Positions 1 to 64,000 of a stretch of DNA of 64,000 nucleotides are shown one piece after another. Position numbers and translations under genes: made by a program. The first letter of the stretch is position 1. Every line of letters begins with the position of its first letter. The DNA lies in IMG/VR virus record IMGVR_UViG_3300020474_000001, positions 1-64,000 of that record. One strand, written 5' to 3'. This stretch comes from a virus. Under the pieces are notes generated by a model that did no database searches, was not told where the DNA came from, and saw nothing but the letters and a program-made list of their open reading frames with translations.

Positions 1-3000
1 CCAGTTACATCCAGAGTATCTCCAGTAGCAACTGGACCATTCAGTGAAGAAGCACCACTAACTGCCATGATTCCATTGATCTGAGCAGCTGCAAGTGTTG
101 CAAGACCAGAAGTAGAAACACTAGTAAGTGTAGTAGCACCAGTTACATCCAGAGTATCAGCAAGTGCAGTTGCACCAGCAACATTAACTGTAGAATCAAA
201 CTGTGCAGCAGACTTGACTTGTGATGTTCCATCAACAATCAGATTTCCACCAACAGTAGCAGCACCAGTTACGCTAGCAGATGCCAGAGTAGAAGCATCA
301 GCAGTTAATCCAGCAAGAGTTGTGTCTCCAAGTATATCCAGAGTTCCAGCAACTGCAGCATTGCCAGATACAGCCAGATTTTCTCCAACATGTGCAGTAC
401 CAGTTACAGAAGCAGAAGCTAATGTAGAAGCACCAGCAGTAAATGCGTCAACAGTTGTAGCACCAGTTACGTCAAGAGTTGAAGCAAGTGTAGTAGCTCC
501 AGTTACGCCCAGTGAACCACCAACGGTTGCATTGTTAGTAACAGCAGCAGATGCAAGTGTTGAAGCACCAGCAGTCAGTGATGTGAGTGTAGTTGCACCA
601 GTTACGTCCAGTGTTGAACCAACGGTAGCAGCACCAGTTACATCAGCAGTTGAAAGTGTAGTTGCACCAGTTACATCCAGAGTGTTGGTCAGTGTTGTAG
701 CACCGAGAACATCCAGAGTATTGCTGAGAGTTGTAGCACCAGTTACAGCAACAGTTGTATCGAACTGTGCAGAAGCCTTAGCACGGAATGCATCATCAAC
801 GGTTGCAGTTCCACCAACAGTCAGATTTGTTCCAACATCAGCAGCACCACTTGTTGTCAGTGTAGTTACTGAAGTTGCAGCAGCATTGACAGCAGCGAGT
901 GTAGAGGTTCCTGTAACAGCCAGTGTTCCACCAACTGTAGCAGCACCAACTACATCAGCAGATGCGAGTGTTGTAGCACCAGCAGTCAGACCGGTAAGTG
1001 TGGTTGCACCAGTTACGCCGAGTGTAGATCCGAGTGTAGTTGCACCAGCAACGTTAACTGTAGAATCAAACTGTGCAGCAGACTTAACTTGTGATGTTCC
1101 ATCAACAACAATGTTACCACCAACTGTTGCATTATTAGTAACAGCAGCAGATGCAAGTGTTGAAGCACCAGCAGTCAATACAGCAAGAGTTGTGTCTCCA
1201 GTTACTCCCAGAGTTCCACCAACGGTAGCAGCACCAGATACACCCAGAGTTGTTCCAACGGTAGCAGCACCAGTTACAGTAGCAGAAGCTAATGTAGAAG
1301 CACCAGCAGTCAGACCAGCAAGGGTAGTAGCACCAGCAACATCAAGAGTGTCACCAAGTACAGTTACACCAGCAACATCCAGATCAACCAGAGTGCCGAC
1401 AGATGTCAGTGAAGAATTAACAACAGAAGAACCAAGAGTAGTTGCACTCAGGACTTCAACGTTATTGATCTTATATACTTTACCAGAAACAATGTTCAGA
1501 TTTTCAGATGAAGTGAAATTCTTCTTGAGAGCATCAGCTTCATACTGGAATGTTTTATCGCCATCGCCAGACTCAACAGTGAAACCACCACCATCAGCAG
1601 CAGCATCGTTAGCAGAACCTTTAGCAACAACAATATTCAAATCTTCAACAGAAACAACTGTTGAATCGATAACAGTTTGTGATCCTTTGACCTGCAGGTT
1701 ACCAAGAACGAACAGAGTACCATCACCAGTTCCATCAGCACCAGGGTCAATGGTAATTGAAGAAGGACCAGTAATCGAATCGTTATTAACGATGATTGCG
1801 GATCCGAGAGCACCAGTCTTAAATGAAGTTGCGGTTGCATCTCCACCGATGACGGCGTCGTTTGTGATTGCGGCTGAATCCAGTGTTGAAGCACCAGCAG
1901 TCAGTCCAGCAAGTGTAGTTGCACCAGATACATCTAATGTAGATGACAGTGCAGTCGCTCCGGCAACACCAACAGTAGAATCAAACTGTGCAGCAGATTT
2001 AACCTGTGATGTTCCGTCGATAACAGCGTTTCCACCAACAGTCAGATTTGTGCCAACAGCAGCAGTACCGCTTGTTGTCAGTGTTGTTACTGAAGTTGCG
2101 CCAGCATTCAGTCCGGCAAGTGTGGAAGTTCCTGTTACACCAAGTGTGCCACCGATGGTGGTGTTATTTGTGATTGAAGCAGATGCAAGAGTTGAATCTC
2201 CAGCAGTCAAACCAGCAAGTGTGGTTGCACCAGTTACACCAAGAGTTGTTCCAACTGTTGCAGCGCCTGTGATTGAAGCAGATGCAAGTGTAGAAGCACC
2301 AGCATTGAATACATCAACACTTGTAATTCCGATTACATCCAGTGTTCCACCAACTGTAGCAGCACCAGTTACATCAGCAGATGCTAATGTAGAAGCACCA
2401 GCGTCCAGTACGCCAAGAGTTGATGTTCCAGCAACATCCAGAGTTCCTGACAGGTCAATACTTGTCAGAGCGATGTCTGCATCCAGATTGACTGTGACTT
2501 CGTCGTTCAGAAGCTGTGTGGTTACATTGGTACCACCAGTTACTGTCAGAGTATCGGTCAGAAGATCAACTGTCTCTGCACCAGAATCAGCAGCAACACT
2601 CAGGTTGGTACCGATTTCAGTTGTTGAAGCAGATGTAATGCGACCTTTTGCATCAACGCTGATTACAGGAACATAAGAACCCGAACCATAATCTCCAGCA
2701 GTTACACCAGTGTCAACCAAACTCAGTTCAATGCCGTTACCTGAAGCAACACCATCAATCTGTCCGTTTGCACCTTCGATTGTCAGAGTTTCAATCTGCT
2801 GTTCGATAGCAATGTTGCCTGAATCAGAAGCAACATTCAGAGTTGTATAGACGTGAGTTGTTCCTGCACCTGTGATACGACCTTTCGCATCAACTGTGAA
2901 TGTAGGAATAGTTGTCTTGTTGCCATATGCACCAGCAGATACGCCAGTATCAACCAGTCCAAGCTCTACTTTGTTACCAGAAGCAACACCGTCGATTTCT

Positions 3001-4112
3001 CCATCAACACCTTCAATCGCCAGAGTTTCAGTCTGTTGATCAATTGCAATTCCACCGTCATCTGAAGAAACATTCAGAGTTGTATCTAACTGAACATTTG
3101 CTGCTGCAGTCAGACGACCCTTTGAGTCAACTGTGAATGTTGGGATAGATGTTGTTGAACCATAATCGCCAGAAGCAACACCAGTGTTTGCCAGTGTCAG
3201 GTTGAGATCAACATCTTGCGTACCATCAAATGAAATAGCAGGTGCTGTGCCATCACCAGATACCTTAAAGGTATGTGAAGTTGTCAGACCGTGTGCATCA
3301 GTCGCGAACTGTGCAGTACCAGTCAGATCACCTGTTACATCCGAAGTGATCATGTTTGCAGAGAAATCACCAGAAGCATCACGAGCAACCAGATAATCTG
3401 GGGTGCTTTGTGAAGTACCTCTTACAGTGATGTTAACTCCATCATTTGCTGCATCAGTATCAACATATGTACCACCAGTGACTGAGAATGTTCCATTCAG
3501 CAGATCAACTGCGTCAGAACCAGTATCACCAGCAATGTTCAGATCTGTTGCAACAGTAACTGTGGATGCATTGGTAACACGACCTTTTTGATCGATTTCC
3601 AGAACAGGAACTTCACTGATTGAACCATAAGAACCAGCAGATACAGTTGTATCAGACAAGTCAATGGTTACAGAAGCAGTTTCTGTACCTGAACCAGTCA
3701 CTTCGATATTTGCCGATCCAGCAGAAATATCTTGTACATAATTTCCTTCAGTATCGTCACCAAGAACAATACTGTTATTTTGAATTACAGTTTGAATTGT
3801 AACATCCGCAGTACCATCAAATGAGACAGTACCATTAATGTCACCAGCAAGAGAAATGCTTCTTGCTGTAGTCAAACTATGCGCATCTTTTGCGAAATCA
3901 GCAGTACCAAACAGGTCTCCGCTGAATCCATCTGTCGCTGTAACCATGCCGCTAATTTTTGCGTCACCATCAACAGTCAGTTTTGACTCAGGTGTCGCAG
4001 AACCGATACCAACATTGGCGTCTGTTTCCGCCGTTGAAATACCGATATACTTACCAGCGGCATCCAGGACGAGATAATTCGCAAATTGCGAAAGTTCTCT
4101 ATTAAATGCCAT
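1..4112 (-). CDS. giant repetitive tail-fibre-like protein (C-terminus beyond window)
   Basis: The frame is open from the ATG at 4112 to the window edge, giving at least 1370 residues. A good ribosome site, AAGGAG at 4124-4129, fixes the start. Residues about 1-60 carry a fibre leader (VGIGSATPESKLTVDG). Residues about 130-480 hold several copies of the phage-fibre motif DTGVxAGxYG...PxFTVDAKGR. From about residue 550 on the chain is almost wholly a 33-residue repeat of the type TLDVTGATTLAGLTAGAST plus LASADVTGAATVGG, with VDGTSQVKSAAQFDSTV inserts about every 0.9 kb. A single unique stretch (residues about 750-900) contains TVIDSTVVSVEDLNIVVAKG, related to a module in the gene at 6245-8095. 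Leucine is mostly CTG or CTT, unlike neighbouring fibre genes, which favour TTG/TTA. It is probably a long fibrous virion protein; its attachment site is unknown. Confidence 0.8.
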   Translation of the reverse strand, partial: MAFNRELSQFANYLVLDAAGKYIGISTAETDANVGIGSATPESKLTVDGDAKISGMVTATDGFSGDLFGTADFAKDAHSLTTARSISLAGDINGTVSFDGTADVTIQTVIQNNSIVLGDDTEGNYVQDISAGSANIEVTGSGTETASVTIDLSDTTVSAGSYGSISEVPVLEIDQKGRVTNASTVTVATDLNIAGDTGSDAVDLLNGTFSVTGGTYVDTDAANDGVNITVRGTSQSTPDYLVARDASGDFSANMITSDVTGDLTGTAQFATDAHGLTTSHTFKVSGDGTAPAISFDGTQDVDLNLTLANTGVASGDYGSTTSIPTFTVDSKGRLTAAANVQLDTTLNVSSDDGGIAIDQQTETLAIEGVDGEIDGVASGNKVELGLVDTGVSAGAYGNKTTIPTFTVDAKGRITGAGTTHVYTTLNVASDSGNIAIEQQIETLTIEGANGQIDGVASGNGIELSLVDTGVTAGDYGSGSYVPVISVDAKGRITSASTTEIGTNLSVAADSGAETVDLLTDTLTVTGGTNVTTQLLNDEVTVNLDADIALTSIDLSGTLDVAGTSTLGVLDAGASTLASADVTGAATVGGTLDVIGITSVDVFNAGASTLASASITGAATVGTTLGVTGATTLAGLTAGDSTLASASITNNTTIGGTLGVTGTSTLAGLNAGATSVTTLTTSGTAAVGTNLTVGGNAVIDGTSQVKSAAQFDSTVGVAGATALSSTLDVSGATTLAGLTAGASTLDSAAITNDAVIGGDATATSFKTGALGSAIIVNNDSITGPSSITIDPGADGTGDGTLFVLGNLQVKGSQTVIDSTVVSVEDLNIVVAKGSANDAAADGGGFTVESGDGDKTFQYEADALKKNFTSSENLNIVSGKVYKINNVEVLSATTLGSSVVNSSLTSVGTLVDLDVAGVTVLGDTLDVAGATTLAGLTAGASTLASATVTGAATVGTTLGVSGAATVGGTLGVTGDTTLAVLTAGASTLASAAVTNNATVGGNIVVDGTSQVKSAAQFDSTVNVAGATTLGSTLGVTGATTLTGLTAGATTLASADVVGAATVGGTLAVTGTSTLAAVNAAATSVTTLTTSGAADVGTNLTVGGTATVDDAFRAKASAQFDTTVAVTGATTLSNTLDVLGATTLTNTLDVTGATTLSTADVTGAATVGSTLDVTGATTLTSLTAGASTLASAAVTNNATVGGSLGVTGATTLASTLDVTGATTVDAFTAGASTLASASVTGTAHVGENLAVSGNAAVAGTLDILGDTTLAGLTADASTLASASVTGAATVGGNLIVDGTSQVKSAAQFDSTVNVAGATALADTLDVTGATTLTSVSTSGLATLAAAQINGIMAVSGASSLNGPVATGDTLDVT
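10..2460 (-). repeat. 33-residue (99-nt) imperfect repeat array inside fibre gene
   Basis: Imperfect 99-nt units encode TLDVTGATTLAGL..AGASTLASA.VTGAATVGG. A longer module encoding VDGTSQVKSAAQFDSTV recurs near 190, 1053 and 1967, so a higher-order period of about 0.87-0.92 kb overlies the short one. A divergent copy lies near 750. The array is coding and in frame throughout. Confidence 0.8.
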
Positions 4113-4213
4113 GTGTTTATTTTCTCCTTTAGGGGTTAATTTAAGATCTTAAAATAACGATTTAGCCGTCTTCGCATGGGAATACCCCCCCAAGTACTAG
4201 GACTCGCTTCTAT

Positions 4214-4221
4214 TATTTAGA
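4214..4221 (-). promoter_or_regulatory. T4-type late promoter (TCTAAATA)
   Basis: The minus strand reads TCTAAATA, about 100 nt before the ATG at 4112. The octamer resembles the T4 late consensus TATAAATA and matches those before several other genes here. No -35 element is evident, as expected for late promoters. Confidence 0.55.
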
Positions 4222-4225
4222 ACTA

Positions 4226-5845
4226 TTACCAATCCTCTAACCCAACCCTTTTCCAAGAATTTTCTTCAGTACAGACATAAAGATAGTCATTATCATATGC
4301 CGTCTGACCAGGTATCCCTACGTCACTTGAAGACGAAGGTGGCGTATCAATCATCTTTGAAGAAGATGAAATTAAAGATGAATATCGATTGTAAACATGA
4401 ATATCAACCCTCTCTCCACCAAAGAATCTCTCGTTAAAAACGATAGTTTGATCGTTGACCGAACTAAATTCTGTTGAGTTTAATCTCACCCCATTGACAA
4501 AAATATCAATGAATCCGTCATTATGTGGAACGTCGTATGTTGTCATGGATTGTGTTGCGACGAATGAATAGTTGTCTCTTAAAATCGTCAGGTCTTTGTT
4601 GTTAATACTTTCAATCCAATTTGAAACAGGACTATATGCATGAATCTCAACAACATCTCCACCAAAAAGTTCTTCTGAAAAATAAATGGAAGTGCCATTG
4701 TCTGCTGTGTATTCCCCATCTGTTAACTTGACACCATTAACAAAAATGTCAAGATAGTTGGGCATATATTCTTCAAATATATATCTTTGCTGAGGCAGTG
4801 CTACGTGCTTATATGTTTCACGAAATGCTCCTGCTTCTGTTGCTCCATTATTTGGTGTCGTATTTGCAAGACCTGCAATGCTTTTCCACTCAACACCAGT
4901 TCCAGTTGAAACTAAAACCTGATTAATTGTTCCAACTGATCCACTTGTTGTATTTCCCGCATGAAGAGGTCCTTGAACATAAACCTTATCATTAAAACTG
5001 CTGATTCCAAAGACATTTAGTCCACCAACAGTGATTGTATTTGTAGTATGATTTCCTCTATCTGTTACACTTTCTAAAGTATCAGTTTCTGATAGTGTTC
5101 CTGTACCTATACCAGAACCAGTCGATGAAATCTCATAGATGCCACCAGTATTGGTAATTGATATTCCAGTTCCGGCGGTAAGTCCGGTAACAATACCAGA
5201 CAATCCAGACCCATCACCAATAATAGTATCAACTTCAACTTCATTTAGGATCTCAAGTTTTCCTAGGATACGAACATCGTTATGAAAATCTGCAAATCCA
5301 TCTACTTGCAGGTCACCATCAATTTCTACGTTATCCTTTACTTCTAGGTCGCCACGAATCTCTGTGTCGGCATCAATTTCTGCTACACCAGAATCCTCAG
5401 TATATATCGAAGATGTTCCTCCTGTAGCATCTCCAACAAAATTGATTGTATAAGAACCACTATTGTCATCGACAACGGAAATTCCATTTCCACCGATGAT
5501 ATTTTTTGCTACGCCAGTAAGATTTGACCCATTAGCAAATAAATTTCCTTCAATAGTTAGATTGTTACTAACCCTTGCATCACCTTCAACAGATAGTTTT
5601 TCTGCGGGACTAATTGACCCAATCCCTACGTTGTGCTCATAAAATACTGCACCAGTCCCAAAAATTTCCTTCCAGGGAGTGAGTGAGATTACTGTTGTAC
5701 CAATTCCAACTCCACCGGTATCTACCTGAGTAAAAAGTTGTCCATCATATGTATTTAATGCCAATTCGCCCAAAGGCAATTGGGTTTTTGTAGGTCGCTT
5801 TCCTGCAACAGCGGAACGCTTAAACCTAATATTTGGTGTTGTCAT
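4226..5845 (-). CDS. modular tail fibre protein with duplicated C-terminal VNGV domain
   Basis: 539 aa. The N-terminus (MTTPNIRFKRSAVAGKRP..LGELALNTYDGQLF) resembles the Mtd_N-like docking domain of the gene at 8095-10824. The middle has fibre repeats (VGIGSISPAEKLSVEG, GDGSGLSGIVTGLTAGTGI). The C-terminal third carries two copies of a roughly 75-residue domain with DIFVNGV.L....Y......I.F.E..FGG..V.IH.Y, at residues about 360-425 and 440-505. The last 30 residues (YDNDYLYVCTEENSWKRVG) resemble a fibre-tip motif. Start is ATG at 5845 and the ribosome site is weak. Likely a receptor-binding or accessory fibre; the exact position in the virion is unknown. Confidence 0.75.
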   Translation of the reverse strand: MTTPNIRFKRSAVAGKRPTKTQLPLGELALNTYDGQLFTQVDTGGVGIGTTVISLTPWKEIFGTGAVFYEHNVGIGSISPAEKLSVEGDARVSNNLTIEGNLFANGSNLTGVAKNIIGGNGISVVDDNSGSYTINFVGDATGGTSSIYTEDSGVAEIDADTEIRGDLEVKDNVEIDGDLQVDGFADFHNDVRILGKLEILNEVEVDTIIGDGSGLSGIVTGLTAGTGISITNTGGIYEISSTGSGIGTGTLSETDTLESVTDRGNHTTNTITVGGLNVFGISSFNDKVYVQGPLHAGNTTSGSVGTINQVLVSTGTGVEWKSIAGLANTTPNNGATEAGAFRETYKHVALPQQRYIFEEYMPNYLDIFVNGVKLTDGEYTADNGTSIYFSEELFGGDVVEIHAYSPVSNWIESINNKDLTILRDNYSFVATQSMTTYDVPHNDGFIDIFVNGVRLNSTEFSSVNDQTIVFNERFFGGERVDIHVYNRYSSLISSSSKMIDTPPSSSSDVGIPGQTAYDNDYLYVCTEENSWKRVGLEDW

Positions 5846-5910
5846 TCAAAGAACCCCATGTATGAGTATATACTCTTAATTCAAAAACCAATATATATTG
5901 GATTTAAATT

Positions 5911-5918
5911 TATTTATG
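5911..5918 (-). promoter_or_regulatory. T4-type late promoter (CATAAATA)
   Basis: CATAAATA on the minus strand, about 65 nt before the ATG at 5845 and just after the small gene ending at 5926. Two perfect palindromes (5888-5901 and 5864-5875) lie in the resulting leader. Confidence 0.6.
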
Positions 5919-5925
5919 AGTGTTC

Positions 5926-6069
5926 TCAGAGTCCTTTTTTGACCAAATTATCCTTTGTTTTGCTTCTCAATTCTTCATTTTCTTTCTTTAGTTTTCTAAT
6001 CTGAGACTTTGCCAATTCCATCTCAGACTCTAACTCCAAGTATCTTACATAATAGAAATCACTATCCAT
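5926..6069 (-). CDS. 47-aa coiled-coil microprotein
   Basis: ATG at 6069 to TGA at 5926-5928, 47 codons. Its start overlaps the end of the preceding small gene by 8 nt, which suggests translational coupling. The sequence is rich in Leu, Glu and Lys with heptad-like spacing (YLELESEMELAKSQIRKL, then KKENEELRSK), so a short alpha-helical coiled coil is likely. The neighbouring 59-aa gene is also helical, and the pair sits between two fibre genes. A role as a small chaperone or bridging subunit for fibres is possible but unproven. No family is recognised. Confidence 0.55.
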   Translation of the reverse strand: MDSDFYYVRYLELESEMELAKSQIRKLKKENEELRSKTKDNLVKKGL

Positions 6070-6241
6070 GATGATGGTGGTGATGTTCTTGTGGTTTAAG
6101 ATCTTCGATTTCCTTTTTCAAAGATCCAATTTCTTGTTGGAGTGTATTTATTTGAGTTTGAAATACAATATTTTGATTAAACAATTCAAAAGCCTTTTGC
6201 TGATATGTAGAAATCACGGCTTGATACTCAGTTTCATTCAT
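6062..6241 (-). CDS. 59-aa coiled-coil microprotein with natural His6 tail
   Basis: ATG at 6241, only 3 nt after the stop of the fibre gene ending at 6245, to TAG at 6062-6064. The protein begins MNETEYQAVISTYQQKAF, continues with a Gln/Leu/Glu-rich helix (NTLQQEIGSLKKEIEDLK), and ends PQEHHHHHHG. The helix has heptad spacing suited to oligomerisation. The six histidines are coded CAT CAC CAC CAT CAT CAT near the stop. They could bind a metal ion at a trimer axis, as histidine clusters do in some phage fibres and spikes, but this is inference. It overlaps the next gene by 8 nt. No family is recognised. Confidence 0.6.
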   Translation of the reverse strand: MNETEYQAVISTYQQKAFELFNQNIVFQTQINTLQQEIGSLKKEIEDLKPQEHHHHHHG

Positions 6242-6244
6242 GAC

Positions 6245-8095
6245 TTAGAAAAATCCCCCATCTATAGTTATATTGTTTAAAGTTCTCTCTCCATTACTAC
6301 ATGCAACTAGTTCTGATTGACCAGCACAGTCATTAATCCAGATAGAACCCACTTCTATTGTAGCATAATCATTGATGACTAGTTGTGGATTGTCAACTCC
6401 AATACCGCCACCATCATCTGCATCGTTAGCAAAAACAAATCTTTCTCTTGATTGTTCCCAAGCAACCGCAGATTTCTTAGCTGATGTCCCATCATGATAA
6501 TTAAATAGGACACCAAGATCCCAAGTAGTAGTCGAAGTTGGAATACTTCCATCAACAATACCAAGTTCAATAGTACGATCTTCAACTTCAAGTTGTGATG
6601 TATTAACTTGAGTACTTGTTCCAGTAACAAGTAGATCGCCATTGACGGTCAAACTTTCTTCAACAACTACATTACCATTTGTTTGCAGTGAAATCGATGG
6701 AGTATTTGTAGAGTTCCTAATCTCATCAGAGGACAAATATCCAGATAAGAAAAGATTTCTCCACTTCTGACCCAAAAGTCCAAGATCAAAACTGTCGGAT
6801 ACATCAGGTCTTAGTCCAGAAACAAAGTCACCGCCAACACTAATATTATCACTGGAATCATCTCCAAGATTAACATCTCCTTGAAGGTTGACGATACCTC
6901 CATGGAAGGTTGCGATTCCAATGAATGCAGAGTTTCCTTGAACTCTTAATCCACCTCCAATAGTAGTATTCTTTTCAATTCCCAATCCACCATCAATTTG
7001 AATTGCACCACTATCTGGATTGCCAAGAATATTATCTGTTTCATCAGTAAAGTTTACTGCAGATGTTGGGTCAAATACTTCTGCATCAATGGTAAAATCT
7101 CCACCAGATTCCGTGATAGTGATATTATCACCAGCGATCAGTGATGTGACAACTCCAGACAGTCCAGAACCATCTCCACTGAATGATGCTGCTGTGATAA
7201 TCCCAGTCGTATTCATATTCTGACTGATTGGAGATGCAGTGTCTCCAACCAAAAGGTCGCCAGATATATTTGGCAATACTACATCAGGATTTCCACTAAA
7301 TTCTGAATGAAGTGGGGCTTTTAAACGAACTCTATGTAGATTATTAACTTCACAATAGAAATCAATTCTTCCAGGTTCTGCATCATCGCTTCTAATCTCT
7401 AATAAATTTGTTAGAGTTGAAATACCAGAGACATTTATATTTGTGGCATTGATGTCATTAAATGTTGCACTATCACCTACGAATGAACTTGCAGTGATAA
7501 TTCCAGTAGTATTAATTGAATCAGTTGGACCAAAGGTAGATGTTGATACCCCACTAGATCCTACACCAAAGGCACCACTGTATACTGCACCAGTAATGTA
7601 AACACTCTTTCCGGAGAAGTCAATACCATTTGGGAGATTGACCCCAATGAAACATAAAACTCCAGATTGATAATCAAAGAACCACTCATCATCATTGCCA
7701 GAACCAGCTGCCAGAACCTGCGTTCCATTTGCGATAGCATTTGCAGCATCGCCTGAATCGTGAATATAAACCTTAACGAGGTAAGTTGCACCAATCTCAG
7801 GAGGAATCCAATCAGTTATATTTGTTTTCCATGCACAATTTGGTGAAGCAGTAATATCAGCAACAGTTTCAACTGGATCTGAATATACAGTAACAACTCC
7901 TCCTGATGGTGTTGAAGCAGGAATTGTAGCAGGAATCAGATCTGATTGCGCCCAAATCTTATCACCACGCAGCAACAGAGGACTTGGGATTGATTCGTTA
8001 AATGCTTTCTTCTTAGCATTTACATCAGTTTTAGTTCGGCCGTATCCTAGTTTCTTCCAGAGATAATCAACCTTTTGAGATTCTAGAATAGCCAT
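6245..8095 (-). CDS. modular tail fibre protein
   Basis: 616 aa. ATG at 8095 overlaps the stop of the upstream fibre gene by one base (TAATG), implying coupled translation. The N-terminal 190 residues (MAILESQKVDYLWKKLGYGR...) form a distinct domain. Then come fibre repeats: TTGIITASSF.GDSATF, GDGSGLSGVVTSLIAGDNI, and a C-terminal module LTVNGDLLVTGTSTQVNTSQ followed by LEVEDRTIELG. The latter recurs in altered form in the giant fibre ending the window. The last residues, NNITIDGGFF, match a short C-terminal motif in two other genes here. Probably a virion fibre or baseplate-attached adhesin. Confidence 0.75.
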   Translation of the reverse strand: MAILESQKVDYLWKKLGYGRTKTDVNAKKKAFNESIPSPLLLRGDKIWAQSDLIPATIPASTPSGGVVTVYSDPVETVADITASPNCAWKTNITDWIPPEIGATYLVKVYIHDSGDAANAIANGTQVLAAGSGNDDEWFFDYQSGVLCFIGVNLPNGIDFSGKSVYITGAVYSGAFGVGSSGVSTSTFGPTDSINTTGIITASSFVGDSATFNDINATNINVSGISTLTNLLEIRSDDAEPGRIDFYCEVNNLHRVRLKAPLHSEFSGNPDVVLPNISGDLLVGDTASPISQNMNTTGIITAASFSGDGSGLSGVVTSLIAGDNITITESGGDFTIDAEVFDPTSAVNFTDETDNILGNPDSGAIQIDGGLGIEKNTTIGGGLRVQGNSAFIGIATFHGGIVNLQGDVNLGDDSSDNISVGGDFVSGLRPDVSDSFDLGLLGQKWRNLFLSGYLSSDEIRNSTNTPSISLQTNGNVVVEESLTVNGDLLVTGTSTQVNTSQLEVEDRTIELGIVDGSIPTSTTTWDLGVLFNYHDGTSAKKSAVAWEQSRERFVFANDADDGGGIGVDNPQLVINDYATIEVGSIWINDCAGQSELVACSNGERTLNNITIDGGFF

Positions 8096-10824
8096 TATAC
8101 TGATGCCTCCGTGATGCTAAGTGATGAAATAGATTGTCCAGATGCCAGTGCAATACGAACAAGAACAACATTGCCCGCAGCATTACTCATATTCTCTTCA
8201 CCTAGAGTCATTGTATAACTTCCACTTAATGAAACGTTGGGTGCAATCAAATCAGAGTTATTAAAAGCACAACCGTCTCCACCATTACCACCAGATGCAC
8301 TACCAGGAATACCAGCACCTTCGTATGCAACACTACAATCCAACCATCCATTTAAATTGCTTGTATTATCTATATCAGTTCCAGGAGCAGCAATCCAAAG
8401 ACCACTGATTCCGCTACTAGTAATGTTGATCTCAAAGTTTGCAACTACCTTACGACGGAATGCAAATGTAAAATATTGTGTTCCAGTATCCAATGATCTA
8501 TCTGGACCAGCAGGCAAATAATCGCTATAATCATTTACGTCATGAACAATTTCTCCAAAGCGAATAGATGCTTCTGATGTTCCTTCAATACCTGGATCAG
8601 AGGATTCTGAGAACACATCGTCTGTATAAAAATTAATAGGATTTATTGAAACAAGTGCTGGGTTTGCATCAGAAGTCAAACTAAAATTAAATATTCTAAT
8701 TCCATCGTCAAGGAATGAACCATCTCCAAGGGAATCTTCGACAGGAATTGCGATTTCACTGATACCAGATTGCTCTGCAGTATGAACATTGAGCAATTTA
8801 GAAATTGTATTGCTAAAGTTGCCAACACCATTTACATTCTTTGCACGAACTTTTAATTGACCTTCACTTCTTACATTTCCAGATGTAATAGGAACAGTAA
8901 GAGATCCAAGAGAATATGGACCACCAACCCCAGTATCTGACTTTGGAATTCCACCTGCTAACATTGATGTTGTACCATCAATATCAGAATAAGAATACTC
9001 TAAATTATCTACAATTCCTTCTGAACTTTGAACCTCAACAATATCTGTTCTATCAGTATAACATTGACCCACAAGATTACTTATCTTGACACCGGATAAA
9101 CTCAATTCCGAACCAGAATCATAATGAGGAATACCTGAGATGTAACGTATATTTGCGGTTGTTTCAGTGATAGATGCAGATGCAACACCAGTAGATGGTT
9201 TTGCAGTTAGATCATCTTTGACAAATTCTACAACATTTGTGCTGCCCTCAGAACTATGCTGAAGTTGAAAATCATTAACACCTTCAAGTAAATCAGATAC
9301 GGTCTTAGAAATTTTAGATTTGAACCCTTTGTATAGTCCAGGATAGTAAATACTTGATTCAAATGTTGTTGGAGAACCAGATGAATTCAGTAATTGATAA
9401 TCACTTTCTTCTGTTACTATAAGACTGTCATAAGTTCCACTTTCATCTCCAGATTCAGTGAAATTGACAGAACCATCAACACTTCCATTTATACTTGCAG
9501 AAAGTGTGCCACTGTCTCCACCATATGCAAACGAATCAATTGCCGTAGATTCTACAGTTCCACTAGTCACACGATTAACAGAACTTCCTGCAGATAGTGT
9601 AGTTCCTGTAGTATTGTCTGAGAAATCAGATGCTAATTTTGGAGATTCTCCAACACTTGGTATTTCTGTCAAAGTTTTTGAATCAAGTCCATCAGGAGTT
9701 GCTGGAGCATCATCATATACTTTGATTGGAACCTGCACAAATACAGGCAAAATGTCTGGATCTGCTGTTGTATGAGAGCTCAGCTCAAGCTCCATAGTGT
9801 CCATACCTGTTCCGCTATTTGATCCATCGGCCCAGGTATGATCAAGTCTAGATCCACTTACACCACCAGCAGAACTATCGTCTGCAATAGATGAAGTATT
9901 TCCATCACCCCAATCCATCGTGTATGTGACATCAGCATTCTCTGTATTTGTAGTAGTATTTTCAATATGTAGGGTTTGACCTTCTACCACATACAATCCA
10001 GTATCACTAAGGGGAGATCCTCCAGAAGCAACTGTGTATGCTTCAAAATCAACGCTGGGATCTGGAGTATAAAGAGTAATATAATCTAATTTTTCTGCGG
10101 TTGATTCGCTACCGGCAGAATTTAATATAGCACCTGAGTTACTAGCAGTCAAAGAAACATCAAATTGACCTCCAGTAGCATCCACATAAGTATGTGTCAA
10201 ACTACTATCAACTGTGCCATCACCCCAATCAACTTCATATACATCTGCATTACCAGCAACAGTTGGAGTTAATATAACTGTTAATGGTGAACCTCCAGCA
10301 GTTTTATCGGCAGCAAAATCAACATCAGATACCGCAGTACCTTTCAGCATGTTCAATGCTAACTCATTCAAACTATCAATACTGTCAACAACTTTTGTAT
10401 CACTACTAATACCAATTGCACCGTCACTATAACTACCATCTGTTGGGTTTCCAAGAACTATTTGCTCTCCACTACCGCCTCCACCATCTTTCCAGAAAAG
10501 ATTACCATCATCATCTGTTGATAATACTTTATCCTGTTCTGGCAGGGCAGGAAATGTATAAGTGGTGACTCCAGTTAGAGTGTCTGGACTTTTAATATTG
10601 ATACTATTTTGTCCATCTTTATCAACTAATTTAAGAGAAAGAGATCCTGTTCCGTCTTCTTGCTCCCAATATCTACCTGATCCAATAAATTGATTATCTT
10701 CTGTCGTGGAATTCAATCCTACATATAGATCATATTTATCGGTTGTAAAACCGGGTTCGCCTGCCCTCAAACCGGGAAGATTTGCAGAAGCACCCCTCTT
10801 GAGCTGAATAATCGGTGCTGTCAT
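8095..10824 (-). CDS. tail fibre/adhesin with Mtd_N-like domain and PKD domains
   Basis: 909 aa, ATG at 10824 behind a GAGGA site. Residues 1-45 (IQLKRGASANLPGLRAGEPGF then TTDKYDLYVG) look like the N-terminal docking domain of phage tropism-determinant proteins. Residues about 155-355 hold two PKD-type beta-sandwiches (VYEVDWGDGT, YTMDWGDGN). The C-terminal 130 residues contain a fibre-tip module (FAFRRKVVANFEINITSSG, GLWIAAPGTDID, LGEENMSNAAGNVVLVRI). PKD domains commonly mediate binding to surface polymers, so a host-recognition role is likely. It is followed directly by another fibre gene with one base of overlap. Confidence 0.78.
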   Translation of the reverse strand: MTAPIIQLKRGASANLPGLRAGEPGFTTDKYDLYVGLNSTTEDNQFIGSGRYWEQEDGTGSLSLKLVDKDGQNSINIKSPDTLTGVTTYTFPALPEQDKVLSTDDDGNLFWKDGGGGSGEQIVLGNPTDGSYSDGAIGISSDTKVVDSIDSLNELALNMLKGTAVSDVDFAADKTAGGSPLTVILTPTVAGNADVYEVDWGDGTVDSSLTHTYVDATGGQFDVSLTASNSGAILNSAGSESTAEKLDYITLYTPDPSVDFEAYTVASGGSPLSDTGLYVVEGQTLHIENTTTNTENADVTYTMDWGDGNTSSIADDSSAGGVSGSRLDHTWADGSNSGTGMDTMELELSSHTTADPDILPVFVQVPIKVYDDAPATPDGLDSKTLTEIPSVGESPKLASDFSDNTTGTTLSAGSSVNRVTSGTVESTAIDSFAYGGDSGTLSASINGSVDGSVNFTESGDESGTYDSLIVTEESDYQLLNSSGSPTTFESSIYYPGLYKGFKSKISKTVSDLLEGVNDFQLQHSSEGSTNVVEFVKDDLTAKPSTGVASASITETTANIRYISGIPHYDSGSELSLSGVKISNLVGQCYTDRTDIVEVQSSEGIVDNLEYSYSDIDGTTSMLAGGIPKSDTGVGGPYSLGSLTVPITSGNVRSEGQLKVRAKNVNGVGNFSNTISKLLNVHTAEQSGISEIAIPVEDSLGDGSFLDDGIRIFNFSLTSDANPALVSINPINFYTDDVFSESSDPGIEGTSEASIRFGEIVHDVNDYSDYLPAGPDRSLDTGTQYFTFAFRRKVVANFEINITSSGISGLWIAAPGTDIDNTSNLNGWLDCSVAYEGAGIPGSASGGNGGDGCAFNNSDLIAPNVSLSGSYTMTLGEENMSNAAGNVVLVRIALASGQSISSLSITEASV

Positions 10825-10849
10825 ATGTCCTCATATTACTAATCACTGG

Positions 10850-10857
10850 TATTTAGC
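10850..10857 (-). promoter_or_regulatory. T4-type late promoter (GCTAAATA)
   Basis: GCTAAATA on the minus strand, 25 nt before the ATG at 10824 and downstream of the terminator at 10890-10917. Confidence 0.55.
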
Positions 10858-10889
10858 ATATAAAATTATCATAATTTTTTGATATTTCA

Positions 10890-10917
10890 TAAAAAACCCC
10901 CACAATTGTGGAGGTTT
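10890..10917 (-). terminator. rho-independent terminator after fibre gene
   Basis: The minus strand forms AAACCTCCACAA / TTGTGGGGGTTT (one mismatch) with the stem running into TTTTTT. It lies 22 nt past the stop of the gene ending at 10940. Confidence 0.8.
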
Positions 10918-10939
10918 GGCAATTGCTTGTAAAATTTAA

Positions 10940-12928
10940 TTATGAGGCAGGTCCGGTTTCAAATGTGCTGTATACAGACTCAATTGTTTCTGCATTAGAT
11001 GAATGATAAGAAACCTTGACTCGATACGAAGTATTTGGTTGCAAGGTTGGTGATGCTGACCAAGGTGTGGACCCATCTTGACTAGCAACAATGTCATAAT
11101 CATCCGATTCAACAACTAAAGTCCAGGGATCCGAAGAACTTGCTCTGGTCTCTAATGTCCACTTACGGAAAGCAACAGTTGCATCGGTAGCACTTACAGG
11201 TGTGGTATTAGCATTCTGCGATGTAAACACGATCTCAGTAGGACTAGGTCCGTATACGGTAACTTCACCGTTGTTATTATATCTTTCGATAGTTGTACCA
11301 TCGGTAATGTTCTTACGTGCGTTTGTGTAGTTAAAGGACTGATCGACTCTATGACTGATTGAATAAAATCTCATAGAGGTTCCATCAAGAGTATAAAGAC
11401 TGAGATACTCTCCGGTAGTTGAATCTTTAAGGGTAGTATCCAAGATACTGCTTGGAGTTTCACCCTCTACGAGTGAATCATCAGATTTTTTATAGATATT
11501 CTCACTATTTAAAGTGACATCTGCGGTTAAGTATCGATAGTAATTAAACGACCAATCACCGCCCACATCACTTAAGAAACTGTAACCATCATAAGAAGTA
11601 GCAGTAGCCCAACGATTAGCTTCCTCGGACCAATAAAATACATTTGGCCTGTTCTGGCTTCCCCAATTTGGTTCGTTTGAAATGTTAGTCATACTCCATG
11701 AAGAACCGTTTGTAGAAGTTGCAAATTGGTTATATCCTTCGTGCCATAGGAAATACCTACCGTTTCCATAAGCAATGCGCCTAAATTGATAATTGTTATC
11801 AGTTCTCCAATGTGAATAACTCCAATTAATGCCGTTATAGCTTTTCCAAAGGTAGTGTGAACTACCGATACTTGCAGGGGCTACAAATACTCCTAGATCA
11901 GGATCATAGCAAATGTCCTCACAAGAGAAGTTATCATTGTTACCCGTTCCTACCTGCCAAGTAAGGCCATCGTCAGTAGAATATTCAGGAGCCCTGTTAT
12001 TGCCACCTGAAGGTGGTACGACCCAAACTCCGTTTCCGTATTCAATGCACTTAGGATACATTTGAGATTGTGCTGACGCAACATGGGTCCATGTGCTTCC
12101 ATCATCGTCAGAATATAGATATCCCTTACCATTATTATACTGTGCCCATGTAGTTACAATAATTCGACCGGAATCTGGATTAAAGGCGATGTCTATGAAT
12201 GAAATAGAGGTTCTGCCTCCTTCGTAAGGCATATTGGCAGGTACCCAAGTCACACCATCAGCAGAGTGTGCAATATGGGTATAACCAGTACTTTGGGCCA
12301 GAATGACAAATTTATTGCCATTAAAAATAATTTTTTTCCAGTTACCATTACTGCTCGGAGGGAATCCTTGATTCCAGGAGAAACCATCGTTTGTTGAATA
12401 TGGAATCCCGTACTCTTGGGTGTAATTCTCTGGCAAGAAAACCCATGTGCCGTTGCCATAGGCAATGCCACTAAAATCCCAATTGGCAAGACCCATCTGA
12501 TGGCGTCCGCTAAAGCCGCCATACCTTAATCCGACTTGAACGTCATTAACGACATCACTTCTTGGCACATAATTGTAAGCTCCACCAACGCCAGCACCAT
12601 CAAGTGGTGTCAAAACTTCTACTGGAGAACCGATAAAACCAGTATATGGAGAAACCTCTCCAGAAAGTTCTAACCACACACTTCCATTCCAAACTTTAAG
12701 TAGACTTGGAGAAACTGAAGTATCCGTCCAGAAAGTTCCGATCGCAGGACTTGCTGGAGCAGTCGATGAAACAACGTTACCAAGACTTCCAGAAATTGAA
12801 TTATCTACATATGACTTAGTTGCGACCTGATTATCTAAAGTTGGTTCTGTTGACGTAGCACCATACGGAAAACTTGGTGAACCATCACCTTCCTTATTTA
12901 CTAGTTCATCAGTTCTTAGTTTTGACAT
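10940..12928 (-). CDS. fibre/adhesin with beta-propeller and FN3-like C-terminus
   Basis: 662 aa. The N-terminus MSKLRTDELVNKEGDGSPSF is the same docking module as in the two genes starting at 19291 and 20852. Residues about 90-120 (VEVLTPLDGAGVGGAY) and the C-terminal 110 residues (YGPSPTEIVFTSQNA...) are close copies of parts of the gene at 21140-23011, also at DNA level. The centre, about residues 120-470, has BNR-like repeats (YSTNDGFSWNQG, YSDDDGSTWTH, YSTDDGLTW), indicating a beta-propeller that may bind glycans. ATG at 12928. It has its own late promoter and terminator, so it forms a single-gene unit. Confidence 0.75.
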   Translation of the reverse strand: MSKLRTDELVNKEGDGSPSFPYGATSTEPTLDNQVATKSYVDNSISGSLGNVVSSTAPASPAIGTFWTDTSVSPSLLKVWNGSVWLELSGEVSPYTGFIGSPVEVLTPLDGAGVGGAYNYVPRSDVVNDVQVGLRYGGFSGRHQMGLANWDFSGIAYGNGTWVFLPENYTQEYGIPYSTNDGFSWNQGFPPSSNGNWKKIIFNGNKFVILAQSTGYTHIAHSADGVTWVPANMPYEGGRTSISFIDIAFNPDSGRIIVTTWAQYNNGKGYLYSDDDGSTWTHVASAQSQMYPKCIEYGNGVWVVPPSGGNNRAPEYSTDDGLTWQVGTGNNDNFSCEDICYDPDLGVFVAPASIGSSHYLWKSYNGINWSYSHWRTDNNYQFRRIAYGNGRYFLWHEGYNQFATSTNGSSWSMTNISNEPNWGSQNRPNVFYWSEEANRWATATSYDGYSFLSDVGGDWSFNYYRYLTADVTLNSENIYKKSDDSLVEGETPSSILDTTLKDSTTGEYLSLYTLDGTSMRFYSISHRVDQSFNYTNARKNITDGTTIERYNNNGEVTVYGPSPTEIVFTSQNANTTPVSATDATVAFRKWTLETRASSSDPWTLVVESDDYDIVASQDGSTPWSASPTLQPNTSYRVKVSYHSSNAETIESVYSTFETGPAS

Positions 12929-12967
12929 CTTTCTTTGCGGTAATAAGTGGACTTGAGTTCCTTTTAT

Positions 12968-12975
12968 TATTTAGA
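12968..12975 (-). promoter_or_regulatory. T4-type late promoter (TCTAAATA)
   Basis: TCTAAATA on the minus strand, 39 nt before the ATG at 12928. Its flank AGACCCTTTTTAATCTAAATA looks like a decayed form of the joined terminator/promoter seen at 25602-25638. Confidence 0.6.
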
Positions 12976-12994
12976 TTAAAAAGGGTCTGAGGAT

Positions 12995-13046
12995 AAATTT
13001 TTTCCCGAGAAATTTTTCCGACTTTTTTGGAATAAAAAGTCGGATT
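12995..13046. other. inverted-repeat element shared with 49033-49079
   Basis: The stem TCCGACTTTTT / AAAAAGTCGGA is adjacent to an A/T-rich arm CCCGAGAAATTTTTCCGA. The core AAATTTTTCCG..TTTTTTGGAA is nearly identical to a stem-loop at 49.04 kb. It sits between the stop at 13058 and the promoter at 12968. In the gene direction no T-tract follows, so it is not a clean terminator for the upstream gene. Confidence 0.4.
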
Positions 13047-13057
13047 TGGTAGAAATA

Positions 13058-16000
13058 TTATGGTGCAGTTTGGAAATGAATTGGAGAAGACCAATCAGAA
13101 ACTGGTCCAACTGGATCTGCAGCTACATATCTAGTTCTTATATAATATACTGTTCCATTATTATATGAGAAACTTGGTCCACTTTGAGTTCCAGAAGATG
13201 ATAAAGATGCAGTTGATGTTTGAACATTTTGAGTAAATGCAGCATCAGTTGCAATTTGCCACTCCGCATAATCCCAGGAAGAAATTGTACCAGCAGAAGC
13301 TGTTGGTGCCGATGAAGTGGGTGAGACTGCATTCGCAGGTAGTCCAGGAAGTGTAGTTGAATTTAAAGCAGAAACAGTATCTCCTATAGAGTAACCAGCA
13401 CTATATCCAGCAATACCATATTCTGAATAATATCCCACAGCACTACCATTAGTTCCACCAACGATCATTTTATTCACCATATCGTTGTATCCGGGAGAGG
13501 ATATGTATTCAAGAGCATTAGTCTCATGAGTCCAAGTGCTAATGTTCTGCGATGGATCTGTCGTGTAGTACCAATTGCGACCGGATCTCATGACATATAA
13601 GAAACTGCTTCCGGTATTTATTACATTTATACTATTTGAATTAAATCCGCTAATACTACCCAGATCTTTTCTTGACCAATGAGTAGCATTATCACTATAC
13701 CATACTCTTGGACTCCAACCACCGAACATAAACATTTTACCAAGATATGGATCATATATAACCTGGTTAATCTGCTCAAGATCACCATCAATACTTTCCC
13801 GAGGGAAACTGCTCATACTCGAAAGATCACCAGAACTTAAACTTACTCCAGTTCCAGATCCATATGCAAGATGAATTCCATTTCTCCTCTGTTCCATTAC
13901 AACACACTTATCTGCTGCAGCATGATAATAATGTCCAACACCTGGCCATCCACTAGATAATCCCTGAAGAGGATACCAATTTACACCATCTGTGCTTCTA
14001 GCATGATTGCCAGTAATATAATTATCATTTGAAGTATTTACTCTAAATTCTCCAGAGGTTGGATTGCCATTTGAATCATAACTAAAAGCGACAAAGTATG
14101 GTTTGTTCCATCTTTGACCACCAGCAGATGTATTTGTTGCTTTAGTCCAACTAGCACCACCATTATTAGAGTACCATATAAGTCTACCGCCAGTATATGT
14201 TTGTGCCTTTGTCACTATAAGAACCTGATTAATTGGATTATATGCAAAAGCGTCAGATGACATTGCACCCGCCTCTTCGGGAATTTGACCTAATGGTCGA
14301 ATTGTTGCTCCTCCGTCATCACTATAAAATGTATCACGATTAGAATGAGTCATAATATATCTTCCATGTGGTCCACCATATCCTGGCATATGGTATAAAT
14401 TATCAAAATACTGAGGGAATGTATCCCTTACACTTGCATTATCTATATACGTTGATGAGTTAATTTCTTTTTCATCTTTCCTAACAATCATTATGGCACT
14501 ACTATCTGGACCGCTAGTCCAACTAGAGACATAACCACCGCCAGGAATATCAAGTTGAGTTCCTGCTGGGAATGCTTCCGTCAAACTCTGAGACAATTCA
14601 GTACTTCCATCGTATGCATTAGTATTAGAGAAAATCAAATACTGATGATTAATATCACTTATACCAGCAGGAGGAGTCCAGCTAGAATCAAAATCAATAG
14701 AAGTAATTGCACTTGATTTTGGTGTATATGTACGTGGTAACCCAACACCTTCTCCATCTACAGGACTAAAAATAGATGGCAGAGAAACAGTAGCTTTTAC
14801 TCCTGTTATAAACATATTGGTAGGTGACCATTCAGACTGAACTGAAGGGGGATTAGATGAATTATACTTTATACGCACGTAATAATTCTTACTGCCATCA
14901 AAAGCAAATTCAGTAGGACCTACTTGAGTTCCAGAAGATGTCAGTGAAGATACTGCAGACTGAACATTTGAAGTAAATCCAGAGTCTTCAGCGACTTCCC
15001 ACTCTGCATTAGACCAAGATAATATTACACCAGCAGATGCTGTTGGTTCAGATGAAGTAAGGGAAACAGTATATGGATTAACTGCATCTGGATTGTCCTT
15101 GGTGTCAATAGTTGCACCCTCAATCTTCATTCCAGTTGACCATGTACCAGATACATCTGATAGAGTAATAGTATTACTAGAATGTGCCAATACTGTTCCT
15201 GATGCTCCAGTAATAGCAGTTATACCAGCAGTATATCCTGGATCAAATTGATCAGGCAAAGTTGACACAGAATCGTTGACTTGTGAGTTATCTCCTCCTC
15301 CTGAACTATCAGCTGCACTATCTCTAAAATTACTAATACGATCTTGTAGTGTAGATGTTCCAATATTTAGAGAAACTGATTGATAAGTCAAACCGCCATG
15401 AGTTCCAACCAATGATCCATCAGTAGGAAGTTTAGCTACTACTGTTTTCCAATAAGTATTTGAAGATAGAGAACGTGTAGTGCCACTAATATAAAGATTA
15501 TCCAAAGATATGCACAAGTCAAAAGTGAGTTCGTTATATTCTCCTCCCAGAGTATTTTGCCACTGCATATTTCCAGAACTATCAAGTTTAGCAATATATA
15601 AATCAGCATTACCAGCACCAACAACCCTTATACTTTCTGAAAGGATATAAACATTTCCAGAACTATCAGTATCTATTGCCTTGCCCTGAGCGTCATTATC
15701 TATGTATTTCTGCCACGCAATATTTCCAGAAGCATCATATTTGGCAATTATAGTATCGTTGTTATCATTCGGTTTCTCAGAATGTCCGATAGCATAAATG
15801 TTATCTGAACTATCAACTGTTACACTTCTAAAACGATCTTGAGTAGTGCTATATTGATCTCCTAAAAGTTTTTGCCACTGAATATTTCCAGAACTATCAT
15901 ATTTGGCAATCAGACAATCAGTAGAACCATAACCCGAATTACCTGCTTCGCCACAAACGTAAATATTATCCGAACTGTCAACTGCTATACCGTAACCATA

Positions 16001-19000
16001 TTCATTTTTATTACCTGTGCCTTCCTGATCTAAAGTACGTGCCCATTGCAATACTCCTGAAGAATTATATTTAGCAATTAAAAATCCATAGGACTGGTTG
16101 CCAGATATAAGAATTGGGGCATAACCAGTGACAATTACATTATCTGAACTGTCAATCGCTAGTGCCTCAGCACGCATACTACCGATTGTACTCTTCAACA
16201 AACGTTGCCACTGAAGAGTTCCGGAGTCATTGTATTTTACAATTATAGCACCGTTGTTATCCCATTTTTGACTATAACCACAGTAATATAAATTATTCGA
16301 ACTATCAATCGCCACATCATTGGCAGCTTCATTAGACCCCGAATAATTTAAACTTGTTTGCCATGATATATTACCTCCGCCATTCAATTTTGCAAGATAT
16401 GCAGCATTATCAACTGAACTCTCCTCCCCAGCAGTATAAATGTTGCCAGCATTATCAACTGCCAGTCCTCTTGGTTCTGCAGTTGCATTGGTCGGATGCG
16501 AGAAGGTTGTAATCCAATAACTTTCAATTCCAGAAAGCTTAACAGACTCACCAACACTCAGAGCTTGATCGATTGATACTCCTTCAACTAAACTTCCATC
16601 AGATACTTTTGATACTGTGGTGTCTGTGAGAGTGAGTATTCTTGCATTGGGATCGGGGAATCCAGTTAAACCTACAACATGAGCAGTTCCAGACTTGGTT
16701 ATGTCGTGTCGGTAGAAAATTAAACATTGACCACCATTAGATCCACGAATCACCCCAAAATAATTATTATTGTTACTATCATAATTTGTGGCAGAACTAA
16801 AAGTAATTGTATCATTACTTGGATTTACAGTTGCATGGATGTACTCAGCTTGCCATGAAGCATTACCATTTTTGTATACGATAATAAGTTTTTGTCCACC
16901 AGAATCATATGCTATTCCACTTTGTTCTACAGATCCTTTTGCTGCAACTAGTTGTCCGGATCCAATATTAATTGAGTTATCATTTGGATCGACAGTTCCT
17001 ACATAGGCATAAACAGCATAAGGATCAGTAACACTACTACGATTCGTCCGTACAACGACTACTTTATTAGTACTCTCATCAAATGCGATAGATACTCCTC
17101 CTGAACTAGTGTTACTACCAACTACCGTTGGAGAACCAAAATTAATACTATTTCCACTTACAGTTCCTGCATGGACATAAACTACCAAACTTTGCGATGC
17201 TATAACAATTCTATTATTTGAAGTATCCACTGCCATTGCAATAAGATTACTAGATACACCATCACCGATTGAGATAGCAGATCCAAAACTAATTGTGTCA
17301 TTACTAGGACTTGACCCAACAGTTATAGTTCCAACTTTAGCAGTTCCATGATTGCTGTTTCCTTCGTCTCTATATGCAACAACGATCTTACCACTCGATG
17401 GATCAAATACCATCTTGACATCACTAGATTCTCCGTTCGAATTTATAACTTCGGCAGCTCCAAATTCGATTGAATTATTTGATGGATCAACAGTTCCAAC
17501 TTTAGCGTGGTGGTATTTATTTCCATTGGATTCATATTTTCTATATGCAACAACTACTTTATTGTTAGTCGAATCAAACGCAGCTGCGGTCACGACCATT
17601 CCTGAACCATAATCATATGTATCAAAGATTACTGGAGATCCAAAAGTAATCGTCCCTCCACTTATTTCTCCGACTATAGCAGTTCCATCGCTGCTGTTCT
17701 GAAGACGATAAAACAGAACAACTCTATTACTATTTGAATCAAATGCTGCCGATATATAATCTGCACCATTAGAGTATCTTCCCTCAAAAACTGTAGCCGA
17801 TCCAATTCCGGGTCCAGTTCCAGGATCAACACTCGCAATCGCACTTGATAGTGCAGTATAATCAAAATCAGGAACTCCAGTATCATCTGCAGGAGACAAT
17901 ACTGAAGGGGTTGCAATCTCACCAAATACTTGTAAAGATGCACCCAATGCTGGTAAAAACTCTGTGGAAAAATAATCAGTCCAAATTTCTTGGTATGTGT
18001 ATGTGCCACCTTCAGTTGCAGGAATAGTGATAGAAAGTCCAGTCTCTCCAGGAATTTCTACACCATCTCTATACCACTTAGATCCAACAAATGTAGCATT
18101 ATCGACATGAGCTCTAGTTGCAACTAGTGTTGCAGGAGAGTAGTTTCCATTACTACTGGTGATCGTTGGTTGTGTTGCAATGATACCTGTTCTAGCATCA
18201 ATAGTAGCACTTAAAGCTGGTAAAAACTCTGTGCTGAAGTAGTCTATCCAGACTTCTTCATACTTATAAACACCAGTATCTGAAACAGATAATGTAGTTC
18301 CAGTCTCTCCAGGAATTTCGACATCATCTTTATACCACTTAGATCCAGCAAATGTAGCATGATCAACATCAGCTCTAGTAGATGTCAAAACTGTTGGAAT
18401 GTAATCTCCATTACTACTGGTGATCGTTGGTTGTGTTGCAATGATACCTGTTCTAGCATCAATGGTAACAGATATAACTGGTAACAACTCTGTGGAAAAG
18501 AAATCTGTCCAGGATTCACGATACATATAGATTCCTGTATCTGAAACAGATAGCGTAGTTCCAGTCTCTCCAGGAATTTCTGCACCATCTTTATACCATT
18601 GAGATCCAGCAAATTCTGCATCAGCAACTACTCCTGGAGTTGCGGTTAATACTGTTGGAATATAGTCTCCATTACTACTTGAAACAGTGGGTTGAGATAC
18701 TATAACACCAGCTCTAGCATCAATGACTGCAGCTAAACTTGGGAATAGTTGATTTCCAAAAGTATCTTCCCATACTTCCTCATACTTATATGTCCCAATT
18801 TCTGTTGCATAAAACTGTAAACCCGTTGCACCAGGAATCTCTACATCATCCTTATACCACTTTGCACTTGCTAAAGTAGCATCAGATACGTTTGCACTAA
18901 CTGCTGTTAACATTGCAGGAATATATCCTGAGTTGTCATCAAGAATACTTGGTGGAGAAATGATTGAACCAGGTACTGGTCCAGGAGCTTGAGTAGTCGG

Positions 19001-19291
19001 GTTATCTTGAGTTGCTTTTACTGTAACCCACTCAGATCCATCCCAAATACTCAAAGTGATCAAAGTTAAATCAGAAATATCTGTCCAAAAATCACCAACT
19101 GAAGGACTGAGTGGTTCAGTTGGTGAAACGTTATTTGTAATTGCAGTTACAGATGTTGAATTTTCATCAACATATAACTTTGTAGCAAACTGATCACTTT
19201 CAGTTGGCGGAATTGTAGTAGCACTATTGGGAAAACTAGGAGCCCCGTTGTCATCACTATTTACAAATTCATTGACTCTAAGCTGTGACAT
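13058..19291 (-). CDS. giant (2077 aa) multidomain fibre/adhesin
   Basis: 2077 aa, ATG at 19291. Residues 1-45 are the MSQLRVNEFVNSDDNGAPSF docking module. Residues about 105-450 hold four tandem Ig-like domains of about 87 residues (SKWYKDDVEIPGETGTTLSV type). About 480-880 is a first beta-propeller-like array (TNNKVVVAYRK, SSGKIVVAYRD). About 930-1310 is a second propeller with SBBP-type repeats (VDSSDNIYVCGEAG, IIAKYDASGNIAWQK). About 1370-1490 is an FN3-like module. About 1530-1960 is a third, BNR-like propeller (YSDDGGATI, YSNNGGASWTK). The last 75 residues repeat the FN3-like module. It is probably a long host-recognition fibre with several potential glycan-binding propellers, built from modules also found in neighbouring genes. 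Confidence 0.78.
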   Translation of the reverse strand: MSQLRVNEFVNSDDNGAPSFPNSATTIPPTESDQFATKLYVDENSTSVTAITNNVSPTEPLSPSVGDFWTDISDLTLITLSIWDGSEWVTVKATQDNPTTQAPGPVPGSIISPPSILDDNSGYIPAMLTAVSANVSDATLASAKWYKDDVEIPGATGLQFYATEIGTYKYEEVWEDTFGNQLFPSLAAVIDARAGVIVSQPTVSSSNGDYIPTVLTATPGVVADAEFAGSQWYKDGAEIPGETGTTLSVSDTGIYMYRESWTDFFSTELLPVISVTIDARTGIIATQPTITSSNGDYIPTVLTSTRADVDHATFAGSKWYKDDVEIPGETGTTLSVSDTGVYKYEEVWIDYFSTEFLPALSATIDARTGIIATQPTITSSNGNYSPATLVATRAHVDNATFVGSKWYRDGVEIPGETGLSITIPATEGGTYTYQEIWTDYFSTEFLPALGASLQVFGEIATPSVLSPADDTGVPDFDYTALSSAIASVDPGTGPGIGSATVFEGRYSNGADYISAAFDSNSNRVVLFYRLQNSSDGTAIVGEISGGTITFGSPVIFDTYDYGSGMVVTAAAFDSTNNKVVVAYRKYESNGNKYHHAKVGTVDPSNNSIEFGAAEVINSNGESSDVKMVFDPSSGKIVVAYRDEGNSNHGTAKVGTITVGSSPSNDTISFGSAISIGDGVSSNLIAMAVDTSNNRIVIASQSLVVYVHAGTVSGNSINFGSPTVVGSNTSSGGVSIAFDESTNKVVVVRTNRSSVTDPYAVYAYVGTVDPNDNSINIGSGQLVAAKGSVEQSGIAYDSGGQKLIIVYKNGNASWQAEYIHATVNPSNDTITFSSATNYDSNNNNYFGVIRGSNGGQCLIFYRHDITKSGTAHVVGLTGFPDPNARILTLTDTTVSKVSDGSLVEGVSIDQALSVGESVKLSGIESYWITTFSHPTNATAEPRGLAVDNAGNIYTAGEESSVDNAAYLAKLNGGGNISWQTSLNYSGSNEAANDVAIDSSNNLYYCGYSQKWDNNGAIIVKYNDSGTLQWQRLLKSTIGSMRAEALAIDSSDNVIVTGYAPILISGNQSYGFLIAKYNSSGVLQWARTLDQEGTGNKNEYGYGIAVDSSDNIYVCGEAGNSGYGSTDCLIAKYDSSGNIQWQKLLGDQYSTTQDRFRSVTVDSSDNIYAIGHSEKPNDNNDTIIAKYDASGNIAWQKYIDNDAQGKAIDTDSSGNVYILSESIRVVGAGNADLYIAKLDSSGNMQWQNTLGGEYNELTFDLCISLDNLYISGTTRSLSSNTYWKTVVAKLPTDGSLVGTHGGLTYQSVSLNIGTSTLQDRISNFRDSAADSSGGGDNSQVNDSVSTLPDQFDPGYTAGITAITGASGTVLAHSSNTITLSDVSGTWSTGMKIEGATIDTKDNPDAVNPYTVSLTSSEPTASAGVILSWSNAEWEVAEDSGFTSNVQSAVSSLTSSGTQVGPTEFAFDGSKNYYVRIKYNSSNPPSVQSEWSPTNMFITGVKATVSLPSIFSPVDGEGVGLPRTYTPKSSAITSIDFDSSWTPPAGISDINHQYLIFSNTNAYDGSTELSQSLTEAFPAGTQLDIPGGGYVSSWTSGPDSSAIMIVRKDEKEINSSTYIDNASVRDTFPQYFDNLYHMPGYGGPHGRYIMTHSNRDTFYSDDGGATIRPLGQIPEEAGAMSSDAFAYNPINQVLIVTKAQTYTGGRLIWYSNNGGASWTKATNTSAGGQRWNKPYFVAFSYDSNGNPTSGEFRVNTSNDNYITGNHARSTDGVNWYPLQGLSSGWPGVGHYYHAAADKCVVMEQRRNGIHLAYGSGTGVSLSSGDLSSMSSFPRESIDGDLEQINQVIYDPYLGKMFMFGGWSPRVWYSDNATHWSRKDLGSISGFNSNSINVINTGSSFLYVMRSGRNWYYTTDPSQNISTWTHETNALEYISSPGYNDMVNKMIVGGTNGSAVGYYSEYGIAGYSAGYSIGDTVSALNSTTLPGLPANAVSPTSSAPTASAGTISSWDYAEWQIATDAAFTQNVQTSTASLSSSGTQSGPSFSYNNGTVYYIRTRYVAADPVGPVSDWSSPIHFQTAP
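17900..18970 (-). repeat. four tandem 261-bp repeats encoding Ig-like domains
   Basis: A conserved 42-nt block beginning gatcgttggttgtgttgc occurs at 18161-18202 and again at 18422-18463, exactly 261 bp (87 codons) apart. Flanking copies are more diverged. The near identity of the two central copies indicates recent duplication or homogenisation. Confidence 0.8.
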
Positions 19292-19333
19292 ATCTCTTTA
19301 CGGTATATTGGGTGAGTTTTTTATCCTATATTA

Positions 19334-19341
19334 TATTTAAC
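19334..19341 (-). promoter_or_regulatory. possible late promoter (GTTAAATA)
   Basis: GTTAAATA on the minus strand, about 45 nt before the ATG at 19291. It is a weaker match to TATAAATA than others here. Confidence 0.4.
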
Positions 19342-19361
19342 GTTTTAATGCACTTACTTTA

Positions 19362-20234
19362 TCAATCTACGATTTCAATACTCATATCTTTCCAATATGA
19401 CTTGTAACTAGTGCTATCTTGGTCAGCATCAAATGCAATTCTATAGTGAGTACTACCTGATACATATATGTTTGCTAATGACATTGAAGTAGCAAATGAG
19501 TAATCAGAAAAGGTAGATCCACTGAAATTATTCTGTCCACTCCAAGTTCTGGCTCTCATTGATGACCCATCATAATCAATTTGCATACTATACCAAGTAT
19601 TGCTATGAGATCTTGTGCCTGACTGACTAGTAGTTCCGTAAAAGTATGGGGTACTGCAATTGAACTGATATGCAATACGACTACTGTTCGCACCCCATTG
19701 CCATTGTGGGGATGTTCCATCCCTATATATTGCAATTCCGTGGTCAGAACACGAATGATTCTTATTTATATTTACCTTCAGTATGAATCCTTTATCGCTT
19801 GGAATAGTAAATGATGTTCTTATTGGATAACAACTACTGCTGGTGGAGTTTCCAGTAATCCACATACCACTGCCGTCAAATCCTCTGTAAGAAGAGGATT
19901 TTCCAGAATGAATAGTCAACCAATCTGGTATTCCAGATTGTAAAGTAGATTCATATACGTTTGAAGAAGTTTCTGGAGTAAAATATTCAAGAATTTTTGT
20001 TCCATTTATTTTATAATTCTGTCCTGCTCTATCTATTAGCATCCAGTGACTACTATCTATCTTAGATAAGATATCACTAGCATATACAAAGCGACTATTA
20101 TAATCACTTAAATTGACTAATAGTTTATCACTTGAATATGTTGATGTATGCCCACCTAAAAGCTTATCAGCACGGATCTTTTTGACGACCCCGCCGTCGT
20201 CAATTAGGAAGTAATCAGAATCTTGAATAGACAT
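19362..20234 (-). CDS. short fibre/adhesin, possible beta-sandwich head
   Basis: 290 aa, ATG at 20234, 3 nt after the stop of the preceding gene, with GACGGAG in that gene's end as ribosome site. The N-terminus (MSIQDSDYFLIDDGGVVKKI, then WMLIDRAGQNYKINGTKIL) carries two copies of an xxDxxLIDRxGxxxKI motif like the MSTINDSDLLLVERNG start of the gene at 21140-23011. Residues about 95-290 are Ser/Tyr/Trp-rich beta sequence (GFDGSGMWITGNST, YSMQIDYDGSSMRARTW) resembling a jelly-roll or lectin-like fold, which is inference from residue pattern only. Probably a second subunit co-translated with the gene at 20238-20852. Confidence 0.65.
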   Translation of the reverse strand: MSIQDSDYFLIDDGGVVKKIRADKLLGGHTSTYSSDKLLVNLSDYNSRFVYASDILSKIDSSHWMLIDRAGQNYKINGTKILEYFTPETSSNVYESTLQSGIPDWLTIHSGKSSSYRGFDGSGMWITGNSTSSSCYPIRTSFTIPSDKGFILKVNINKNHSCSDHGIAIYRDGTSPQWQWGANSSRIAYQFNCSTPYFYGTTSQSGTRSHSNTWYSMQIDYDGSSMRARTWSGQNNFSGSTFSDYSFATSMSLANIYVSGSTHYRIAFDADQDSTSYKSYWKDMSIEIVD

Positions 20235-20237
20235 ATA

Positions 20238-20852
20238 TCAAAGCTCCGTCAAATTAGAAAAAGAATATCCGGCAGCTGTAATTGTTCCACTGGCAGTTAC
20301 ATTAACTGCACTGACGTTACCTGTGGCAGTTAAATTAACTGCGTTGACATTGTCTGCAGATGTAATTGCTCCGCTAGTAGTGACAGTAGCTGCATCAACA
20401 TTACCTGCAGATGTAATTGCTCCACTAGTAGTGACATTAACTGCATTGACATTACCTGTAGATGTAATTGCTCCGCTAGCAGTGACATTAACTGCATTGA
20501 CATCACCTACTGACGTAATTGTTCCATTGGCAGTTATATTATACGCACTTATATCACCAACAAATGCCGCACCACTAAGCGGTGCAAGATTGCTTGTATC
20601 AACACTTATAGTGGCAACACCATTCAATGTTGAATCAATACTCATTCCGCTTCCAAAATTAAGCGAATCGATAGTACCAGATGGAACCCCACTGTCCAAT
20701 ACAGTAAAACTGGATGGAACTGAAGTCAGTTCGGAACCATCACCTTTAAATTTTGTTGCAGTAGCAACACCTGAGATAGTAACACCATGAACGAACTCTG
20801 GTGCTCCATTATTATCTTTATTCGTGAGTTTATTAACTCTAAGTCTTGACAT
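20238..20852 (-). CDS. small modular fibre protein
   Basis: 204 aa. I chose the ATG at 20852 because the protein then starts MSRLRVNKLTNKDNNGAPEF, matching the docking module of two larger fibre genes. A longer upstream start at 20918 would run through the terminator hairpin. The body is a fibre repeat: GDGSELTSVPSSF, LNFGSGMSIDSTLNGVATI, then six or so copies of VNVT.SGAITS.GN, with a period of about 17 residues. It ends SFSNLTEL. It lacks a head domain of its own and may act as a shaft that pairs with the adjacent 290-aa protein. Confidence 0.65.
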   Translation of the reverse strand: MSRLRVNKLTNKDNNGAPEFVHGVTISGVATATKFKGDGSELTSVPSSFTVLDSGVPSGTIDSLNFGSGMSIDSTLNGVATISVDTSNLAPLSGAAFVGDISAYNITANGTITSVGDVNAVNVTASGAITSTGNVNAVNVTTSGAITSAGNVDAATVTTSGAITSADNVNAVNLTATGNVSAVNVTASGTITAAGYSFSNLTEL

Positions 20853-20893
20853 CTTCTCTGCGGGGGTAAATAACTTTTTTTGATATTCTCTTC

Positions 20894-20901
20894 TATTTAG
20901 A
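20894..20901 (-). promoter_or_regulatory. T4-type late promoter (TCTAAATA) abutting terminator
   Basis: TCTAAATA on the minus strand, about 42 nt before the ATG at 20852. It begins within the T-tract of the terminator at 20901-20936. Confidence 0.65.
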
Positions 20902-20936
20902 GAAAAAGAACCCCTCACAATAAGACTGTGAGGGGT
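20901..20936 (-). terminator. rho-independent terminator
   Basis: Perfect 10-bp stem ACCCCTCACA / TGTGAGGGGT with a 7-nt loop, then TCTTTTTCT on the minus strand. It follows the 60-aa gene ending at 20961. Confidence 0.9.
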
Positions 20937-20960
20937 AACTGGTCATTCTAAGACGACTTA

Positions 20961-21143
20961 TCAAACGCTCTTAATTGGAGCATATTTCCCATCAGGCATC
21001 ATTGCAAATGCAATTGGTGTAAAATCTGGTTGGGAAGTAAGTTCGTAAGTCTTAAGTCCGGGCACGGGTGTTGGAGACCCATACTTGCGGATCAATTCCT
21101 CTGTTGTGATGATTCTGTTTTCTGGTTGATAGTAGTACTTCAT
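20961..21143 (-). CDS. 60-aa protein co-translated with fibre gene
   Basis: MKYYYQPENRIITTEELIRK..., 60 aa. Its ATG at 21143 overlaps the stop of the upstream fibre gene as ATGA, and a strong terminator follows. It contains a helix-like segment (TTEELIRKYG) and a Pro-rich middle (SPTPVPGLK). Small proteins encoded just after fibres are often assembly factors, but no family is recognised, so this is only context. Confidence 0.6.
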   Translation of the reverse strand: MKYYYQPENRIITTEELIRKYGSPTPVPGLKTYELTSQPDFTPIAFAMMPDGKYAPIKSV

Positions 21144-23011
21144 GAGTTAGGTCCTGTTGTAAATGTATGATAAACAGACGCAATAGGGTCTGCATTGGCT
21201 GAGTTGTATTCTACCTTGACTCTATACATCGTATCAGGTGTTAGAGTTGGTTTATTAGATGACCAAGGAGTCGCGCCATCCTGACTTGTGACAGGATCAT
21301 AATCATCTGCAGTAGTGACTACAGTCCAAGGATCGCCTGCAGAAGATCTAGTTTCCAAGGTCCAACGACGGAATGAAAGTGTTGCTTCAGTAGCACTTAC
21401 AGGCGTGGTACCAGCATTCTGCGATGTAAACTCGATCTCAGTAGGACTAGGACCATATTCGGTAAGTTGATTGTCTCTATTAACCCTGTCGCCTACAACA
21501 AAAGTGCCTGAAGTGTAAGTATAGTTCCATTGATTTTTGCCAATTGTAAGGGTATTACCATCTAGGCTAACAATGGCTCTTGCACTAACTGAAGTATCAT
21601 CACCACCCGAAGGATAAACAATATCATCAACTGTAGAAAATACATCTGCTAATGTAAGGTCTGTCACCAAAGATCCATCAGATGAATCATAAACATCAGT
21701 GCTTGCTAAAGTTAATACATCCATTTTTTTCGAAACAAAGCGTTCACCATCTGTCAACCAACCATCAATTTGTCCATCTGTTTGTGGTGGAAGTTTATAA
21801 GCATGATTACCTTCGAAAAGCCAGTATAAACCGTTAGCAAAAAATATTTTTTGGTGGGTGTGATTGCCGGAGGTCCAGAATCCTCTGTTACCAAACCAGG
21901 ACCATTGATTGAATCCTTGAGAAGGTGTAGTCATGTAAAAACCATTCTGGTTTTGAGGAATCATGATATATGTTCCGTTTCCGACAGCAAAACCATTGTC
22001 ATATTTATTATCATATGGTGTCATATTTTCATCTTTATTTTCAGTCCAACTTGAACCGTTGTAACTTGTAAAGGTATACAACGTGTTGCTATACATCAAA
22101 AATGCTACAAACCTATTACTGTTTGAATCCCAGAAAAGATCGTCCCACGCTGCTGTAGTAGGGGTAATCCGGCCGTTGTTCAGCGTAAATGATGTTCCAT
22201 TGGATGAATATGCAGGAGCAGCACTATACTGATTACCAATTAAAGCTACCCATTTTCCACCACCATATGCAATAAAATAGAAATCTTTATCGGATTGAGC
22301 AATGTAGGCGTTTCCACCAATGCTACATTGTGACCAACTTGCTCCATTATTAGTAGAGTACCAAAGTCCTTTACCATTTTGGGAGTTATCGTTGCCACCA
22401 GCTACCATTTTACCGGTTGATGTATCTGAATTTACACAATAGAAGGAAACATTCGGTGGAGAGCTTACAGGTGTCCAAGTAATACCGTCTGGAGATGTCG
22501 CTATCTTTGAGGGAGCACTTCCTACGGCACAAAATACGCTACCATTCCATGTAAGTTGATACCAAGAATTTCCACCGACCCAAGAGGCTGAGGTCCAAGT
22601 AAGTCCTCCGTCTGTTGAGTAAAGTGGACCATTATATCGATCCAAAGCAACATAAGTACCATTTCCATATTCAAAACCGATAATATTGCTGGAGCTCCCA
22701 ACCCAACTACTATTACTTGCCCATCCATAATCGAGAACAGTTTTTATGTCAGTAATGTCATCAGTTTGAGGGGTGAATGAACGTGGCCCACCAACACCTG
22801 CACCATCAAGAGGTGTCAGGACTTCTACTGGACTACCCAAAGTCCCAGACTTTAAATCGAGATCAGCTGCTGCTAATTTGTATTTAACCCCACCACGTTC
22901 TACGAGTAGGATATCGTCGTCGTTTAGTGTGCTCATTTGATCGTAGGTAATTTGGTGAAGGGTTCCGTTGCGTTCAACAAGAAGTAGGTCAGAGTCATTT
23001 ATGGTACTCAT
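21140..23011 (-). CDS. fibre/adhesin with BNR-like beta-propeller
   Basis: 623 aa. ATG at 23011 overlaps the preceding stop (ATGA). Residues 1-50 carry two copies of an N..DLLLVER.G motif (INDSDLLLVERNG and LNDDDILLVERGG), a docking module shared with the gene at 19362-20234. Residues about 60-80 (SPVEVLTPLDGAGVGGPR) and the C-terminal 110 residues (YGPSPTEIEFTSQNA...) are near copies of the gene at 10940-12928. About residues 85-400 hold BNR-type blades (YSTDGGLTWTS, TSPDGITWTPV, YSTNNGASWSQ). It is predicted to be a sugar-binding or receptor-binding fibre. Confidence 0.75.
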   Translation of the reverse strand: MSTINDSDLLLVERNGTLHQITYDQMSTLNDDDILLVERGGVKYKLAAADLDLKSGTLGSPVEVLTPLDGAGVGGPRSFTPQTDDITDIKTVLDYGWASNSSWVGSSSNIIGFEYGNGTYVALDRYNGPLYSTDGGLTWTSASWVGGNSWYQLTWNGSVFCAVGSAPSKIATSPDGITWTPVSSPPNVSFYCVNSDTSTGKMVAGGNDNSQNGKGLWYSTNNGASWSQCSIGGNAYIAQSDKDFYFIAYGGGKWVALIGNQYSAAPAYSSNGTSFTLNNGRITPTTAAWDDLFWDSNSNRFVAFLMYSNTLYTFTSYNGSSWTENKDENMTPYDNKYDNGFAVGNGTYIMIPQNQNGFYMTTPSQGFNQWSWFGNRGFWTSGNHTHQKIFFANGLYWLFEGNHAYKLPPQTDGQIDGWLTDGERFVSKKMDVLTLASTDVYDSSDGSLVTDLTLADVFSTVDDIVYPSGGDDTSVSARAIVSLDGNTLTIGKNQWNYTYTSGTFVVGDRVNRDNQLTEYGPSPTEIEFTSQNAGTTPVSATEATLSFRRWTLETRSSAGDPWTVVTTADDYDPVTSQDGATPWSSNKPTLTPDTMYRVKVEYNSANADPIASVYHTFTTGPNS

Positions 23012-23460
23012 GGCAATGTTGGCAAGGTGGACAGATTAATAGTAGAACTTGCAATCTTAGTATCAACTTCAGTAGATGTATTATAAGCACTCAAATCAAC
23101 TGCAGAACTTGCAATCTTAGTATCAACTTCAGCAGATGTATTATAATTAGTCAAATCTACTGCGGCTGTACTAGGACTTGCTTCGACCCAATACTTTGCA
23201 TCAGTATCTGGATCGACATAAAGAACATATAGTGTTGTATCATCTGAAGAACTATTCCACCAAAGAGCACCTTCCTGTACTGTTGTTGGATCTGGTGGAG
23301 TTATGTCTACAGTAATTGATGCACCACCAGATCCGCCAGATCCTCCAGATCCAGAAGCACCTGTTACCTTCCAAACTCCATTATCATAAGTATATGTGAT
23401 GCCAGTTAATTCATTTGTCCATGGCGACTGACTGGGATCTGGAAAATTAATTACTGCCAT
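23008..23460 (-). CDS. short fibre protein with FPDPSQSPW docking module
   Basis: 150 aa, ATG at 23460 with AAAGGAG at 23471-23477. The start (INFPDPSQSPWTN..TGITYTY.NGVWK) is shared with the gene at 23570-25519. A Gly/Ser linker follows, then VQEGALWWNSSSDDTTLYV..DPDTDAKYWV, a motif also in the gene at 29245-29634. The end has a short tandem repeat (DLTNYNTSAEVDTKIASSAV). It is translationally coupled by ATGA to the 623-aa fibre and may be its shaft or base subunit. Confidence 0.7.
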   Translation of the reverse strand: MAVINFPDPSQSPWTNELTGITYTYDNGVWKVTGASGSGGSGGSGGASITVDITPPDPTTVQEGALWWNSSSDDTTLYVLYVDPDTDAKYWVEASPSTAAVDLTNYNTSAEVDTKIASSAVDLSAYNTSTEVDTKIASSTINLSTLPTLP

Positions 23461-23502
23461 TTTAAATTGACTCCTTTGTATTGTAATTGAACATTCTTTT
23501 AG

Positions 23503-23510
23503 TATTTAGA
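23503..23510 (-). promoter_or_regulatory. T4-type late promoter (TCTAAATA) abutting terminator
   Basis: TCTAAATA on the minus strand, about 43 nt before the ATG at 23460, directly following the terminator T-tract. Confidence 0.65.
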
Positions 23511-23554
23511 AAAAAGAACCCCGCCCAACCAATGTATTATAAGACGGGAGGGGG
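23509..23554 (-). terminator. rho-independent terminator
   Basis: Stem CCCC.CCC / GGG.GGGG (one internal mismatch), then TTCTTTTTTCT on the minus strand, 16 nt past the stop at 23570. Confidence 0.75.
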
Positions 23555-23569
23555 TATTAAATGTTTATA

Positions 23570-25519
23570 TTAATTGTATAAGTCACCAACTGTAGTTAAT
23601 ACCGAAGCATCTCCCGTGTTAGAAGCCCACCATACTTTTACAAGACCTGTAGCTCCCTCTCCCACATCATATATTTCTATTCCTGGAGCACCAAAGGCAC
23701 CACCACCAGCGCCTTCTCTATACTGGTCCCCGTTGCAATTGATACTATTTCTACCATAACTAGTACCATAATTTGTTGGTGGTCCTCCTGCAAGAGTGCT
23801 GGGTACAGTAGAGTCCCAGCTACCATTACCACCATTATATCCCAATGGTCCTCCAGGCGTATTATAACTACCAGAGGATGAACCACCGCCACCACCATAT
23901 CCAAGACCTGAATAGGTAGAATTGGTAGGTGCATTGTATGCACTACCAGCTGCTCCATGAGCATATGCCCCCGCCAATGTTGGAGCTAATTCAATTTCTG
24001 GTTGTAACTCGGCATCAGTTCGATTGTTATCACCACCCAGACCACCTTTAGTTCTTGAAATGGGTGTAACATAAGTAGTGTTACAGATCGTACCTCTTCT
24101 TTCACTATTATAATTAGTACCGTTTACACCTCGACCACAATAAGAGAGTGCTGCCATGGAATATCCATCGGTTCCAGGGGTTGGCACATGAATGGTAGAG
24201 TCTCCTCCATCTCCACCAGTGTTGGTACAACTTGCAGCACCTCCAGGTCCAACTCCCAATCGCAATTGAGTTATATTACTTGTATCAATCCATCCCTCAA
24301 TACCTCCAGAAGCACTTCCAGACGTAATATTTACCTGTGCTGCTCCTCCACCTCCACCTATAAGTACAAAACGAACTTTAGGAATATCGGTCACATCCAT
24401 ATAAGTATAATAAACTACATCATCATCCTTATATCCAGTATAAAGCATAAATCCATGTCCATTATGAGTTACTGAACCTTCGATTCTATTATCATGATTA
24501 CTAAACAAATCATCATAATTTGTTATCGAAGGTGGAACAAATGCTGTTGCAAACTGAATAACACTAGACCAATCACTAGGAGATGCGCCAGTACTCGCAT
24601 GGGAAGTAGATGGATTATATCTTGTGCGAGTATAATATGTTGTGCTTGATCCTAGAGTAAAATCAGTTGGACCACTCTGACTTCCTGAGCTAGTTAATGG
24701 TGAGGTCGAGCTTTGAAGATTTGTAGCAAAACCAGAGTCTTCTGCAATTTGCCAATCAGCATTTCCCCAACTAGTTGCAGTTCCATTAGATGCTGCCGGT
24801 ACAGAAGAAGAAAATAATACGTTATCAGGGAGTATTAAATTTGAACCATAAGGATCATTCGCAGGACTTGTAACTGAAGGAGTCGAGATTGCAAGTACTT
24901 GTATGGTTGCACTATACTCTTCAATAACTAAAGCACCATCACTACCCAAATGTCTTTCTTCATACTTATAAACTCCAGGTACTGTTGCTGTGTATGAAAC
25001 TCCATTTTCTCCCGCAATCAAAACACCATCTTTATACCAACTGGTAACTTGAATCGTAGCATTACTCATTATTGCAGGTGTTGCAGTCAATACTGAAGGA
25101 GCTATACCAGAATTATTTGCAACTACAACTGGACCCATAATGGTCGTTGCTGCCGCTGCAGCTGGCTCTCCACTACCGCCAGATCCAACTGCAGTCCACT
25201 CGGTACCATTCCAAGTTTTTAAGACAGGAGGATCAGAAGAAGTATCAGTCCAGAAATCACATACTCCTGGATCTGCAGGAGCATTCACTCCCATCACAGC
25301 AGTAGGGATTGTCTTACTTTTACTCTTAACATCTCCAATAATATTTAATCCACCACCACCAGAGATAACTTGTTGCACTCCACCATCATTTCTTTTAACA
25401 AACTGCTCTGTTACAGAATTTAATGCCTTCCAAACACCATTTGAGTGTGTATAAGTAATTCCAGTAGATGGATTGGTCCATGGCGATTGACTGGGATCGG
25501 GAAAATTAATAGCGGACAT
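23570..25519 (-). CDS. fibre/adhesin with Ig-like, FN3-like and Gly-rich domains
   Basis: 649 aa. The ATG at 25519 is preferred over one two codons upstream because GGAGG lies closer and the protein then starts MSAINFPDPSQSPWTN like its paralog at 23008-23460. Residues about 150-225 are one Ig-like domain (SWYKDGVLIAGENGVSYT). About 235-330 is an FN3-like domain (WQIAEDSGFATNLQSSTSPL). Both resemble modules of the 2077-aa protein. The C-terminal 300 residues are Gly-rich (LIGGGGGAAQV, YGGGGGSSSGSYN, GAGGGAFGAPG) with scattered Cys, resembling the Gly-rich head architecture of other proteins in this window. Probably an adhesin. Confidence 0.75.
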   Translation of the reverse strand: MSAINFPDPSQSPWTNPSTGITYTHSNGVWKALNSVTEQFVKRNDGGVQQVISGGGGLNIIGDVKSKSKTIPTAVMGVNAPADPGVCDFWTDTSSDPPVLKTWNGTEWTAVGSGGSGEPAAAAATTIMGPVVVANNSGIAPSVLTATPAIMSNATIQVTSWYKDGVLIAGENGVSYTATVPGVYKYEERHLGSDGALVIEEYSATIQVLAISTPSVTSPANDPYGSNLILPDNVLFSSSVPAASNGTATSWGNADWQIAEDSGFATNLQSSTSPLTSSGSQSGPTDFTLGSSTTYYTRTRYNPSTSHASTGASPSDWSSVIQFATAFVPPSITNYDDLFSNHDNRIEGSVTHNGHGFMLYTGYKDDDVVYYTYMDVTDIPKVRFVLIGGGGGAAQVNITSGSASGGIEGWIDTSNITQLRLGVGPGGAASCTNTGGDGGDSTIHVPTPGTDGYSMAALSYCGRGVNGTNYNSERRGTICNTTYVTPISRTKGGLGGDNNRTDAELQPEIELAPTLAGAYAHGAAGSAYNAPTNSTYSGLGYGGGGGSSSGSYNTPGGPLGYNGGNGSWDSTVPSTLAGGPPTNYGTSYGRNSINCNGDQYREGAGGGAFGAPGIEIYDVGEGATGLVKVWWASNTGDASVLTTVGDLYN

Positions 25520-25601
25520 TTTCAATTACCTCCTTTGTATTGTGACTGAGCATTATATGACCGATCATTTTTGTGAAATTTTGTTTGAACATTTCTTTTA
25601 A

Positions 25602-25609
25602 TATTTAGA
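25602..25609 (-). promoter_or_regulatory. T4-type late promoter (TCTAAATA) abutting terminator
   Basis: TCTAAATA on the minus strand, about 82 nt before the ATG at 25519, immediately after the terminator T-tract. Confidence 0.6.
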
Positions 25610-25638
25610 AAAAAAGACCCCCACGACTGCGGGGGTCT
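25605..25638 (-). terminator. rho-independent terminator
   Basis: Perfect stem AGACCCCC / GGGGGTCT with an 8-nt loop, followed by a run of T on the minus strand. It follows the 161-aa gene ending at 25660. Confidence 0.9.
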
Positions 25639-25659
25639 AAAATCATATTTAAATTTATA

Positions 25660-26145
25660 TCAAGATATTGTTGCAGAGATATCAAAAATTTCTTCTCCAC
25701 TAACTGCATCAATCTTAATGCAAGTATCACAATACTTTTCAACAGTTACTGATGAAGAACTCACTGCCGCAATAAAACTATCAAGGAAAGCACCATACTC
25801 AACAGAAGCATTTAATCCAGATGCTGTCAGTGTTTCTTGTAATGTTGAACTAAAGGTTACAGTAACTTTTACATCAACTGTTCCTGATGCTTCTGAAAGA
25901 TCGAAGAACCACATTCTCCAATAACCATCAGAATCATCGAGTTCAGTATTATGCTCGATAGAAACTCCTGGTTTGATATAAGAACCAGAAACATAGTTTG
26001 GAGTGTAACCTGGTTCTACTTGAGAGCGGAGAAGTTCGTCAAGGTTTGCAGATCTTTTAGCACATCTCTCTTCATAAGTACTGAATCTGTTTTTGATAGT
26101 TTGAAATTCAAACTTTTTTGCTTCGGTTTCGTGATTGCTAGACAT
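25660..26145 (-). CDS. 161-aa protein of unknown function in fibre region
   Basis: Starts MSSNHETEAKKFEFQTIKNR at 26145, 46 nt after the 957-aa fibre gene, and is closed by a strong terminator, so it is probably co-transcribed with that gene. The N-terminal 45 residues are charged and helical. The remainder is Ser/Thr/Val-rich beta sequence (GTVDVKVTVTFSSTLQETL) with a CDTC pair near residue 139. It may be a fibre-associated structural or assembly protein; no family is recognised. Confidence 0.6.
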   Translation of the reverse strand: MSSNHETEAKKFEFQTIKNRFSTYEERCAKRSANLDELLRSQVEPGYTPNYVSGSYIKPGVSIEHNTELDDSDGYWRMWFFDLSEASGTVDVKVTVTFSSTLQETLTASGLNASVEYGAFLDSFIAAVSSSSVTVEKYCDTCIKIDAVSGEEIFDISATIS

Positions 26146-26191
26146 TGTTCTAATTGGGGATTAATGGGGTTTACTTATACTCTACTTAATA

Positions 26192-29065
26192 TCATGGGGT
26201 AAGTGTATTACTATCTGTACTTACAGTTCCCTGACTATTAGCGAACTCCATAGTAGTCTGAATTGTAGTTCCTGCTGGAAGTTCTACATCAGGTGCATTT
26301 CCTGATGGGAAAGTTGCTGGGAAAGTAATAGTATTATCAGCACCATATCCAAGATTAACAAATCCAGGATCTGAACTTGTTAAGTCGGTTACAGCACCAG
26401 CACCACTTAATACTGCGTATAGATTCGCTTGTGAACCTCCAAAATAAGATACTGTATTTTGAAGTGGTTTTCCAGTTTCAAACGCGGTTTGACCACTCAT
26501 ATTAATAAATTGCATATCAGTCCCATCAATAGATAACAACTCTCCAGAAATTCCAGGATTAGTTCCAGGTTGAGAAAGTCTATTACCAAGTCTAATGCTG
26601 CTATTGGAAAGATTTGTAGTTCCAGACAAAGTAACAACGTCTCTATCCTTCATCCAAAATCCCATTCTATTATAGTACGAGTTGCCATGATGATAAGTCA
26701 AGCCGCCTTGGGCCAGCAACCATCCAGCACCTTGTCTAACTGTGTTATAATAGTTAGGACTGAGGCAGTCAGCGATTCCACCAGTGCCATTGTTATAGGT
26801 GCTGACTCTGACGTTATTATATTGAGCGACAGTCCAATTAGATCCACTATCAGAAGATTGAGCCCAATACCAGTACTGATTGGAATTTTGATCACTACCC
26901 TCTGCGAGATAAAGTCCTTTCGCAAAACATATGAGTCTACCGCGATGCCAAATTACTCCCTGAGGAGATCCATTCATCGTCCAACCTGATGGTTCAGGTC
27001 TTGGCCGTGCAACCCAATTCTCTCCACCATCTGAACTATAATATGGGTTGTAGCTTCCAAAGGTAATGTATATTTCATTTTCATTTTCTGGATTAGGACC
27101 AGGTGAATTTCCTAAACTGAAGTCGCTAAGGACTCCATTGCCACTACTTAGGTCATAAAATTCATCCTTAAAAACCCAATGACTACGCGTTTTACCATCA
27201 TTTATAGAGAAATCACACGTATATGCGCGATATCTGTAATTAGAAGATGCACTTACATAATGTTGATAAAATACAGTAACCTTAGTTCCATGGACTACAA
27301 TGCCCCTGGCATTACCTTGGGAGTATCCAGATGGTAAACTGGGATGGTTTTGAGCAAGATTGCTAACGACAGTTGCTGTACAATTTTCATAATCGGTAAG
27401 ATCGCCATTCCATATAACCATATCATAAGTATTCCAAGCAGGATAAACAGATATTCTCTCACCATTAGGTAGAGTTAAATGTTTCATATACTTCGCGTCC
27501 CCACCGCTACTAATATCATGCATCTGGGCAATAGGTTTCCATTGCGCATAGTGCTCAGAATTACTTTTTCTTATACTAAAATCATCTATAGTTACCCATT
27601 TACTATGGTTACTATACATTAAAACACAATCTGGTTTATACATTTCAAAGTGATAAACAGTATTGGCCTGATTGCTCCCGCTAGAATTCTGATACATCTG
27701 ACGATATGTAGAAAGGGTTGTATCTGTATAATATTGATATCCCATATCGACGGAAGTGCCAAAACTCGTACTGTTTGTTGAAAGATTAACATATGGAGTT
27801 TCATTAGAGAAACCATCTGTTTCATTATACTTCATCTGAAATCCATTACCATTTGGAATATACATGGGAGCTATCACCCACCCCGATCCACCTTCTCCAG
27901 TATAATACACTTGATTCCAATTGCGTATACTACTGCTACTAGTATATCCGCCTGCCTGATGTTCATAATATAATTTACCTGTCGCATTGACGTTATTTGC
28001 TATTGGATCATCACTAGTAACGGTAGAAACGTTATCAGTTTGTGGAAAAGTATCGAAAGTTCCTCCAAATTTTACCTTAACACTTTTAGTTGATGTTGGT
28101 GTTCCGTCCGGATTTAAAATTGCATCAAGACTATATGATTGTGATGTAAATCTTGCCCCGGAAGTATCATCCTCTGAAAGTGTTAATGAACTAATCGTAG
28201 CAACTTGATTAGTGTTGAGTTGACCAGAAGGTGCGCTAGGAAGATCAATAGTTAATGGACCACCTTGAGCTGCATCGGTACTATCAGTAACTGTGGATAC
28301 AGCACGTACATAATAACCAGCATCAGCTGATGTTATTGTATAATTTTCTCCAGTTGAACCAGTATCGAACCAACCATCTAAACCAGTAAATGAACGCTGC
28401 CACTTAACAGATGAACTATGTGGTGCTGTACCTCCAGTAGCAGTACCAGGAGTTGCAGTAACAACATCGCCAACACCACTTCCGCTGGTGATAGTTGTTG
28501 TAGTATCTTCAGATAATGGTGCTAAGTTTGACTGAACAACAACCCAAGTGATGTATGTAGTACCAATCTGAAGATTTCCAGTATAGGTTGTATTGTCAGT
28601 TGTAGTTACTGGATTATCAGCATACTTCAAATTGAGTTTAAACTCTCCAGCAGCATTGAGAATACCAACGTCCTGCCCTTTAAATCTATCTGCAGATGCT
28701 GTTGGACTATTATCAGTGAATACTGCAATGTCTCCAGCAGTACCACTAATCGTAAGTTCATGTGCGCTTGTCAGACTACCACCAGAAAATGGACTTCCAA
28801 CGTTAGTAAGAAGATAAGGATCTGATTGAGTTCCTGTTCCTCCAGTGAATGCTGGTGAAGCAGTTACTTCTGCTGGAGTTGGTGCTACCTCATTCGTAGA
28901 TGAAATTGAAGTCAAACCTGCGCCTTGCTTGACATAAAGTCTTCCTTGATCCGTAGCAAAACAGATCTCTCCTTCGTCAATTGCAGCAAGTGCATCAACT
29001 GTAGATAAATTTGCGTATGTTCCCCTGGCAATTCTTACCGGGGTTCTTGTAGATGGAACTCCCAT
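26192..29065 (-). CDS. fibre/adhesin with Mtd_N-like domain, Ig-like domain and beta-propeller
   Basis: 957 aa, ATG at 29065 with AAAAGGAG upstream. Residues about 8-50 (VRIARGTYANLSTVDAL, GEICFATDQGRLYVKQG) match the Mtd_N-type docking domain. Residues about 185-280 are Ig/FN3-like (VKWQRSFTGLDGWFDTG, ITSADAGYYVRAVSTV). About 390-820 are aromatic-rich repeats with BNR-like signatures (YYSSDGGENWVARP, WAQSSDSGSNWTVAQ), suggesting a beta-propeller. The C-terminal 100 residues (GYGADNTITFPATFPSGNAP) are a separate small domain. It is likely a receptor-binding protein. Confidence 0.75.
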   Translation of the reverse strand: MGVPSTRTPVRIARGTYANLSTVDALAAIDEGEICFATDQGRLYVKQGAGLTSISSTNEVAPTPAEVTASPAFTGGTGTQSDPYLLTNVGSPFSGGSLTSAHELTISGTAGDIAVFTDNSPTASADRFKGQDVGILNAAGEFKLNLKYADNPVTTTDNTTYTGNLQIGTTYITWVVVQSNLAPLSEDTTTTITSGSGVGDVVTATPGTATGGTAPHSSSVKWQRSFTGLDGWFDTGSTGENYTITSADAGYYVRAVSTVTDSTDAAQGGPLTIDLPSAPSGQLNTNQVATISSLTLSEDDTSGARFTSQSYSLDAILNPDGTPTSTKSVKVKFGGTFDTFPQTDNVSTVTSDDPIANNVNATGKLYYEHQAGGYTSSSSIRNWNQVYYTGEGGSGWVIAPMYIPNGNGFQMKYNETDGFSNETPYVNLSTNSTSFGTSVDMGYQYYTDTTLSTYRQMYQNSSGSNQANTVYHFEMYKPDCVLMYSNHSKWVTIDDFSIRKSNSEHYAQWKPIAQMHDISSGGDAKYMKHLTLPNGERISVYPAWNTYDMVIWNGDLTDYENCTATVVSNLAQNHPSLPSGYSQGNARGIVVHGTKVTVFYQHYVSASSNYRYRAYTCDFSINDGKTRSHWVFKDEFYDLSSGNGVLSDFSLGNSPGPNPENENEIYITFGSYNPYYSSDGGENWVARPRPEPSGWTMNGSPQGVIWHRGRLICFAKGLYLAEGSDQNSNQYWYWAQSSDSGSNWTVAQYNNVRVSTYNNGTGGIADCLSPNYYNTVRQGAGWLLAQGGLTYHHGNSYYNRMGFWMKDRDVVTLSGTTNLSNSSIRLGNRLSQPGTNPGISGELLSIDGTDMQFINMSGQTAFETGKPLQNTVSYFGGSQANLYAVLSGAGAVTDLTSSDPGFVNLGYGADNTITFPATFPSGNAPDVELPAGTTIQTTMEFANSQGTVSTDSNTLTP

Positions 29066-29173
29066 TGGATGATTACTCCTTTTGGTTACGGTTTATAACT
29101 GAAATTTGGTTGTTTTGTATAAATTAATTGTCTATATTTTGACCTAAAAGCTTAAACTCCGGTCTTACCATTA

Positions 29174-29181
29174 TATTTATA
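29174..29181 (-). promoter_or_regulatory. T4-type late promoter (TATAAATA)
   Basis: Exact TATAAATA on the minus strand, about 108 nt before the ATG at 29065. The long A/T-rich leader contains only a 15-codon reading frame, not called as a gene. Confidence 0.7.
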
Positions 29182-29244
29182 ATTTTTGCTCTTTAATCAT
29201 GATCTAAAAATTGTTAATTATTTTGTTTTTTCTTGAGCAAAAAC

Positions 29245-29634
29245 TCACTCAAAAACTCCACCTTCGATTTCATTACTATCTGTACCAGCAATTGAACTAC
29301 CAGAGTTGAAATCTCCAGCATCAACAATCACAGAACCTCCTCCTCCACCACCACCAGTGGAAATAGAAGGACTTGCTGGAACCCAATACTTAGCTAAACT
29401 ATCTGGATCGGCGTAAAGAACATATAAACTTGCATCGTCGGCAGAACTATTCCACCACAGTGCTCCTTCTTCTAAATCTGTTACGTTTGGTGCATTTTCA
29501 CTAACAGTAATTGAAGCACCACTACCAATTACAGATCCATCTATAAGTCTGTATTCGGCTGCGGTAACAATTCCAGTCACATCAATATTTTGATTATTAT
29601 CAATGACTGTTTGCCCTTGAATTTTAATTGCCAT
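29245..29634 (-). CDS. short fibre-like protein ending in EGG motif
   Basis: 129 aa, ATG at 29634. Starts MAIKIQGQTVIDNNQNIDVT with a fibre leader, then LEEGALWWNSSADDASLYV..DPDSLAKYWV, almost the same as part of the gene at 23008-23460. A GGGGGGGS linker follows. It ends SNEIEGGVFE, related to the C-terminal IDGGxF of two other genes. Probably a small virion subunit. Confidence 0.65.
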   Translation of the reverse strand: MAIKIQGQTVIDNNQNIDVTGIVTAAEYRLIDGSVIGSGASITVSENAPNVTDLEEGALWWNSSADDASLYVLYADPDSLAKYWVPASPSISTGGGGGGGSVIVDAGDFNSGSSIAGTDSNEIEGGVFE

Positions 29635-29668
29635 TGTCGTTGTCTCTAATTACTAGGCATTACTTTTT

Positions 29669-29676
29669 TATTTATA
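29669..29676 (-). promoter_or_regulatory. T4-type late promoter (TATAAATA)
   Basis: Exact TATAAATA on the minus strand, 34 nt before the ATG at 29634. Confidence 0.75.
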
Positions 29677-29695
29677 GAAATCGAGTGCTCAATCA

Positions 29696-30097
29696 TCAAA
29701 AAAGACCTCCATCTATGTGAGCAATGTTCAGATTATTTTGTACAATTTCTACGACCTCATCTTCTATAGATTCTGCAATAATAGTATCAATAGGAATCAC
29801 TTTATATGTGTTGGTTTCTGGATCATATGACAAAACATTTTCTTCTGTAGGGTCAAGAGATTCCGCATCTGGAGCTTCTACATCAGATAAATTTGAAAGC
29901 AAAGTATGAGAACCAACTTGTTGAGATGCCTTGTGCGGAGCATTGGTATTTAACTTTACATTATAAGAATTCATCTTTGACTTATACTCAACCTCATTCT
30001 CTTCTCCCTCCTGATTTGTAGGAGAAGTTGCATCATGAGTTTGATTAGAATTCAATCTAACATTATAAGAATTCATCTTGACTTTATAGTCTGCCAT
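29696..30097 (-). CDS. small virion-associated protein with duplicated N-terminal motif
   Basis: 133 aa, ATG at 30097. It starts MADYKVKMNSYNVRLNSNQ and repeats the motif about 35 residues later (YKSKMNSYNVKLNTNAPHK), so residues 1-60 are a tandem duplication. The middle (LSNLSDVEAPDAESLDPTEE) is acidic, and it ends NNLNIAHIDGGLF. The ending matches the gene at 6245-8095 (ITIDGGFF). It is likely a fibre-region structural protein; function is unknown. Confidence 0.6.
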   Translation of the reverse strand: MADYKVKMNSYNVRLNSNQTHDATSPTNQEGEENEVEYKSKMNSYNVKLNTNAPHKASQQVGSHTLLSNLSDVEAPDAESLDPTEENVLSYDPETNTYKVIPIDTIIAESIEDEVVEIVQNNLNIAHIDGGLF

Positions 30098-30119
30098 AGT
30101 AGATGAGAAACTTTTTAAA

Positions 30120-30127
30120 TATTTAGG
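30120..30127 (-). promoter_or_regulatory. possible late promoter (CCTAAATA)
   Basis: CCTAAATA on the minus strand, about 22 nt before the ATG at 30097, overlapping the stop codon of the preceding gene. Confidence 0.4.
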
Positions 30128-30485
30128 TTGACAGAGTTACACCAGGAGTAACCGTTACCATTCCCTGAATTACTCGACTCCTGTATCCATCAGTAATATC
30201 AACAATTACAATATCATAGTAATATCTTCCTGCCGGAATTGTTGACGTTAACGTATTATTCATTGTTAGTATAATCTGACCATCATCAGGATCAATTGCA
30301 GTTGTAAAAACATATTCACTCGTTACTCCATTAATAGCATGTTGCCGATCAGGAGTCTTTCTTAGGACTGCGAATGCCTCGTTCTGATTGATATTGAAAG
30401 GAGATCCATCTGGATTCGTAATTGTAAACGAAGAAGCATAGTCCGAACCCTGTTCAATAGTAATGTTAATTACTGGTACTGCCAC
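30123..30485 (-). CDS. small structural protein, baseplate-upper-protein-like fold
   Basis: 120 aa, starting with GTG at 30485. The sequence (INITIEQGSDYASSFTITNP, then AFAVLRKTPDRQHAINGV, IILTMNNTLTSTIPAGRYYY) has the pattern of the small beta-domain at the start of phage baseplate-upper or fibre-adaptor proteins. It has its own late promoter. A role as an adaptor between tail and fibres is plausible; the family assignment is by residue pattern only. Confidence 0.6.
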   Translation of the reverse strand: MAVPVINITIEQGSDYASSFTITNPDGSPFNINQNEAFAVLRKTPDRQHAINGVTSEYVFTTAIDPDDGQIILTMNNTLTSTIPAGRYYYDIVIVDITDGYRSRVIQGMVTVTPGVTLST

Positions 30486-30507
30486 GATGTTAATTTATAC
30501 TTTTTAC

Positions 30508-30515
30508 TATTTATC
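30508..30515 (-). promoter_or_regulatory. T4-type late promoter (GATAAATA)
   Basis: GATAAATA on the minus strand, 22 nt before the GTG at 30485, overlapping the end of the oxygenase gene. Confidence 0.6.
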
Positions 30516-31209
30516 AATTTGACATATCATTTGCACAATGAACTCTATTCCCATCTGCAAGAACGTAGTGGAAAAATACTTGATGGTAATATGTATCATC
30601 CGGAAGTTCAGCATAACAATTTCCAACATGTCTTGATGGAAGAGGATCTCTCCAATGAGGACGCTCGCAACCTTTATACATAACACCATCTCCTGGAGAT
30701 AAACAAATCGAACAACTCTCCCCCTGAAGAATAATCTCTGACTTATCGTCATATGTATCAGGCGTCTTTATCCAGATAGGCCAACACTGCTCGATATTAG
30801 TACTTATATTTACACTTACAGAAATTTCACAAGCATCTCTATCAGCGTGAAGTAAAAGTTTTTGTCCAGCAAAATAAAATCGATCATAATAATAAGTATT
30901 ATATAACTTTCTTCCAATAACAGATTCTAAAAATAATCTGATTTGAGAATGAATAGATCTATACTGTGGATGACCATATGTTTCAAGAGATCCTCCCACT
31001 TGCTCTGGAACCGAATCAAAAGTGAACTGATCTTGCCCAGTTCCCCAATACCTTATTATCCCCCTCTTCTCTGGAACAGGACGAAATAAATCTTTTGTAT
31101 CCCAAAGATTTTCAATTATTAAAAAACCATACTTATCAAACTCCTCATGACGAGTCCAAGATGTTCCACTATTCTCCCATTCTTGAAATTTTATATCTTT
31201 CATTTCCAT
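30514..31209 (-). CDS. 2-oxoglutarate/Fe(II) oxygenase-like protein
   Basis: 231 aa from the ATG at 31209. An ATG at 31203 would form an ATGA overlap with the upstream oxygenase, and a GTG at 31227 is less likely. The core shows HADRDACEISVSVN (the His-x-Asp iron pair, about residues 121 and 123), then GDGVMYKGCERPHWRDPL with the probable distal iron His near residue 185, and YYHQVFFHYVLADG. This matches the double-stranded beta-helix of a 2OG oxygenase family seen in marine phages. Such enzymes hydroxylate a protein or small-molecule substrate using oxygen and 2-oxoglutarate. It is coupled to the oxygenase just upstream and shares its sigma70-type promoter. The substrate is unknown. Confidence 0.7.
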   Translation of the reverse strand: MEMKDIKFQEWENSGTSWTRHEEFDKYGFLIIENLWDTKDLFRPVPEKRGIIRYWGTGQDQFTFDSVPEQVGGSLETYGHPQYRSIHSQIRLFLESVIGRKLYNTYYYDRFYFAGQKLLLHADRDACEISVSVNISTNIEQCWPIWIKTPDTYDDKSEIILQGESCSICLSPGDGVMYKGCERPHWRDPLPSRHVGNCYAELPDDTYYHQVFFHYVLADGNRVHCANDMSN

Positions 31210-31820
31210 CTTGGTCCAACAGTCCACCCAACAATAGATTTGCGAAGACCAGATTTTACACGAAGAACACGATGTTGTGTTCGAGAATCAAATAAAATTA
31301 CAGTTCCTCTTTTTCTCGGAGCAAAATAAGATCTACCAGTTTCATCCAATAGTTGCAAGTTCCCCCCCTCATAATCATCTGGATGAGAAAGTTGCAAAAC
31401 AAAAGACAACTTACGGACAAGTTCGGTATTCTCGTTTATGAAATCGTCAGATTTGCCCCCCATACGACTACCGACTGACTCTGGTTTATATGCACTAGCA
31501 ATGCCAGCATCATTATGCCAACCATAAAACTCACCCGGTCCATATTGAGTATATTGCAATGACTCCCCATCAATACATTTCAAATCGTATAAAAAATTTT
31601 CTCTATTTGCTCTATTAATGTAATGCCACATAAACCCACCAATCCAATGTTCACTAGGAACCCATGTATTTTTAGAATTTCTCTTTTCTTTATTTACCTC
31701 ACCACCGTAAAGATAGGACTCGCTCATACTAGAATCATAGTTTATAGAAAGATCTTTCTCAATTATATCTACAATTTCCTCAGGCATAGAGGAATAATAC
31801 CAAATAGTTTGATGAGCCAT
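31200..31820 (-). CDS. 2OG-Fe(II) oxygenase, prolyl-4-hydroxylase-like
   Basis: 206 aa from the ATG at 31820 (MAHQTIWYYSS). A TTG three codons upstream is less likely. It contains the full catalytic set: YGWHNDAG (His 102, Asp 104), RGTVILFDSRTQHRV (His 183) and GLRKSIVGW (Arg 193 for 2-oxoglutarate). LSFVLQLSHPDDYEGGNLQL is the typical strand pair of prolyl-4-hydroxylase-type enzymes. Length and layout match single-domain P4H-like proteins. It follows a Gly-rich virion gene by 63 nt and has a sigma70-type promoter in that gap, unlike the late-promoter fibre genes. A protein substrate, perhaps the neighbouring Gly-rich proteins, is inferred. Confidence 0.85.
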   Translation of the reverse strand: MAHQTIWYYSSMPEEIVDIIEKDLSINYDSSMSESYLYGGEVNKEKRNSKNTWVPSEHWIGGFMWHYINRANRENFLYDLKCIDGESLQYTQYGPGEFYGWHNDAGIASAYKPESVGSRMGGKSDDFINENTELVRKLSFVLQLSHPDDYEGGNLQLLDETGRSYFAPRKRGTVILFDSRTQHRVLRVKSGLRKSIVGWTVGPRWK

Positions 31821-31843
31821 TCCGAACAATTTTCTTATACTAT

Positions 31844-31872
31844 ATTATACAATTTATAGATCCACAAGTCAA
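31844..31872 (-). promoter_or_regulatory. sigma70-type promoter (TTGACT-17-TATAAT) for oxygenase pair
   Basis: Minus strand TTGACT at 31867-31872 and TATAAT at 31844-31849 with a 17-nt spacer, 24 nt before the ATG at 31820. It begins just after the stop of the Gly-rich gene at 31883. This is a host-type promoter, not a T4 late octamer. Confidence 0.7.
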
Positions 31873-31882
31873 TGCTAAAAAC

Positions 31883-32857
31883 TTATTGATAACCTATCCA
31901 GTAAGGTTGTTCTCTATCACCGGTTTTTAATATACTCATACAAGTCACAAAAGCAGTATCTATAGTGTCATTATCAGTGTTTAACTGAGAAGAGACATTT
32001 GTTACACCAGCCTCATCAATAGATGGATTTGGCAATTGATTGGACGGAACTCCGTCATAATATGAGGATCCTCCCCCACCACCGCCACCTGTTTTTAACC
32101 TTGGGGGCCAACCGTATCCCTCATAGATACCACCACCAGCACCTCCACCATAGTATCCCATGCCACCATTCCCACCATCACTATGACCATCACTAGTAAC
32201 TATGGCAGTACCTCTACTAAAAAATCCACCATCAGTACTGGTCAGTATTCCTACACCACCATAGGCAGTACCAGCTATTCCACCACTACCAGATTTATAC
32301 CCACTAGTTGTTCCCCCAGTTCCACCGGTAGCACCTACAGAATCAGATGTACCTGGAGAACCCTGTCCTGCTGTTCCTTGTGTTGGAATACCTGCATTTC
32401 CGCCCAATCCACATGCATTTGGATCAGAAGACCAGGCAAATCCGGGATCAATGCGTCCTGCAAGAGTCCCTTTGCCATCACCTCCCTGAGCTCCAAGCAT
32501 CATGCAATAATCATTATTTGTATTAGATTCTCCCCAATATATTGCACCAATGCCACTGTTTACCCTGACACAGTATTTTGTACCATATCTCATATTAATT
32601 GTACCCTGGACCCAAGCACCAAGTCCAGATTGAGGACGACCATCTGAGTGTGCTGTTGGAACTCTATCACTTCCAGCCTCTCCACCACACTTAATTACAA
32701 CAGAATAATCCGCAAGTATTGGTTCAATGATATCACCATCTTGAAAATTATATGAAGATGCCTGACTAATATCTTCTTCTGTTCCATCCATGTGTAGAAC
32801 TTTTAGTTCTACGGATTGGATTGGACCCCCCATGCCCAGACGCATTTGTTGCATCAT
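31883..32857 (-). CDS. Gly-rich virion protein/adhesin
   Basis: 324 aa, ATG at 32857 (a second ATG follows at once) behind AGAGAGG. Residues 1-55 (IQSVELKVLHMDGTEEDIS) form a small beta domain. About 55-140 contain Cys residues (VVIKCGGEAGSD, MRYGTKYCVRVNSGIG). About 140-285 are Gly-rich (GGNAGIPTQGTAGQGSPGT, GGNGGMGYYGGGAGGGIYE, KTGGGGGGGSSYYDG). The tail, 285-324, is non-repetitive. The layout resembles the Gly-rich heads of the genes at 40714 and 23570. Tyr residues set in acidic/Gly context could be modification sites for nearby enzymes; this is inference. Confidence 0.7.
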   Translation of the reverse strand: MMQQMRLGMGGPIQSVELKVLHMDGTEEDISQASSYNFQDGDIIEPILADYSVVIKCGGEAGSDRVPTAHSDGRPQSGLGAWVQGTINMRYGTKYCVRVNSGIGAIYWGESNTNNDYCMMLGAQGGDGKGTLAGRIDPGFAWSSDPNACGLGGNAGIPTQGTAGQGSPGTSDSVGATGGTGGTTSGYKSGSGGIAGTAYGGVGILTSTDGGFFSRGTAIVTSDGHSDGGNGGMGYYGGGAGGGIYEGYGWPPRLKTGGGGGGGSSYYDGVPSNQLPNPSIDEAGVTNVSSQLNTDNDTIDTAFVTCMSILKTGDREQPYWIGYQ

Positions 32858-32878
32858 GTCTTGCTACCTCTCTATAAA

Positions 32879-34003
32879 TTAAGATAATCCGGATCCAGAA
32901 ATGATAAACTCATTTGCTGCAGTGCATGCGATAGTGGATACACCTTTTGCCGCCAATATTCTATCTCCAATATTTCCATCAGCGGTATTATACAGGGTAA
33001 CTGCAGATCCATCAATCGCAACAAGTCCTCCAGAAACATTAAATATCGTAACCATATCTCCATCCGACAATGTATCTGCTGGGATAATAATTGTTTTGCC
33101 AACAGTATTTTGTCTGATGAGTTTTCCTGCATCAGCAGAAACTAGCGTATAATCATCGGACTGATTATTGATTATAAGTCTTCTCAATGGTCCATGAGAA
33201 TCCGAAATAGTACCTCCAGATGATATATCACCAGAGGCTATTATATTAGATTGAGTTGTTATACTTTGAGAAGCTTCTATATTATTGCCACTTATATCAC
33301 CAGTCGCTGTTATATCACGACCTGCTGTTATATCATTAGTGACCGTTATATTGGCAGTATTAATAGAAGAAACAGATACGTCTGTAGCAATTATATTAGT
33401 AAAAGTAGAATCCCCTGATAGATCTATTCCAGAAATACTTATATTTGTTATACCTTCTCCACTTCCAGAAAGCTTTGTAGAAAACAACTCACCTGTGATA
33501 GGATTAAATTTAAAGTTTGCAGCAGAAACTCTTGCTTCAGATGGATTACCAAGCGCACCATCCGAATCAACAAATACTGGGAAGTGATCTAGATTGTCAT
33601 GAGAATTATTTACACATCTAAGATCACTACTGATTATGGGAAAGGAGGATCCAATATTAATGGCAGAAAATTCAAGCCCATTAGTAGGAGCAACAGTAAA
33701 TGTTAATACTGTTCCATCAACAGTGTAATCGACATCGGGAACTTGATCCAGTCCGTCAAGCGAAATTAAAAGTTGTTTAGCCGTAGTTGGAGAAATAGAT
33801 GCTCCCAAAGATCTCAATGGAAAAATTGTTTGGACACCATCAAATTGACTACTTATATCATCAATAACCTTTATACCCCTAGCTGACGATGGGGAGCGAC
33901 TCGTCCATGTACCATATTGCTCATTCCAGGAATAATAAAATTGTGAATCTTCATCAAAAAATATTTCGCCATTAACAGGAGAATCTGGAAAATTTAGTGC
34001 CAC
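32879..34003 (-). CDS. modular tail fibre protein
   Basis: 374 aa, starting with GTG at 34003. Residues 1-40 (ALNFPDSPVNGEIFFDED, YSWNEQYGTWTS) are a diverged form of the FPDPSQSPW docking module. About 50-120 hold a VDYTVDGTVLTFTVAP domain like the duplicated C-terminal domains of the gene at 4226. About 155-265 are fibre repeats (TNIIATDVSVSSI, ITAGRDITATGDISGNNI). The C-terminus (residues 275-374: GKLIRQNTVGKTIIIPAD, GDMVTIFNVSGGLVAI) is a compact beta domain common at the ends of phage fibre proteins. Likely a virion fibre. Confidence 0.75.
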   Translation of the reverse strand: MALNFPDSPVNGEIFFDEDSQFYYSWNEQYGTWTSRSPSSARGIKVIDDISSQFDGVQTIFPLRSLGASISPTTAKQLLISLDGLDQVPDVDYTVDGTVLTFTVAPTNGLEFSAINIGSSFPIISSDLRCVNNSHDNLDHFPVFVDSDGALGNPSEARVSAANFKFNPITGELFSTKLSGSGEGITNISISGIDLSGDSTFTNIIATDVSVSSINTANITVTNDITAGRDITATGDISGNNIEASQSITTQSNIIASGDISSGGTISDSHGPLRRLIINNQSDDYTLVSADAGKLIRQNTVGKTIIIPADTLSDGDMVTIFNVSGGLVAIDGSAVTLYNTADGNIGDRILAAKGVSTIACTAANEFIISGSGLS

Positions 34004-34026
34004 TTTATTACTGATATCTTTTCATA

Positions 34027-34034
34027 TATTTATA
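34027..34034 (-). promoter_or_regulatory. T4-type late promoter (TATAAATA)
   Basis: Exact TATAAATA on the minus strand, 23 nt before the GTG at 34003. Confidence 0.75.
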
Positions 34035-34037
34035 AGT

Positions 34038-34562
34038 TCAGAGATAGCTTAAAAACATTGAGGGAATATAATCAAGTATCAAATGCACTCTAGCGATTTC
34101 TGAATTATTCTCAACATAATGAATTTTTTTATTGTTTATCTCAACCAGCTGCCCCTGTTTAAATTTGAAAAGATGATCTTCGATATAAAATCTTACATCA
34201 CTATTAGTAATTATAGGAAGATGAATTCTATGCGATAAACTAAAATCCAATCCAGTATCATAATGACTTGCAATCTTCTCACCTGGAGGGATCAAAGAAA
34301 ATTGTATATTATATACAGACCCATTCCCATAATTTAAATTTAAAATTTGAGTTATATCTTGAGAGATGTCGAAAAATTTCTGTATTATATGTGGATGATT
34401 TATCCTTGACCTCTCCACAAGAAACCAATTCTTACATCCAGAAAAATACTTCTCTCGATTGTAATTATTATTCTCAGAAAAAGATACATGCTCTTCTATA
34501 AAATCAATATATTTCTCAGAATTAACAAGTCCAAGATATTTTACATGATTTGGTTTGTTCAT
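34038..34562 (-). CDS. aspartyl/asparaginyl beta-hydroxylase-like protein
   Basis: 174 aa. ATG at 34562 overlaps the stop of the sulfotransferase gene (ATGA). The motif PPGEKIASHYDTGLDFSLSH (His 100, Asp 102) followed by RIHLPIITN, then KFKQGQLVEINNKKIHYVEN (His 148) and ARVHLILDY (Arg 158), fits the Asp/Asn beta-hydroxylase branch of 2OG-Fe(II) oxygenases, which hydroxylate Asp or Asn in proteins or peptides. It forms a tight overlapping cassette with two sulfotransferases, so all three are probably co-translated. The target is unknown; neighbouring virion proteins rich in Asn and Asp are candidates. Confidence 0.8.
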   Translation of the reverse strand: MNKPNHVKYLGLVNSEKYIDFIEEHVSFSENNNYNREKYFSGCKNWFLVERSRINHPHIIQKFFDISQDITQILNLNYGNGSVYNIQFSLIPPGEKIASHYDTGLDFSLSHRIHLPIITNSDVRFYIEDHLFKFKQGQLVEINNKKIHYVENNSEIARVHLILDYIPSMFLSYL

Positions 34563-35095
34563 AAAAAATCTGTAGAATATTTGAAATTATAAAAATCAGA
34601 TGCGTAATAATCCCTTACAAAATCCCTTTCCCTTTGTCCATATGAATTAAAATATTCAACCTCAGAATATGATCCCTTGTTAATATGTGGGATAGATACA
34701 CTTAAATCACTCTCCAGATCTTTTAAATTTTCAAACTTGTAAATTTTATCTAAACCAATATCACCACCAGTGTTAAGACAATAAAAAGATTGAGAATATG
34801 GAATCATTTTAGTTTTGGGAAAAGATGCACCACTTTTTATAATATCAAGAAATTGTCCAAATGTATACTCAGTATGATTAACTTTATTGAAGTGCTTGTA
34901 GTAACTAAATGCTCTTCGATATGGATTTCTAACTACAGAAAATTTATATGCCCCTTCAATATAATTATTTTTTTCCAATAAAAATAACGGATCATGTTTT
35001 GCATGCTCAACATAATTCCAGTGACTACTAATTACAGAAAATATTGATTGCCCAGCAGTTTTAGGAATATGCACGAATAATATCAATCTCTCCAA
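34559..35095 (-). CDS. sulfotransferase family 2-like protein
   Basis: About 178 aa. The start is TTG, either at 35095 or, with a TTGA overlap of the preceding stop, at 35086; no ATG is near. The N-terminus LFVHIPKTAGQSIFSVI is the 5'-phosphosulfate-binding loop of the Sulfotransfer_2 group, and FSVVRNPYRRAFSYYKHF holds the 3'-phosphate-binding Arg/Ser region. These enzymes move sulfate from PAPS to a carbohydrate or other acceptor. The protein is shorter than many relatives but both cofactor motifs are present. It overlaps a second sulfotransferase and an Asp-hydroxylase-like gene. Confidence 0.78.
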   Translation of the reverse strand: MERLILFVHIPKTAGQSIFSVISSHWNYVEHAKHDPLFLLEKNNYIEGAYKFSVVRNPYRRAFSYYKHFNKVNHTEYTFGQFLDIIKSGASFPKTKMIPYSQSFYCLNTGGDIGLDKIYKFENLKDLESDLSVSIPHINKGSYSEVEYFNSYGQRERDFVRDYYASDFYNFKYSTDFL

Positions 35096-35883
35096 AATTC
35101 CATCCCCCTACACCGTTCAAGTATTTCTTTTGGCAGAACTTCTTTAGGATCTTTAGATTGATACTCAATCTTTGATCTGATATCGTGCAACCCAGGAAGA
35201 TTATAATACCCAGTATCCTCTACCTGATTATTATTTTGAATATGATCGAAATCGTGATCATATATATCTTCACCAAGAAAATTATAAATCGAATTCATAG
35301 TATCATATGGATTTGAAACCAAATCTTTATACTCTACAAATAAAATTCTATCCAACAAATTATTATCAAGAGCAAATTGAATATGACGCATAGCATTACC
35401 AAGGAAGGTATTGAGTATAACATCACATCTATTATAGTCTGTCAGAGGAAATTCTTTCTCTATTACTGCAATATCAATAACATTAAAATTAATTCCATCA
35501 TAGGTCTTATGAATTAAAGTCAAAAATGATGTTAATATTTCTGATATATCTCTAACTGGACATATTATTTTAGCTCTCTGTCCAATATACTGTTCAATAT
35601 AATTTATTTGCCTTGGCCAATCTCTATTCTTATCAAAAATTACAGGACAATCTATATCATGATAGTAGTTTCCTATGACAGATGATATTATTTTGTGCGC
35701 ACTAATTGGTTTTGGAGAAGATTTATAATGTTCGATAGTTGGAATATTACTTTCAATGTTCCTCATAATATCCAATACTGGAGTTAGAGGACCAGAATAA
35801 AATCTTTGATTCTGATTTAAAATTGAAGATAACAAAGTCGCACCAGATCTATGAAGACCTGCAATAAAATAATATTTTTTCAT
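35083..35883 (-). CDS. sulfotransferase
   Basis: 266 aa, ATG at 35883. The 5'-phosphosulfate loop is FIAGLHRSGATLLSSIL at residues about 6-22. Downstream RAKIICPVRDISEILTSFL matches the 3'-phosphate region, and RILFVEYKDLVSNPYDTM, then YNFLG, are typical C-terminal sulfotransferase motifs. Family members use PAPS to sulfate proteins or glycans. GLHRSGATLL resembles protein-type (tyrosyl) sulfotransferases more than the second enzyme does, but the acceptor cannot be told from sequence. It follows the gene at 35890-36468 by 6 nt and overlaps the next sulfotransferase. Confidence 0.85.
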   Translation of the reverse strand: MKKYYFIAGLHRSGATLLSSILNQNQRFYSGPLTPVLDIMRNIESNIPTIEHYKSSPKPISAHKIISSVIGNYYHDIDCPVIFDKNRDWPRQINYIEQYIGQRAKIICPVRDISEILTSFLTLIHKTYDGINFNVIDIAVIEKEFPLTDYNRCDVILNTFLGNAMRHIQFALDNNLLDRILFVEYKDLVSNPYDTMNSIYNFLGEDIYDHDFDHIQNNNQVEDTGYYNLPGLHDIRSKIEYQSKDPKEVLPKEILERCRGMEFWRD

Positions 35884-35889
35884 ACAAAA

Positions 35890-36468
35890 TCAAGAATTTG
35901 AAGTATCTGGCCAAACGATATCTAAAGTCAGATTGTTGATATCATCAAGGGTATTGCAATCATCAACTAATCTTGATGCCGCATTTTCTACATCAAAACA
36001 ACTTTGTATATAATTGGAAACAAAATTAAGAAGATCGATCATTTCTTCTTTGGTCAAATCCACATATCCATCCACAAATTTCCATGCAGTCATAATATCA
36101 CCATCTTGATTGTCTAAAGACGAAACTCTTAATGATAAAGAGGTTCTAGTATTATTTGTTAGGTTAATCCTATTTCCATCAAATGTCAACGTCTCTTCAA
36201 CCTTTTCTTTTCTATCCGAAGAGATATATGATTTAATATTAGATTTACTTGAATCCATCCAATTAGTTGAAGTCGTAAAAGATGATAGATTCTCATTGTC
36301 ACTAGGAATCCATCCTAGATTATTATGACCTGCCCAAGATAGATCTGAAAGTTTTTCATCATCAAAAAAATTCAAACCACTAACGTTTGCCCAGTTTTCT
36401 GGTAACTTGTTTAATGGTGTCAATATTTCTGATTTACTGATATCAGCTAAGACATATAAGTCAAGCAT
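35890..36468 (-). CDS. 192-aa protein, DUF4376-like C-terminus (possible fibre assembly)
   Basis: ATG at 36468 overlaps the preceding gene by 8 nt. The N-terminal half (LTPLNKLPENWANVSGL, DLSWAGHNNLGWIPSD) resembles phage fibre-assembly or DUF4376-type proteins. The C-terminal helices (DLTKEEMIDLLNFVSNY, QSCFDVENAASRLVDDC) have the pattern of the DUF4376 helical domain (VxxCFxxExxLxxxI). Such proteins often sit next to tail fibres and may assist their folding or attachment. The match is by pattern, so it is tentative. Confidence 0.55.
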   Translation of the reverse strand: MLDLYVLADISKSEILTPLNKLPENWANVSGLNFFDDEKLSDLSWAGHNNLGWIPSDNENLSSFTTSTNWMDSSKSNIKSYISSDRKEKVEETLTFDGNRINLTNNTRTSLSLRVSSLDNQDGDIMTAWKFVDGYVDLTKEEMIDLLNFVSNYIQSCFDVENAASRLVDDCNTLDDINNLTLDIVWPDTSNS

Positions 36469-36964
36469 CTTCTTGATCTCCCTCTGGTGTTTCCTGTTCT
36501 AAATCTTCCTTTTCTTCCAAAGAATCCATTAATTGTTGAACTCTAACTTTCTCATTTGGAAGTTGATTTTCTTGATATTTTCTCTCAAGCTCCTTTCCCT
36601 CAAAAACTTGCCATGCTGCAGCACCTTTCCAGGCAATCCTATCAAGGGGAACTCTTTGTCCAATAACATCTTCCCATCCCCTCCATGATGCAAAATCATG
36701 CTTGGGTCTCATCGCAATCTCAATACCAAGACCAGCAGCAAGTTGTTCAATCAACTCAACCCCTTCTGTTGGCTGCATCTGTGCATAAACATTGCCAATA
36801 TCAGCTCTCATACTGACTTCAACAACTCCACCAAATGCAGTACCTACTGTTATTGATCTTGCTCTATTACGATTCTGTTTCATAGAAAGATATTCATTCT
36901 CTGCACATAGCAATTCGATCTTTTCTCTGAGTTCAGAAACGGTCTCACATCTTTCTTCTGACAT
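36461..36964 (-). CDS. 167-aa conserved-looking protein of unknown function
   Basis: ATG at 36964 (MSEERCETVSELREKIELL). Residues 1-35 are a Glu/Leu-rich helix. Residues about 36-85 are a small domain (VGTAFGGVVEVSMRADIG, EQLAAGLGIEIAMRPKHDF) followed by SWRGWEDVIG and a charged helical tail ending EQETPEGDQEDA. It is coupled by an 8-nt overlap to the DUF4376-like gene and follows the collagen-like gene by 30 nt. I do not recognise a family. Context suggests a virion accessory or assembly role. Confidence 0.55.
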   Translation of the reverse strand: MSEERCETVSELREKIELLCAENEYLSMKQNRNRARSITVGTAFGGVVEVSMRADIGNVYAQMQPTEGVELIEQLAAGLGIEIAMRPKHDFASWRGWEDVIGQRVPLDRIAWKGAAAWQVFEGKELERKYQENQLPNEKVRVQQLMDSLEEKEDLEQETPEGDQEDA

Positions 36965-36988
36965 ATTTTTGAATATTAAATATATGAA

Positions 36989-36996
36989 TATTTATC
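36989..36996 (-). promoter_or_regulatory. T4-type late promoter (GATAAATA)
   Basis: GATAAATA on the minus strand, 24 nt before the ATG at 36964, overlapping the end of the collagen-like gene. Confidence 0.6.
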
Positions 36997-38392
36997 ATTG
37001 AGAATTCCAAGAAATAGTAACCGATCCACCAGGTCCAACAATAATTGGATATTGAGTAGATGGAGAAACTGAAACTTGATAACTTAAACCAGTTGTGGCT
37101 GGTTTACCATTCTCTGGAGGATTTGTAGTACCAGGGTTTCCCGGATTGCCAAAATTACCAAGCCCAGCATCTCCAACAGGTGCTCCAGGACTACCTGGCT
37201 GTCCATCATATGCACCACTACCATTGCTACCATTAAATCCACCAGGATTTCCAGGATTTCCATTATTGGATCCACCACCGCCGCCGCCGCCGCCGCCACC
37301 GCCGCCGCCACGACCCCAATCACCATATCCACCTCTACCTCCATATCCTCCAGGACCAGCACGATATCCAGAATTTCCATGAGGACCACCATTACCACCA
37401 TTCTGCCCAGCACCATGAACCGCATTTGTCGGGCTTCCATTTCCACCATTTCCTCCACCAGGATTACCACCGCTTCCCCTCTGACCACCAGCTCCACCAG
37501 CACCTGAGCTTCCACCAGTACCTAGCTTTCCACCATTTGCCCTATTACCACCATTTCCACCATCACCCCCATTACCAGCATATCCATCACCTCCTTTACT
37601 ACCAGCTCCACCAGGAGCACCAGCAAAACCAGGTGATCCTGCATTTCCTCCTCCACCGGCATTACCAGGAGCGCCAGGATTTCCTATTCCACCTGCACCG
37701 CCAAGTCCACCAGGAAAAACAACACCTAAAGCAGAACTGGATTGACCAGCAGATCCTGACAGACCATCAATCCCATCAGTTCCTGGATCTCCAATAGGTC
37801 CAGAGGCACCTTGAGTTCCATGACCACCTTGTTCACCAGTATTATAATATCCGGGATTTCCTAGGTTTGCATTTCCATCCTGCCCATCAGGACCATTATT
37901 CCCATGCTCACCCCTGACGCCGTCGTTTCCCGGAGCACCTGGACCGTTTCCACCATAACCTCTACTACCGCCATATGCATCCGGACCACCATGAGAATTA
38001 GGAGCATTTCCATCACGACCATCCTTTCCATCATATCCACTCCTGTAGGGCATGCCGGGACCCGGATATCCAGCTCCGCCGCCACCACCGCCGCCACCGC
38101 CAGCACCAGAACCAGGAGCTCCTGGATTTCCTGGATTGCCATTTCCTCTTTGCCCATTAAATCCTTGACCACCTTGTCCACCAGCTCCATAATTACCAGG
38201 AAATCCTCTAACTTGTGATCCAGCACCACCTGTGCCTGCAACTCCAACCTGTCCAGGTTCACCTGCAGCACCAACGCCAGTTACTGTCACATTAAGTAAC
38301 CTTGGAGGTGACACCCAAGTTGCTGGAGAATTAAAAGTGACTGATCCTGCGGCTTCACTACCTGCTCTACCAAGAATTCTTCTAGTTGACAT
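36995..38392 (-). CDS. collagen-like/polyglycine virion protein
   Basis: 465 aa, ATG at 38392, 3 nt after the stop of a 2OG oxygenase gene. Residues about 1-35 (SEAAGSVTFNSPATWVSPPR, LLNVTVTGVG) are a short beta domain, and the last 35 residues (SYQVSVSPSTQYPIIVGPGG) are another. Nearly all between is Gly-X-Y: one run of about 19 uninterrupted triplets lies near residues 225-285, another of about 10 near 190-220. About two dozen Pro residues stand directly before Gly (NPG, APG, SPG), the position hydroxylated in collagen. A run of 13 Gly is encoded by a GGC/GGT microsatellite. It could form a collagen triple helix or a polyglycine-II bundle as in some phage adhesins. Confidence 0.78.
   Translation of the reverse strand: MSTRRILGRAGSEAAGSVTFNSPATWVSPPRLLNVTVTGVGAAGEPGQVGVAGTGGAGSQVRGFPGNYGAGGQGGQGFNGQRGNGNPGNPGAPGSGAGGGGGGGGGAGYPGPGMPYRSGYDGKDGRDGNAPNSHGGPDAYGGSRGYGGNGPGAPGNDGVRGEHGNNGPDGQDGNANLGNPGYYNTGEQGGHGTQGASGPIGDPGTDGIDGLSGSAGQSSSALGVVFPGGLGGAGGIGNPGAPGNAGGGGNAGSPGFAGAPGGAGSKGGDGYAGNGGDGGNGGNRANGGKLGTGGSSGAGGAGGQRGSGGNPGGGNGGNGSPTNAVHGAGQNGGNGGPHGNSGYRAGPGGYGGRGGYGDWGRGGGGGGGGGGGGGSNNGNPGNPGGFNGSNGSGAYDGQPGSPGAPVGDAGLGNFGNPGNPGTTNPPENGKPATTGLSYQVSVSPSTQYPIIVGPGGSVTISWNSQ
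37271..37311 (-). repeat. GGC/GGT trinucleotide microsatellite in collagen-like gene
   Basis: A run of about 13 Gly codons, mostly GGC (plus strand ccg repeated), in otherwise AT-rich DNA. Unit number could change by slippage without altering the reading frame. Confidence 0.8.
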
Positions 38393-38395
38393 ATC

Positions 38396-38992
38396 TTACT
38401 CGTAATAGAACCAACCTGTTATTATATATTTTGGAGTGTTTCCAAAAACAACATTCCCCCTATGGGCATGTGTAAATGCTGCTGGCCAAATAATTAAAGT
38501 ATTCTCTTTTGGAGGAATCCTCAACTGCTGATATAGAAATTCGGTTTCCCCAGCCCCATCTTCATCTAATGTATTTAGATAAACACTATAAACTAAACCT
38601 CTATTTTGAGATGCTACATTTCCTTGCTCTGCATGCCAAACATGATAACCGGCTCCAGGGATCGTTTTTTGCATTTTTATAGAGGTGCATCTTAAATCAC
38701 AATTTTTCAAGATATCATATTCTTCAACATAATCATCGAAGCATGTTTGAAGGTGATTGAAGAAAATTCTTTCAGAAGATTTATCTTGAAACCTATCTGG
38801 TTGATGATTTCTCACATTTAAGAATAAGTGAGTATCATTCTTATGCACTTTATTTGCATTTTCTGATTGCTTTCTGTTGAGACACATTCCTTTAGAATTA
38901 AATCTCTCAAACTCATCAATCATATGACGACAATACCCATCAGGGAAAACATTGTCATACATTCCTATAAAATTATTATATTTTGCATTCAT
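38396..38992 (-). CDS. 2OG-Fe(II) oxygenase upstream of collagen-like gene
   Basis: 198 aa, ATG at 38992. IPGAGYHVWHAEQGN carries the first iron ligands (His 120, Glu 122; Glu in place of the usual Asp). LVYSVYLNTLDEDGAGETEF is the P4H-like central strand pair. LIIWPAAFTHAHRGNVVFG gives the distal His (175 or 177) and KYIITGW the 2-oxoglutarate-binding Lys. This is the pattern of a phage oxygenase group resembling prolyl hydroxylases. Its stop lies 3 nt before the ATG of a collagen-like protein with many X-Pro-Gly sites, so hydroxylation of that product is a strong positional inference, not proven. Confidence 0.8.
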   Translation of the reverse strand: MNAKYNNFIGMYDNVFPDGYCRHMIDEFERFNSKGMCLNRKQSENANKVHKNDTHLFLNVRNHQPDRFQDKSSERIFFNHLQTCFDDYVEEYDILKNCDLRCTSIKMQKTIPGAGYHVWHAEQGNVASQNRGLVYSVYLNTLDEDGAGETEFLYQQLRIPPKENTLIIWPAAFTHAHRGNVVFGNTPKYIITGWFYYE

Positions 38993-38998
38993 AGTATT

Positions 38999-40657
38999 TT
39001 AAGTAAAGTTATATATTGCAACGTTGCCATACCAGTTTGCTCCCCCATCAGAAGAAACAAATACCCATATATCAGTCTTTCCACTTGCTGTAGTTCTCGT
39101 AGGTATAGTATTGCCAGGCCACTTAATATTTGACGGCCAAATGATTGATTGAGTATCTCCACTATTTGTAAGAACTAAAGTAAATCCAATTGAATCACTA
39201 GTAATTCCCGTATTAAAAGTAACATTTGTTGATAGTTCACTCAAGGTTGCAGTAACATGAGATCCATTTGATAGGTCAATTACCATATTAGATCCACCAT
39301 TTCCGATGGCATTGACTTTCTCTGCAAACTCAGTAGTAATTAATCCACCATTAAATGTAGAAACTCCAACTGCATTTATATTGTTAATATTTCCTGCTAT
39401 ATTGATATTACCAGTTCCAATTATATCTTTGGAGTTTAGATCCAAATTGCCACCAAGTTCTGGAGTAGTATCATTTGCAACATCAACACCACTGAGATTA
39501 GACCCATCACCAGAGAATGATGCAGCAGTAATACTTCCCGTGGCATTAACACTTCCTGTGGCAGTAATATTTCCCGCAACATCAACATCCCCCTGCAAGA
39601 TAGCACTGTCAAAAGGAGCAGCATCAACCCAATAAGAAGCGGTTCCAATCCCCAACTTTGGTTCATCATACCATAAATACAATTTACCAAATTTATTATT
39701 ATACCAAAGATCACCCAACTTTTGATCGCCCAGTGGCTTTGTCTCTGAAACTGTGACAAAAGCACCGGAACCAGTAATATGAACTGTAGCAGTATCAGTT
39801 ACTGAATCTAATGTGCAAGTAGAAATACCAGCACCTTCAAGTGTGATATTTTTTACACCATTACCAAGCAGAGTAAGGTTCTCTATTAGAGAAGTTTGTT
39901 GTGTAGAAATACTTACACCGCGTTGAACATTAGTTAAGTGAGTTCCATCTCCGTAATATTCTATAGGAAATTCTGAATTGGTTGCAGTAATTATTCCAGA
40001 ACCAATCGTAACATTATTAAAAGTGGATATACCAGTTACTCCTAAATTGTCAACAGTTACTTGTGCTCCAGTGACTGATAAATCTCCAGAGACAGATACA
40101 TTTCCAGAAGCAGTAAGATCATTAATAATAATGTCAGGAGTGCCACTCAAATTGGCAGCAGTTCCAGTGGTATTTTGATCCCCAACTATATTGACACCAG
40201 GAAGATCAATATCTGATGTTCCATCAAATGATACACCACCAATATTTCTAGGAGTTTGAAGTGCAGTAGCAGTATTCGCGTTAGCAGTAATATCTTGATT
40301 TCCCGTTGTGTTTACACCAGGAAGATCAATATCTTCTGTTCCATCAAATGATAAACCACCAATATTTCTAGCAGTTTCAAGCGAGGTGGCAGTATCTGAA
40401 TTACCGGTTACATTGCCGGTCAAATCACCGATTACATTACCAGTTAGACTACCAGTCAGATCTCCAACAAGTCCACCAGTAATAGTAGCAACACCAATTA
40501 CATTTAAGTGATTGGATTTAAGTACACCATGAACATCTAGTGTATATTGAGGATTTGTAGTTGCAATACCAACTTTAACCGCAGTTGCATCAGCAAAAAT
40601 TAAGTCAGTACTAACCTCAAGTCCATTTTTAACGACAAAATTCTTATTAATTGCCAT
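38999..40657 (-). CDS. modular tail fibre protein
   Basis: 552 aa, ATG at 40657 behind GGGGGAG. The start MAINKNFVVKNGLEVSTDLI and VGIATTNPQYTLDVHGVLK is a common fibre leader. Residues about 60-170 hold LTGNVTGNSDTATSLETAR and two copies of NIGGVSFDGTSDIDLPGVN. Later are ASFSGDGSNLSGVDVANDT, LWYNNKFGKLYLWYDEPK, and a C-terminal domain (LSELSTNVTFNTGI, STDGGANWYGN-like end). Layout is typical of fibre or short-fibre subunits of marine T4-like phages. It is followed at 6 nt by the 2OG oxygenase gene. Confidence 0.78.
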   Translation of the reverse strand: MAINKNFVVKNGLEVSTDLIFADATAVKVGIATTNPQYTLDVHGVLKSNHLNVIGVATITGGLVGDLTGSLTGNVIGDLTGNVTGNSDTATSLETARNIGGLSFDGTEDIDLPGVNTTGNQDITANANTATALQTPRNIGGVSFDGTSDIDLPGVNIVGDQNTTGTAANLSGTPDIIINDLTASGNVSVSGDLSVTGAQVTVDNLGVTGISTFNNVTIGSGIITATNSEFPIEYYGDGTHLTNVQRGVSISTQQTSLIENLTLLGNGVKNITLEGAGISTCTLDSVTDTATVHITGSGAFVTVSETKPLGDQKLGDLWYNNKFGKLYLWYDEPKLGIGTASYWVDAAPFDSAILQGDVDVAGNITATGSVNATGSITAASFSGDGSNLSGVDVANDTTPELGGNLDLNSKDIIGTGNINIAGNINNINAVGVSTFNGGLITTEFAEKVNAIGNGGSNMVIDLSNGSHVTATLSELSTNVTFNTGITSDSIGFTLVLTNSGDTQSIIWPSNIKWPGNTIPTRTTASGKTDIWVFVSSDGGANWYGNVAIYNFT

Positions 40658-40691
40658 TTTGGGTTCACTCTCCCCCGAACTAATTTTTAAA

Positions 40692-40699
40692 TATTTATA
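40692..40699 (-). promoter_or_regulatory. T4-type late promoter (TATAAATA)
   Basis: Exact TATAAATA on the minus strand, 34 nt before the ATG at 40657. Confidence 0.75.
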
Positions 40700-40713
40700 C
40701 TAATATAGTTTAA

Positions 40714-42414
40714 TTACGGCCTGGTTGGAGTAGATAATGTGCCATTGAACTTAGCCTTCTCATATGACTCAAATGTTATGAAAGCAACTCCTGTGTTACC
40801 GCCTGGTTGAGTAAACATGACATTTTTTATCTCATCATCTCGATATCCAGATGCTCCACCACCTCCAGATCCATCACCTGTTCCAGCAAATCCACCTTGA
40901 GCACCGCCGCCACCACCACCATCGTTTCCAGATGCTCCACCACCGTTATTACGATGTCCCTGACCATCCTTAAATCCGCGTTCAAGAGTTGCAGTGCTTT
41001 GGTTTATCGTACCACCACCATCGTAGAATTTAATATTTCCTGGTAGATTTTGGCATGGTTCATATCCTTGTAAATGCCAATATTTACCAAGGGTACATCC
41101 ACCAAGTCTTCCACCATTTGGACTGCTACCATCCCATTCATTATATTCAGTTCTTCCTGCTTGCGTTTGACCACGGGCAGGCAAATCACCTTGTCCTATT
41201 AATGAATTATTTACTCCACCAATTATTCCACCATCTCCTCCGCCAGAACCAGGGTTTCTTCCTTCTCCACGAGTTCCAGGAGTATCTATCCCACCACCAG
41301 CACCACCTGCACCATTTGTACCAGCACCACCACCTCCACCACAAACAGCAACAGCTTTTGCTTTATGGTAAACTACAATTAGACCACCTCCACCATTTAT
41401 TCCACCCTTTGGTCCTCCAGAGTATATTCCTTCATTTACTCCTATTTTAATTATATACTCATGATCCTTTATAATTGTCATATCAAAAACAGAAAGTCCA
41501 CCTTCTCCACCAAGATTTCCGTTAACAGTTCTTCCTACAGAAGCAGCCATAGTAACCTTTACCCTAATATCCTGCTCACGAGAATATACGCAAAGTGTCC
41601 TAAGAGCATTATTAGGATTTGCTGTGATCGTCAATGCTCCCCCAGTATCTAAATCCTGAGATCCACTATCAAAAGCTGAAGTACTAAATTTCTCAAAATT
41701 TAATATTGGTTTTGAGTCTCGAACAGTAAAATTTACTTCGGAACTATTTAAGAGAGAAGGAAATGAAAATGGATGAGAAACTCTACAAAATAATGTTTTG
41801 GTAGAAATCTCATCACTAGATATTGTCAACTGATTTGTCTTTGATCCAGAAATATTAGAAGTATCATCAAGATCAGTTCCGTTTAAGACCCACTGATAAG
41901 ATGCCCGATCTTCACTATTATCAGATAAATTTATACCAACAGTAAATACAGCATCACTGAATTGAGGCACCTCTTGACTTTGTGGTTGTTCACTAATAGT
42001 AAACTCAGCAGGAACAGAGATTGTTGCAATATTGGAATCCAATGGATCATTATCTGCGTTTCCAGTAGTTCCTGATGGGACATAATCAGCTCTCAAAAAA
42101 TATTGTTTTCCGTGGTCGAGTTGATTTTCTACATCTTGAATAGTCAATGTTGTTGTAGTAGTTCCAGAAAACTTTGTACTATCAGTTAAAGGAGTGCTGA
42201 TTTCACCCCCATATAGATACCACTGATAACCAATACTGCCACTATTTGATGCATCAGGATTGCTAGATGGAAAAGAAGCTGTAGCAATCCCTGTTAGAGT
42301 TAAATCCTGCCCGATACTAGTAGCAGTAGCATCAACTGGTTGTTGAGTAAAAGTGAGATTTGGACCATTTAAATCTAATTCTGTTTTTATTCTTGGGAAA
42401 AAACCGTGACTCAT
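40714..42414 (-). CDS. adhesin with two Ig-like domains and a Gly-rich head
   Basis: 566 aa. ATG at 42414 overlaps the preceding stop (ATGA). Residues about 20-130 and 135-230 are two Ig-like domains (YQWYLYGGEISTPLTDST, YQWVLNGTDLDDTSNI). Residues about 240-545 form a Gly-rich domain with AVAVCGGGGGAGTNGAGGA, SGGGDGGIIGGVNN and GGGGGGAQGGFAGTG plus several Cys and Tyr, an arrangement like the Gly-rich region of ALK/LTK-type proteins and some phage adhesins. It is co-translated with the 1932-aa protein. A host-binding role is likely. Confidence 0.75.
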   Translation of the reverse strand: MSHGFFPRIKTELDLNGPNLTFTQQPVDATATSIGQDLTLTGIATASFPSSNPDASNSGSIGYQWYLYGGEISTPLTDSTKFSGTTTTTLTIQDVENQLDHGKQYFLRADYVPSGTTGNADNDPLDSNIATISVPAEFTISEQPQSQEVPQFSDAVFTVGINLSDNSEDRASYQWVLNGTDLDDTSNISGSKTNQLTISSDEISTKTLFCRVSHPFSFPSLLNSSEVNFTVRDSKPILNFEKFSTSAFDSGSQDLDTGGALTITANPNNALRTLCVYSREQDIRVKVTMAASVGRTVNGNLGGEGGLSVFDMTIIKDHEYIIKIGVNEGIYSGGPKGGINGGGGLIVVYHKAKAVAVCGGGGGAGTNGAGGAGGGIDTPGTRGEGRNPGSGGGDGGIIGGVNNSLIGQGDLPARGQTQAGRTEYNEWDGSSPNGGRLGGCTLGKYWHLQGYEPCQNLPGNIKFYDGGGTINQSTATLERGFKDGQGHRNNGGGASGNDGGGGGGAQGGFAGTGDGSGGGGASGYRDDEIKNVMFTQPGGNTGVAFITFESYEKAKFNGTLSTPTRP

Positions 42415-45400
42415 GAGAACAATTGACCTCCAACAACGCCGTAAATTCCATCATTAACAACGTCACTACCATCAAATATTTTGAATGAGTATATATCTGT
42501 AGAATCAGATACTTCTGGGACAACACCACGAGGCCAATATACTGAAATGGCCAATCCACCTACAGAGAAAGAATCAATATCAATATCATAATCACTTGGA
42601 TTTTTGATTCTAATCGTAAATGTTGTAGAATCATCTGGTATATTTACTAGTTCAAATCTATCAATATTCGAACTAGTATCAAATGTAAATGTATTTGCAC
42701 TTGACAAATCAAATGTTGCAATTGTTCCATTGACACTAGGAGTTGCTGTCTTCTCAGAATAAGATTTGAATCTAGCTTCTCCACTTACATCAAGTTTCAA
42801 CTGAGGACTAAGAGTTCCAATTCCAACATCTCCAGAATCAGTGACTACAATATCATCACCAATTTGAATTGGATGGGTATTGCTTGTAGTATTGATACCA
42901 ATGAAACCGGTAACAATCTTTCCAGTAGGAGATTCTATCTCAAAGTCACTACATGTCAATTGTCCAGAAATAGACAAATCATTTATATTAACTTCATCAA
43001 CAAACTTAGATTTACCATTAACGAATAATGAAGTTGTAGAAGTTCCAACTTGTCCAATTTCAACATTGTATCTTGGGGTAGCAGTTCCAAGTCCAATATT
43101 ATTTAAATTGGTATTGTAAATACCACCTGCAATATTAGTCCATCCTGTAGCTGGAATATTTAAGTTCGTCAGATTACGACCATCCCCAGAGAACAGACCA
43201 GCACTTACAGTTCCAGATACATCAACATTGCCACCAAAATTTGCACTATCAGAAACATTTAACTTATATCCATTTGCTGTTCTACCAATGCCAACACCAT
43301 CAGAATCTACACAAAATAAACCATCATTGGATCCGACAGACAATAAACAATCATTTGGATTATTTGTTGCAATACCAACTTTATCAAATACGTGAATACT
43401 TTCATCAGTAGAAAGACTTACTGAACCAAATCTTCTCCACTCATTATCCGATGAAAAAATCCAACCAACATACTCACCATCACCTGGATTTGCATTGAAA
43501 GCAATATCGCCTGGATTGCTAGAAAGTAAAGGAGTTGAGATGCCAACAGTAATATTTCTAGATACTGTTGCATCTCCCTGAAGGAATAGAGAGTTAGCTT
43601 CTATACCCTTATCAGAATTAGAAGTAATCTTATTATTAACAATCAGTGGTCCATTAAACTCAGAAGATACCTTTCCATTTACTCCACCACTGACACGAAT
43701 AGATCTGGAGAAGATTCCCTCTACAGGAGAAATAACATTCAGCTGAGATGTATTTGAAATATCTTCACCAACAACTGTGGAAATTGGAGTATCAAATACT
43801 TCTTCATTACCAGAAATTGTACTCAACTTCTTATTTCCAGAGTATGCAATGCCCTTATCGTTCATTGCAGTATAGAAGTTAATACCACCACTTCTCTTTG
43901 TAGATTGTGCTAATAGTTCCTCATCTGCAGTAATAGCTCTATCATGTCTTTCTGGAAGAGCAGTAGAATAGTTGCCAGGACCGAACCCAACATATTCAAA
44001 TGTATGTCCGGAAGCACGAATGATAGAATGTCTGCGGAATTCTACTGACTTTATTCTCAATCTTCTTACAACTGCATTTGCCAAGTGAGTAGTTCTCTTA
44101 GTGCCCAACACTCCACGGAAAACCTCAACAGTATTATTAGTGGGGTCATATGAAACTGTATGACTAATTCTAACAATTTCATCATCAATCATCAAGTAAT
44201 CACCAATATTAAGACCCAACTCATTTAATCCTGAAATTCTGATACTTGTAGTAATGGTATTAGGAACATTGGCAAATAGGGTTGATGTGACATTATCATA
44301 TGTCTCAACCATTCTTCCCGAGAAGTTCTCGTCGTCTACCTCGATATCACCAGCATTTGAAGAAAATCCAAGATGATGTGCTTTTATATTTCCTGTCGCA
44401 GTAGGTGCAGAATCAGATGAACCAATTTCTACAACAAAAGAATATGTGGGTATTCCAAGATCATCAAGAACCTCAGTAACTACGAACTCTCCATTGTAAA
44501 TCTCTTCATTAGCTCCTGAGATTTTAATCTTTCTCCCAAAACCAAATCCATGACTAGTACTAGCAACTATAGTCGCTAATCCAGATACATTATCATAAGA
44601 GATTGATGATACTGGAATAGATTTGCCAGTCAAATACAAGTAAGAAGATTCTATAGAGGTGCCATCAATGTCTGTAGTTGAGAAATTATCTATACTTTCT
44701 GTCGATGTTACTGTTATATTTTTATCATCTCCATGAGTTATGCCAGTAATGAAATATAGCGTATTGTATGAGGAGTAATCCTCTGAAGATACTCCGGATA
44801 TCCTTATAGTATCTCCAATATTATCGTAAATAGATGCGACGGAAACTATTGCATCTGTTGTATTAGTTAATCCCTGAAGTATAAGAGCATCCCCAACTTG
44901 ATATGAACTACCTCCATCCATTATCTTCACACTACTAACAGCACCTGCAGTTATCTCAACCTTTGCAGTAGCATGAATTCCAGTAGTTGAAACATCAGAA
45001 GATACCAATGGAACATTATAGTATGTTCCATCACTATATCCAGTTCCTGAATCAGAAATGCTTACACGAGTAATTCGATTCAATCCATGATCAATCTTTG
45101 TAGTAATAGTATGCTCTAACGCAGTCTGAGAAACAATTTTTTCAATCTTGCTTCCAGAGCAAGTATCACGAAGAATCTTCTCAGTTGTTTCTTTTGTAAT
45201 ACTATTCTGAGGATCATCAACTACAACCTCACCAATCAATCCGGAAGATGCAAAACTACTTGCAGATTTAGGATCTGATACAGGATTATCTCGATTGGTT
45301 TGTGGGAATAAATTCTTTACTGGTTGAGAAAATTTATCATCAGAAAACTCAGTAACAGCAGGAGAATTTGAAGAGTTGATAAGAGTCAGATAATAGATCC

Positions 45401-48209
45401 CATCTTGCTGTCCAGCAATATATCTCTGAGATTCATTAATTCTATATGTATAGTAAATACCATCATAATACTTTCTGGTAAAATATGGTAAGGAATCATT
45501 TCTAGTGTTAACATCTATACCAAATGCAACACCAGGATCTTCCATAGCAATAGTAAATTGCTTCTTCGCGGCAATACTATTAATCTTATAAGTACCATTA
45601 AATTCTTCTCCACAATTGAACAACTCAATGGTTGATCCAATTGATAAGTTATGAGGAATCTCTGTTGTAATAGTTGCTATACCGAGGTCCCAAGAAATTC
45701 CTGCTATGAAAGTAAGATTTCTATGTTCATTTTCATTTGACAGCGAACCAGAACCAAAGTACTTATCTATCTCATTCGATGTCATTGGTTGGTTTGATTC
45801 TTGAAGAATAAACCCATCAATAGGAGCTCTAGATACTTTTGTAGAGGACGCAGGAATTACATAACGGACACGATAAATTGTGTCAAATGAATCTCTACTA
45901 TCCTTCTTTCTTCTAATAAAAGTTCTTGGGGTTGTCTTAGCACTCAAAGAAGAAATTGCAGAATAGATGCCATCATCAGATACATTTATAAACCACTGTC
46001 CGGCAGTCGAATCATATTGAATAGGATGACCAATATCTCCGGAATTTTTATCAGAAACTTTACTCTTTACAGTAAGAACTTCTCCTCTTCCATTTATAGA
46101 GATACTATTTCCAAGTAAAGAATCGTTTAAGGTCTTTGCTATTTTAATATTATTTGGTTTTGAATTGTTTGTTATTGCATAGTAAACAGTATTTGGTGTC
46201 AATCCATCAGGGATCTGACCCGTGCTACCATATATTCTAATTGATTCACCTGTTAAAAGTGTATGTGGTTCGCTCAGAGTTATTACACCATCTTCTCCAC
46301 CATCACTAAATGTACCAATACTGTTGATTCCAGAAACACTTCTACCAACAGTAAAAGATTTCTCAGAACTAGACTGAGTTCCTGGCATGACAATTGTAGA
46401 GGTGTGCTCTGCTGTAACTCCACCAGAAGAAATTAATACACCAAGTTTATCATCTACTCTTGCACCAATACGGAACCCCTCAATAACATTTTCCGGGAAA
46501 GAACTAAAGTTTGTCTGCCCATACAAATATAATGAGGTAGTATTACCGACACTAACAGTCTTTTCTATATCAATTGCATTGAACTCTATGGAGTTTTCAG
46601 ATAAAGGAATTTCCTTTGGGGGAATGATATGTGTAATATATCCAGAATCATCCTGAGAAAATGCTTCCTCTCGGAATCCATCAGAAGTTAATGCTTTTGC
46701 GCCAAAATTTGAGTTAGAATTTGTTAAAGAAATTTCTCCACCACTTTCAGTTAAGAAGTGCTCAGAAAATCCAATCGCAAATATTGAGACAGCCTGAATA
46801 ATTGAATTGTTTGAAGATTTGATATGATAATTCCTATACTCTTGACGATAACGAGATCTAGAATTATTACTTAAATTGGAAACTGTTGTAGAATCATCGT
46901 AGTTTCCAGTAGGAGGAGTGCTCTGATTAAAAATAACAAATGCATTGTCATCTTTCTGAAGTCCAATGCCAGTGAACTGAGCACAAACCATAGATTTAAA
47001 TCCAGTGGCCTTACTTCCATCACAATGCATTCCACACATTCCGTAAACAGAACGCATAGAAACATTAAAAATATATGGAGAACCAGAGGTTACAGTATCC
47101 ATCTGAAGAGAAACTGTTCCACCAATGGCAGATGGTGTTGGATTTGAAGGGGGATTTTGTATTTGATACTTAATCTGAACAGGACTTACCTTTTCACTTA
47201 CAACAAACTGACCACTATACCCAGTCTCAGTTATATTTTCTACTCTAAATGGCGTGTCTACATCCAATCCAGGTACAGGATTTTCTGTCGTAAGTGTGAC
47301 AATACTAGATGAGGTGACTCCGTCACCTGAAAAAATACTTTGAATATTTTCAGTCTGTCCTGTAGATCCTACAATACGATATTCATCAACTTTAGGCTGG
47401 ATATCTAATGAATTTGATGGGTGATCGGGTTCAATAGCACGACCAGAAGAATCTCCGTAAACCAATCCAACCTTTTCATAATAAATGTCAAGGTCAGTTC
47501 TATGAGTAGTATATGTTAAGAATCTATCATCAATATTGACAGAATTTACTCCATCTGCATACTCAAAACAAGTGAGTTTATGATGAGAAAAGTTTGGAAC
47601 AAATTCATTAACTGTATAATCCTTATAAACGGACCCATTTGGGTCTCCATCTAAAATTGCAATCTGAGATATGTAACAAGTTCCAGTTAATCTGAAGATA
47701 GCAGATCTAGAAATGTCAGTATTTGTTGGATCTGGTACATATTTTGGAATAATCTTTGTCTTTCGGACATCCATACCAATAATGGAGGTTCCTCTAGGAA
47801 CAATTATGCCGCCATGAACACTGTTCAGCTTAAAAAGTTCATTATTTGGTGTAGATAAGTCAAAATTTGATGTCCTACTCAGCGGTGGCAAATCACCAGT
47901 TACACTACCACCTCTCAAATAGTAACGATTTTCTACGGTTTCATCTGGTATGAACCCAGGGCGATTATCTACGAGATGATCACCAGGATAAAGCATAATA
48001 GTTGTTTTGCCAAATCTATCATTATGCAACCCTCTTTGATAGGAGAACCTTGAAGCCTCCAACAATGCCCTTTGTATAGTTTTAAAGGGACGAGTAAGGG
48101 AATTTCCCTGATTCTCAATACTATCCGTAGAATCTAAGCTACCCGGATCAACATAGAGAATGGTTCCACGAGATGATTTCAGGAAATTATCTAATCTAGA
48201 AAGACCCAT
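42411..48209 (-). CDS. 1932-aa structural protein, beta-helix N-part and fibre C-part
   Basis: ATG at 48209. The N-terminus MGLSRLDNFLKSSRGTILYV with NSLTRPFKTIQRALLEASRF is typical of a large structural protein of marine T4-like phages, and the TIQRAL..A pattern is that of right-handed beta-helix (pectin-lyase-like) proteins. Residues about 320-1400 are repeated beta modules (RISGVSSEDYSSYNTLYFI, KISGANEEIYNGEFVV, IRISGLNELGLNIGDYL). From about 1570 the chain has fibre repeats (GIATNNPNDCLLSVGSND, VGIGRTANGYKLNVSD, VGIGTLSPQLKLDVSG). The last 130 residues are a compact domain. Likely a baseplate-attached virion protein; its exact place is unknown. Confidence 0.75.
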   Translation of the reverse strand: MGLSRLDNFLKSSRGTILYVDPGSLDSTDSIENQGNSLTRPFKTIQRALLEASRFSYQRGLHNDRFGKTTIMLYPGDHLVDNRPGFIPDETVENRYYLRGGSVTGDLPPLSRTSNFDLSTPNNELFKLNSVHGGIIVPRGTSIIGMDVRKTKIIPKYVPDPTNTDISRSAIFRLTGTCYISQIAILDGDPNGSVYKDYTVNEFVPNFSHHKLTCFEYADGVNSVNIDDRFLTYTTHRTDLDIYYEKVGLVYGDSSGRAIEPDHPSNSLDIQPKVDEYRIVGSTGQTENIQSIFSGDGVTSSSIVTLTTENPVPGLDVDTPFRVENITETGYSGQFVVSEKVSPVQIKYQIQNPPSNPTPSAIGGTVSLQMDTVTSGSPYIFNVSMRSVYGMCGMHCDGSKATGFKSMVCAQFTGIGLQKDDNAFVIFNQSTPPTGNYDDSTTVSNLSNNSRSRYRQEYRNYHIKSSNNSIIQAVSIFAIGFSEHFLTESGGEISLTNSNSNFGAKALTSDGFREEAFSQDDSGYITHIIPPKEIPLSENSIEFNAIDIEKTVSVGNTTSLYLYGQTNFSSFPENVIEGFRIGARVDDKLGVLISSGGVTAEHTSTIVMPGTQSSSEKSFTVGRSVSGINSIGTFSDGGEDGVITLSEPHTLLTGESIRIYGSTGQIPDGLTPNTVYYAITNNSKPNNIKIAKTLNDSLLGNSISINGRGEVLTVKSKVSDKNSGDIGHPIQYDSTAGQWFINVSDDGIYSAISSLSAKTTPRTFIRRKKDSRDSFDTIYRVRYVIPASSTKVSRAPIDGFILQESNQPMTSNEIDKYFGSGSLSNENEHRNLTFIAGISWDLGIATITTEIPHNLSIGSTIELFNCGEEFNGTYKINSIAAKKQFTIAMEDPGVAFGIDVNTRNDSLPYFTRKYYDGIYYTYRINESQRYIAGQQDGIYYLTLINSSNSPAVTEFSDDKFSQPVKNLFPQTNRDNPVSDPKSASSFASSGLIGEVVVDDPQNSITKETTEKILRDTCSGSKIEKIVSQTALEHTITTKIDHGLNRITRVSISDSGTGYSDGTYYNVPLVSSDVSTTGIHATAKVEITAGAVSSVKIMDGGSSYQVGDALILQGLTNTTDAIVSVASIYDNIGDTIRISGVSSEDYSSYNTLYFITGITHGDDKNITVTSTESIDNFSTTDIDGTSIESSYLYLTGKSIPVSSISYDNVSGLATIVASTSHGFGFGRKIKISGANEEIYNGEFVVTEVLDDLGIPTYSFVVEIGSSDSAPTATGNIKAHHLGFSSNAGDIEVDDENFSGRMVETYDNVTSTLFANVPNTITTSIRISGLNELGLNIGDYLMIDDEIVRISHTVSYDPTNNTVEVFRGVLGTKRTTHLANAVVRRLRIKSVEFRRHSIIRASGHTFEYVGFGPGNYSTALPERHDRAITADEELLAQSTKRSGGINFYTAMNDKGIAYSGNKKLSTISGNEEVFDTPISTVVGEDISNTSQLNVISPVEGIFSRSIRVSGGVNGKVSSEFNGPLIVNNKITSNSDKGIEANSLFLQGDATVSRNITVGISTPLLSSNPGDIAFNANPGDGEYVGWIFSSDNEWRRFGSVSLSTDESIHVFDKVGIATNNPNDCLLSVGSNDGLFCVDSDGVGIGRTANGYKLNVSDSANFGGNVDVSGTVSAGLFSGDGRNLTNLNIPATGWTNIAGGIYNTNLNNIGLGTATPRYNVEIGQVGTSTTSLFVNGKSKFVDEVNINDLSISGQLTCSDFEIESPTGKIVTGFIGINTTSNTHPIQIGDDIVVTDSGDVGIGTLSPQLKLDVSGEARFKSYSEKTATPSVNGTIATFDLSSANTFTFDTSSNIDRFELVNIPDDSTTFTIRIKNPSDYDIDIDSFSVGGLAISVYWPRGVVPEVSDSTDIYSFKIFDGSDVVNDGIYGVVGGQLFS

Positions 48210-48240
48210 CTTATTCTTAACTTATAGTTCCATTATAAGT

Positions 48241-48248
48241 TATTTAGT
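48241..48248 (-). promoter_or_regulatory. T4-type late promoter (ACTAAATA)
   Basis: ACTAAATA on the minus strand, 31 nt before the ATG at 48209 and about 10 nt after tRNA-Thr. Confidence 0.5.
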
Positions 48249-48258
48249 CTTCTTCTAA

Positions 48259-48331
48259 AGCCCCCGACAAGACTTGAACTTGCGACATCCGCTTTACAAA
48301 AGCGGTGCTCTACCAGCTGAGCTACAGGGGC
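48259..48331 (-). tRNA. tRNA-Thr(TGT)
   Basis: 73 nt cloverleaf. Acceptor GCCCCTG / CGGGGGC, D-arm GCTCAGCTGGTAGAGC, anticodon stem CCGCT / AGCGG with loop TTTGTAA (anticodon TGT, reads ACA), and T-loop TTCAAGT. No CCA is encoded. It lies between the 89-aa gene and the 1932-aa structural gene. Confidence 0.95.
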
Positions 48332-48364
48332 ATATGTAAATTATAATACAAATTTAAGAATCTG

Positions 48365-48634
48365 TCAATCACTCGGTAAAAGTTCTGGATTCTCAATTTC
48401 GATCTCAAATAACATTGGATGACATTCTTCTAATATTAGATATGCAGACGCAATTCCAATATCTTCTGGTTCCCACCTTTTTTCGGAATTTGCAATTTCA
48501 ATCACTTCAGGGTGCTGTTTTGCAATTTCTGGAAGTTCATCAAAAGTGAAAGGAACTCCATTTATAAAATAAACAAGGATCAATGTAGATTCCTTATTGT
48601 ACCAAGCATAGTTGGTTTCTATGACATATTTCAT
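48365..48634 (-). CDS. 89-aa protein between tRNA genes
   Basis: ATG at 48634 (MKYVIETNYAWYNKESTLIL). An alpha/beta pattern with two tryptophans and many acidic residues (ENPELLPSD at the end) is visible; theoretical charge is strongly negative. It lies between tRNA-Leu and tRNA-Thr and has a late-type octamer 25 nt upstream, so it may be read both from that and from the sigma70-type promoter at 49.35 kb. I do not recognise a family. Confidence 0.6.
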   Translation of the reverse strand: MKYVIETNYAWYNKESTLILVYFINGVPFTFDELPEIAKQHPEVIEIANSEKRWEPEDIGIASAYLILEECHPMLFEIEIENPELLPSD

Positions 48635-48658
48635 TATAGGGCAATCGTCCTACAACTA

Positions 48659-48666
48659 TATTTATG
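48659..48666 (-). promoter_or_regulatory. T4-type late promoter (CATAAATA)
   Basis: CATAAATA on the minus strand, 24 nt before the ATG at 48634 and 5 nt after tRNA-Leu. Confidence 0.6.
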
Positions 48667-48670
48667 CCAG

Positions 48671-48755
48671 TGCGAGTAGGGAGACTTGAACTCCCACGAG
48701 GATAATCCTCAACAGATTTTAAGTCTGGTGCGTCTACCGATTCCGCCATACTCGC
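48671..48755 (-). tRNA. tRNA-Leu(TAA)
   Basis: 85 nt with a long variable arm. Acceptor GCGAGTA / TACTCGC, D-arm GGCGGAATCGGTAGACGC, anticodon stem CCAGA with loop CTTAAAA (anticodon TAA, reads TTA), variable arm around TTGAGGATTATCCTCGT, and T-loop TTCAAGT. No CCA is encoded. Confidence 0.95.
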
Positions 48756-48759
48756 AATT

Positions 48760-48851
48760 GGAAGGGGTATCCCACACGAAGTTACTTACGGATTACGCTT
48801 CGTAGCCTTATGAATCCCGCCATCATTCGATGGTGTCTAGGAATCCCTCCC
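48760..48851 (-). ncRNA. unidentified structured RNA between tRNA genes
   Basis: A 92-nt segment on the minus strand is closed by GGGAGGG / CCCTTCC (one G-U). Inside is a hairpin CCATC-GAAT-GATGG (48820-48833). Two helices cross each other, GGATT / AATCC (48813-48817 with 48790-48794) and ACGAAG / CTTCGT (48798-48803 with 48776-48781), which is an H-type pseudoknot or a pair of alternative folds. Its 7-bp closing stem and size recall a tRNA, but no T-arm or normal anticodon loop can be drawn. It lies in the primary transcript with three tRNAs. No coding frame is apparent. Confidence 0.45.
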
Positions 48852-48876
48852 TTTTTCAGGTAAATTTTGCTATTGT

Positions 48877-48909
48877 CCTACCCTTAAAATCTACCAGAAA
48901 ATGGGTAGG
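48877..48909 (-). other. stem-loop just after tRNA-Ile
   Basis: Perfect 7-bp stem CCTACCC / GGGTAGG with a 19-nt A/T-rich loop, 4 nt past the 3' end of tRNA-Ile. No T-tract follows. It may be a processing or stability element. Confidence 0.4.
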
Positions 48910-48913
48910 CAAA

Positions 48914-48985
48914 TAGGACTGGAGGGAATTGAACCCTCTTCACACCGTTATAAGCAGTGGGCCTTAACCAATAGGCGACAGTCCC
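48914..48985 (-). tRNA. tRNA-Ile(TAT)
   Basis: 72 nt. Acceptor GGGACTG / CAGTCCT (terminal G-U), D-arm GCCTATTGGTTAAGGC, anticodon stem CACTG / CGGTG with loop CTTATAA (anticodon TAT, reads ATA), and T-arm GAGGG-TTCAATT-CCCTC. No CCA is encoded. Most bacteria read ATA with a lysidine-modified CAT tRNA, so a TAT anticodon is notable. Confidence 0.88.
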
Positions 48986-49032
48986 TTGTGGGGAGGGGGG
49001 TAAGTATAAATACTTGCCGACCCCCTGGAGTC

Positions 49033-49068
49033 AATTTTTACCGGAAAAATTTTTCCGGGTTTTTTGGA
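49033..49068 (+). terminator. stem-loop with plus-strand T-tract, shared with 13.0 kb element
   Basis: Perfect stem CCGGAAAAA / TTTTTCCGG, followed on the plus strand by GTTTTTT. In the minus (gene) direction no T-tract follows. No plus-strand gene is nearby, although TATAAATA occurs on the plus strand just before it at about 48999. It could end antisense transcripts or be a processing hairpin. Its core recurs at 12995-13046. Confidence 0.45.
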
Positions 49069-49077
49069 ACTACAATG

Positions 49078-49311
49078 TCATTTTGAAATGGGAGTAGGAT
49101 CTTTCTCTGATGTCAGAGGAGGTGCATACAGAATCTCAGCTTCAATGTCTTGAGAATCAAAGATAACTCTCACAAAGTCAAGGACTTCTGTAAACTGCTC
49201 CATTGTATCGCACTCAATGACTCGACGGTCTCCCTCGTTTGAATAGAGGTAGAAACTACGAAGAGACACATCGACAACACACTTTGTCAAATACTCAGAG
49301 TCGGTTTCCAT
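49078..49311 (-). CDS. 77-aa protein behind sigma70-type promoter
   Basis: ATG at 49311 (METDSEYLTKCVVDVSLRSF). The alpha/beta pattern includes FYLYSNEGDRRVIECDTMEQ and a C-terminal Pro-rich tail. It is the first gene after a perfect consensus sigma70-type promoter and precedes the tRNA cluster, so it is likely made early with the tRNAs rather than with the structural genes around it. I do not recognise a family. Confidence 0.65.
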   Translation of the reverse strand: METDSEYLTKCVVDVSLRSFYLYSNEGDRRVIECDTMEQFTEVLDFVRVIFDSQDIEAEILYAPPLTSEKDPTPISK

Positions 49312-49336
49312 AGAGGATTGGGTTGCTTACTCAGTC

Positions 49337-49365
49337 ATTATAACCTCAGGAGACCGGGTTGTCAA
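49337..49365 (-). promoter_or_regulatory. consensus sigma70-type promoter (TTGACA-17-TATAAT) before tRNA cluster
   Basis: Exact TTGACA at 49360-49365 and exact TATAAT at 49337-49342 with a 17-nt spacer on the minus strand. The predicted start is about 20 nt before the 77-aa gene. It should drive that gene and the tRNAs with host polymerase, in a region otherwise under late control. Confidence 0.85.
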
Positions 49366-49371
49366 GCAATA

Positions 49372-50580
49372 CTACTTGTCGTACTCCTGGATGATAACAT
49401 TCTTCTCATTATCCTCTAATGTAGATGTTGCTCTATTTGTGTTGAAAACTCTGTTTGTAGCATGTCTTGTCTGCAATCCATATCTCAAGTCAAGGAGATA
49501 TTTGTGCCTTATATCTCTTAGATTATTAGATCCAGTATTAGAATTGGATAAAAATTCATCCAATTCTTCTCGAATTAACTCTATTTCATTGATTTTCTCA
49601 GAAACTGCAGTATATGCAGAAGAATCATGTGCATTAAGATCTTCCCAAAAATAAAAATATCCAATCGGAGTAGCATCATCAATCATTAGATCGGAAAATG
49701 TAGTATATCCATTAAGATCCCCATGAGTGTAAGCAGTCTTTCCAACACCAGTATTGGAATCTTTCAATATAACAAATTTTTCACCATCCCTCCATATTTC
49801 AGCTTCATAATCTTCATTCTCTAAAGCTGGATATTTCCAAGTAACCATAATATCTTTATAAATCGGAGCTTTTATACCAATAAGACAACAATTCAAATCA
49901 GTTATGCAGTCCAATCTTCCAGGGGTAAGGATATTACCATCAATATCAAGTTCCGCTTGAATATCGGAGTAGTTCATCCAAGAATTTGGAACAGTACATG
50001 CGGGTGGATATGTGAACGTAGTTATTCCAGTCATATAAGAGACTCTACTGCCAATTTCACCACTTAATTCCGGCAAAATAAACAATGGATCATTATCATA
50101 GAGAGAAGAACCTCTGTTATTCCCATTAGCATCCAAATAATTTGGGTTCAAAGTGGGAGAGATTAACCTACTTTCTACCGCAGGGTATGGACTTAAGACA
50201 TTTATATCATCAAAAAGATCTTCCATCAATGTGGCGATCTCTTGCTTTCTCTGATTGATTTGACTCAAGAGATCAAGAGCATGTTCATCTGTTGCAACAA
50301 CCAGATTATTAGCATGTCTAAGTTTTTTCCTGTCTTCATTCTCATATTGTTCAAATGTAATGAATGGTCCTGGTTGATTTGCAGGATATTCCACCGGTTT
50401 TGGCAATTCATATACATCGCCATTGGCATCAACAACTTCTTCATACTCTTGAGTAGGTATTTCAAAGGACTCTCTTTCAGGAGTAGTTGCTTTTGATTCA
50501 TAATCTACAGTTTCAATCTCTTCATATATAAATTTTCCGGACTTTCCACCAGTTGTACCACCAGTAAATAAATTAGACAT
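49372..50580 (-). CDS. 402-aa structural-region protein of unknown function
   Basis: ATG at 50580 overlaps the preceding gene by 8 nt. The N-terminal 30 residues are Gly/Glu-rich (NLFTGGTTGGKSGKFIYEE). Residues about 80-125 and 325-385 are helical with coiled-coil character (LLSQINQRKQEIATLMEDL, SEKINEIELIREELDEFL). The middle has Cys pairs (DCITDLNCCLIG). Position at the end of the baseplate hub group suggests a virion or assembly protein. No family is recognised. Confidence 0.6.
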   Translation of the reverse strand: MSNLFTGGTTGGKSGKFIYEEIETVDYESKATTPERESFEIPTQEYEEVVDANGDVYELPKPVEYPANQPGPFITFEQYENEDRKKLRHANNLVVATDEHALDLLSQINQRKQEIATLMEDLFDDINVLSPYPAVESRLISPTLNPNYLDANGNNRGSSLYDNDPLFILPELSGEIGSRVSYMTGITTFTYPPACTVPNSWMNYSDIQAELDIDGNILTPGRLDCITDLNCCLIGIKAPIYKDIMVTWKYPALENEDYEAEIWRDGEKFVILKDSNTGVGKTAYTHGDLNGYTTFSDLMIDDATPIGYFYFWEDLNAHDSSAYTAVSEKINEIELIREELDEFLSNSNTGSNNLRDIRHKYLLDLRYGLQTRHATNRVFNTNRATSTLEDNEKNVIIQEYDK

Positions 50581-51316
50581 AATCGGCTCCCCTTACATCA
50601 TAGTCATATCCAGAAATAGAATACTGACTAGAATCTCCGGGGTATTCTCTGGGGGTTTCGCCTTTGTACTCAACCACCAGTGGGTCTCCATCAATCCTAG
50701 ATGCATGAATGGTATAATAGCAATCAATACTTGAAGAATTTCCAGATTTTACAACTACTCTTTTCCCCCACTCTATTGAATCGACAATCAAATCTTGAGA
50801 ATATTTTATTTGAGTCAGTGTAACTGTAATACTCTCTGGATCAACAAGACCTTCCCAATAGTCGGGCAAATTAATAATATTCGATCCCGTTAATCTGCCC
50901 CTAAAGTAGATTCCTGCTTCTGGACCCTCTAAACAAATATGTCTTAATCGATGATTGTCCTTATTTGGGTGCTTAATATCAAATCCTTTCCAAGATTGAA
51001 CATTGATATTCCCTTTGAAAGATGGAGCAGTTACAAGACCTCCCGCAGTTATAGTACCTCCCGCAGTGATTGCACCTCCTGCTATAATTTTTGTACCGGT
51101 TTCGATATCTAAATCAACTAGAAGACGCTGTAGTCTCATCCAATAGTGAAGATATGGAGGACATGCTCCATATGGTGTAGGATACAAGGCTTCCACTTCT
51201 CCAGTAGTCGCTTTTGTAGGATAACTGAAGGTATCGAGGGATGGAATACCCCAAGTTCTTTGGTCAATGCAAGTTGAAGTTCTAGTAGGCTTTCCTTTGA
51301 AAAGTGGGATTGTCAT
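50573..51316 (-). CDS. virion-region protein, tandem paralog B
   Basis: 247 aa, ATG at 51316 with AAAGGAG in the end of the preceding gene. Residues about 80-110 are a short beta/fibre repeat (IIAGGAITAGGTITAGGLV). The C-terminal 135 residues (SWKGFDIKHPNKDNHRLRHI, CLEGPEAGIYFRGRL, LPDYWEGLVDPESITV, CYYTIHASRIDGDPL, then YPG....YS.SGYDYD) match its neighbour at 51320-52144 domain for domain. Likely a baseplate or tail-tip component arising from local duplication. Confidence 0.7.
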   Translation of the reverse strand: MTIPLFKGKPTRTSTCIDQRTWGIPSLDTFSYPTKATTGEVEALYPTPYGACPPYLHYWMRLQRLLVDLDIETGTKIIAGGAITAGGTITAGGLVTAPSFKGNINVQSWKGFDIKHPNKDNHRLRHICLEGPEAGIYFRGRLTGSNIINLPDYWEGLVDPESITVTLTQIKYSQDLIVDSIEWGKRVVVKSGNSSSIDCYYTIHASRIDGDPLVVEYKGETPREYPGDSSQYSISGYDYDVRGADYV

Positions 51317-51319
51317 AAT

Positions 51320-52144
51320 TTACTCCTTTATATCGTAGTGATAACCAGAAACAGAATATTCTTTATTGTTTCCGGGGTAATCTGATGGTGTTTTGCCTTC
51401 ATATTCTGGGATTAATTTTTCCCCATCAATTCTTTCTGCAAAAATATGATAATAACAATGAATTGGTATTCCTCCGCTTGATTGGAGATATACTTTGTTT
51501 CCACCTATTCTTTTTACAATAATATTTTGATGTGCTCCAATAGGAGTAATATTTACTGTAATAGAATCTGTATCAACAAAACCTTTCCAATAAGATGGGA
51601 GAACAATCTCGTTACTATTTAATAGTTTACCACGAAAGTATACATCATTGCTAGGGCCTTCTGGACAAGTGTGTCTTAATCGAAATCCTTTCTTTGTTGG
51701 GTGAGGTATATCAAAATTTTTCTTAGCAGATAGTATGTGACCTCCAGATCTAGAAGCAACTTCACCTTCACAAACAATATTTCCACCAGATAATATATTA
51801 CCCTGAATGTTTAATTGACCAAACATTGCAGTATTGCCAGCAACAGCCAAGTCCCATTTTAAAATAGGAACACCAGTAAGAGTTGGTAAGGCCCCAGTAC
51901 ATACAGGAACTCCCAGTGGATTGGGTACTAAGTTCTTAGCATTAGCAGGGTCATCATTTGTAAGAGCACCGATATTAACAGTAGCATATCCAGTTGGAAA
52001 ATTTAAAGGGTTCCCAAATACTGCAGGACCTTCAGCATGCATTGAACCATTGATTTTAGCTGCCCCTTCTCCAGTAGCAGCACATATTCCTTGACCTACT
52101 TTAAAATGACCACCAATACTAGCGTCATCAAACATAAAAGACAT
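51320..52144 (-). CDS. virion-region protein, tandem paralog A
   Basis: 274 aa, ATG at 52144. The N-terminal part (ASIGGHFKVGQGICAATGEG, FPTGYATVNIGAL, AMFGQLNIQGNILSGGNIV) is a beta-rich fibre-like segment. The C-terminal domain (NFDIPHPTKKGFRLRHTC, PEGPSNDVYFRGKL, LPSYWKGFVDTDSITV, CYYHIFAERIDGEKL) is shared with the adjacent 247-aa gene. The gene pair directly follows the beta-helix spike-like protein, so a place in the baseplate or tail tip is likely. Confidence 0.7.
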   Translation of the reverse strand: MSFMFDDASIGGHFKVGQGICAATGEGAAKINGSMHAEGPAVFGNPLNFPTGYATVNIGALTNDDPANAKNLVPNPLGVPVCTGALPTLTGVPILKWDLAVAGNTAMFGQLNIQGNILSGGNIVCEGEVASRSGGHILSAKKNFDIPHPTKKGFRLRHTCPEGPSNDVYFRGKLLNSNEIVLPSYWKGFVDTDSITVNITPIGAHQNIIVKRIGGNKVYLQSSGGIPIHCYYHIFAERIDGEKLIPEYEGKTPSDYPGNNKEYSVSGYHYDIKE

Positions 52145-52156
52145 AACTAATCACCC

Positions 52157-52804
52157 CTATAATATTGTGTTTAATTTTTGATAGGCAATGTCACCATGCT
52201 TGCCATCTTTTAGAGCACATCCATCGGTGACACCTTTTATCAGAGATCCATACATTTTTAAAACAGAATTAGCAACTATTTCTCCAGTTCCAGAAGTGGC
52301 AATTTTGTACATACTTTTAGCATTGATCAAAACTTTTTTAGCATCGACAGTTATACTCTCACTACCTGTAATAGTGACGTGCCCCTTGCCCTCTGCTCCA
52401 ACAGCATGGAAATTTATACTATCTCCAATGAAAGTAATGTCACCATTTTGTGCGGATACTATAATATTACCATTCTCAGCATGAAGAACCATCGTATCAT
52501 CTTCTTGCTCTGCATCTATTCCAGAACGAATATTTAATTTTCCGGGAGATATCTGTGTAGTAGAACGATCAGTTTCATCTAAAGTGATAAAATGCCTACC
52601 ATCAGACCCCTGAAGGAGGACTGAAGAGGTTTTATCTCCTTTTTGATGAATATGTCCAAATGATATTGATCCATGCCTATTTCCGAACTTTATACAGTCA
52701 TAATTTTGGTTGGCATGTTTAAAATTTGGAGCACTAATTCCAAGATCTTCTCCACTATTACACTTAGTAAGTCGATTTAAAAATCTATTAGATGCTGTTG
52801 TCAT
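52157..52804 (-). CDS. beta-helix spike-like protein (gp5 C-terminal-like)
   Basis: 215 aa, ATG at 52804. After residue about 90 the sequence is a run of short beta repeats (MVLHAENGNIIVSAQNGDI, TFIGDSINFHAVG, HVTITGSESITVDAKKVLI), the pattern of the triple-stranded beta-helix in gp5/VgrG-type membrane-piercing spikes. The gp5-like OB-fold protein of this phage lacks such a helix, so this gene may supply it or form a separate spike tip. Homology is inferred from the repeat pattern, not from a motif match. Confidence 0.65.
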   Translation of the reverse strand: MTTASNRFLNRLTKCNSGEDLGISAPNFKHANQNYDCIKFGNRHGSISFGHIHQKGDKTSSVLLQGSDGRHFITLDETDRSTTQISPGKLNIRSGIDAEQEDDTMVLHAENGNIIVSAQNGDITFIGDSINFHAVGAEGKGHVTITGSESITVDAKKVLINAKSMYKIATSGTGEIVANSVLKMYGSLIKGVTDGCALKDGKHGDIAYQKLNTIL

Positions 52805-52829
52805 TCATAATCTGAAAATATTATACTAC

Positions 52830-52837
52830 TATTTACA
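52830..52837 (-). promoter_or_regulatory. possible late promoter (TGTAAATA)
   Basis: TGTAAATA on the minus strand, 26 nt before the ATG at 52804, overlapping the preceding stop. It is a partial match only. Confidence 0.35.
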
Positions 52838-55800
52838 CAAGATAATCTGGACTATCTGGTAGTGTTATATTTGTACTGTCACTCTGAGTATCTGTTCCTG
52901 TTTGAATGATTCCAGAAGATTGTGTCTCAGATATTCCAGTAATACTTTCTTTTAGGGTATCATAAATTCTAACAGGATCACCTGGGGTTTCATAATATCC
53001 TGCATACTTGACACCATCCTCATAGTATATTGAACCATAATATGGTCTACCATTATAGTATCCAGTCTTCTTCAAACCAACGAGATCAGTAACAGATAAC
53101 AATTGACTTCTATCACTTACAATTGGATCACGAATTACTTTAAACACGGGTAAAAACTTTGCATTAATTCCAGTATCACTAATCAATCTAATATCCGGAA
53201 TCTCCGTGAACCCAGAACCAGGATTAATAATATTAACATTTCTTATTACTCCAAAATTATCACAATCATAACTTAATACTACACCATTATCTGGTGTTAT
53301 TTCAAGTTTATCCTTAGAACAATCATAATTTATTCCAGGCTCTTCGATTATTATCTTTTCAATCTCAAGTTTTATTGAATAACCGGAACCACGTCCTCCT
53401 CCAGTTGGAGGAGGATCTCCAGTTGGAGGAGGATCATCAGGTGGATCTCCAGGATCTTCTGGATCTCCAGGTGGTGGTGGAGGTGGTGGTGGTGGTAAAA
53501 AAGGTCCTGATGGAATAATAGGAATAATACTGCTAACAATTCCTACACCACCATCTATAACTCTACATGGTGGAGGTATTAATGAACCAGAGATTCCGAT
53601 TGGATTTTCAACCCATGATTGATTTTCTCCAGTATCAAAGTTGACTTCTGTTGTAATTTTTAAAGCAGCATATGTCGGATTCACTCCATATCTAGTGTAT
53701 CTACCTCTATCAAGAATTGTTTTGCCATCCCCAAAACTGTTCTCCAATTCAATTTCTATTGTCTTCTGCCCAGCAGTTGTATCAATCTCCAACTCCACTA
53801 ACCCCTGGTTCTCCTTCGCTTTACATATCAACTTACCATCAATTCTAATTTTTGCAACTTCATCACCCTCTGCCTGGATTTTATATTTTCCATCTTGTGG
53901 GAATGTAACATTTTCCCATTTAAATTTCCAATCATTACCAATAACATCTCTAGCATGGGAGAATACTGGAGTCATTCTCAATCCAATAGGACCTTTTTTT
54001 GTTTTTCCACCATAAGCAGCAACGTCAGGACCAGTATATTTTGCCCCATCAAATGTTGTTATATAATCGGATTGATCATTGAGATCAAATTCATACTCTA
54101 TTTCATAGGTACTTCTTGAGGTTTTATTTTCACTCTTTTGTTTAATTGCGCTCCTCTCTCCTAAGGAAAAGACACCATCTTGAGCAACGACTATCATGTC
54201 ATCGTCATCATTAGTAGATCCCAAGTAATCAGCAAATATAAATCTACTTTGAGATCCAACTTCTCTACCTTCGACTAAACTTGCCTCAAGTTCTTTTTGA
54301 AGAATTTCTTTTTCATTGTCATCAAGATTTTTAGTAACTTTTTTAGGAAGATCATCAATAGATATTCGATCCTTTTTCTTTGCCAAATCTCTTTTTGCCA
54401 GAGTGCCCTGTTCCAATACACCACTATTTTTTTCGTTGCTAGCAAGTTTAATATCATCAAGTTTTAAGGTCTTTACCTTTTTCCCTTCACGCTCCTTCTG
54501 TCTAAACGTAACACCACCAACAGTAAGTTTTCCAACTGCCATTCCATTTTTCTTTGGATCATCTTCCCACTCAAGTTTCAAATCTATTGTTCCGGCACCT
54601 CTTCCATATACAAGCAACTCCTTCCCATTCGGACTAAATGCTGCAACAATTCCAGGAGATGATGATAAAATTTTGAATTCAGCATCAGTATCCATTTGAT
54701 AGGCAGCATCTGTATATTTAATTGTATTGGTAGAAACAGTTGCAATTCGAGCAGTAGGTCCCCTACGATCGCTGCTGATTTCTATAGGAAATCTTCTAAA
54801 GTTTTGTTTTGGTAATAGCGTAATAGGTTGTGCCTCCACTTTATACTTTGTATTTGGTTTTAGCATTGCAGAAACTCGCCTAGTAATACCACTAATACGA
54901 TTATATTTTATCCTAAACGTATGTGGGTTATATGTATGCCCTGCATTAAGTTTTTCTGTAAACAGAAACTCTATAGCACGATGTCCTTCAGTTGCCCGAC
55001 CCTTAACATCAAAAGAAATATTAACAAATCTTGGAGGTCTTTTCTTTTTATAAATCCAATCAGCAGTATGAAATACTTTTTGATTTATTTTTTTCTTGAT
55101 ATCGGTATCGCCATTTCGAACCTTTGCTGTAACTGTATATTTTCCAGGATTCATTTTAAATGTCGTTATCCCAGGATTGGCATCTTTAGAATTTGCCAGA
55201 TCACCAACAACTGTTGTGCTCTTTATGGGTTCAGCGTCAGTTTCATACTTTGGAGTATGAATAATAGCTAACATACCATCATCATTAGATACAGATATCT
55301 TACCATGCTTATCACAAGAACCTCGCAAACCATAAACACCAGTATGCGCAATTCCAACTGCCCAAGAATTTGTATAGTATTCTGATCCAGTGCCTTCATC
55401 ACGCTCTGCAGTTGGTTTGATTGGCGAAATTGCATACTTATCCATTTCTTTAGACCAACTAGCATCAATAACCGGCCACCAACTTTCAGAATCATTTAGA
55501 TCATTAGTAAATCTAGTTGACCATAGTGGATTTGGTGGACAACCATTACCAAAGTCTTGAGGGGTCTCTAGTCTAGGTTTAGGAGGTTCTGGGGCATCTA
55601 TAGTTAATGCAACACCTATAGGATTGTCTTGCCAAGATTTTTCTTTTTTAAATGTTTGATTTACTATTTCATCTTTTGTTTTTACATTCATAGCAAATGC
55701 CATGAACTTTCCTTTCTTTGCAGGTCTAGCAAATTTTTGAGATAGAAGCACTTTTATCTTATAATATCCCTTCTCAAAAAACTCCTCTATTTCAGTTTTT

Positions 55801-58154
55801 TTCTTTGCATTTTTTTTATCTTTTAGATTATAACTATACTCTTTAGTTTGACCAGTAGCCAAATTTTTAATTTTAATATCAGCATAATCCCTAGCTAGCA
55901 TCTCTAAAACGTAGTCAGTACTGCTAGGAAATTCAATACTATCCCAGACTATTTCCTGAACTTCATCATAATCTTCATCCAAAAAGTCAAAAACTTCTTC
56001 ATCAAGATACTTGATATAATCAATTTTTAAAGCACCATCTTTGTATCCAGGTTCATCAATAGAATCTGTGAATTTTATAAGTCTACCACCCTCTTCATAG
56101 ATTTCAACATTATCGATAGGTTTAAATCCAAAGTCTTCTCCTCTTCCTCTGATTCTAATTCTATACTCACCATCAGTAAATTCTCCAGACCCAAATATAT
56201 TTTCTTTAGATGCATCAGATTCGGAAGTAGACTTTTTCAATACCACTCCTTTTCGACCATCCTCAGATTCAATAGTAACCTTGGATGCAAAAGTATTATC
56301 TTCTGGTGAAGATATCTTTATTTTCAGTCTAAATCCAATCTCAACTTTGTTACCACCAGTACCAGAAACTCTCAGAAAAAGTTTGTCTTTATCTTGATGA
56401 ATTGTAGCTCTTGGTTGTTTCTTATCAAGCTTATCAACTCTTTTGTCAAGCTTCTTTGGTTTGAACGGGATGACACCATATTTATTTAAAAAATCAGAAT
56501 TTAAACCATCACCCGAATCTGGATCAGATTTCCATAATTTTTTATTTGATTTGTTGATATACTTTAAAGTATTAAATATAGATCCAAATTTAACATCTCG
56601 ACTTACTATTTTTTCTCTATTTTTTAAATGAATACGAATCTCGTGCAAACCAGATTCAACTTCCCGTGTATACTTAACTGGTTTCTTTTTAAATCTATTC
56701 AATTCTCCAACTAAATCACCATCAAAATATAATTCTCCATCATCATCAACAATACCTTTAAATTTATATTTACCGTCTAAAGGAAAATCAAGATCCCACT
56801 TTAAAATATAAGGTATACCAGAAGAATCTGTGCCCTTAACATCTGATGGAGGAACAGGAGATATCGCATACTTATTCATGAAGCTTTCTTGAGCATCTGG
56901 ATCCACATTCAAACGATATGTAAGATCGTATGTATTTCTTGTTCTATCACCAGACTTTACAGTAGTCTTATTTTTTGCTGTAAAGTCACCACTCACACAA
57001 CTAATTTGAATATCGTCATTATCATTTGCAGATGTTACTACATCAGCAAAAATTGTTTTACCTCTTGCACCAAGTGGACTATCTTCAAAAGTAAATCCCC
57101 TATCTAATTTTCTTTCTATTCCCCTCTGCCCAAACGTATTATTACGAATCAATCCCTGCTCAACATCCTTACGCTTTTTATTCCTAACATTTACAGTATA
57201 TGTAGTATTGGCTCTAACTCTTTTTCTAAATACCTGGGCAAATCTTTGAGCTACACCATTTATACTGAACTTGTGCTCTCCATCTTCAGAAACAAAATCA
57301 ACGACCATTTTTCTATTTTTATATGATCCAGCACTATAAACTTCAAATTTTACATAAATGAACTCCTTGTCATCAACAATTTCTCCCCAAGAGAAGTGCT
57401 CGACATCATACTTTTTCTTATTAGATCCTAAAGAAGAATAGTTATCAGCATAGCTGAGCTTTCTAGTATTCCACCAAGGATCAGAAAGATTCTTCATGTA
57501 TCTCTGATACTGCAGAATCTCATTAAAATTTATATCTTCTGATTGATTTATGTATGCATCAGGAGTCCAGGGACCAATCTCAACACCATCTGCTCCATAT
57601 TCTCTAGGATCTATATCTTCCCTCTCCGGGATTATGTATTCCTCAAAATCAAATTGCCCAAAGTCAATTGTTACAGGTGTAGTTCCAAGTTCAACTTGAA
57701 ACTCAGGTTTGATGACTACACCATCATCATTAGCCAAAGTTACCTTTGGTGGGCACTTGTAACCAAAACCACCGTTAACAACATCAACAGCTATAATATT
57801 ACCATTTGTGTCAACTACTGCATTAGCTGCTGCACCTATGCCTCCACATCCAGATATTTCAAGTTTAGGTTCCTTGGGATCATCACTATCTTCCTCATTT
57901 AATCCCTCAATGCCTTCACACTTTTTACTTGATTTTACATCTTCTACAGTTAGAGCATTTACCTCATTAATAGTTAAATATCTTGTAATATCCCTATTGC
58001 TGAATATAAAGATCGTTCTTGGATTCTTTTTTGCATACTTATTTGCCTCTTCAAGAGAAACATTATCAATGTAACCTCTTTTAGGATGAATGTATCCGAT
58101 GCGGATACTATCCTTACCAGACTTATCAAATAGATTAAACTTCTTCTTGGTCAT
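52833..58154 (-). CDS. 1773-aa structural protein with PA14-like repeats and polyproline segment
   Basis: ATG at 58154 overlaps the gp5-like gene's stop by one base. Residues about 1-60 hold a small domain (KDSIRIGYIHPKRGYIDN). About 100-160 and again near 1620-1690 are GxGYxxPPxV-type modules (VVNGGFGYKCPPKVTLA, NIINPGSGFTEIPDIRL). Between, at least four PA14-like beta domains recur (LKWDLDFPLDGKYKFKGI, VDDDGELYFDGDLVGEL; also KWENVTFPQDGKYKIQAEG). A run of nine Pro and further Pro/Asp/Gly repeats near residues 1550-1580 forms a hinge. The C-terminus repeats short Tyr/Gly motifs (GYYNGRPYYGSIYYEDG). Likely a large baseplate-associated virion protein; PA14 domains suggest carbohydrate binding. 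Confidence 0.7.
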   Translation of the reverse strand: MTKKKFNLFDKSGKDSIRIGYIHPKRGYIDNVSLEEANKYAKKNPRTIFIFSNRDITRYLTINEVNALTVEDVKSSKKCEGIEGLNEEDSDDPKEPKLEISGCGGIGAAANAVVDTNGNIIAVDVVNGGFGYKCPPKVTLANDDGVVIKPEFQVELGTTPVTIDFGQFDFEEYIIPEREDIDPREYGADGVEIGPWTPDAYINQSEDINFNEILQYQRYMKNLSDPWWNTRKLSYADNYSSLGSNKKKYDVEHFSWGEIVDDKEFIYVKFEVYSAGSYKNRKMVVDFVSEDGEHKFSINGVAQRFAQVFRKRVRANTTYTVNVRNKKRKDVEQGLIRNNTFGQRGIERKLDRGFTFEDSPLGARGKTIFADVVTSANDNDDIQISCVSGDFTAKNKTTVKSGDRTRNTYDLTYRLNVDPDAQESFMNKYAISPVPPSDVKGTDSSGIPYILKWDLDFPLDGKYKFKGIVDDDGELYFDGDLVGELNRFKKKPVKYTREVESGLHEIRIHLKNREKIVSRDVKFGSIFNTLKYINKSNKKLWKSDPDSGDGLNSDFLNKYGVIPFKPKKLDKRVDKLDKKQPRATIHQDKDKLFLRVSGTGGNKVEIGFRLKIKISSPEDNTFASKVTIESEDGRKGVVLKKSTSESDASKENIFGSGEFTDGEYRIRIRGRGEDFGFKPIDNVEIYEEGGRLIKFTDSIDEPGYKDGALKIDYIKYLDEEVFDFLDEDYDEVQEIVWDSIEFPSSTDYVLEMLARDYADIKIKNLATGQTKEYSYNLKDKKNAKKKTEIEEFFEKGYYKIKVLLSQKFARPAKKGKFMAFAMNVKTKDEIVNQTFKKEKSWQDNPIGVALTIDAPEPPKPRLETPQDFGNGCPPNPLWSTRFTNDLNDSESWWPVIDASWSKEMDKYAISPIKPTAERDEGTGSEYYTNSWAVGIAHTGVYGLRGSCDKHGKISVSNDDGMLAIIHTPKYETDAEPIKSTTVVGDLANSKDANPGITTFKMNPGKYTVTAKVRNGDTDIKKKINQKVFHTADWIYKKKRPPRFVNISFDVKGRATEGHRAIEFLFTEKLNAGHTYNPHTFRIKYNRISGITRRVSAMLKPNTKYKVEAQPITLLPKQNFRRFPIEISSDRRGPTARIATVSTNTIKYTDAAYQMDTDAEFKILSSSPGIVAAFSPNGKELLVYGRGAGTIDLKLEWEDDPKKNGMAVGKLTVGGVTFRQKEREGKKVKTLKLDDIKLASNEKNSGVLEQGTLAKRDLAKKKDRISIDDLPKKVTKNLDDNEKEILQKELEASLVEGREVGSQSRFIFADYLGSTNDDDDMIVVAQDGVFSLGERSAIKQKSENKTSRSTYEIEYEFDLNDQSDYITTFDGAKYTGPDVAAYGGKTKKGPIGLRMTPVFSHARDVIGNDWKFKWENVTFPQDGKYKIQAEGDEVAKIRIDGKLICKAKENQGLVELEIDTTAGQKTIEIELENSFGDGKTILDRGRYTRYGVNPTYAALKITTEVNFDTGENQSWVENPIGISGSLIPPPCRVIDGGVGIVSSIIPIIPSGPFLPPPPPPPPPGDPEDPGDPPDDPPPTGDPPPTGGGRGSGYSIKLEIEKIIIEEPGINYDCSKDKLEITPDNGVVLSYDCDNFGVIRNVNIINPGSGFTEIPDIRLISDTGINAKFLPVFKVIRDPIVSDRSQLLSVTDLVGLKKTGYYNGRPYYGSIYYEDGVKYAGYYETPGDPVRIYDTLKESITGISETQSSGIIQTGTDTQSDSTNITLPDSPDYLV

Positions 58155-59767
58155 TATTTATCAGTATGATTAACATCTGGCTCATCATGAGCAGGTTGAG
58201 CGAATGGTAGATTGTCTGCAAAATCAGTTATTTTCTTAGTGACTGCATTATCAAAATTGCCAACAATATCTGTATTCAGGGCATCTGTTATTGATCTATC
58301 GATTGGGTCAAGTGCATCGGAAATGTTTTGATCAACATTATTTATAGACTCATTTATACTGTCAGCAATTCCAGCAAAATCGGGCATTTGACTTTGTCCA
58401 GAACCCAAACCTCCGGCAGCAAATTGATATATATCAGAAACTGATGGAACAGGATTAAATTCACATCCAAATATATTGAAAGAAATATTTGTAAAGTTCA
58501 TAGCAGATGCCATTCCTCCCATAATATTGGAAAGTGTTGAAGAAATATCCGTGATACCATCCAATGAACTTTCAACTCCACCAATAGCACTCTTTGCATC
58601 AGAAAGTTTTCCCTCAACATCACCAAGAAAGTCATCAAATGCATGTATGATATTTTGATTTGTCCCATTAATCTTTGATGAATTTTCTTTAACAATTTTT
58701 GTTGTTAAATCTTCAGCAACACAAATAGGAACTTTAGGTTTTTTTCTATTCTTTACATCACTATCCTCTTCTAGTTTATCAACATTAAGCATTCCATCCA
58801 ATATCTTCTGAACCATCTCACAACTAACCATTTTATTGTAAAGACACTCAATTAATCCGGTAGTCTTATCTTTCAATTGTGCAATTAAATTTTTAAAGCT
58901 AGCTGGAAGTGCAGCAACGACTGCAGTCATACCATTATTGAATTGTTTCATTGCAAATTCCATCATCTTATCAAAGACAATTTTCATATACTTTGCAATC
59001 TGACACGCAATATTTGAAATAAATTTTCTTATATCTCTGATTCTATTTGTAGCAGCATCAATATAACTATTCGCTTTTGCCAAATACTTATCAATCTTTT
59101 GAGTAAGATTATCTAAAACTGTTTGGATTGCAGACATCGCTGAAGAAACGATGCTTCCGTTCATTTGTTTTATTAATGGAATCTTCTTTTCCATTTCTTC
59201 CTGCATAGCAGAATCTGCCACAGATTGTTGGTGTACAGATACTACGGACTCTATAGTTGCTCCATTTGATGAATTAGTTGCCATTGCAGATTCAGGAACA
59301 GTCTCTTTAGCAGTTCCTTTCTTGGGCACTTTATTCTCAGCAAAACCACTAATTGGAGTAAGTGGTTCTTGTTTACCCATCAATAATTTGGTCTGAGTGT
59401 TATTTGAAAGCACACCCATGATTACTGGAACTTGCTGGTCATTCCCATCCATGAAAAAACCAAAAACAAACATGCCGTTACGCAAATTTGCACACTGCAT
59501 TGATCCACCTTGCCCACCACCGGCAGTGATTGGATACATAACCTGTGCCCAAGGAAGATTCTCAGAGGACATTTCTTCTTCACTTCCGGGGTGCAATCCC
59601 ATAATCCTTACCTTATATCTAGCACCCCACCCACAAATTAAAGTTGGATCATCAAATTTTCCAGAGGGAGCATTGTCCCTCCAGTAAGAATCATCTGCAA
59701 TCTGGCCAATCCACCAGAAAAAATTTCCCCCGAGAAAAGCAGGATTAAAAACTGATCCACTATCCAT
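58154..59767 (-). CDS. 5: gp5-like baseplate hub protein, OB-fold without lysozyme
   Basis: 537 aa, ATG at 59767. Residues about 1-130 (FFWWIGQIADDSYWRDN, YKVRIMGLHPGSEEEMS, LPWAQVMYPITAGGG, FVFGFFMDGNDQQVPVIMG) match the gp5/VgrG OB-fold that sits on the hub beneath gp27. The T4 gp5 lysozyme domain and C-terminal beta-helix are absent. Instead, residues about 180-537 are mostly helical with coiled-coil patterns (IDKYLAKANSYIDAATNRI) and a Cys-containing segment. It lies two genes after the gp27-like hub, as expected. Assignment of the OB domain is good; the helical part is unexplained. Confidence 0.8.
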   Translation of the reverse strand: MDSGSVFNPAFLGGNFFWWIGQIADDSYWRDNAPSGKFDDPTLICGWGARYKVRIMGLHPGSEEEMSSENLPWAQVMYPITAGGGQGGSMQCANLRNGMFVFGFFMDGNDQQVPVIMGVLSNNTQTKLLMGKQEPLTPISGFAENKVPKKGTAKETVPESAMATNSSNGATIESVVSVHQQSVADSAMQEEMEKKIPLIKQMNGSIVSSAMSAIQTVLDNLTQKIDKYLAKANSYIDAATNRIRDIRKFISNIACQIAKYMKIVFDKMMEFAMKQFNNGMTAVVAALPASFKNLIAQLKDKTTGLIECLYNKMVSCEMVQKILDGMLNVDKLEEDSDVKNRKKPKVPICVAEDLTTKIVKENSSKINGTNQNIIHAFDDFLGDVEGKLSDAKSAIGGVESSLDGITDISSTLSNIMGGMASAMNFTNISFNIFGCEFNPVPSVSDIYQFAAGGLGSGQSQMPDFAGIADSINESINNVDQNISDALDPIDRSITDALNTDIVGNFDNAVTKKITDFADNLPFAQPAHDEPDVNHTDK

Positions 59768-59773
59768 TAGATA

Positions 59774-59995
59774 TCAATCCTCATATAACTTACACTCAAC
59801 TGCCCAGGGAACTTCATCACAAAACATTTCAAAGTCTGTTGGATCATGAGAATCCTCTGGATGATTTTCCTTATACTTTTCAAGTCTTTCCAACTCTTCC
59901 TGAGTGTGACGACGCTTTTGTGAAGAAATCATTGGGTCATCTAGGATCTGTTTATCAGATTCAATATGCTGATCTATTGTTCTTTTTTCGGTCAT
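59774..59995 (-). CDS. 73-aa protein between hub genes
   Basis: ATG at 59995 with GAGG as ribosome site (MTEKRTIDQHIESDKQILDD). The sequence is highly charged and mainly helical, then ends DFEMFCDEVPWAVECKLYED with two Cys and a Trp. It lies between the gp27-like and gp5-like genes with gaps of about 12 and 6 nt, so it is co-expressed with the hub. A hub assembly role is plausible; the family is unknown. Confidence 0.65.
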   Translation of the reverse strand: MTEKRTIDQHIESDKQILDDPMISSQKRRHTQEELERLEKYKENHPEDSHDPTDFEMFCDEVPWAVECKLYED

Positions 59996-60007
59996 TTGAA
60001 ACCTCGT

Positions 60008-61309
60008 TTAACGACTTGGTGTACCACTTCTACCAAATGAATCTCTAACAAGATTGCAATAGGTAAATGCTCCATCTGAAGATATTCGATGACGAATATC
60101 AGTTATAATATATAGACCACCACCCAAACTGTCAACATCATCAGAATTAGAGTGATCTAATTTGGGGATATCAACAAATATGGCATCTCCAGCATGAATA
60201 GATGAGTTGAATACCATAGCAATCTTAAACGTATGAGAAAATAGTTGATTATATCTCATATTAGATTGAACGGAAATATTCTTATAATCAAATCTGGGAT
60301 CTTGAGACTTCTCAAGTTGCTGCATAGTATTCCCTCCAGGAATTGTTCCCCTGTCAATAACCTGATAGATTGTTCTAGGGTCCTTATCTATCTCCCTGAA
60401 CTCAGAATTTAAATATTTAAGTTCATCTTCACTTGAAGATGGTGTTTCTATTATTTGCTCACTATAAAACGAGTTGAATGGGTCAAATAAAACAAGCTTT
60501 ATTCCATACGCACCTATTGTAGATTTTGCATGAGAATTTAGCATATTGTCCTTTTCATATTTCAATATTTTTGCAGTATAATTCTTTGGAAGTTGTGCTC
60601 CTTGAGCATCAGATGTATTATTATAAAGCATTGATAGTTTCTTTTCTTGCTTCAATAAACCATCAATTGATTTAAAAAAATATCCTTCAGAAGTTTCATA
60701 GAAAAAATAACCAGCAGATTCACCATACACTTGATTAGAAGCAGAAACTGCATACTTAGATAAAAAATCAATTATATAGAATGGTTTCTTACAATTGCCC
60801 AAAAAATTATACGTATTCGATGTCTTTTCTACTTCAACCTTTTTAGAACTCTCAAGGTGTGTGGATACTAAGGTCTCAATACTCTGAGATATTGGACCAT
60901 CTAACCTGTCCTTTACTTTTATTCCAGTGTTTAATATAGACTCTTTAGAGATTAACTCAAAGTGAATTGTAGAGTCTGTTCCGATTGGGGTAAACTTATT
61001 CACATAAAGATTAATATCGATTTCATTATCGTTTATATCCTTAAACTTTATAGACACAAGTTCTCTGCCACACAAAGGAAGACCTTCTGCTATTGATGAC
61101 ATCTTTCCATCACGTAGAATAGATGATCCAGTATCGACAATAATACACTCCACCTTTACAGTATGATTTAAAATACTTTCATAGTAATCAAACTGTACAA
61201 GTCCTCCTCGCAAGTCTATTGTTTTTTTATCCTTATTTGAAAAAATTACTAGCCTCTCTATATTATCTTTCGATATTTCAGAGTCTCTACCTAATACTAC
61301 GTCTGACAT
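60008..61309 (-). CDS. 27: gp27-like baseplate hub protein
   Basis: 433 aa, close to T4 gp27 (391 aa). ATG at 61309 has a full AGGAGG site. The protein begins with a beta-domain (IDLRGGLVQFDYYESILNHT, VKVECIIVDTG), followed by INLYVNKFTPIGTDSTIHFE, then a second half with YIIDFLSKYAVSA and SVQSNMRYNQLFSHTFKIAM, ending IYIITDIRHRISSDGAF-type sequence. The pattern of two tube-like beta-barrels and its place before the gp5-like gene support the gp27 role: a trimeric hub ring joining the tail tube to the spike. Confidence 0.8.
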   Translation of the reverse strand: MSDVVLGRDSEISKDNIERLVIFSNKDKKTIDLRGGLVQFDYYESILNHTVKVECIIVDTGSSILRDGKMSSIAEGLPLCGRELVSIKFKDINDNEIDINLYVNKFTPIGTDSTIHFELISKESILNTGIKVKDRLDGPISQSIETLVSTHLESSKKVEVEKTSNTYNFLGNCKKPFYIIDFLSKYAVSASNQVYGESAGYFFYETSEGYFFKSIDGLLKQEKKLSMLYNNTSDAQGAQLPKNYTAKILKYEKDNMLNSHAKSTIGAYGIKLVLFDPFNSFYSEQIIETPSSSEDELKYLNSEFREIDKDPRTIYQVIDRGTIPGGNTMQQLEKSQDPRFDYKNISVQSNMRYNQLFSHTFKIAMVFNSSIHAGDAIFVDIPKLDHSNSDDVDSLGGGLYIITDIRHRISSDGAFTYCNLVRDSFGRSGTPSR

Positions 61310-61331
61310 AAAACTACCTCCTATACATTAT

Positions 61332-63803
61332 TTAACCAATAAATTCTAAGAATTCATAGTCACTGGAATCAGATGAACCTATGGGAACAGGAACTACAGT
61401 TTTTCCTCCACCTGGCGACACAATTGTCGTCATGTCTCCTGGAATTACAACGATCATAGATTCTGCAGATCCATCTTCATAAGAAGCAAATTGACTAATT
61501 CCTTTCACTGAATTAGAAACCTTATCACCAAAAATAATACCACCACTTTCCATCTTTGGAAAACTATTCTTAATCATATTATAATACTCTGAACCCTTTA
61601 CATCATTTCCATCTGATGTTTCTCTGCCACTGTCAAGCCATCTAGATGCATTTCCATGACCAACAAGATGTGCATAAGCAAGAATAGAAAGTTTTTCTCT
61701 TGCTCCAGCACTTGCATATCTTTGATTATATGAAAGATAAGTATGATTTGCTACAGTATATCCAGCAAAAATCTTTTCTTGAAGATCTGGATTTTCTCTA
61801 AATGCAACCCTTTTAGGATTATCTGGATTATTGTCATGACCGGGATCTTTTAATTTTGCAATTCTCGCACCATCTGTCTTAGCCGGTCCACCCATTTGAT
61901 ACATACCATCATAATAATCACCGGAACCACCTGCTATTGAATAATTTCCACTACTCTCTCTCATTCCCAAAGTTTTTCTATATACATCCCAATCACCTAA
62001 AGATACTCCAATTTCTTCATACAGATTGTTTGATCCGCTGAAAGTCACGTCTTCAGAACTAGTTGAAGAATCTTCAGTTTCCTCACTACTACTTTTAGTA
62101 CTACGTCTGTTTTGTCTACGCTTATTCCAATTTGTAGAATTTGTAGAATTATCGCCACCTCCAGAATCGTCACTAAGAAGATCATCATCACGACGATCGA
62201 AATAAACCCTAAGAAATTGTTCCCTAAAAATATTCTTTATAATATCACTAGTATATAACTCGGATATCTTTTCTTCACTAAGGAGATTATAATCCCTAAA
62301 CATCAATAATAAACCGCTACTTATATTTTCATAATCTCTACCAACAATATTCTCATTATCTTTTTCATCAATAAAAGATTTTGCAGCTACTGTTAATATT
62401 GGTCCAAAATATTTCATTGAAGAAACATCATTATATTTTTTAAGATCTTCAGAGTCAATATTAGATTCTTTTGAGAAGGAATATGGTTGAGGATCAATTA
62501 TATTTGCACGAACATAATCACTTTTAATATCAGGAGTATCATCAGAAACCTCACCACCTTTGCTTCTAGCTTCAGTTCTAGAATCAAGTTTGACTTTTTT
62601 ACCACCAAATATAGAATCGTATATAAATCCACCAAGAGACGCTCCGCCTTGACCGCCAAGATACATTCCTATCGCAGTTCCTACGCCTGGAATAGGAATC
62701 AATGACCCCAGCAAACCACCTACCCAAATACCTATACCAGAACCAATTCCACGAAATGCTGCTTTACCTACTGGATCTCCAGCCGCCCAGGATAATACAA
62801 ACTCCATAAGACCACCAATAAATGGTAGGTTTCTAACAATAGGTTTGAGTATTCCTGCAGCTGCTTTAATTGATTTTGCTGCGCCTCTTTTACCAAGAAC
62901 CTTTACCGCAGCATTTCTACCAAAGTTGGAGATAGAAGATCTAGCATACTTGCCACCCAAACTCTTAACTGTATCAGAACCAAACCTTTGTATGGCAGCA
63001 TTTTTACCAAACCTAGAAGCATATCTTCGTGTGGCATCAACCGACACAGATCCTCGTTTAGCTCTACCAGGTCCTGATACTGACGGTCTATTTGAATTCT
63101 GTTTAGGTGGTCTAGTAGAAGCTGCAAGTAACCCAACTACAATAGCACCATTTAGAAATGTATTTAAAAGAGAAGATACCTTATCAAAATTTTCTACCCC
63201 ATCCTCTCCAAATAAATTTCCAACAATCCCACGAGTAAAATCATATGCTCTGTATCCAAAGTCAACAAGATTTACCAGTCCACTTAATATTCCCTTGCCT
63301 ATAGCATAACCACCAGAGACAAGAAAATTTACTGCAGGAGTAGCAATATTAACAATATTCGTGAGGTATGGTAAGAATTCAAGAAGTTTATAAATTAAAA
63401 ATCCAGAAGTAACATTAGCCAAAAACCCAAATAAAGAATCCCCTATGCCAAGATTTGGAACTTTAATTGGATTCTTTTTAATTATATTTTTAACAGAATT
63501 TTCAAAAGATTTTTCTCTTTTCGATCTAGTTATTCTTTCCTGATTTTGATTATTCTTTTTTTGAGATTCTTTTTCTATCTTTTTTTTCTTAGTATAGTAA
63601 TCTTTTCTTAAAACCAATACAGAAGAAATTTCTTGAGTAGTATTCAGAATTGGTGGAAGTATATTTTCTACAGATGTAAGTGTCCCTCTGATAGTATTTC
63701 CACTTAAAGGACTACTATTGATAATATTATTGCTAAGATTTCTATCTGTAGGTCTTGGTGTATACACACCCGTGCTACTAATGTTGCCTGTAATTCTAGC
63801 CAT
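61332..63803 (-). CDS. tape-measure-like protein with C-terminal transglycosylase-like domain
   Basis: 823 aa, ATG at 63803, 1 nt after the previous stop. Residues about 70-112 are a charged helix (KKKKIEKESQKKNNQNQE). About 122-185 and 350-400 are hydrophobic segments (FGFLANVTSGFLIYKLLEFL, IGIWVGGLLGSLIPIPGVG), with Gly/Ala/Lys-rich repeats between (RYASRFGKNAAIQRFG, RSSISNFGRNAAVKVLG), a layout seen in tail tape-measure proteins. Residues about 596-750 carry MRESSGNYSIAGGSGDYYDG then MYQMG, like the catalytic Glu-Ser motif of lytic transglycosylases, and ILAYAHLVGHG. It may cut peptidoglycan during DNA entry, replacing the lysozyme missing from the gp5-like protein. Confidence 0.72.
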   Translation of the reverse strand: MARITGNISSTGVYTPRPTDRNLSNNIINSSPLSGNTIRGTLTSVENILPPILNTTQEISSVLVLRKDYYTKKKKIEKESQKKNNQNQERITRSKREKSFENSVKNIIKKNPIKVPNLGIGDSLFGFLANVTSGFLIYKLLEFLPYLTNIVNIATPAVNFLVSGGYAIGKGILSGLVNLVDFGYRAYDFTRGIVGNLFGEDGVENFDKVSSLLNTFLNGAIVVGLLAASTRPPKQNSNRPSVSGPGRAKRGSVSVDATRRYASRFGKNAAIQRFGSDTVKSLGGKYARSSISNFGRNAAVKVLGKRGAAKSIKAAAGILKPIVRNLPFIGGLMEFVLSWAAGDPVGKAAFRGIGSGIGIWVGGLLGSLIPIPGVGTAIGMYLGGQGGASLGGFIYDSIFGGKKVKLDSRTEARSKGGEVSDDTPDIKSDYVRANIIDPQPYSFSKESNIDSEDLKKYNDVSSMKYFGPILTVAAKSFIDEKDNENIVGRDYENISSGLLLMFRDYNLLSEEKISELYTSDIIKNIFREQFLRVYFDRRDDDLLSDDSGGGDNSTNSTNWNKRRQNRRSTKSSSEETEDSSTSSEDVTFSGSNNLYEEIGVSLGDWDVYRKTLGMRESSGNYSIAGGSGDYYDGMYQMGGPAKTDGARIAKLKDPGHDNNPDNPKRVAFRENPDLQEKIFAGYTVANHTYLSYNQRYASAGAREKLSILAYAHLVGHGNASRWLDSGRETSDGNDVKGSEYYNMIKNSFPKMESGGIIFGDKVSNSVKGISQFASYEDGSAESMIVVIPGDMTTIVSPGGGKTVVPVPIGSSDSSDYEFLEFIG

Positions 63804-63804
63804 T

Positions 63805-64000
63805 CTACATCACCCCAAGAGTCTTGAGTTTTCTTGAAGAAATAAAAGATGCATCCAGCATTTCAATATCGTTAGCAACTTCATCAGATGAAGGGATTAC
63901 AACTTGACCAGTATCACCTTCAGAAATAAATGTAACGACTGGTTCGCTCTTCACGGGTGGGTTTGGTATTAATGCACTTGAATTTTTACTTGCAAAAGAA
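63805..64000 (-). CDS. C-terminal end of an unidentified protein (start beyond window)
   Basis: The final 64 codons are in frame to TAG at 63805-63807, one base before the next ATG. Visible sequence includes IPNPPVKSEPVVTFISEG, DTGQVVIPSSDEVANDIE and ends SSRKLKTLGVM. Too little remains to name it; tight spacing indicates the same operon as the tape-measure-like gene. Confidence 0.7.
   Translation of the reverse strand, partial: SFASKNSSALIPNPPVKSEPVVTFISEGDTGQVVIPSSDEVANDIEMLDASFISSRKLKTLGVM

Follow-up and report, generated by a model that had tools for sequence, protein, structure and literature searches.

The six enzyme genes at 30514-38992 of the 64,000-nucleotide window form an island that is probably a mosaic of adhesin-maturation modules in a late tail-fibre region, acting chiefly by prolyl hydroxylation of Gly-rich fibres. 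This reading rests on observed gene identities, folds or motifs, synteny, subfamily-specific linkage and proline bias; the enzymatic activities, the identity of the substrates, a place on the virion and an effect on stability or receptor binding are inferred. The window is part of a 207.7 kb record from an uncultured cyanomyovirus-like phage, and a nucleotide search among phage records found no near relative.

All six modifying enzymes named in the initial annotation are in place on the minus strand with motifs intact (Table 1), and the catalytic residues it had pointed out are invariant in homologues of the five enzymes that were aligned. Where it described several ATGA overlaps, there is a single ATGA-type 4-base overlap, at 34559/34038; the remaining island junctions are overlaps of 8, 10 and 13 bases or gaps of 3-62 bases. 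Four 2OG oxygenase genes were detected in the 207.7 kb record, and 4/4 lie inside the 8.5 kb island. A related contig, L022, keeps the gene order and carries all six enzymes with 90-96% identity. The grouping of the six enzymes is therefore more than chance. Between this phage and L022, the enzymes are under strong purifying selection (dN/dS 0.05-0.23), and the interleaved fibre genes diverge (dN/dS 0.39-0.51). Clustering alone is not new, because clusters of 3-4 oxygenases are already annotated in tail-fibre regions of the cultured cyanophages S-SM2, Bellamy and S-CAM8; the earlier view that single scattered oxygenases are known and clustering is unusual does not hold.

Table 1 Enzyme and fibre genes in and beside the island (window coordinates)
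Feature	Position	Strand	Basis
FC, 2OG oxygenase mislabelled ferrochelatase (T4-GC615)	30514..31209	-	AlphaFold model pLDDT 92
PK, 2OG oxygenase (PKHD/P4H-like)	31200..31820	-	PF13640 55.1 bits (above cut-off)
Gly-rich protein upstream of PK/FC, predicted substrate	31883..32857	-	80-aa window 40% Gly
Tail-fibre protein	32879..34003	-	phrog_18673 tail fiber, E=6.7e-14
Asp/Asn beta-hydroxylase-like 2OG enzyme	34038..34562	-	PF05118 53.6 bits (cut-off 22.6)
ST2, second sulfotransferase (Sulfotransfer_2 type)	34559..35095	-	PF03567 24.9 bits (cut-off 22)
ST1, PAPS sulfotransferase	35083..35883	-	PF00685/PF13469 53.9/52.6 bits (above cut-off)
DUF4376/tail-fibre-type protein, same module as P4	35890..36468	-	PF14301 31.4 bits; phrog_10508 tail fiber
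167-aa gene of the P4/collagen-like module	36461..36964	-	Related contigs have a similar-length gene after the Gly-X-Y gene
Gly-X-Y (collagen-like) protein, 465 aa, 37% Gly	36995..38392	-	Gly period 3; predicted P4 substrate
P4, 2OG oxygenase, prolyl-4-hydroxylase-like	38396..38992	-	PF13640 (2OG-FeII_Oxy_3) 39.6 bits (cut-off 27)
Tail-fibre protein upstream of P4	38999..40657	-	phrog_6722 tail fiber, E=1.8e-33
Ig-like + Gly-rich adhesin	40714..42414	-	phrog_24848; 80-aa window 41% Gly

P4 and its Gly-X-Y partner

The catalytic residues of P4 (H120-x-E122, H177 and K188) are invariant in 4 sequences. Its only match among PDB sequences was weak, to 5c5t ('Prolyl 4-hydroxylase', E=0.0097), which we take to be the PBCV-1 prolyl 4-hydroxylase. 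Three bases separate P4 from the gene of the Gly-X-Y protein, which is presumably located, like the other Gly-rich proteins of the island, on the virion. Glycine recurs in this protein at lag 3 at 1.7 times the expected level, and the period is clear but interrupted, with a longest run of 57 aa. As to the initial label of collagen-like, the Pfam Collagen score (PF01391) is below the curated cut-off (16.8 vs 27.2 bits). Gly_rich_2 (PF21722, polyglycine-II tail adhesin) had no match to this protein or to that encoded at 40714, and a weak one to the 23570-25525 protein (18.7 bits, cut-off 24.3). A polyglycine-II structure is possible for the Gly-X-Y protein. The product of the 167-aa gene had no match among 50,697 phage records.

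The two genes are paired in a subfamily-specific manner. A Gly-X-Y gene orthologous to that at 36995 lies within 2 kb downstream of P4 orthologues in 32 of 33 nr80 loci, compared with 3 of 21 for remote homologues (p=2e-10), and the pairing persists in otherwise variable surroundings. After deduplication, all P4 loci (46/46) have a Gly-rich neighbour; for genes of matched size from these loci the figure is 26%. This adjacency could come partly from inherited synteny. S-SM2, Bellamy, S-MbCM6 and S-CAM8 carry no close P4 orthologue (best match 38%).

Proline in the P4-linked Gly-X-Y proteins is placed mainly at Y, before glycine, with G-X-P-G found 388 times and G-P-X-G 72 times in the pooled set, counts that are not independent across proteins because these proteins are orthologous. 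The protein of this phage has the same bias (20 vs 4). The collagen-like proteins of P-SSM2 are reversed (58 vs 160), and in ordinary bacterial collagens Pro prefers X and Thr prefers Y (PMC8968730). Y-position proline before glycine is the site modified by collagen prolyl-4-hydroxylases, and its excess in the adjacent partner is an indirect sign that P4 may hydroxylate X-Pro-Gly. The constancy of the neighbour suggests that these viruses make hydroxylated collagen-type fibres.

The PK/FC pair and Gly-rich adhesins

Both genes have a better start at an ATG, at 31820 for PK and 31209 for FC, replacing TTG/GTG calls (original spans 31200-31829 and 30514-31227). PK matches PKHD hydroxylase in the PDB (E=1.3e-7), is 70-72% identical to its Bellamy and S-SM2 orthologues, and has H102-x-D104, H183 and R193 invariant in 30 sequences. 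FC is labelled 'ferrochelatase' by PHROGs. It had no match in Pfam, the ferrochelatase domain included, and its model has a 2OG oxygenase fold with an HxD...H...R set (H121-x-D123, H185, R187) that is invariant in 39 sequences; Pseudomonas putida prolyl-4-hydroxylase is among the best TM matches (0.55/0.62). We therefore reject the ferrochelatase identity: given the fold of the model, the initial call of an oxygenase was right and the public label is wrong.

PK and FC are adjacent in 69 of 75 nr loci. Of 70 PK/FC loci, 93% have a Gly-rich protein no more than 5 kb away, compared with 0-18% of genome positions. We note that this whole-genome background replaced same-locus controls, in which the test for Gly-rich neighbours gave only p=0.02 to 0.25; with loci centred on Gly-rich regions, such controls were over-matched. 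The composition of the Gly-rich segments also differs, in an enrichment found by exploration: Pro is 7.0% in pair-bearing genomes and 2.5% in others (p=1.5e-4; p=0.0019 at genome level), and apart from a slight rise in Gly no other residue is enriched. Held-out genomes were completely separated by Pro content (p=0.029), in a small set of 4 vs 3 scorable genomes. When remote FC homologues were counted as carriers, this broad GC615 class was a weaker predictor of proline (p=0.059).

Sulfotransferases and alternative readings

ST1 has a confident AlphaFold model (pLDDT 95) whose nearest fold is tyrosylprotein sulfotransferase (TPST), and its PAPS-sulfotransferase motifs, 5'-loop R12/G14 and 3'-PB R111/S119, are invariant in 42 sequences. 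In TPST, the GEETR motif holds the catalytic Glu and the substrate Arg. These positions are Ser33 and Pro35 in ST1, and we reject its identity as a TPST. ST2, at 178 aa, is shorter than the 252-position PF03567 profile and nonetheless passes the cut-off. The Asp/Asn beta-hydroxylase-like enzyme has its catalytic residues, H100-x-D102, H148 and R158, invariant in 3 sequences, and a remote homologue in Pelagibacter phage Mosig. No APS kinase was found in the record, so the sulfotransferases would need host PAPS.

The initially proposed order of hydroxylation and then sulfation is unsupported, as is the idea that both fall on one residue. A 2OG gene lies within three genes of the sulfotransferase in 15% of cases and 9% of controls (p=0.24, not significant), ST2 and the 34038 enzyme each had a relative in only one other viral contig, and no positive evidence emerged. 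We hold it very doubtful that 2OG enzymes hydroxylate residues (proline or other) of Gly-rich fibres and sulfotransferases then sulfate the new hydroxyls, giving polyanionic, sulfated hydroxyproline-type adhesins. A search of the literature that combined phage with sulfotransferase, oxygenase and tail fiber found nothing.

The neighbours of the ST1 family point to adhesins of another kind. An adhesin-like gene lies directly before ST1 in 52% of 33 nr loci compared with 6% (p=4e-9), and in relatives these neighbours are mostly kelch-like or other adhesins. The proposed link between the enzymes and Gly-rich substrates holds in relatives for the three oxygenases P4, PK and FC; it becomes for ST1 a place beside adhesins that are mostly not Gly-rich, and it is rejected for the 2OG class as a whole (18 of 41, with 15.8 expected by rotation; p=0.35).

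The enzymes might instead act on the lipopolysaccharide or capsule of the host envelope, blocking superinfection or changing the receptor, with their genes merely sitting in a hypervariable adhesin region. ST1 relatives often precede a carbamoyltransferase and a ~298-aa gene, with glycosyltransferases nearby, which are typical polysaccharide-modification enzymes, and in S-SRM01 ST1 adjoins a glycosyltransferase and a nucleotide-sugar epimerase; S-SKS1 is another phage with a member of the ST1 family. We consider this unlikely for the island, as the one-to-one P4/Gly-X-Y pairing, the Y-position proline and the Pro enrichment with PK/FC would be left unexplained, and the enzyme genes are co-oriented with the late tail-fibre genes. 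Envelope modification suits the sulfotransferases better than the oxygenases.

Recombination may also gather genes in tail-fibre regions, making neighbours that have no enzyme-substrate relation. This would agree with the non-significant class-wide linkage and with the different adhesins near PK/FC in this phage and L022, where a 643-aa adhesin was gained or lost beside FC. It is nevertheless quite unlikely in view of the P4 pairing, the purifying selection on the enzymes and the co-variation of proline content with PK/FC. A 2010 proposal assigned cyanophage 2OG genes to DNA repair or to lowering 2-oxoglutarate as a means of nitrogen-stress control (PMC3037559), and ranking the FC fold matches by E-value places AlkB structures among the best. 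We find such a role highly improbable, since AlkB has lower TM scores (about 0.40/0.45) than the P. putida enzyme, three oxygenase subfamilies are linked with Gly-rich genes of the tail, and the proline bias is not predicted.

Proposed mechanism and comparison with known systems

In the favoured reading of adhesin maturation, the first module would be P4 with its Gly-X-Y substrate. Expressed late in the host cytosol, and with Fe(II), O2 and the host's 2-oxoglutarate, P4 would hydroxylate prolines preceding glycine, which may stabilise a virion fibre of the collagen or polyglycine-II type. The PK/FC pair would be a second module with a similar role on poly-Gly tail adhesins, such as that at 31883-32857. 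Further decorating enzymes would make up a third, in which ST1 may use host PAPS to modify adhesin residues or glycans, and the 34559 and 34038 enzymes would be lineage-specific additions.

Marine phages carry many 2OG oxygenases, and a study later than the 2010 proposal calls the viral use of prolyl 4-hydroxylase 'cryptic' (PMC9301287). The present analysis matches specific oxygenase subfamilies to specific Gly-rich tail genes. It gives a residue-level prediction, hydroxyproline before glycine, and the PK/FC pair is available in culture in S-SM2, Bellamy and S-CAM8. If true, phages have dedicated enzymes for making hydroxylated fibres of collagen or poly-Gly type, and a wrong 'ferrochelatase' label carried by many cyanophage genomes would be corrected.

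Among the closest known counterparts are T4-GC412 and T4-GC615 of S-SM2, Bellamy, S-MbCM6 and S-CAM8, direct orthologues of PK and FC in the same tail-fibre position, although these are annotated as 2OG oxygenase and 'ferrochelatase' without a link to Gly-rich proteins. The collagen-like proteins of P-SSM2 also have Gly-X-Y repeats in the tail region, but with proline mainly at X. A cassette of marine virus AG-345-L05 (L016) resembles the island in placing, between giant adhesins, two pairs of 2OG enzyme and sulfotransferase together with glycosyltransferases and a carbamoyltransferase; these adhesins are kelch-like rather than Gly-rich, and the 2OG enzymes belong to other families, including DUF6445. 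ST1 has TPST1/2 as its nearest fold and sequence match and shares their PAPS-binding motifs, but differs at the catalytic Glu/Arg positions. Chlorella virus PBCV-1 encodes a P4H-like 2OG oxygenase, as this phage does, and the substrates suggested for it are viral proteins of collagen type (Eriksson 1999, as cited in PMC9301287), but PBCV-1 is a eukaryotic virus and its enzyme is remote from P4 in sequence. Bacillus anthracis likewise combines a prokaryotic P4H, which favours Y-position proline, with a collagen-like surface protein, the spore protein BclA (PMC8968730), although that system belongs to a cell and not to a phage.

Gene content and conservation of the island

The source virus record is 207,655 bases long, with its bases 1-64000 in the window, and the tail genes of the window are of the cyanomyovirus type. 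The island genes are separated by gaps of 3-62 bases or overlap by 4-13 bases. A record-wide search found four 2OG oxygenase genes, all inside this 8.5 kb.

Genes in and beside the island, with the databases supporting each enzyme
Gene	Position	Strand	Support
Tail fibre	38999-40657	-	
P4, 2OG oxygenase	38396-38992	-	Pfam, PHROGs
Gly-X-Y protein	36995-38392	-	
167-aa gene	36461-36964	-	
DUF4376 protein	35890-36468	-	
ST1, sulfotransferase	35083-35883	-	Pfam, PHROGs
ST2, sulfotransferase	34559-35095	-	Pfam, PHROGs
Asp/Asn-hydroxylase-like	34038-34562	-	Pfam, PHROGs
Tail fibre	32879-34003	-	
Gly-rich protein	31883-32857	-	
PK, 2OG oxygenase	31200-31820	-	Pfam, PHROGs
FC, 2OG oxygenase	30514-31209	-	no Pfam match; PHROGs, ferrochelatase

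The close relative L022 has the same gene order. The six enzymes are 90-96% identical between the two (dN/dS 0.05-0.23), versus 64-78% for the interleaved Gly-rich and tail genes (dN/dS 0.39-0.51); the fibres vary while the enzymes stay fixed. A 643-aa adhesin gene adjoins FC directly downstream in L022 (16093-18024) and is missing in the window (30485-30514), which suggests adhesin exchange beside fixed enzymes. Elsewhere in the window, a 957-aa protein (26192-29065) has a weak match to Mtd_N, the major tropism determinant N-terminal domain (E=3.1e-4, below cut-off). A 1370-aa protein of Ala/Thr/Gly/Val-rich repeats (LDVTGATTLAGLTAGASTLASA) runs off the contig end at 3-4112, and its antisense strand holds an 820-aa open frame nearly devoid of glycine.

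The clustering, which the initial annotation took as the unusual part, is not new by itself: S-SM2 has 2OG-FC-2OG-2OG between tail genes, Bellamy has 2OG-2OG-FC-2OG among Gly-rich genes, and S-CAM8 has five such genes. Taken as a class in seven genomes, 2OG genes are found near adhesins no more often than rotation predicts (18 of 41, 15.8 expected, p=0.35); near Gly-rich proteins there are 8 versus 1.1 by rotation (p=0.005), an excess driven by the window phage and Bellamy. Adhesin or Gly-rich linkage is a property of 2OG subfamilies. Marine virus AG-345-L05 (1-19000) carries another adhesin-decoration cassette, in which three kelch-like adhesins of ~950 aa alternate with three 2OG genes (two of them DUF6445-type), two sulfotransferases, two glycosyltransferase-like genes and one carbamoyltransferase.

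FC and the PK/FC pair

The residues H121-x-D123, H185 and R187 of FC are invariant in an alignment of 39 homologues. The AlphaFold model (pLDDT 92) matches 2OG oxygenases, and among the PDB matches listed the best TM-scores are to P. putida prolyl-4-hydroxylase (4iw3, 0.55 query/0.62 target; 4j25, 0.52/0.63), above AlkB (about 0.40/0.45). FC is not a ferrochelatase. The so-called ferrochelatase of cyanophages (T4-GC615, PHROG 2954), with homologues in S-SM2, Bellamy, S-MbCM6, S-CAM8, ACG-2014b and S-RIM50 (L012, L013, L394-L397), is a 2OG oxygenase judging by motif and predicted fold, and the public annotation looks wrong. The 2OG profiles also picked up "DNA endonuclease V" proteins of ACG-2014i (L017:12197-12721) and S-H9-1 (L018:19236-19742), with sub-cut-off PF13640 scores of 23.7 and 23.1 bits, a possible misannotation.

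PK adjoins FC in 69 of 75 redundancy-reduced FC loci. Of 70 FC loci, 93% have a Gly-rich protein (Gly content of 30% or more in an 80-aa window) no farther than 5 kb away; the background, taken over the positions of seven genomes, is 0-18%. In an exploratory comparison, median Pro content of Gly-rich segments was 7.0% in pair-bearing genomes versus 2.5% in others (p=1.5e-4 with proteins as the unit, 0.0019 with genomes). The effect weakened on including remote FC homologues among the carriers (p=0.059) or on leaving out sister genomes (p=0.018). S/T, K, N/D/Q/E and Tyr contents of these segments showed no difference between the two groups, and Gly differed slightly (p=0.02). With the test fixed in advance, held-out genomes gave 6.8, 7.7, 4.9 and 5.9% versus 3.6, 1.3 and 4.4% (p=0.029, the least attainable value); two more held-out FC-negative genomes had no Gly-rich segment. 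Other phage collagen-like proteins, with (GLQ/GTQ/GNQ)n repeats nearly devoid of proline, share contigs with PK/FC pairs (L177, L180, L170). We suggest that PK and FC hydroxylate Gly-rich adhesins, that Gly-rich proteins may be built into virions, and that the modification would be stabilising.

Sulfotransferases

Viral contigs contain at least 559 relatives of ST1. Immediately upstream lies an adhesin-like gene, called by a composition rule (length, Gly/Ser/Thr/Asn, charge) rather than family match, in 52% of 33 redundancy-reduced loci versus 6% for size-matched genes (p=4e-9); proximity of 2OG genes in these loci was not significant (p=0.24). By predicted fold and profile, ST1 is nearest to tyrosylprotein sulfotransferases, but their catalytic Glu and Arg align with Ser33 and Pro35. 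Since relatives also adjoin carbamoyltransferases and glycosyltransferases, the target may be a glycan on the virion or host. No APS kinase was found in the phage record. The adhesins may be sulfated; the proposed sequence of hydroxylation then sulfation found no support as sulfation of newly made hydroxyls. ST2 and the Asp/Asn-hydroxylase-like gene each have one relative in viral contigs; within the reach of these scans, this exact combination of six enzymes is specific to the lineage.

The Gly-X-Y partner of P4

P4 orthologues have a Gly-rich gene at most two genes away in 46 of 46 deduplicated IMG/VR loci, versus 26% for genes of matching size from those loci (p=7e-24). After 80% redundancy reduction, such a gene lies within 2 kb downstream of 32 of 33 orthologues (at least 46% identity) versus 3 of 21 remote family members (p=2e-10), with an FC-like oxygenase in between in part of the loci. 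The partners resemble the 36995-38392 protein over its full length, with a common N-terminal pattern and a C-terminus ending ...ISW..Q. Nothing in 50,697 phage records matches the 167-aa partner gene, the best P4 match among them is 38%, and the P4/Gly-X-Y module is known here from uncultured viruses only.

In the partner proteins Gly tends to recur with a period of three (median 1.64x expected), and Pro stands before Gly, with 388 G-X-P-G versus 72 G-P-X-G (20 versus 4 in the 36995-38392 protein), counts that are not independent events because the partners have common ancestry. Collagen P4Hs hydroxylate the Y position, and P4 would hydroxylate Pro before Gly in the 36995-38392 protein. Ideas for cyanophage 2OG genes have included DNA repair and 2-oxoglutarate control (PMC3037559), and viral P4H action on collagen was raised as possible but cryptic (PMC9301287). 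The ordinary collagen-like proteins of P-SSM2, in contrast to the partners, have the opposite bias (58 G-X-P-G versus 160 G-P-X-G), and in published bacterial collagens the X position favours Pro and the Y position Thr (PMC8968730).
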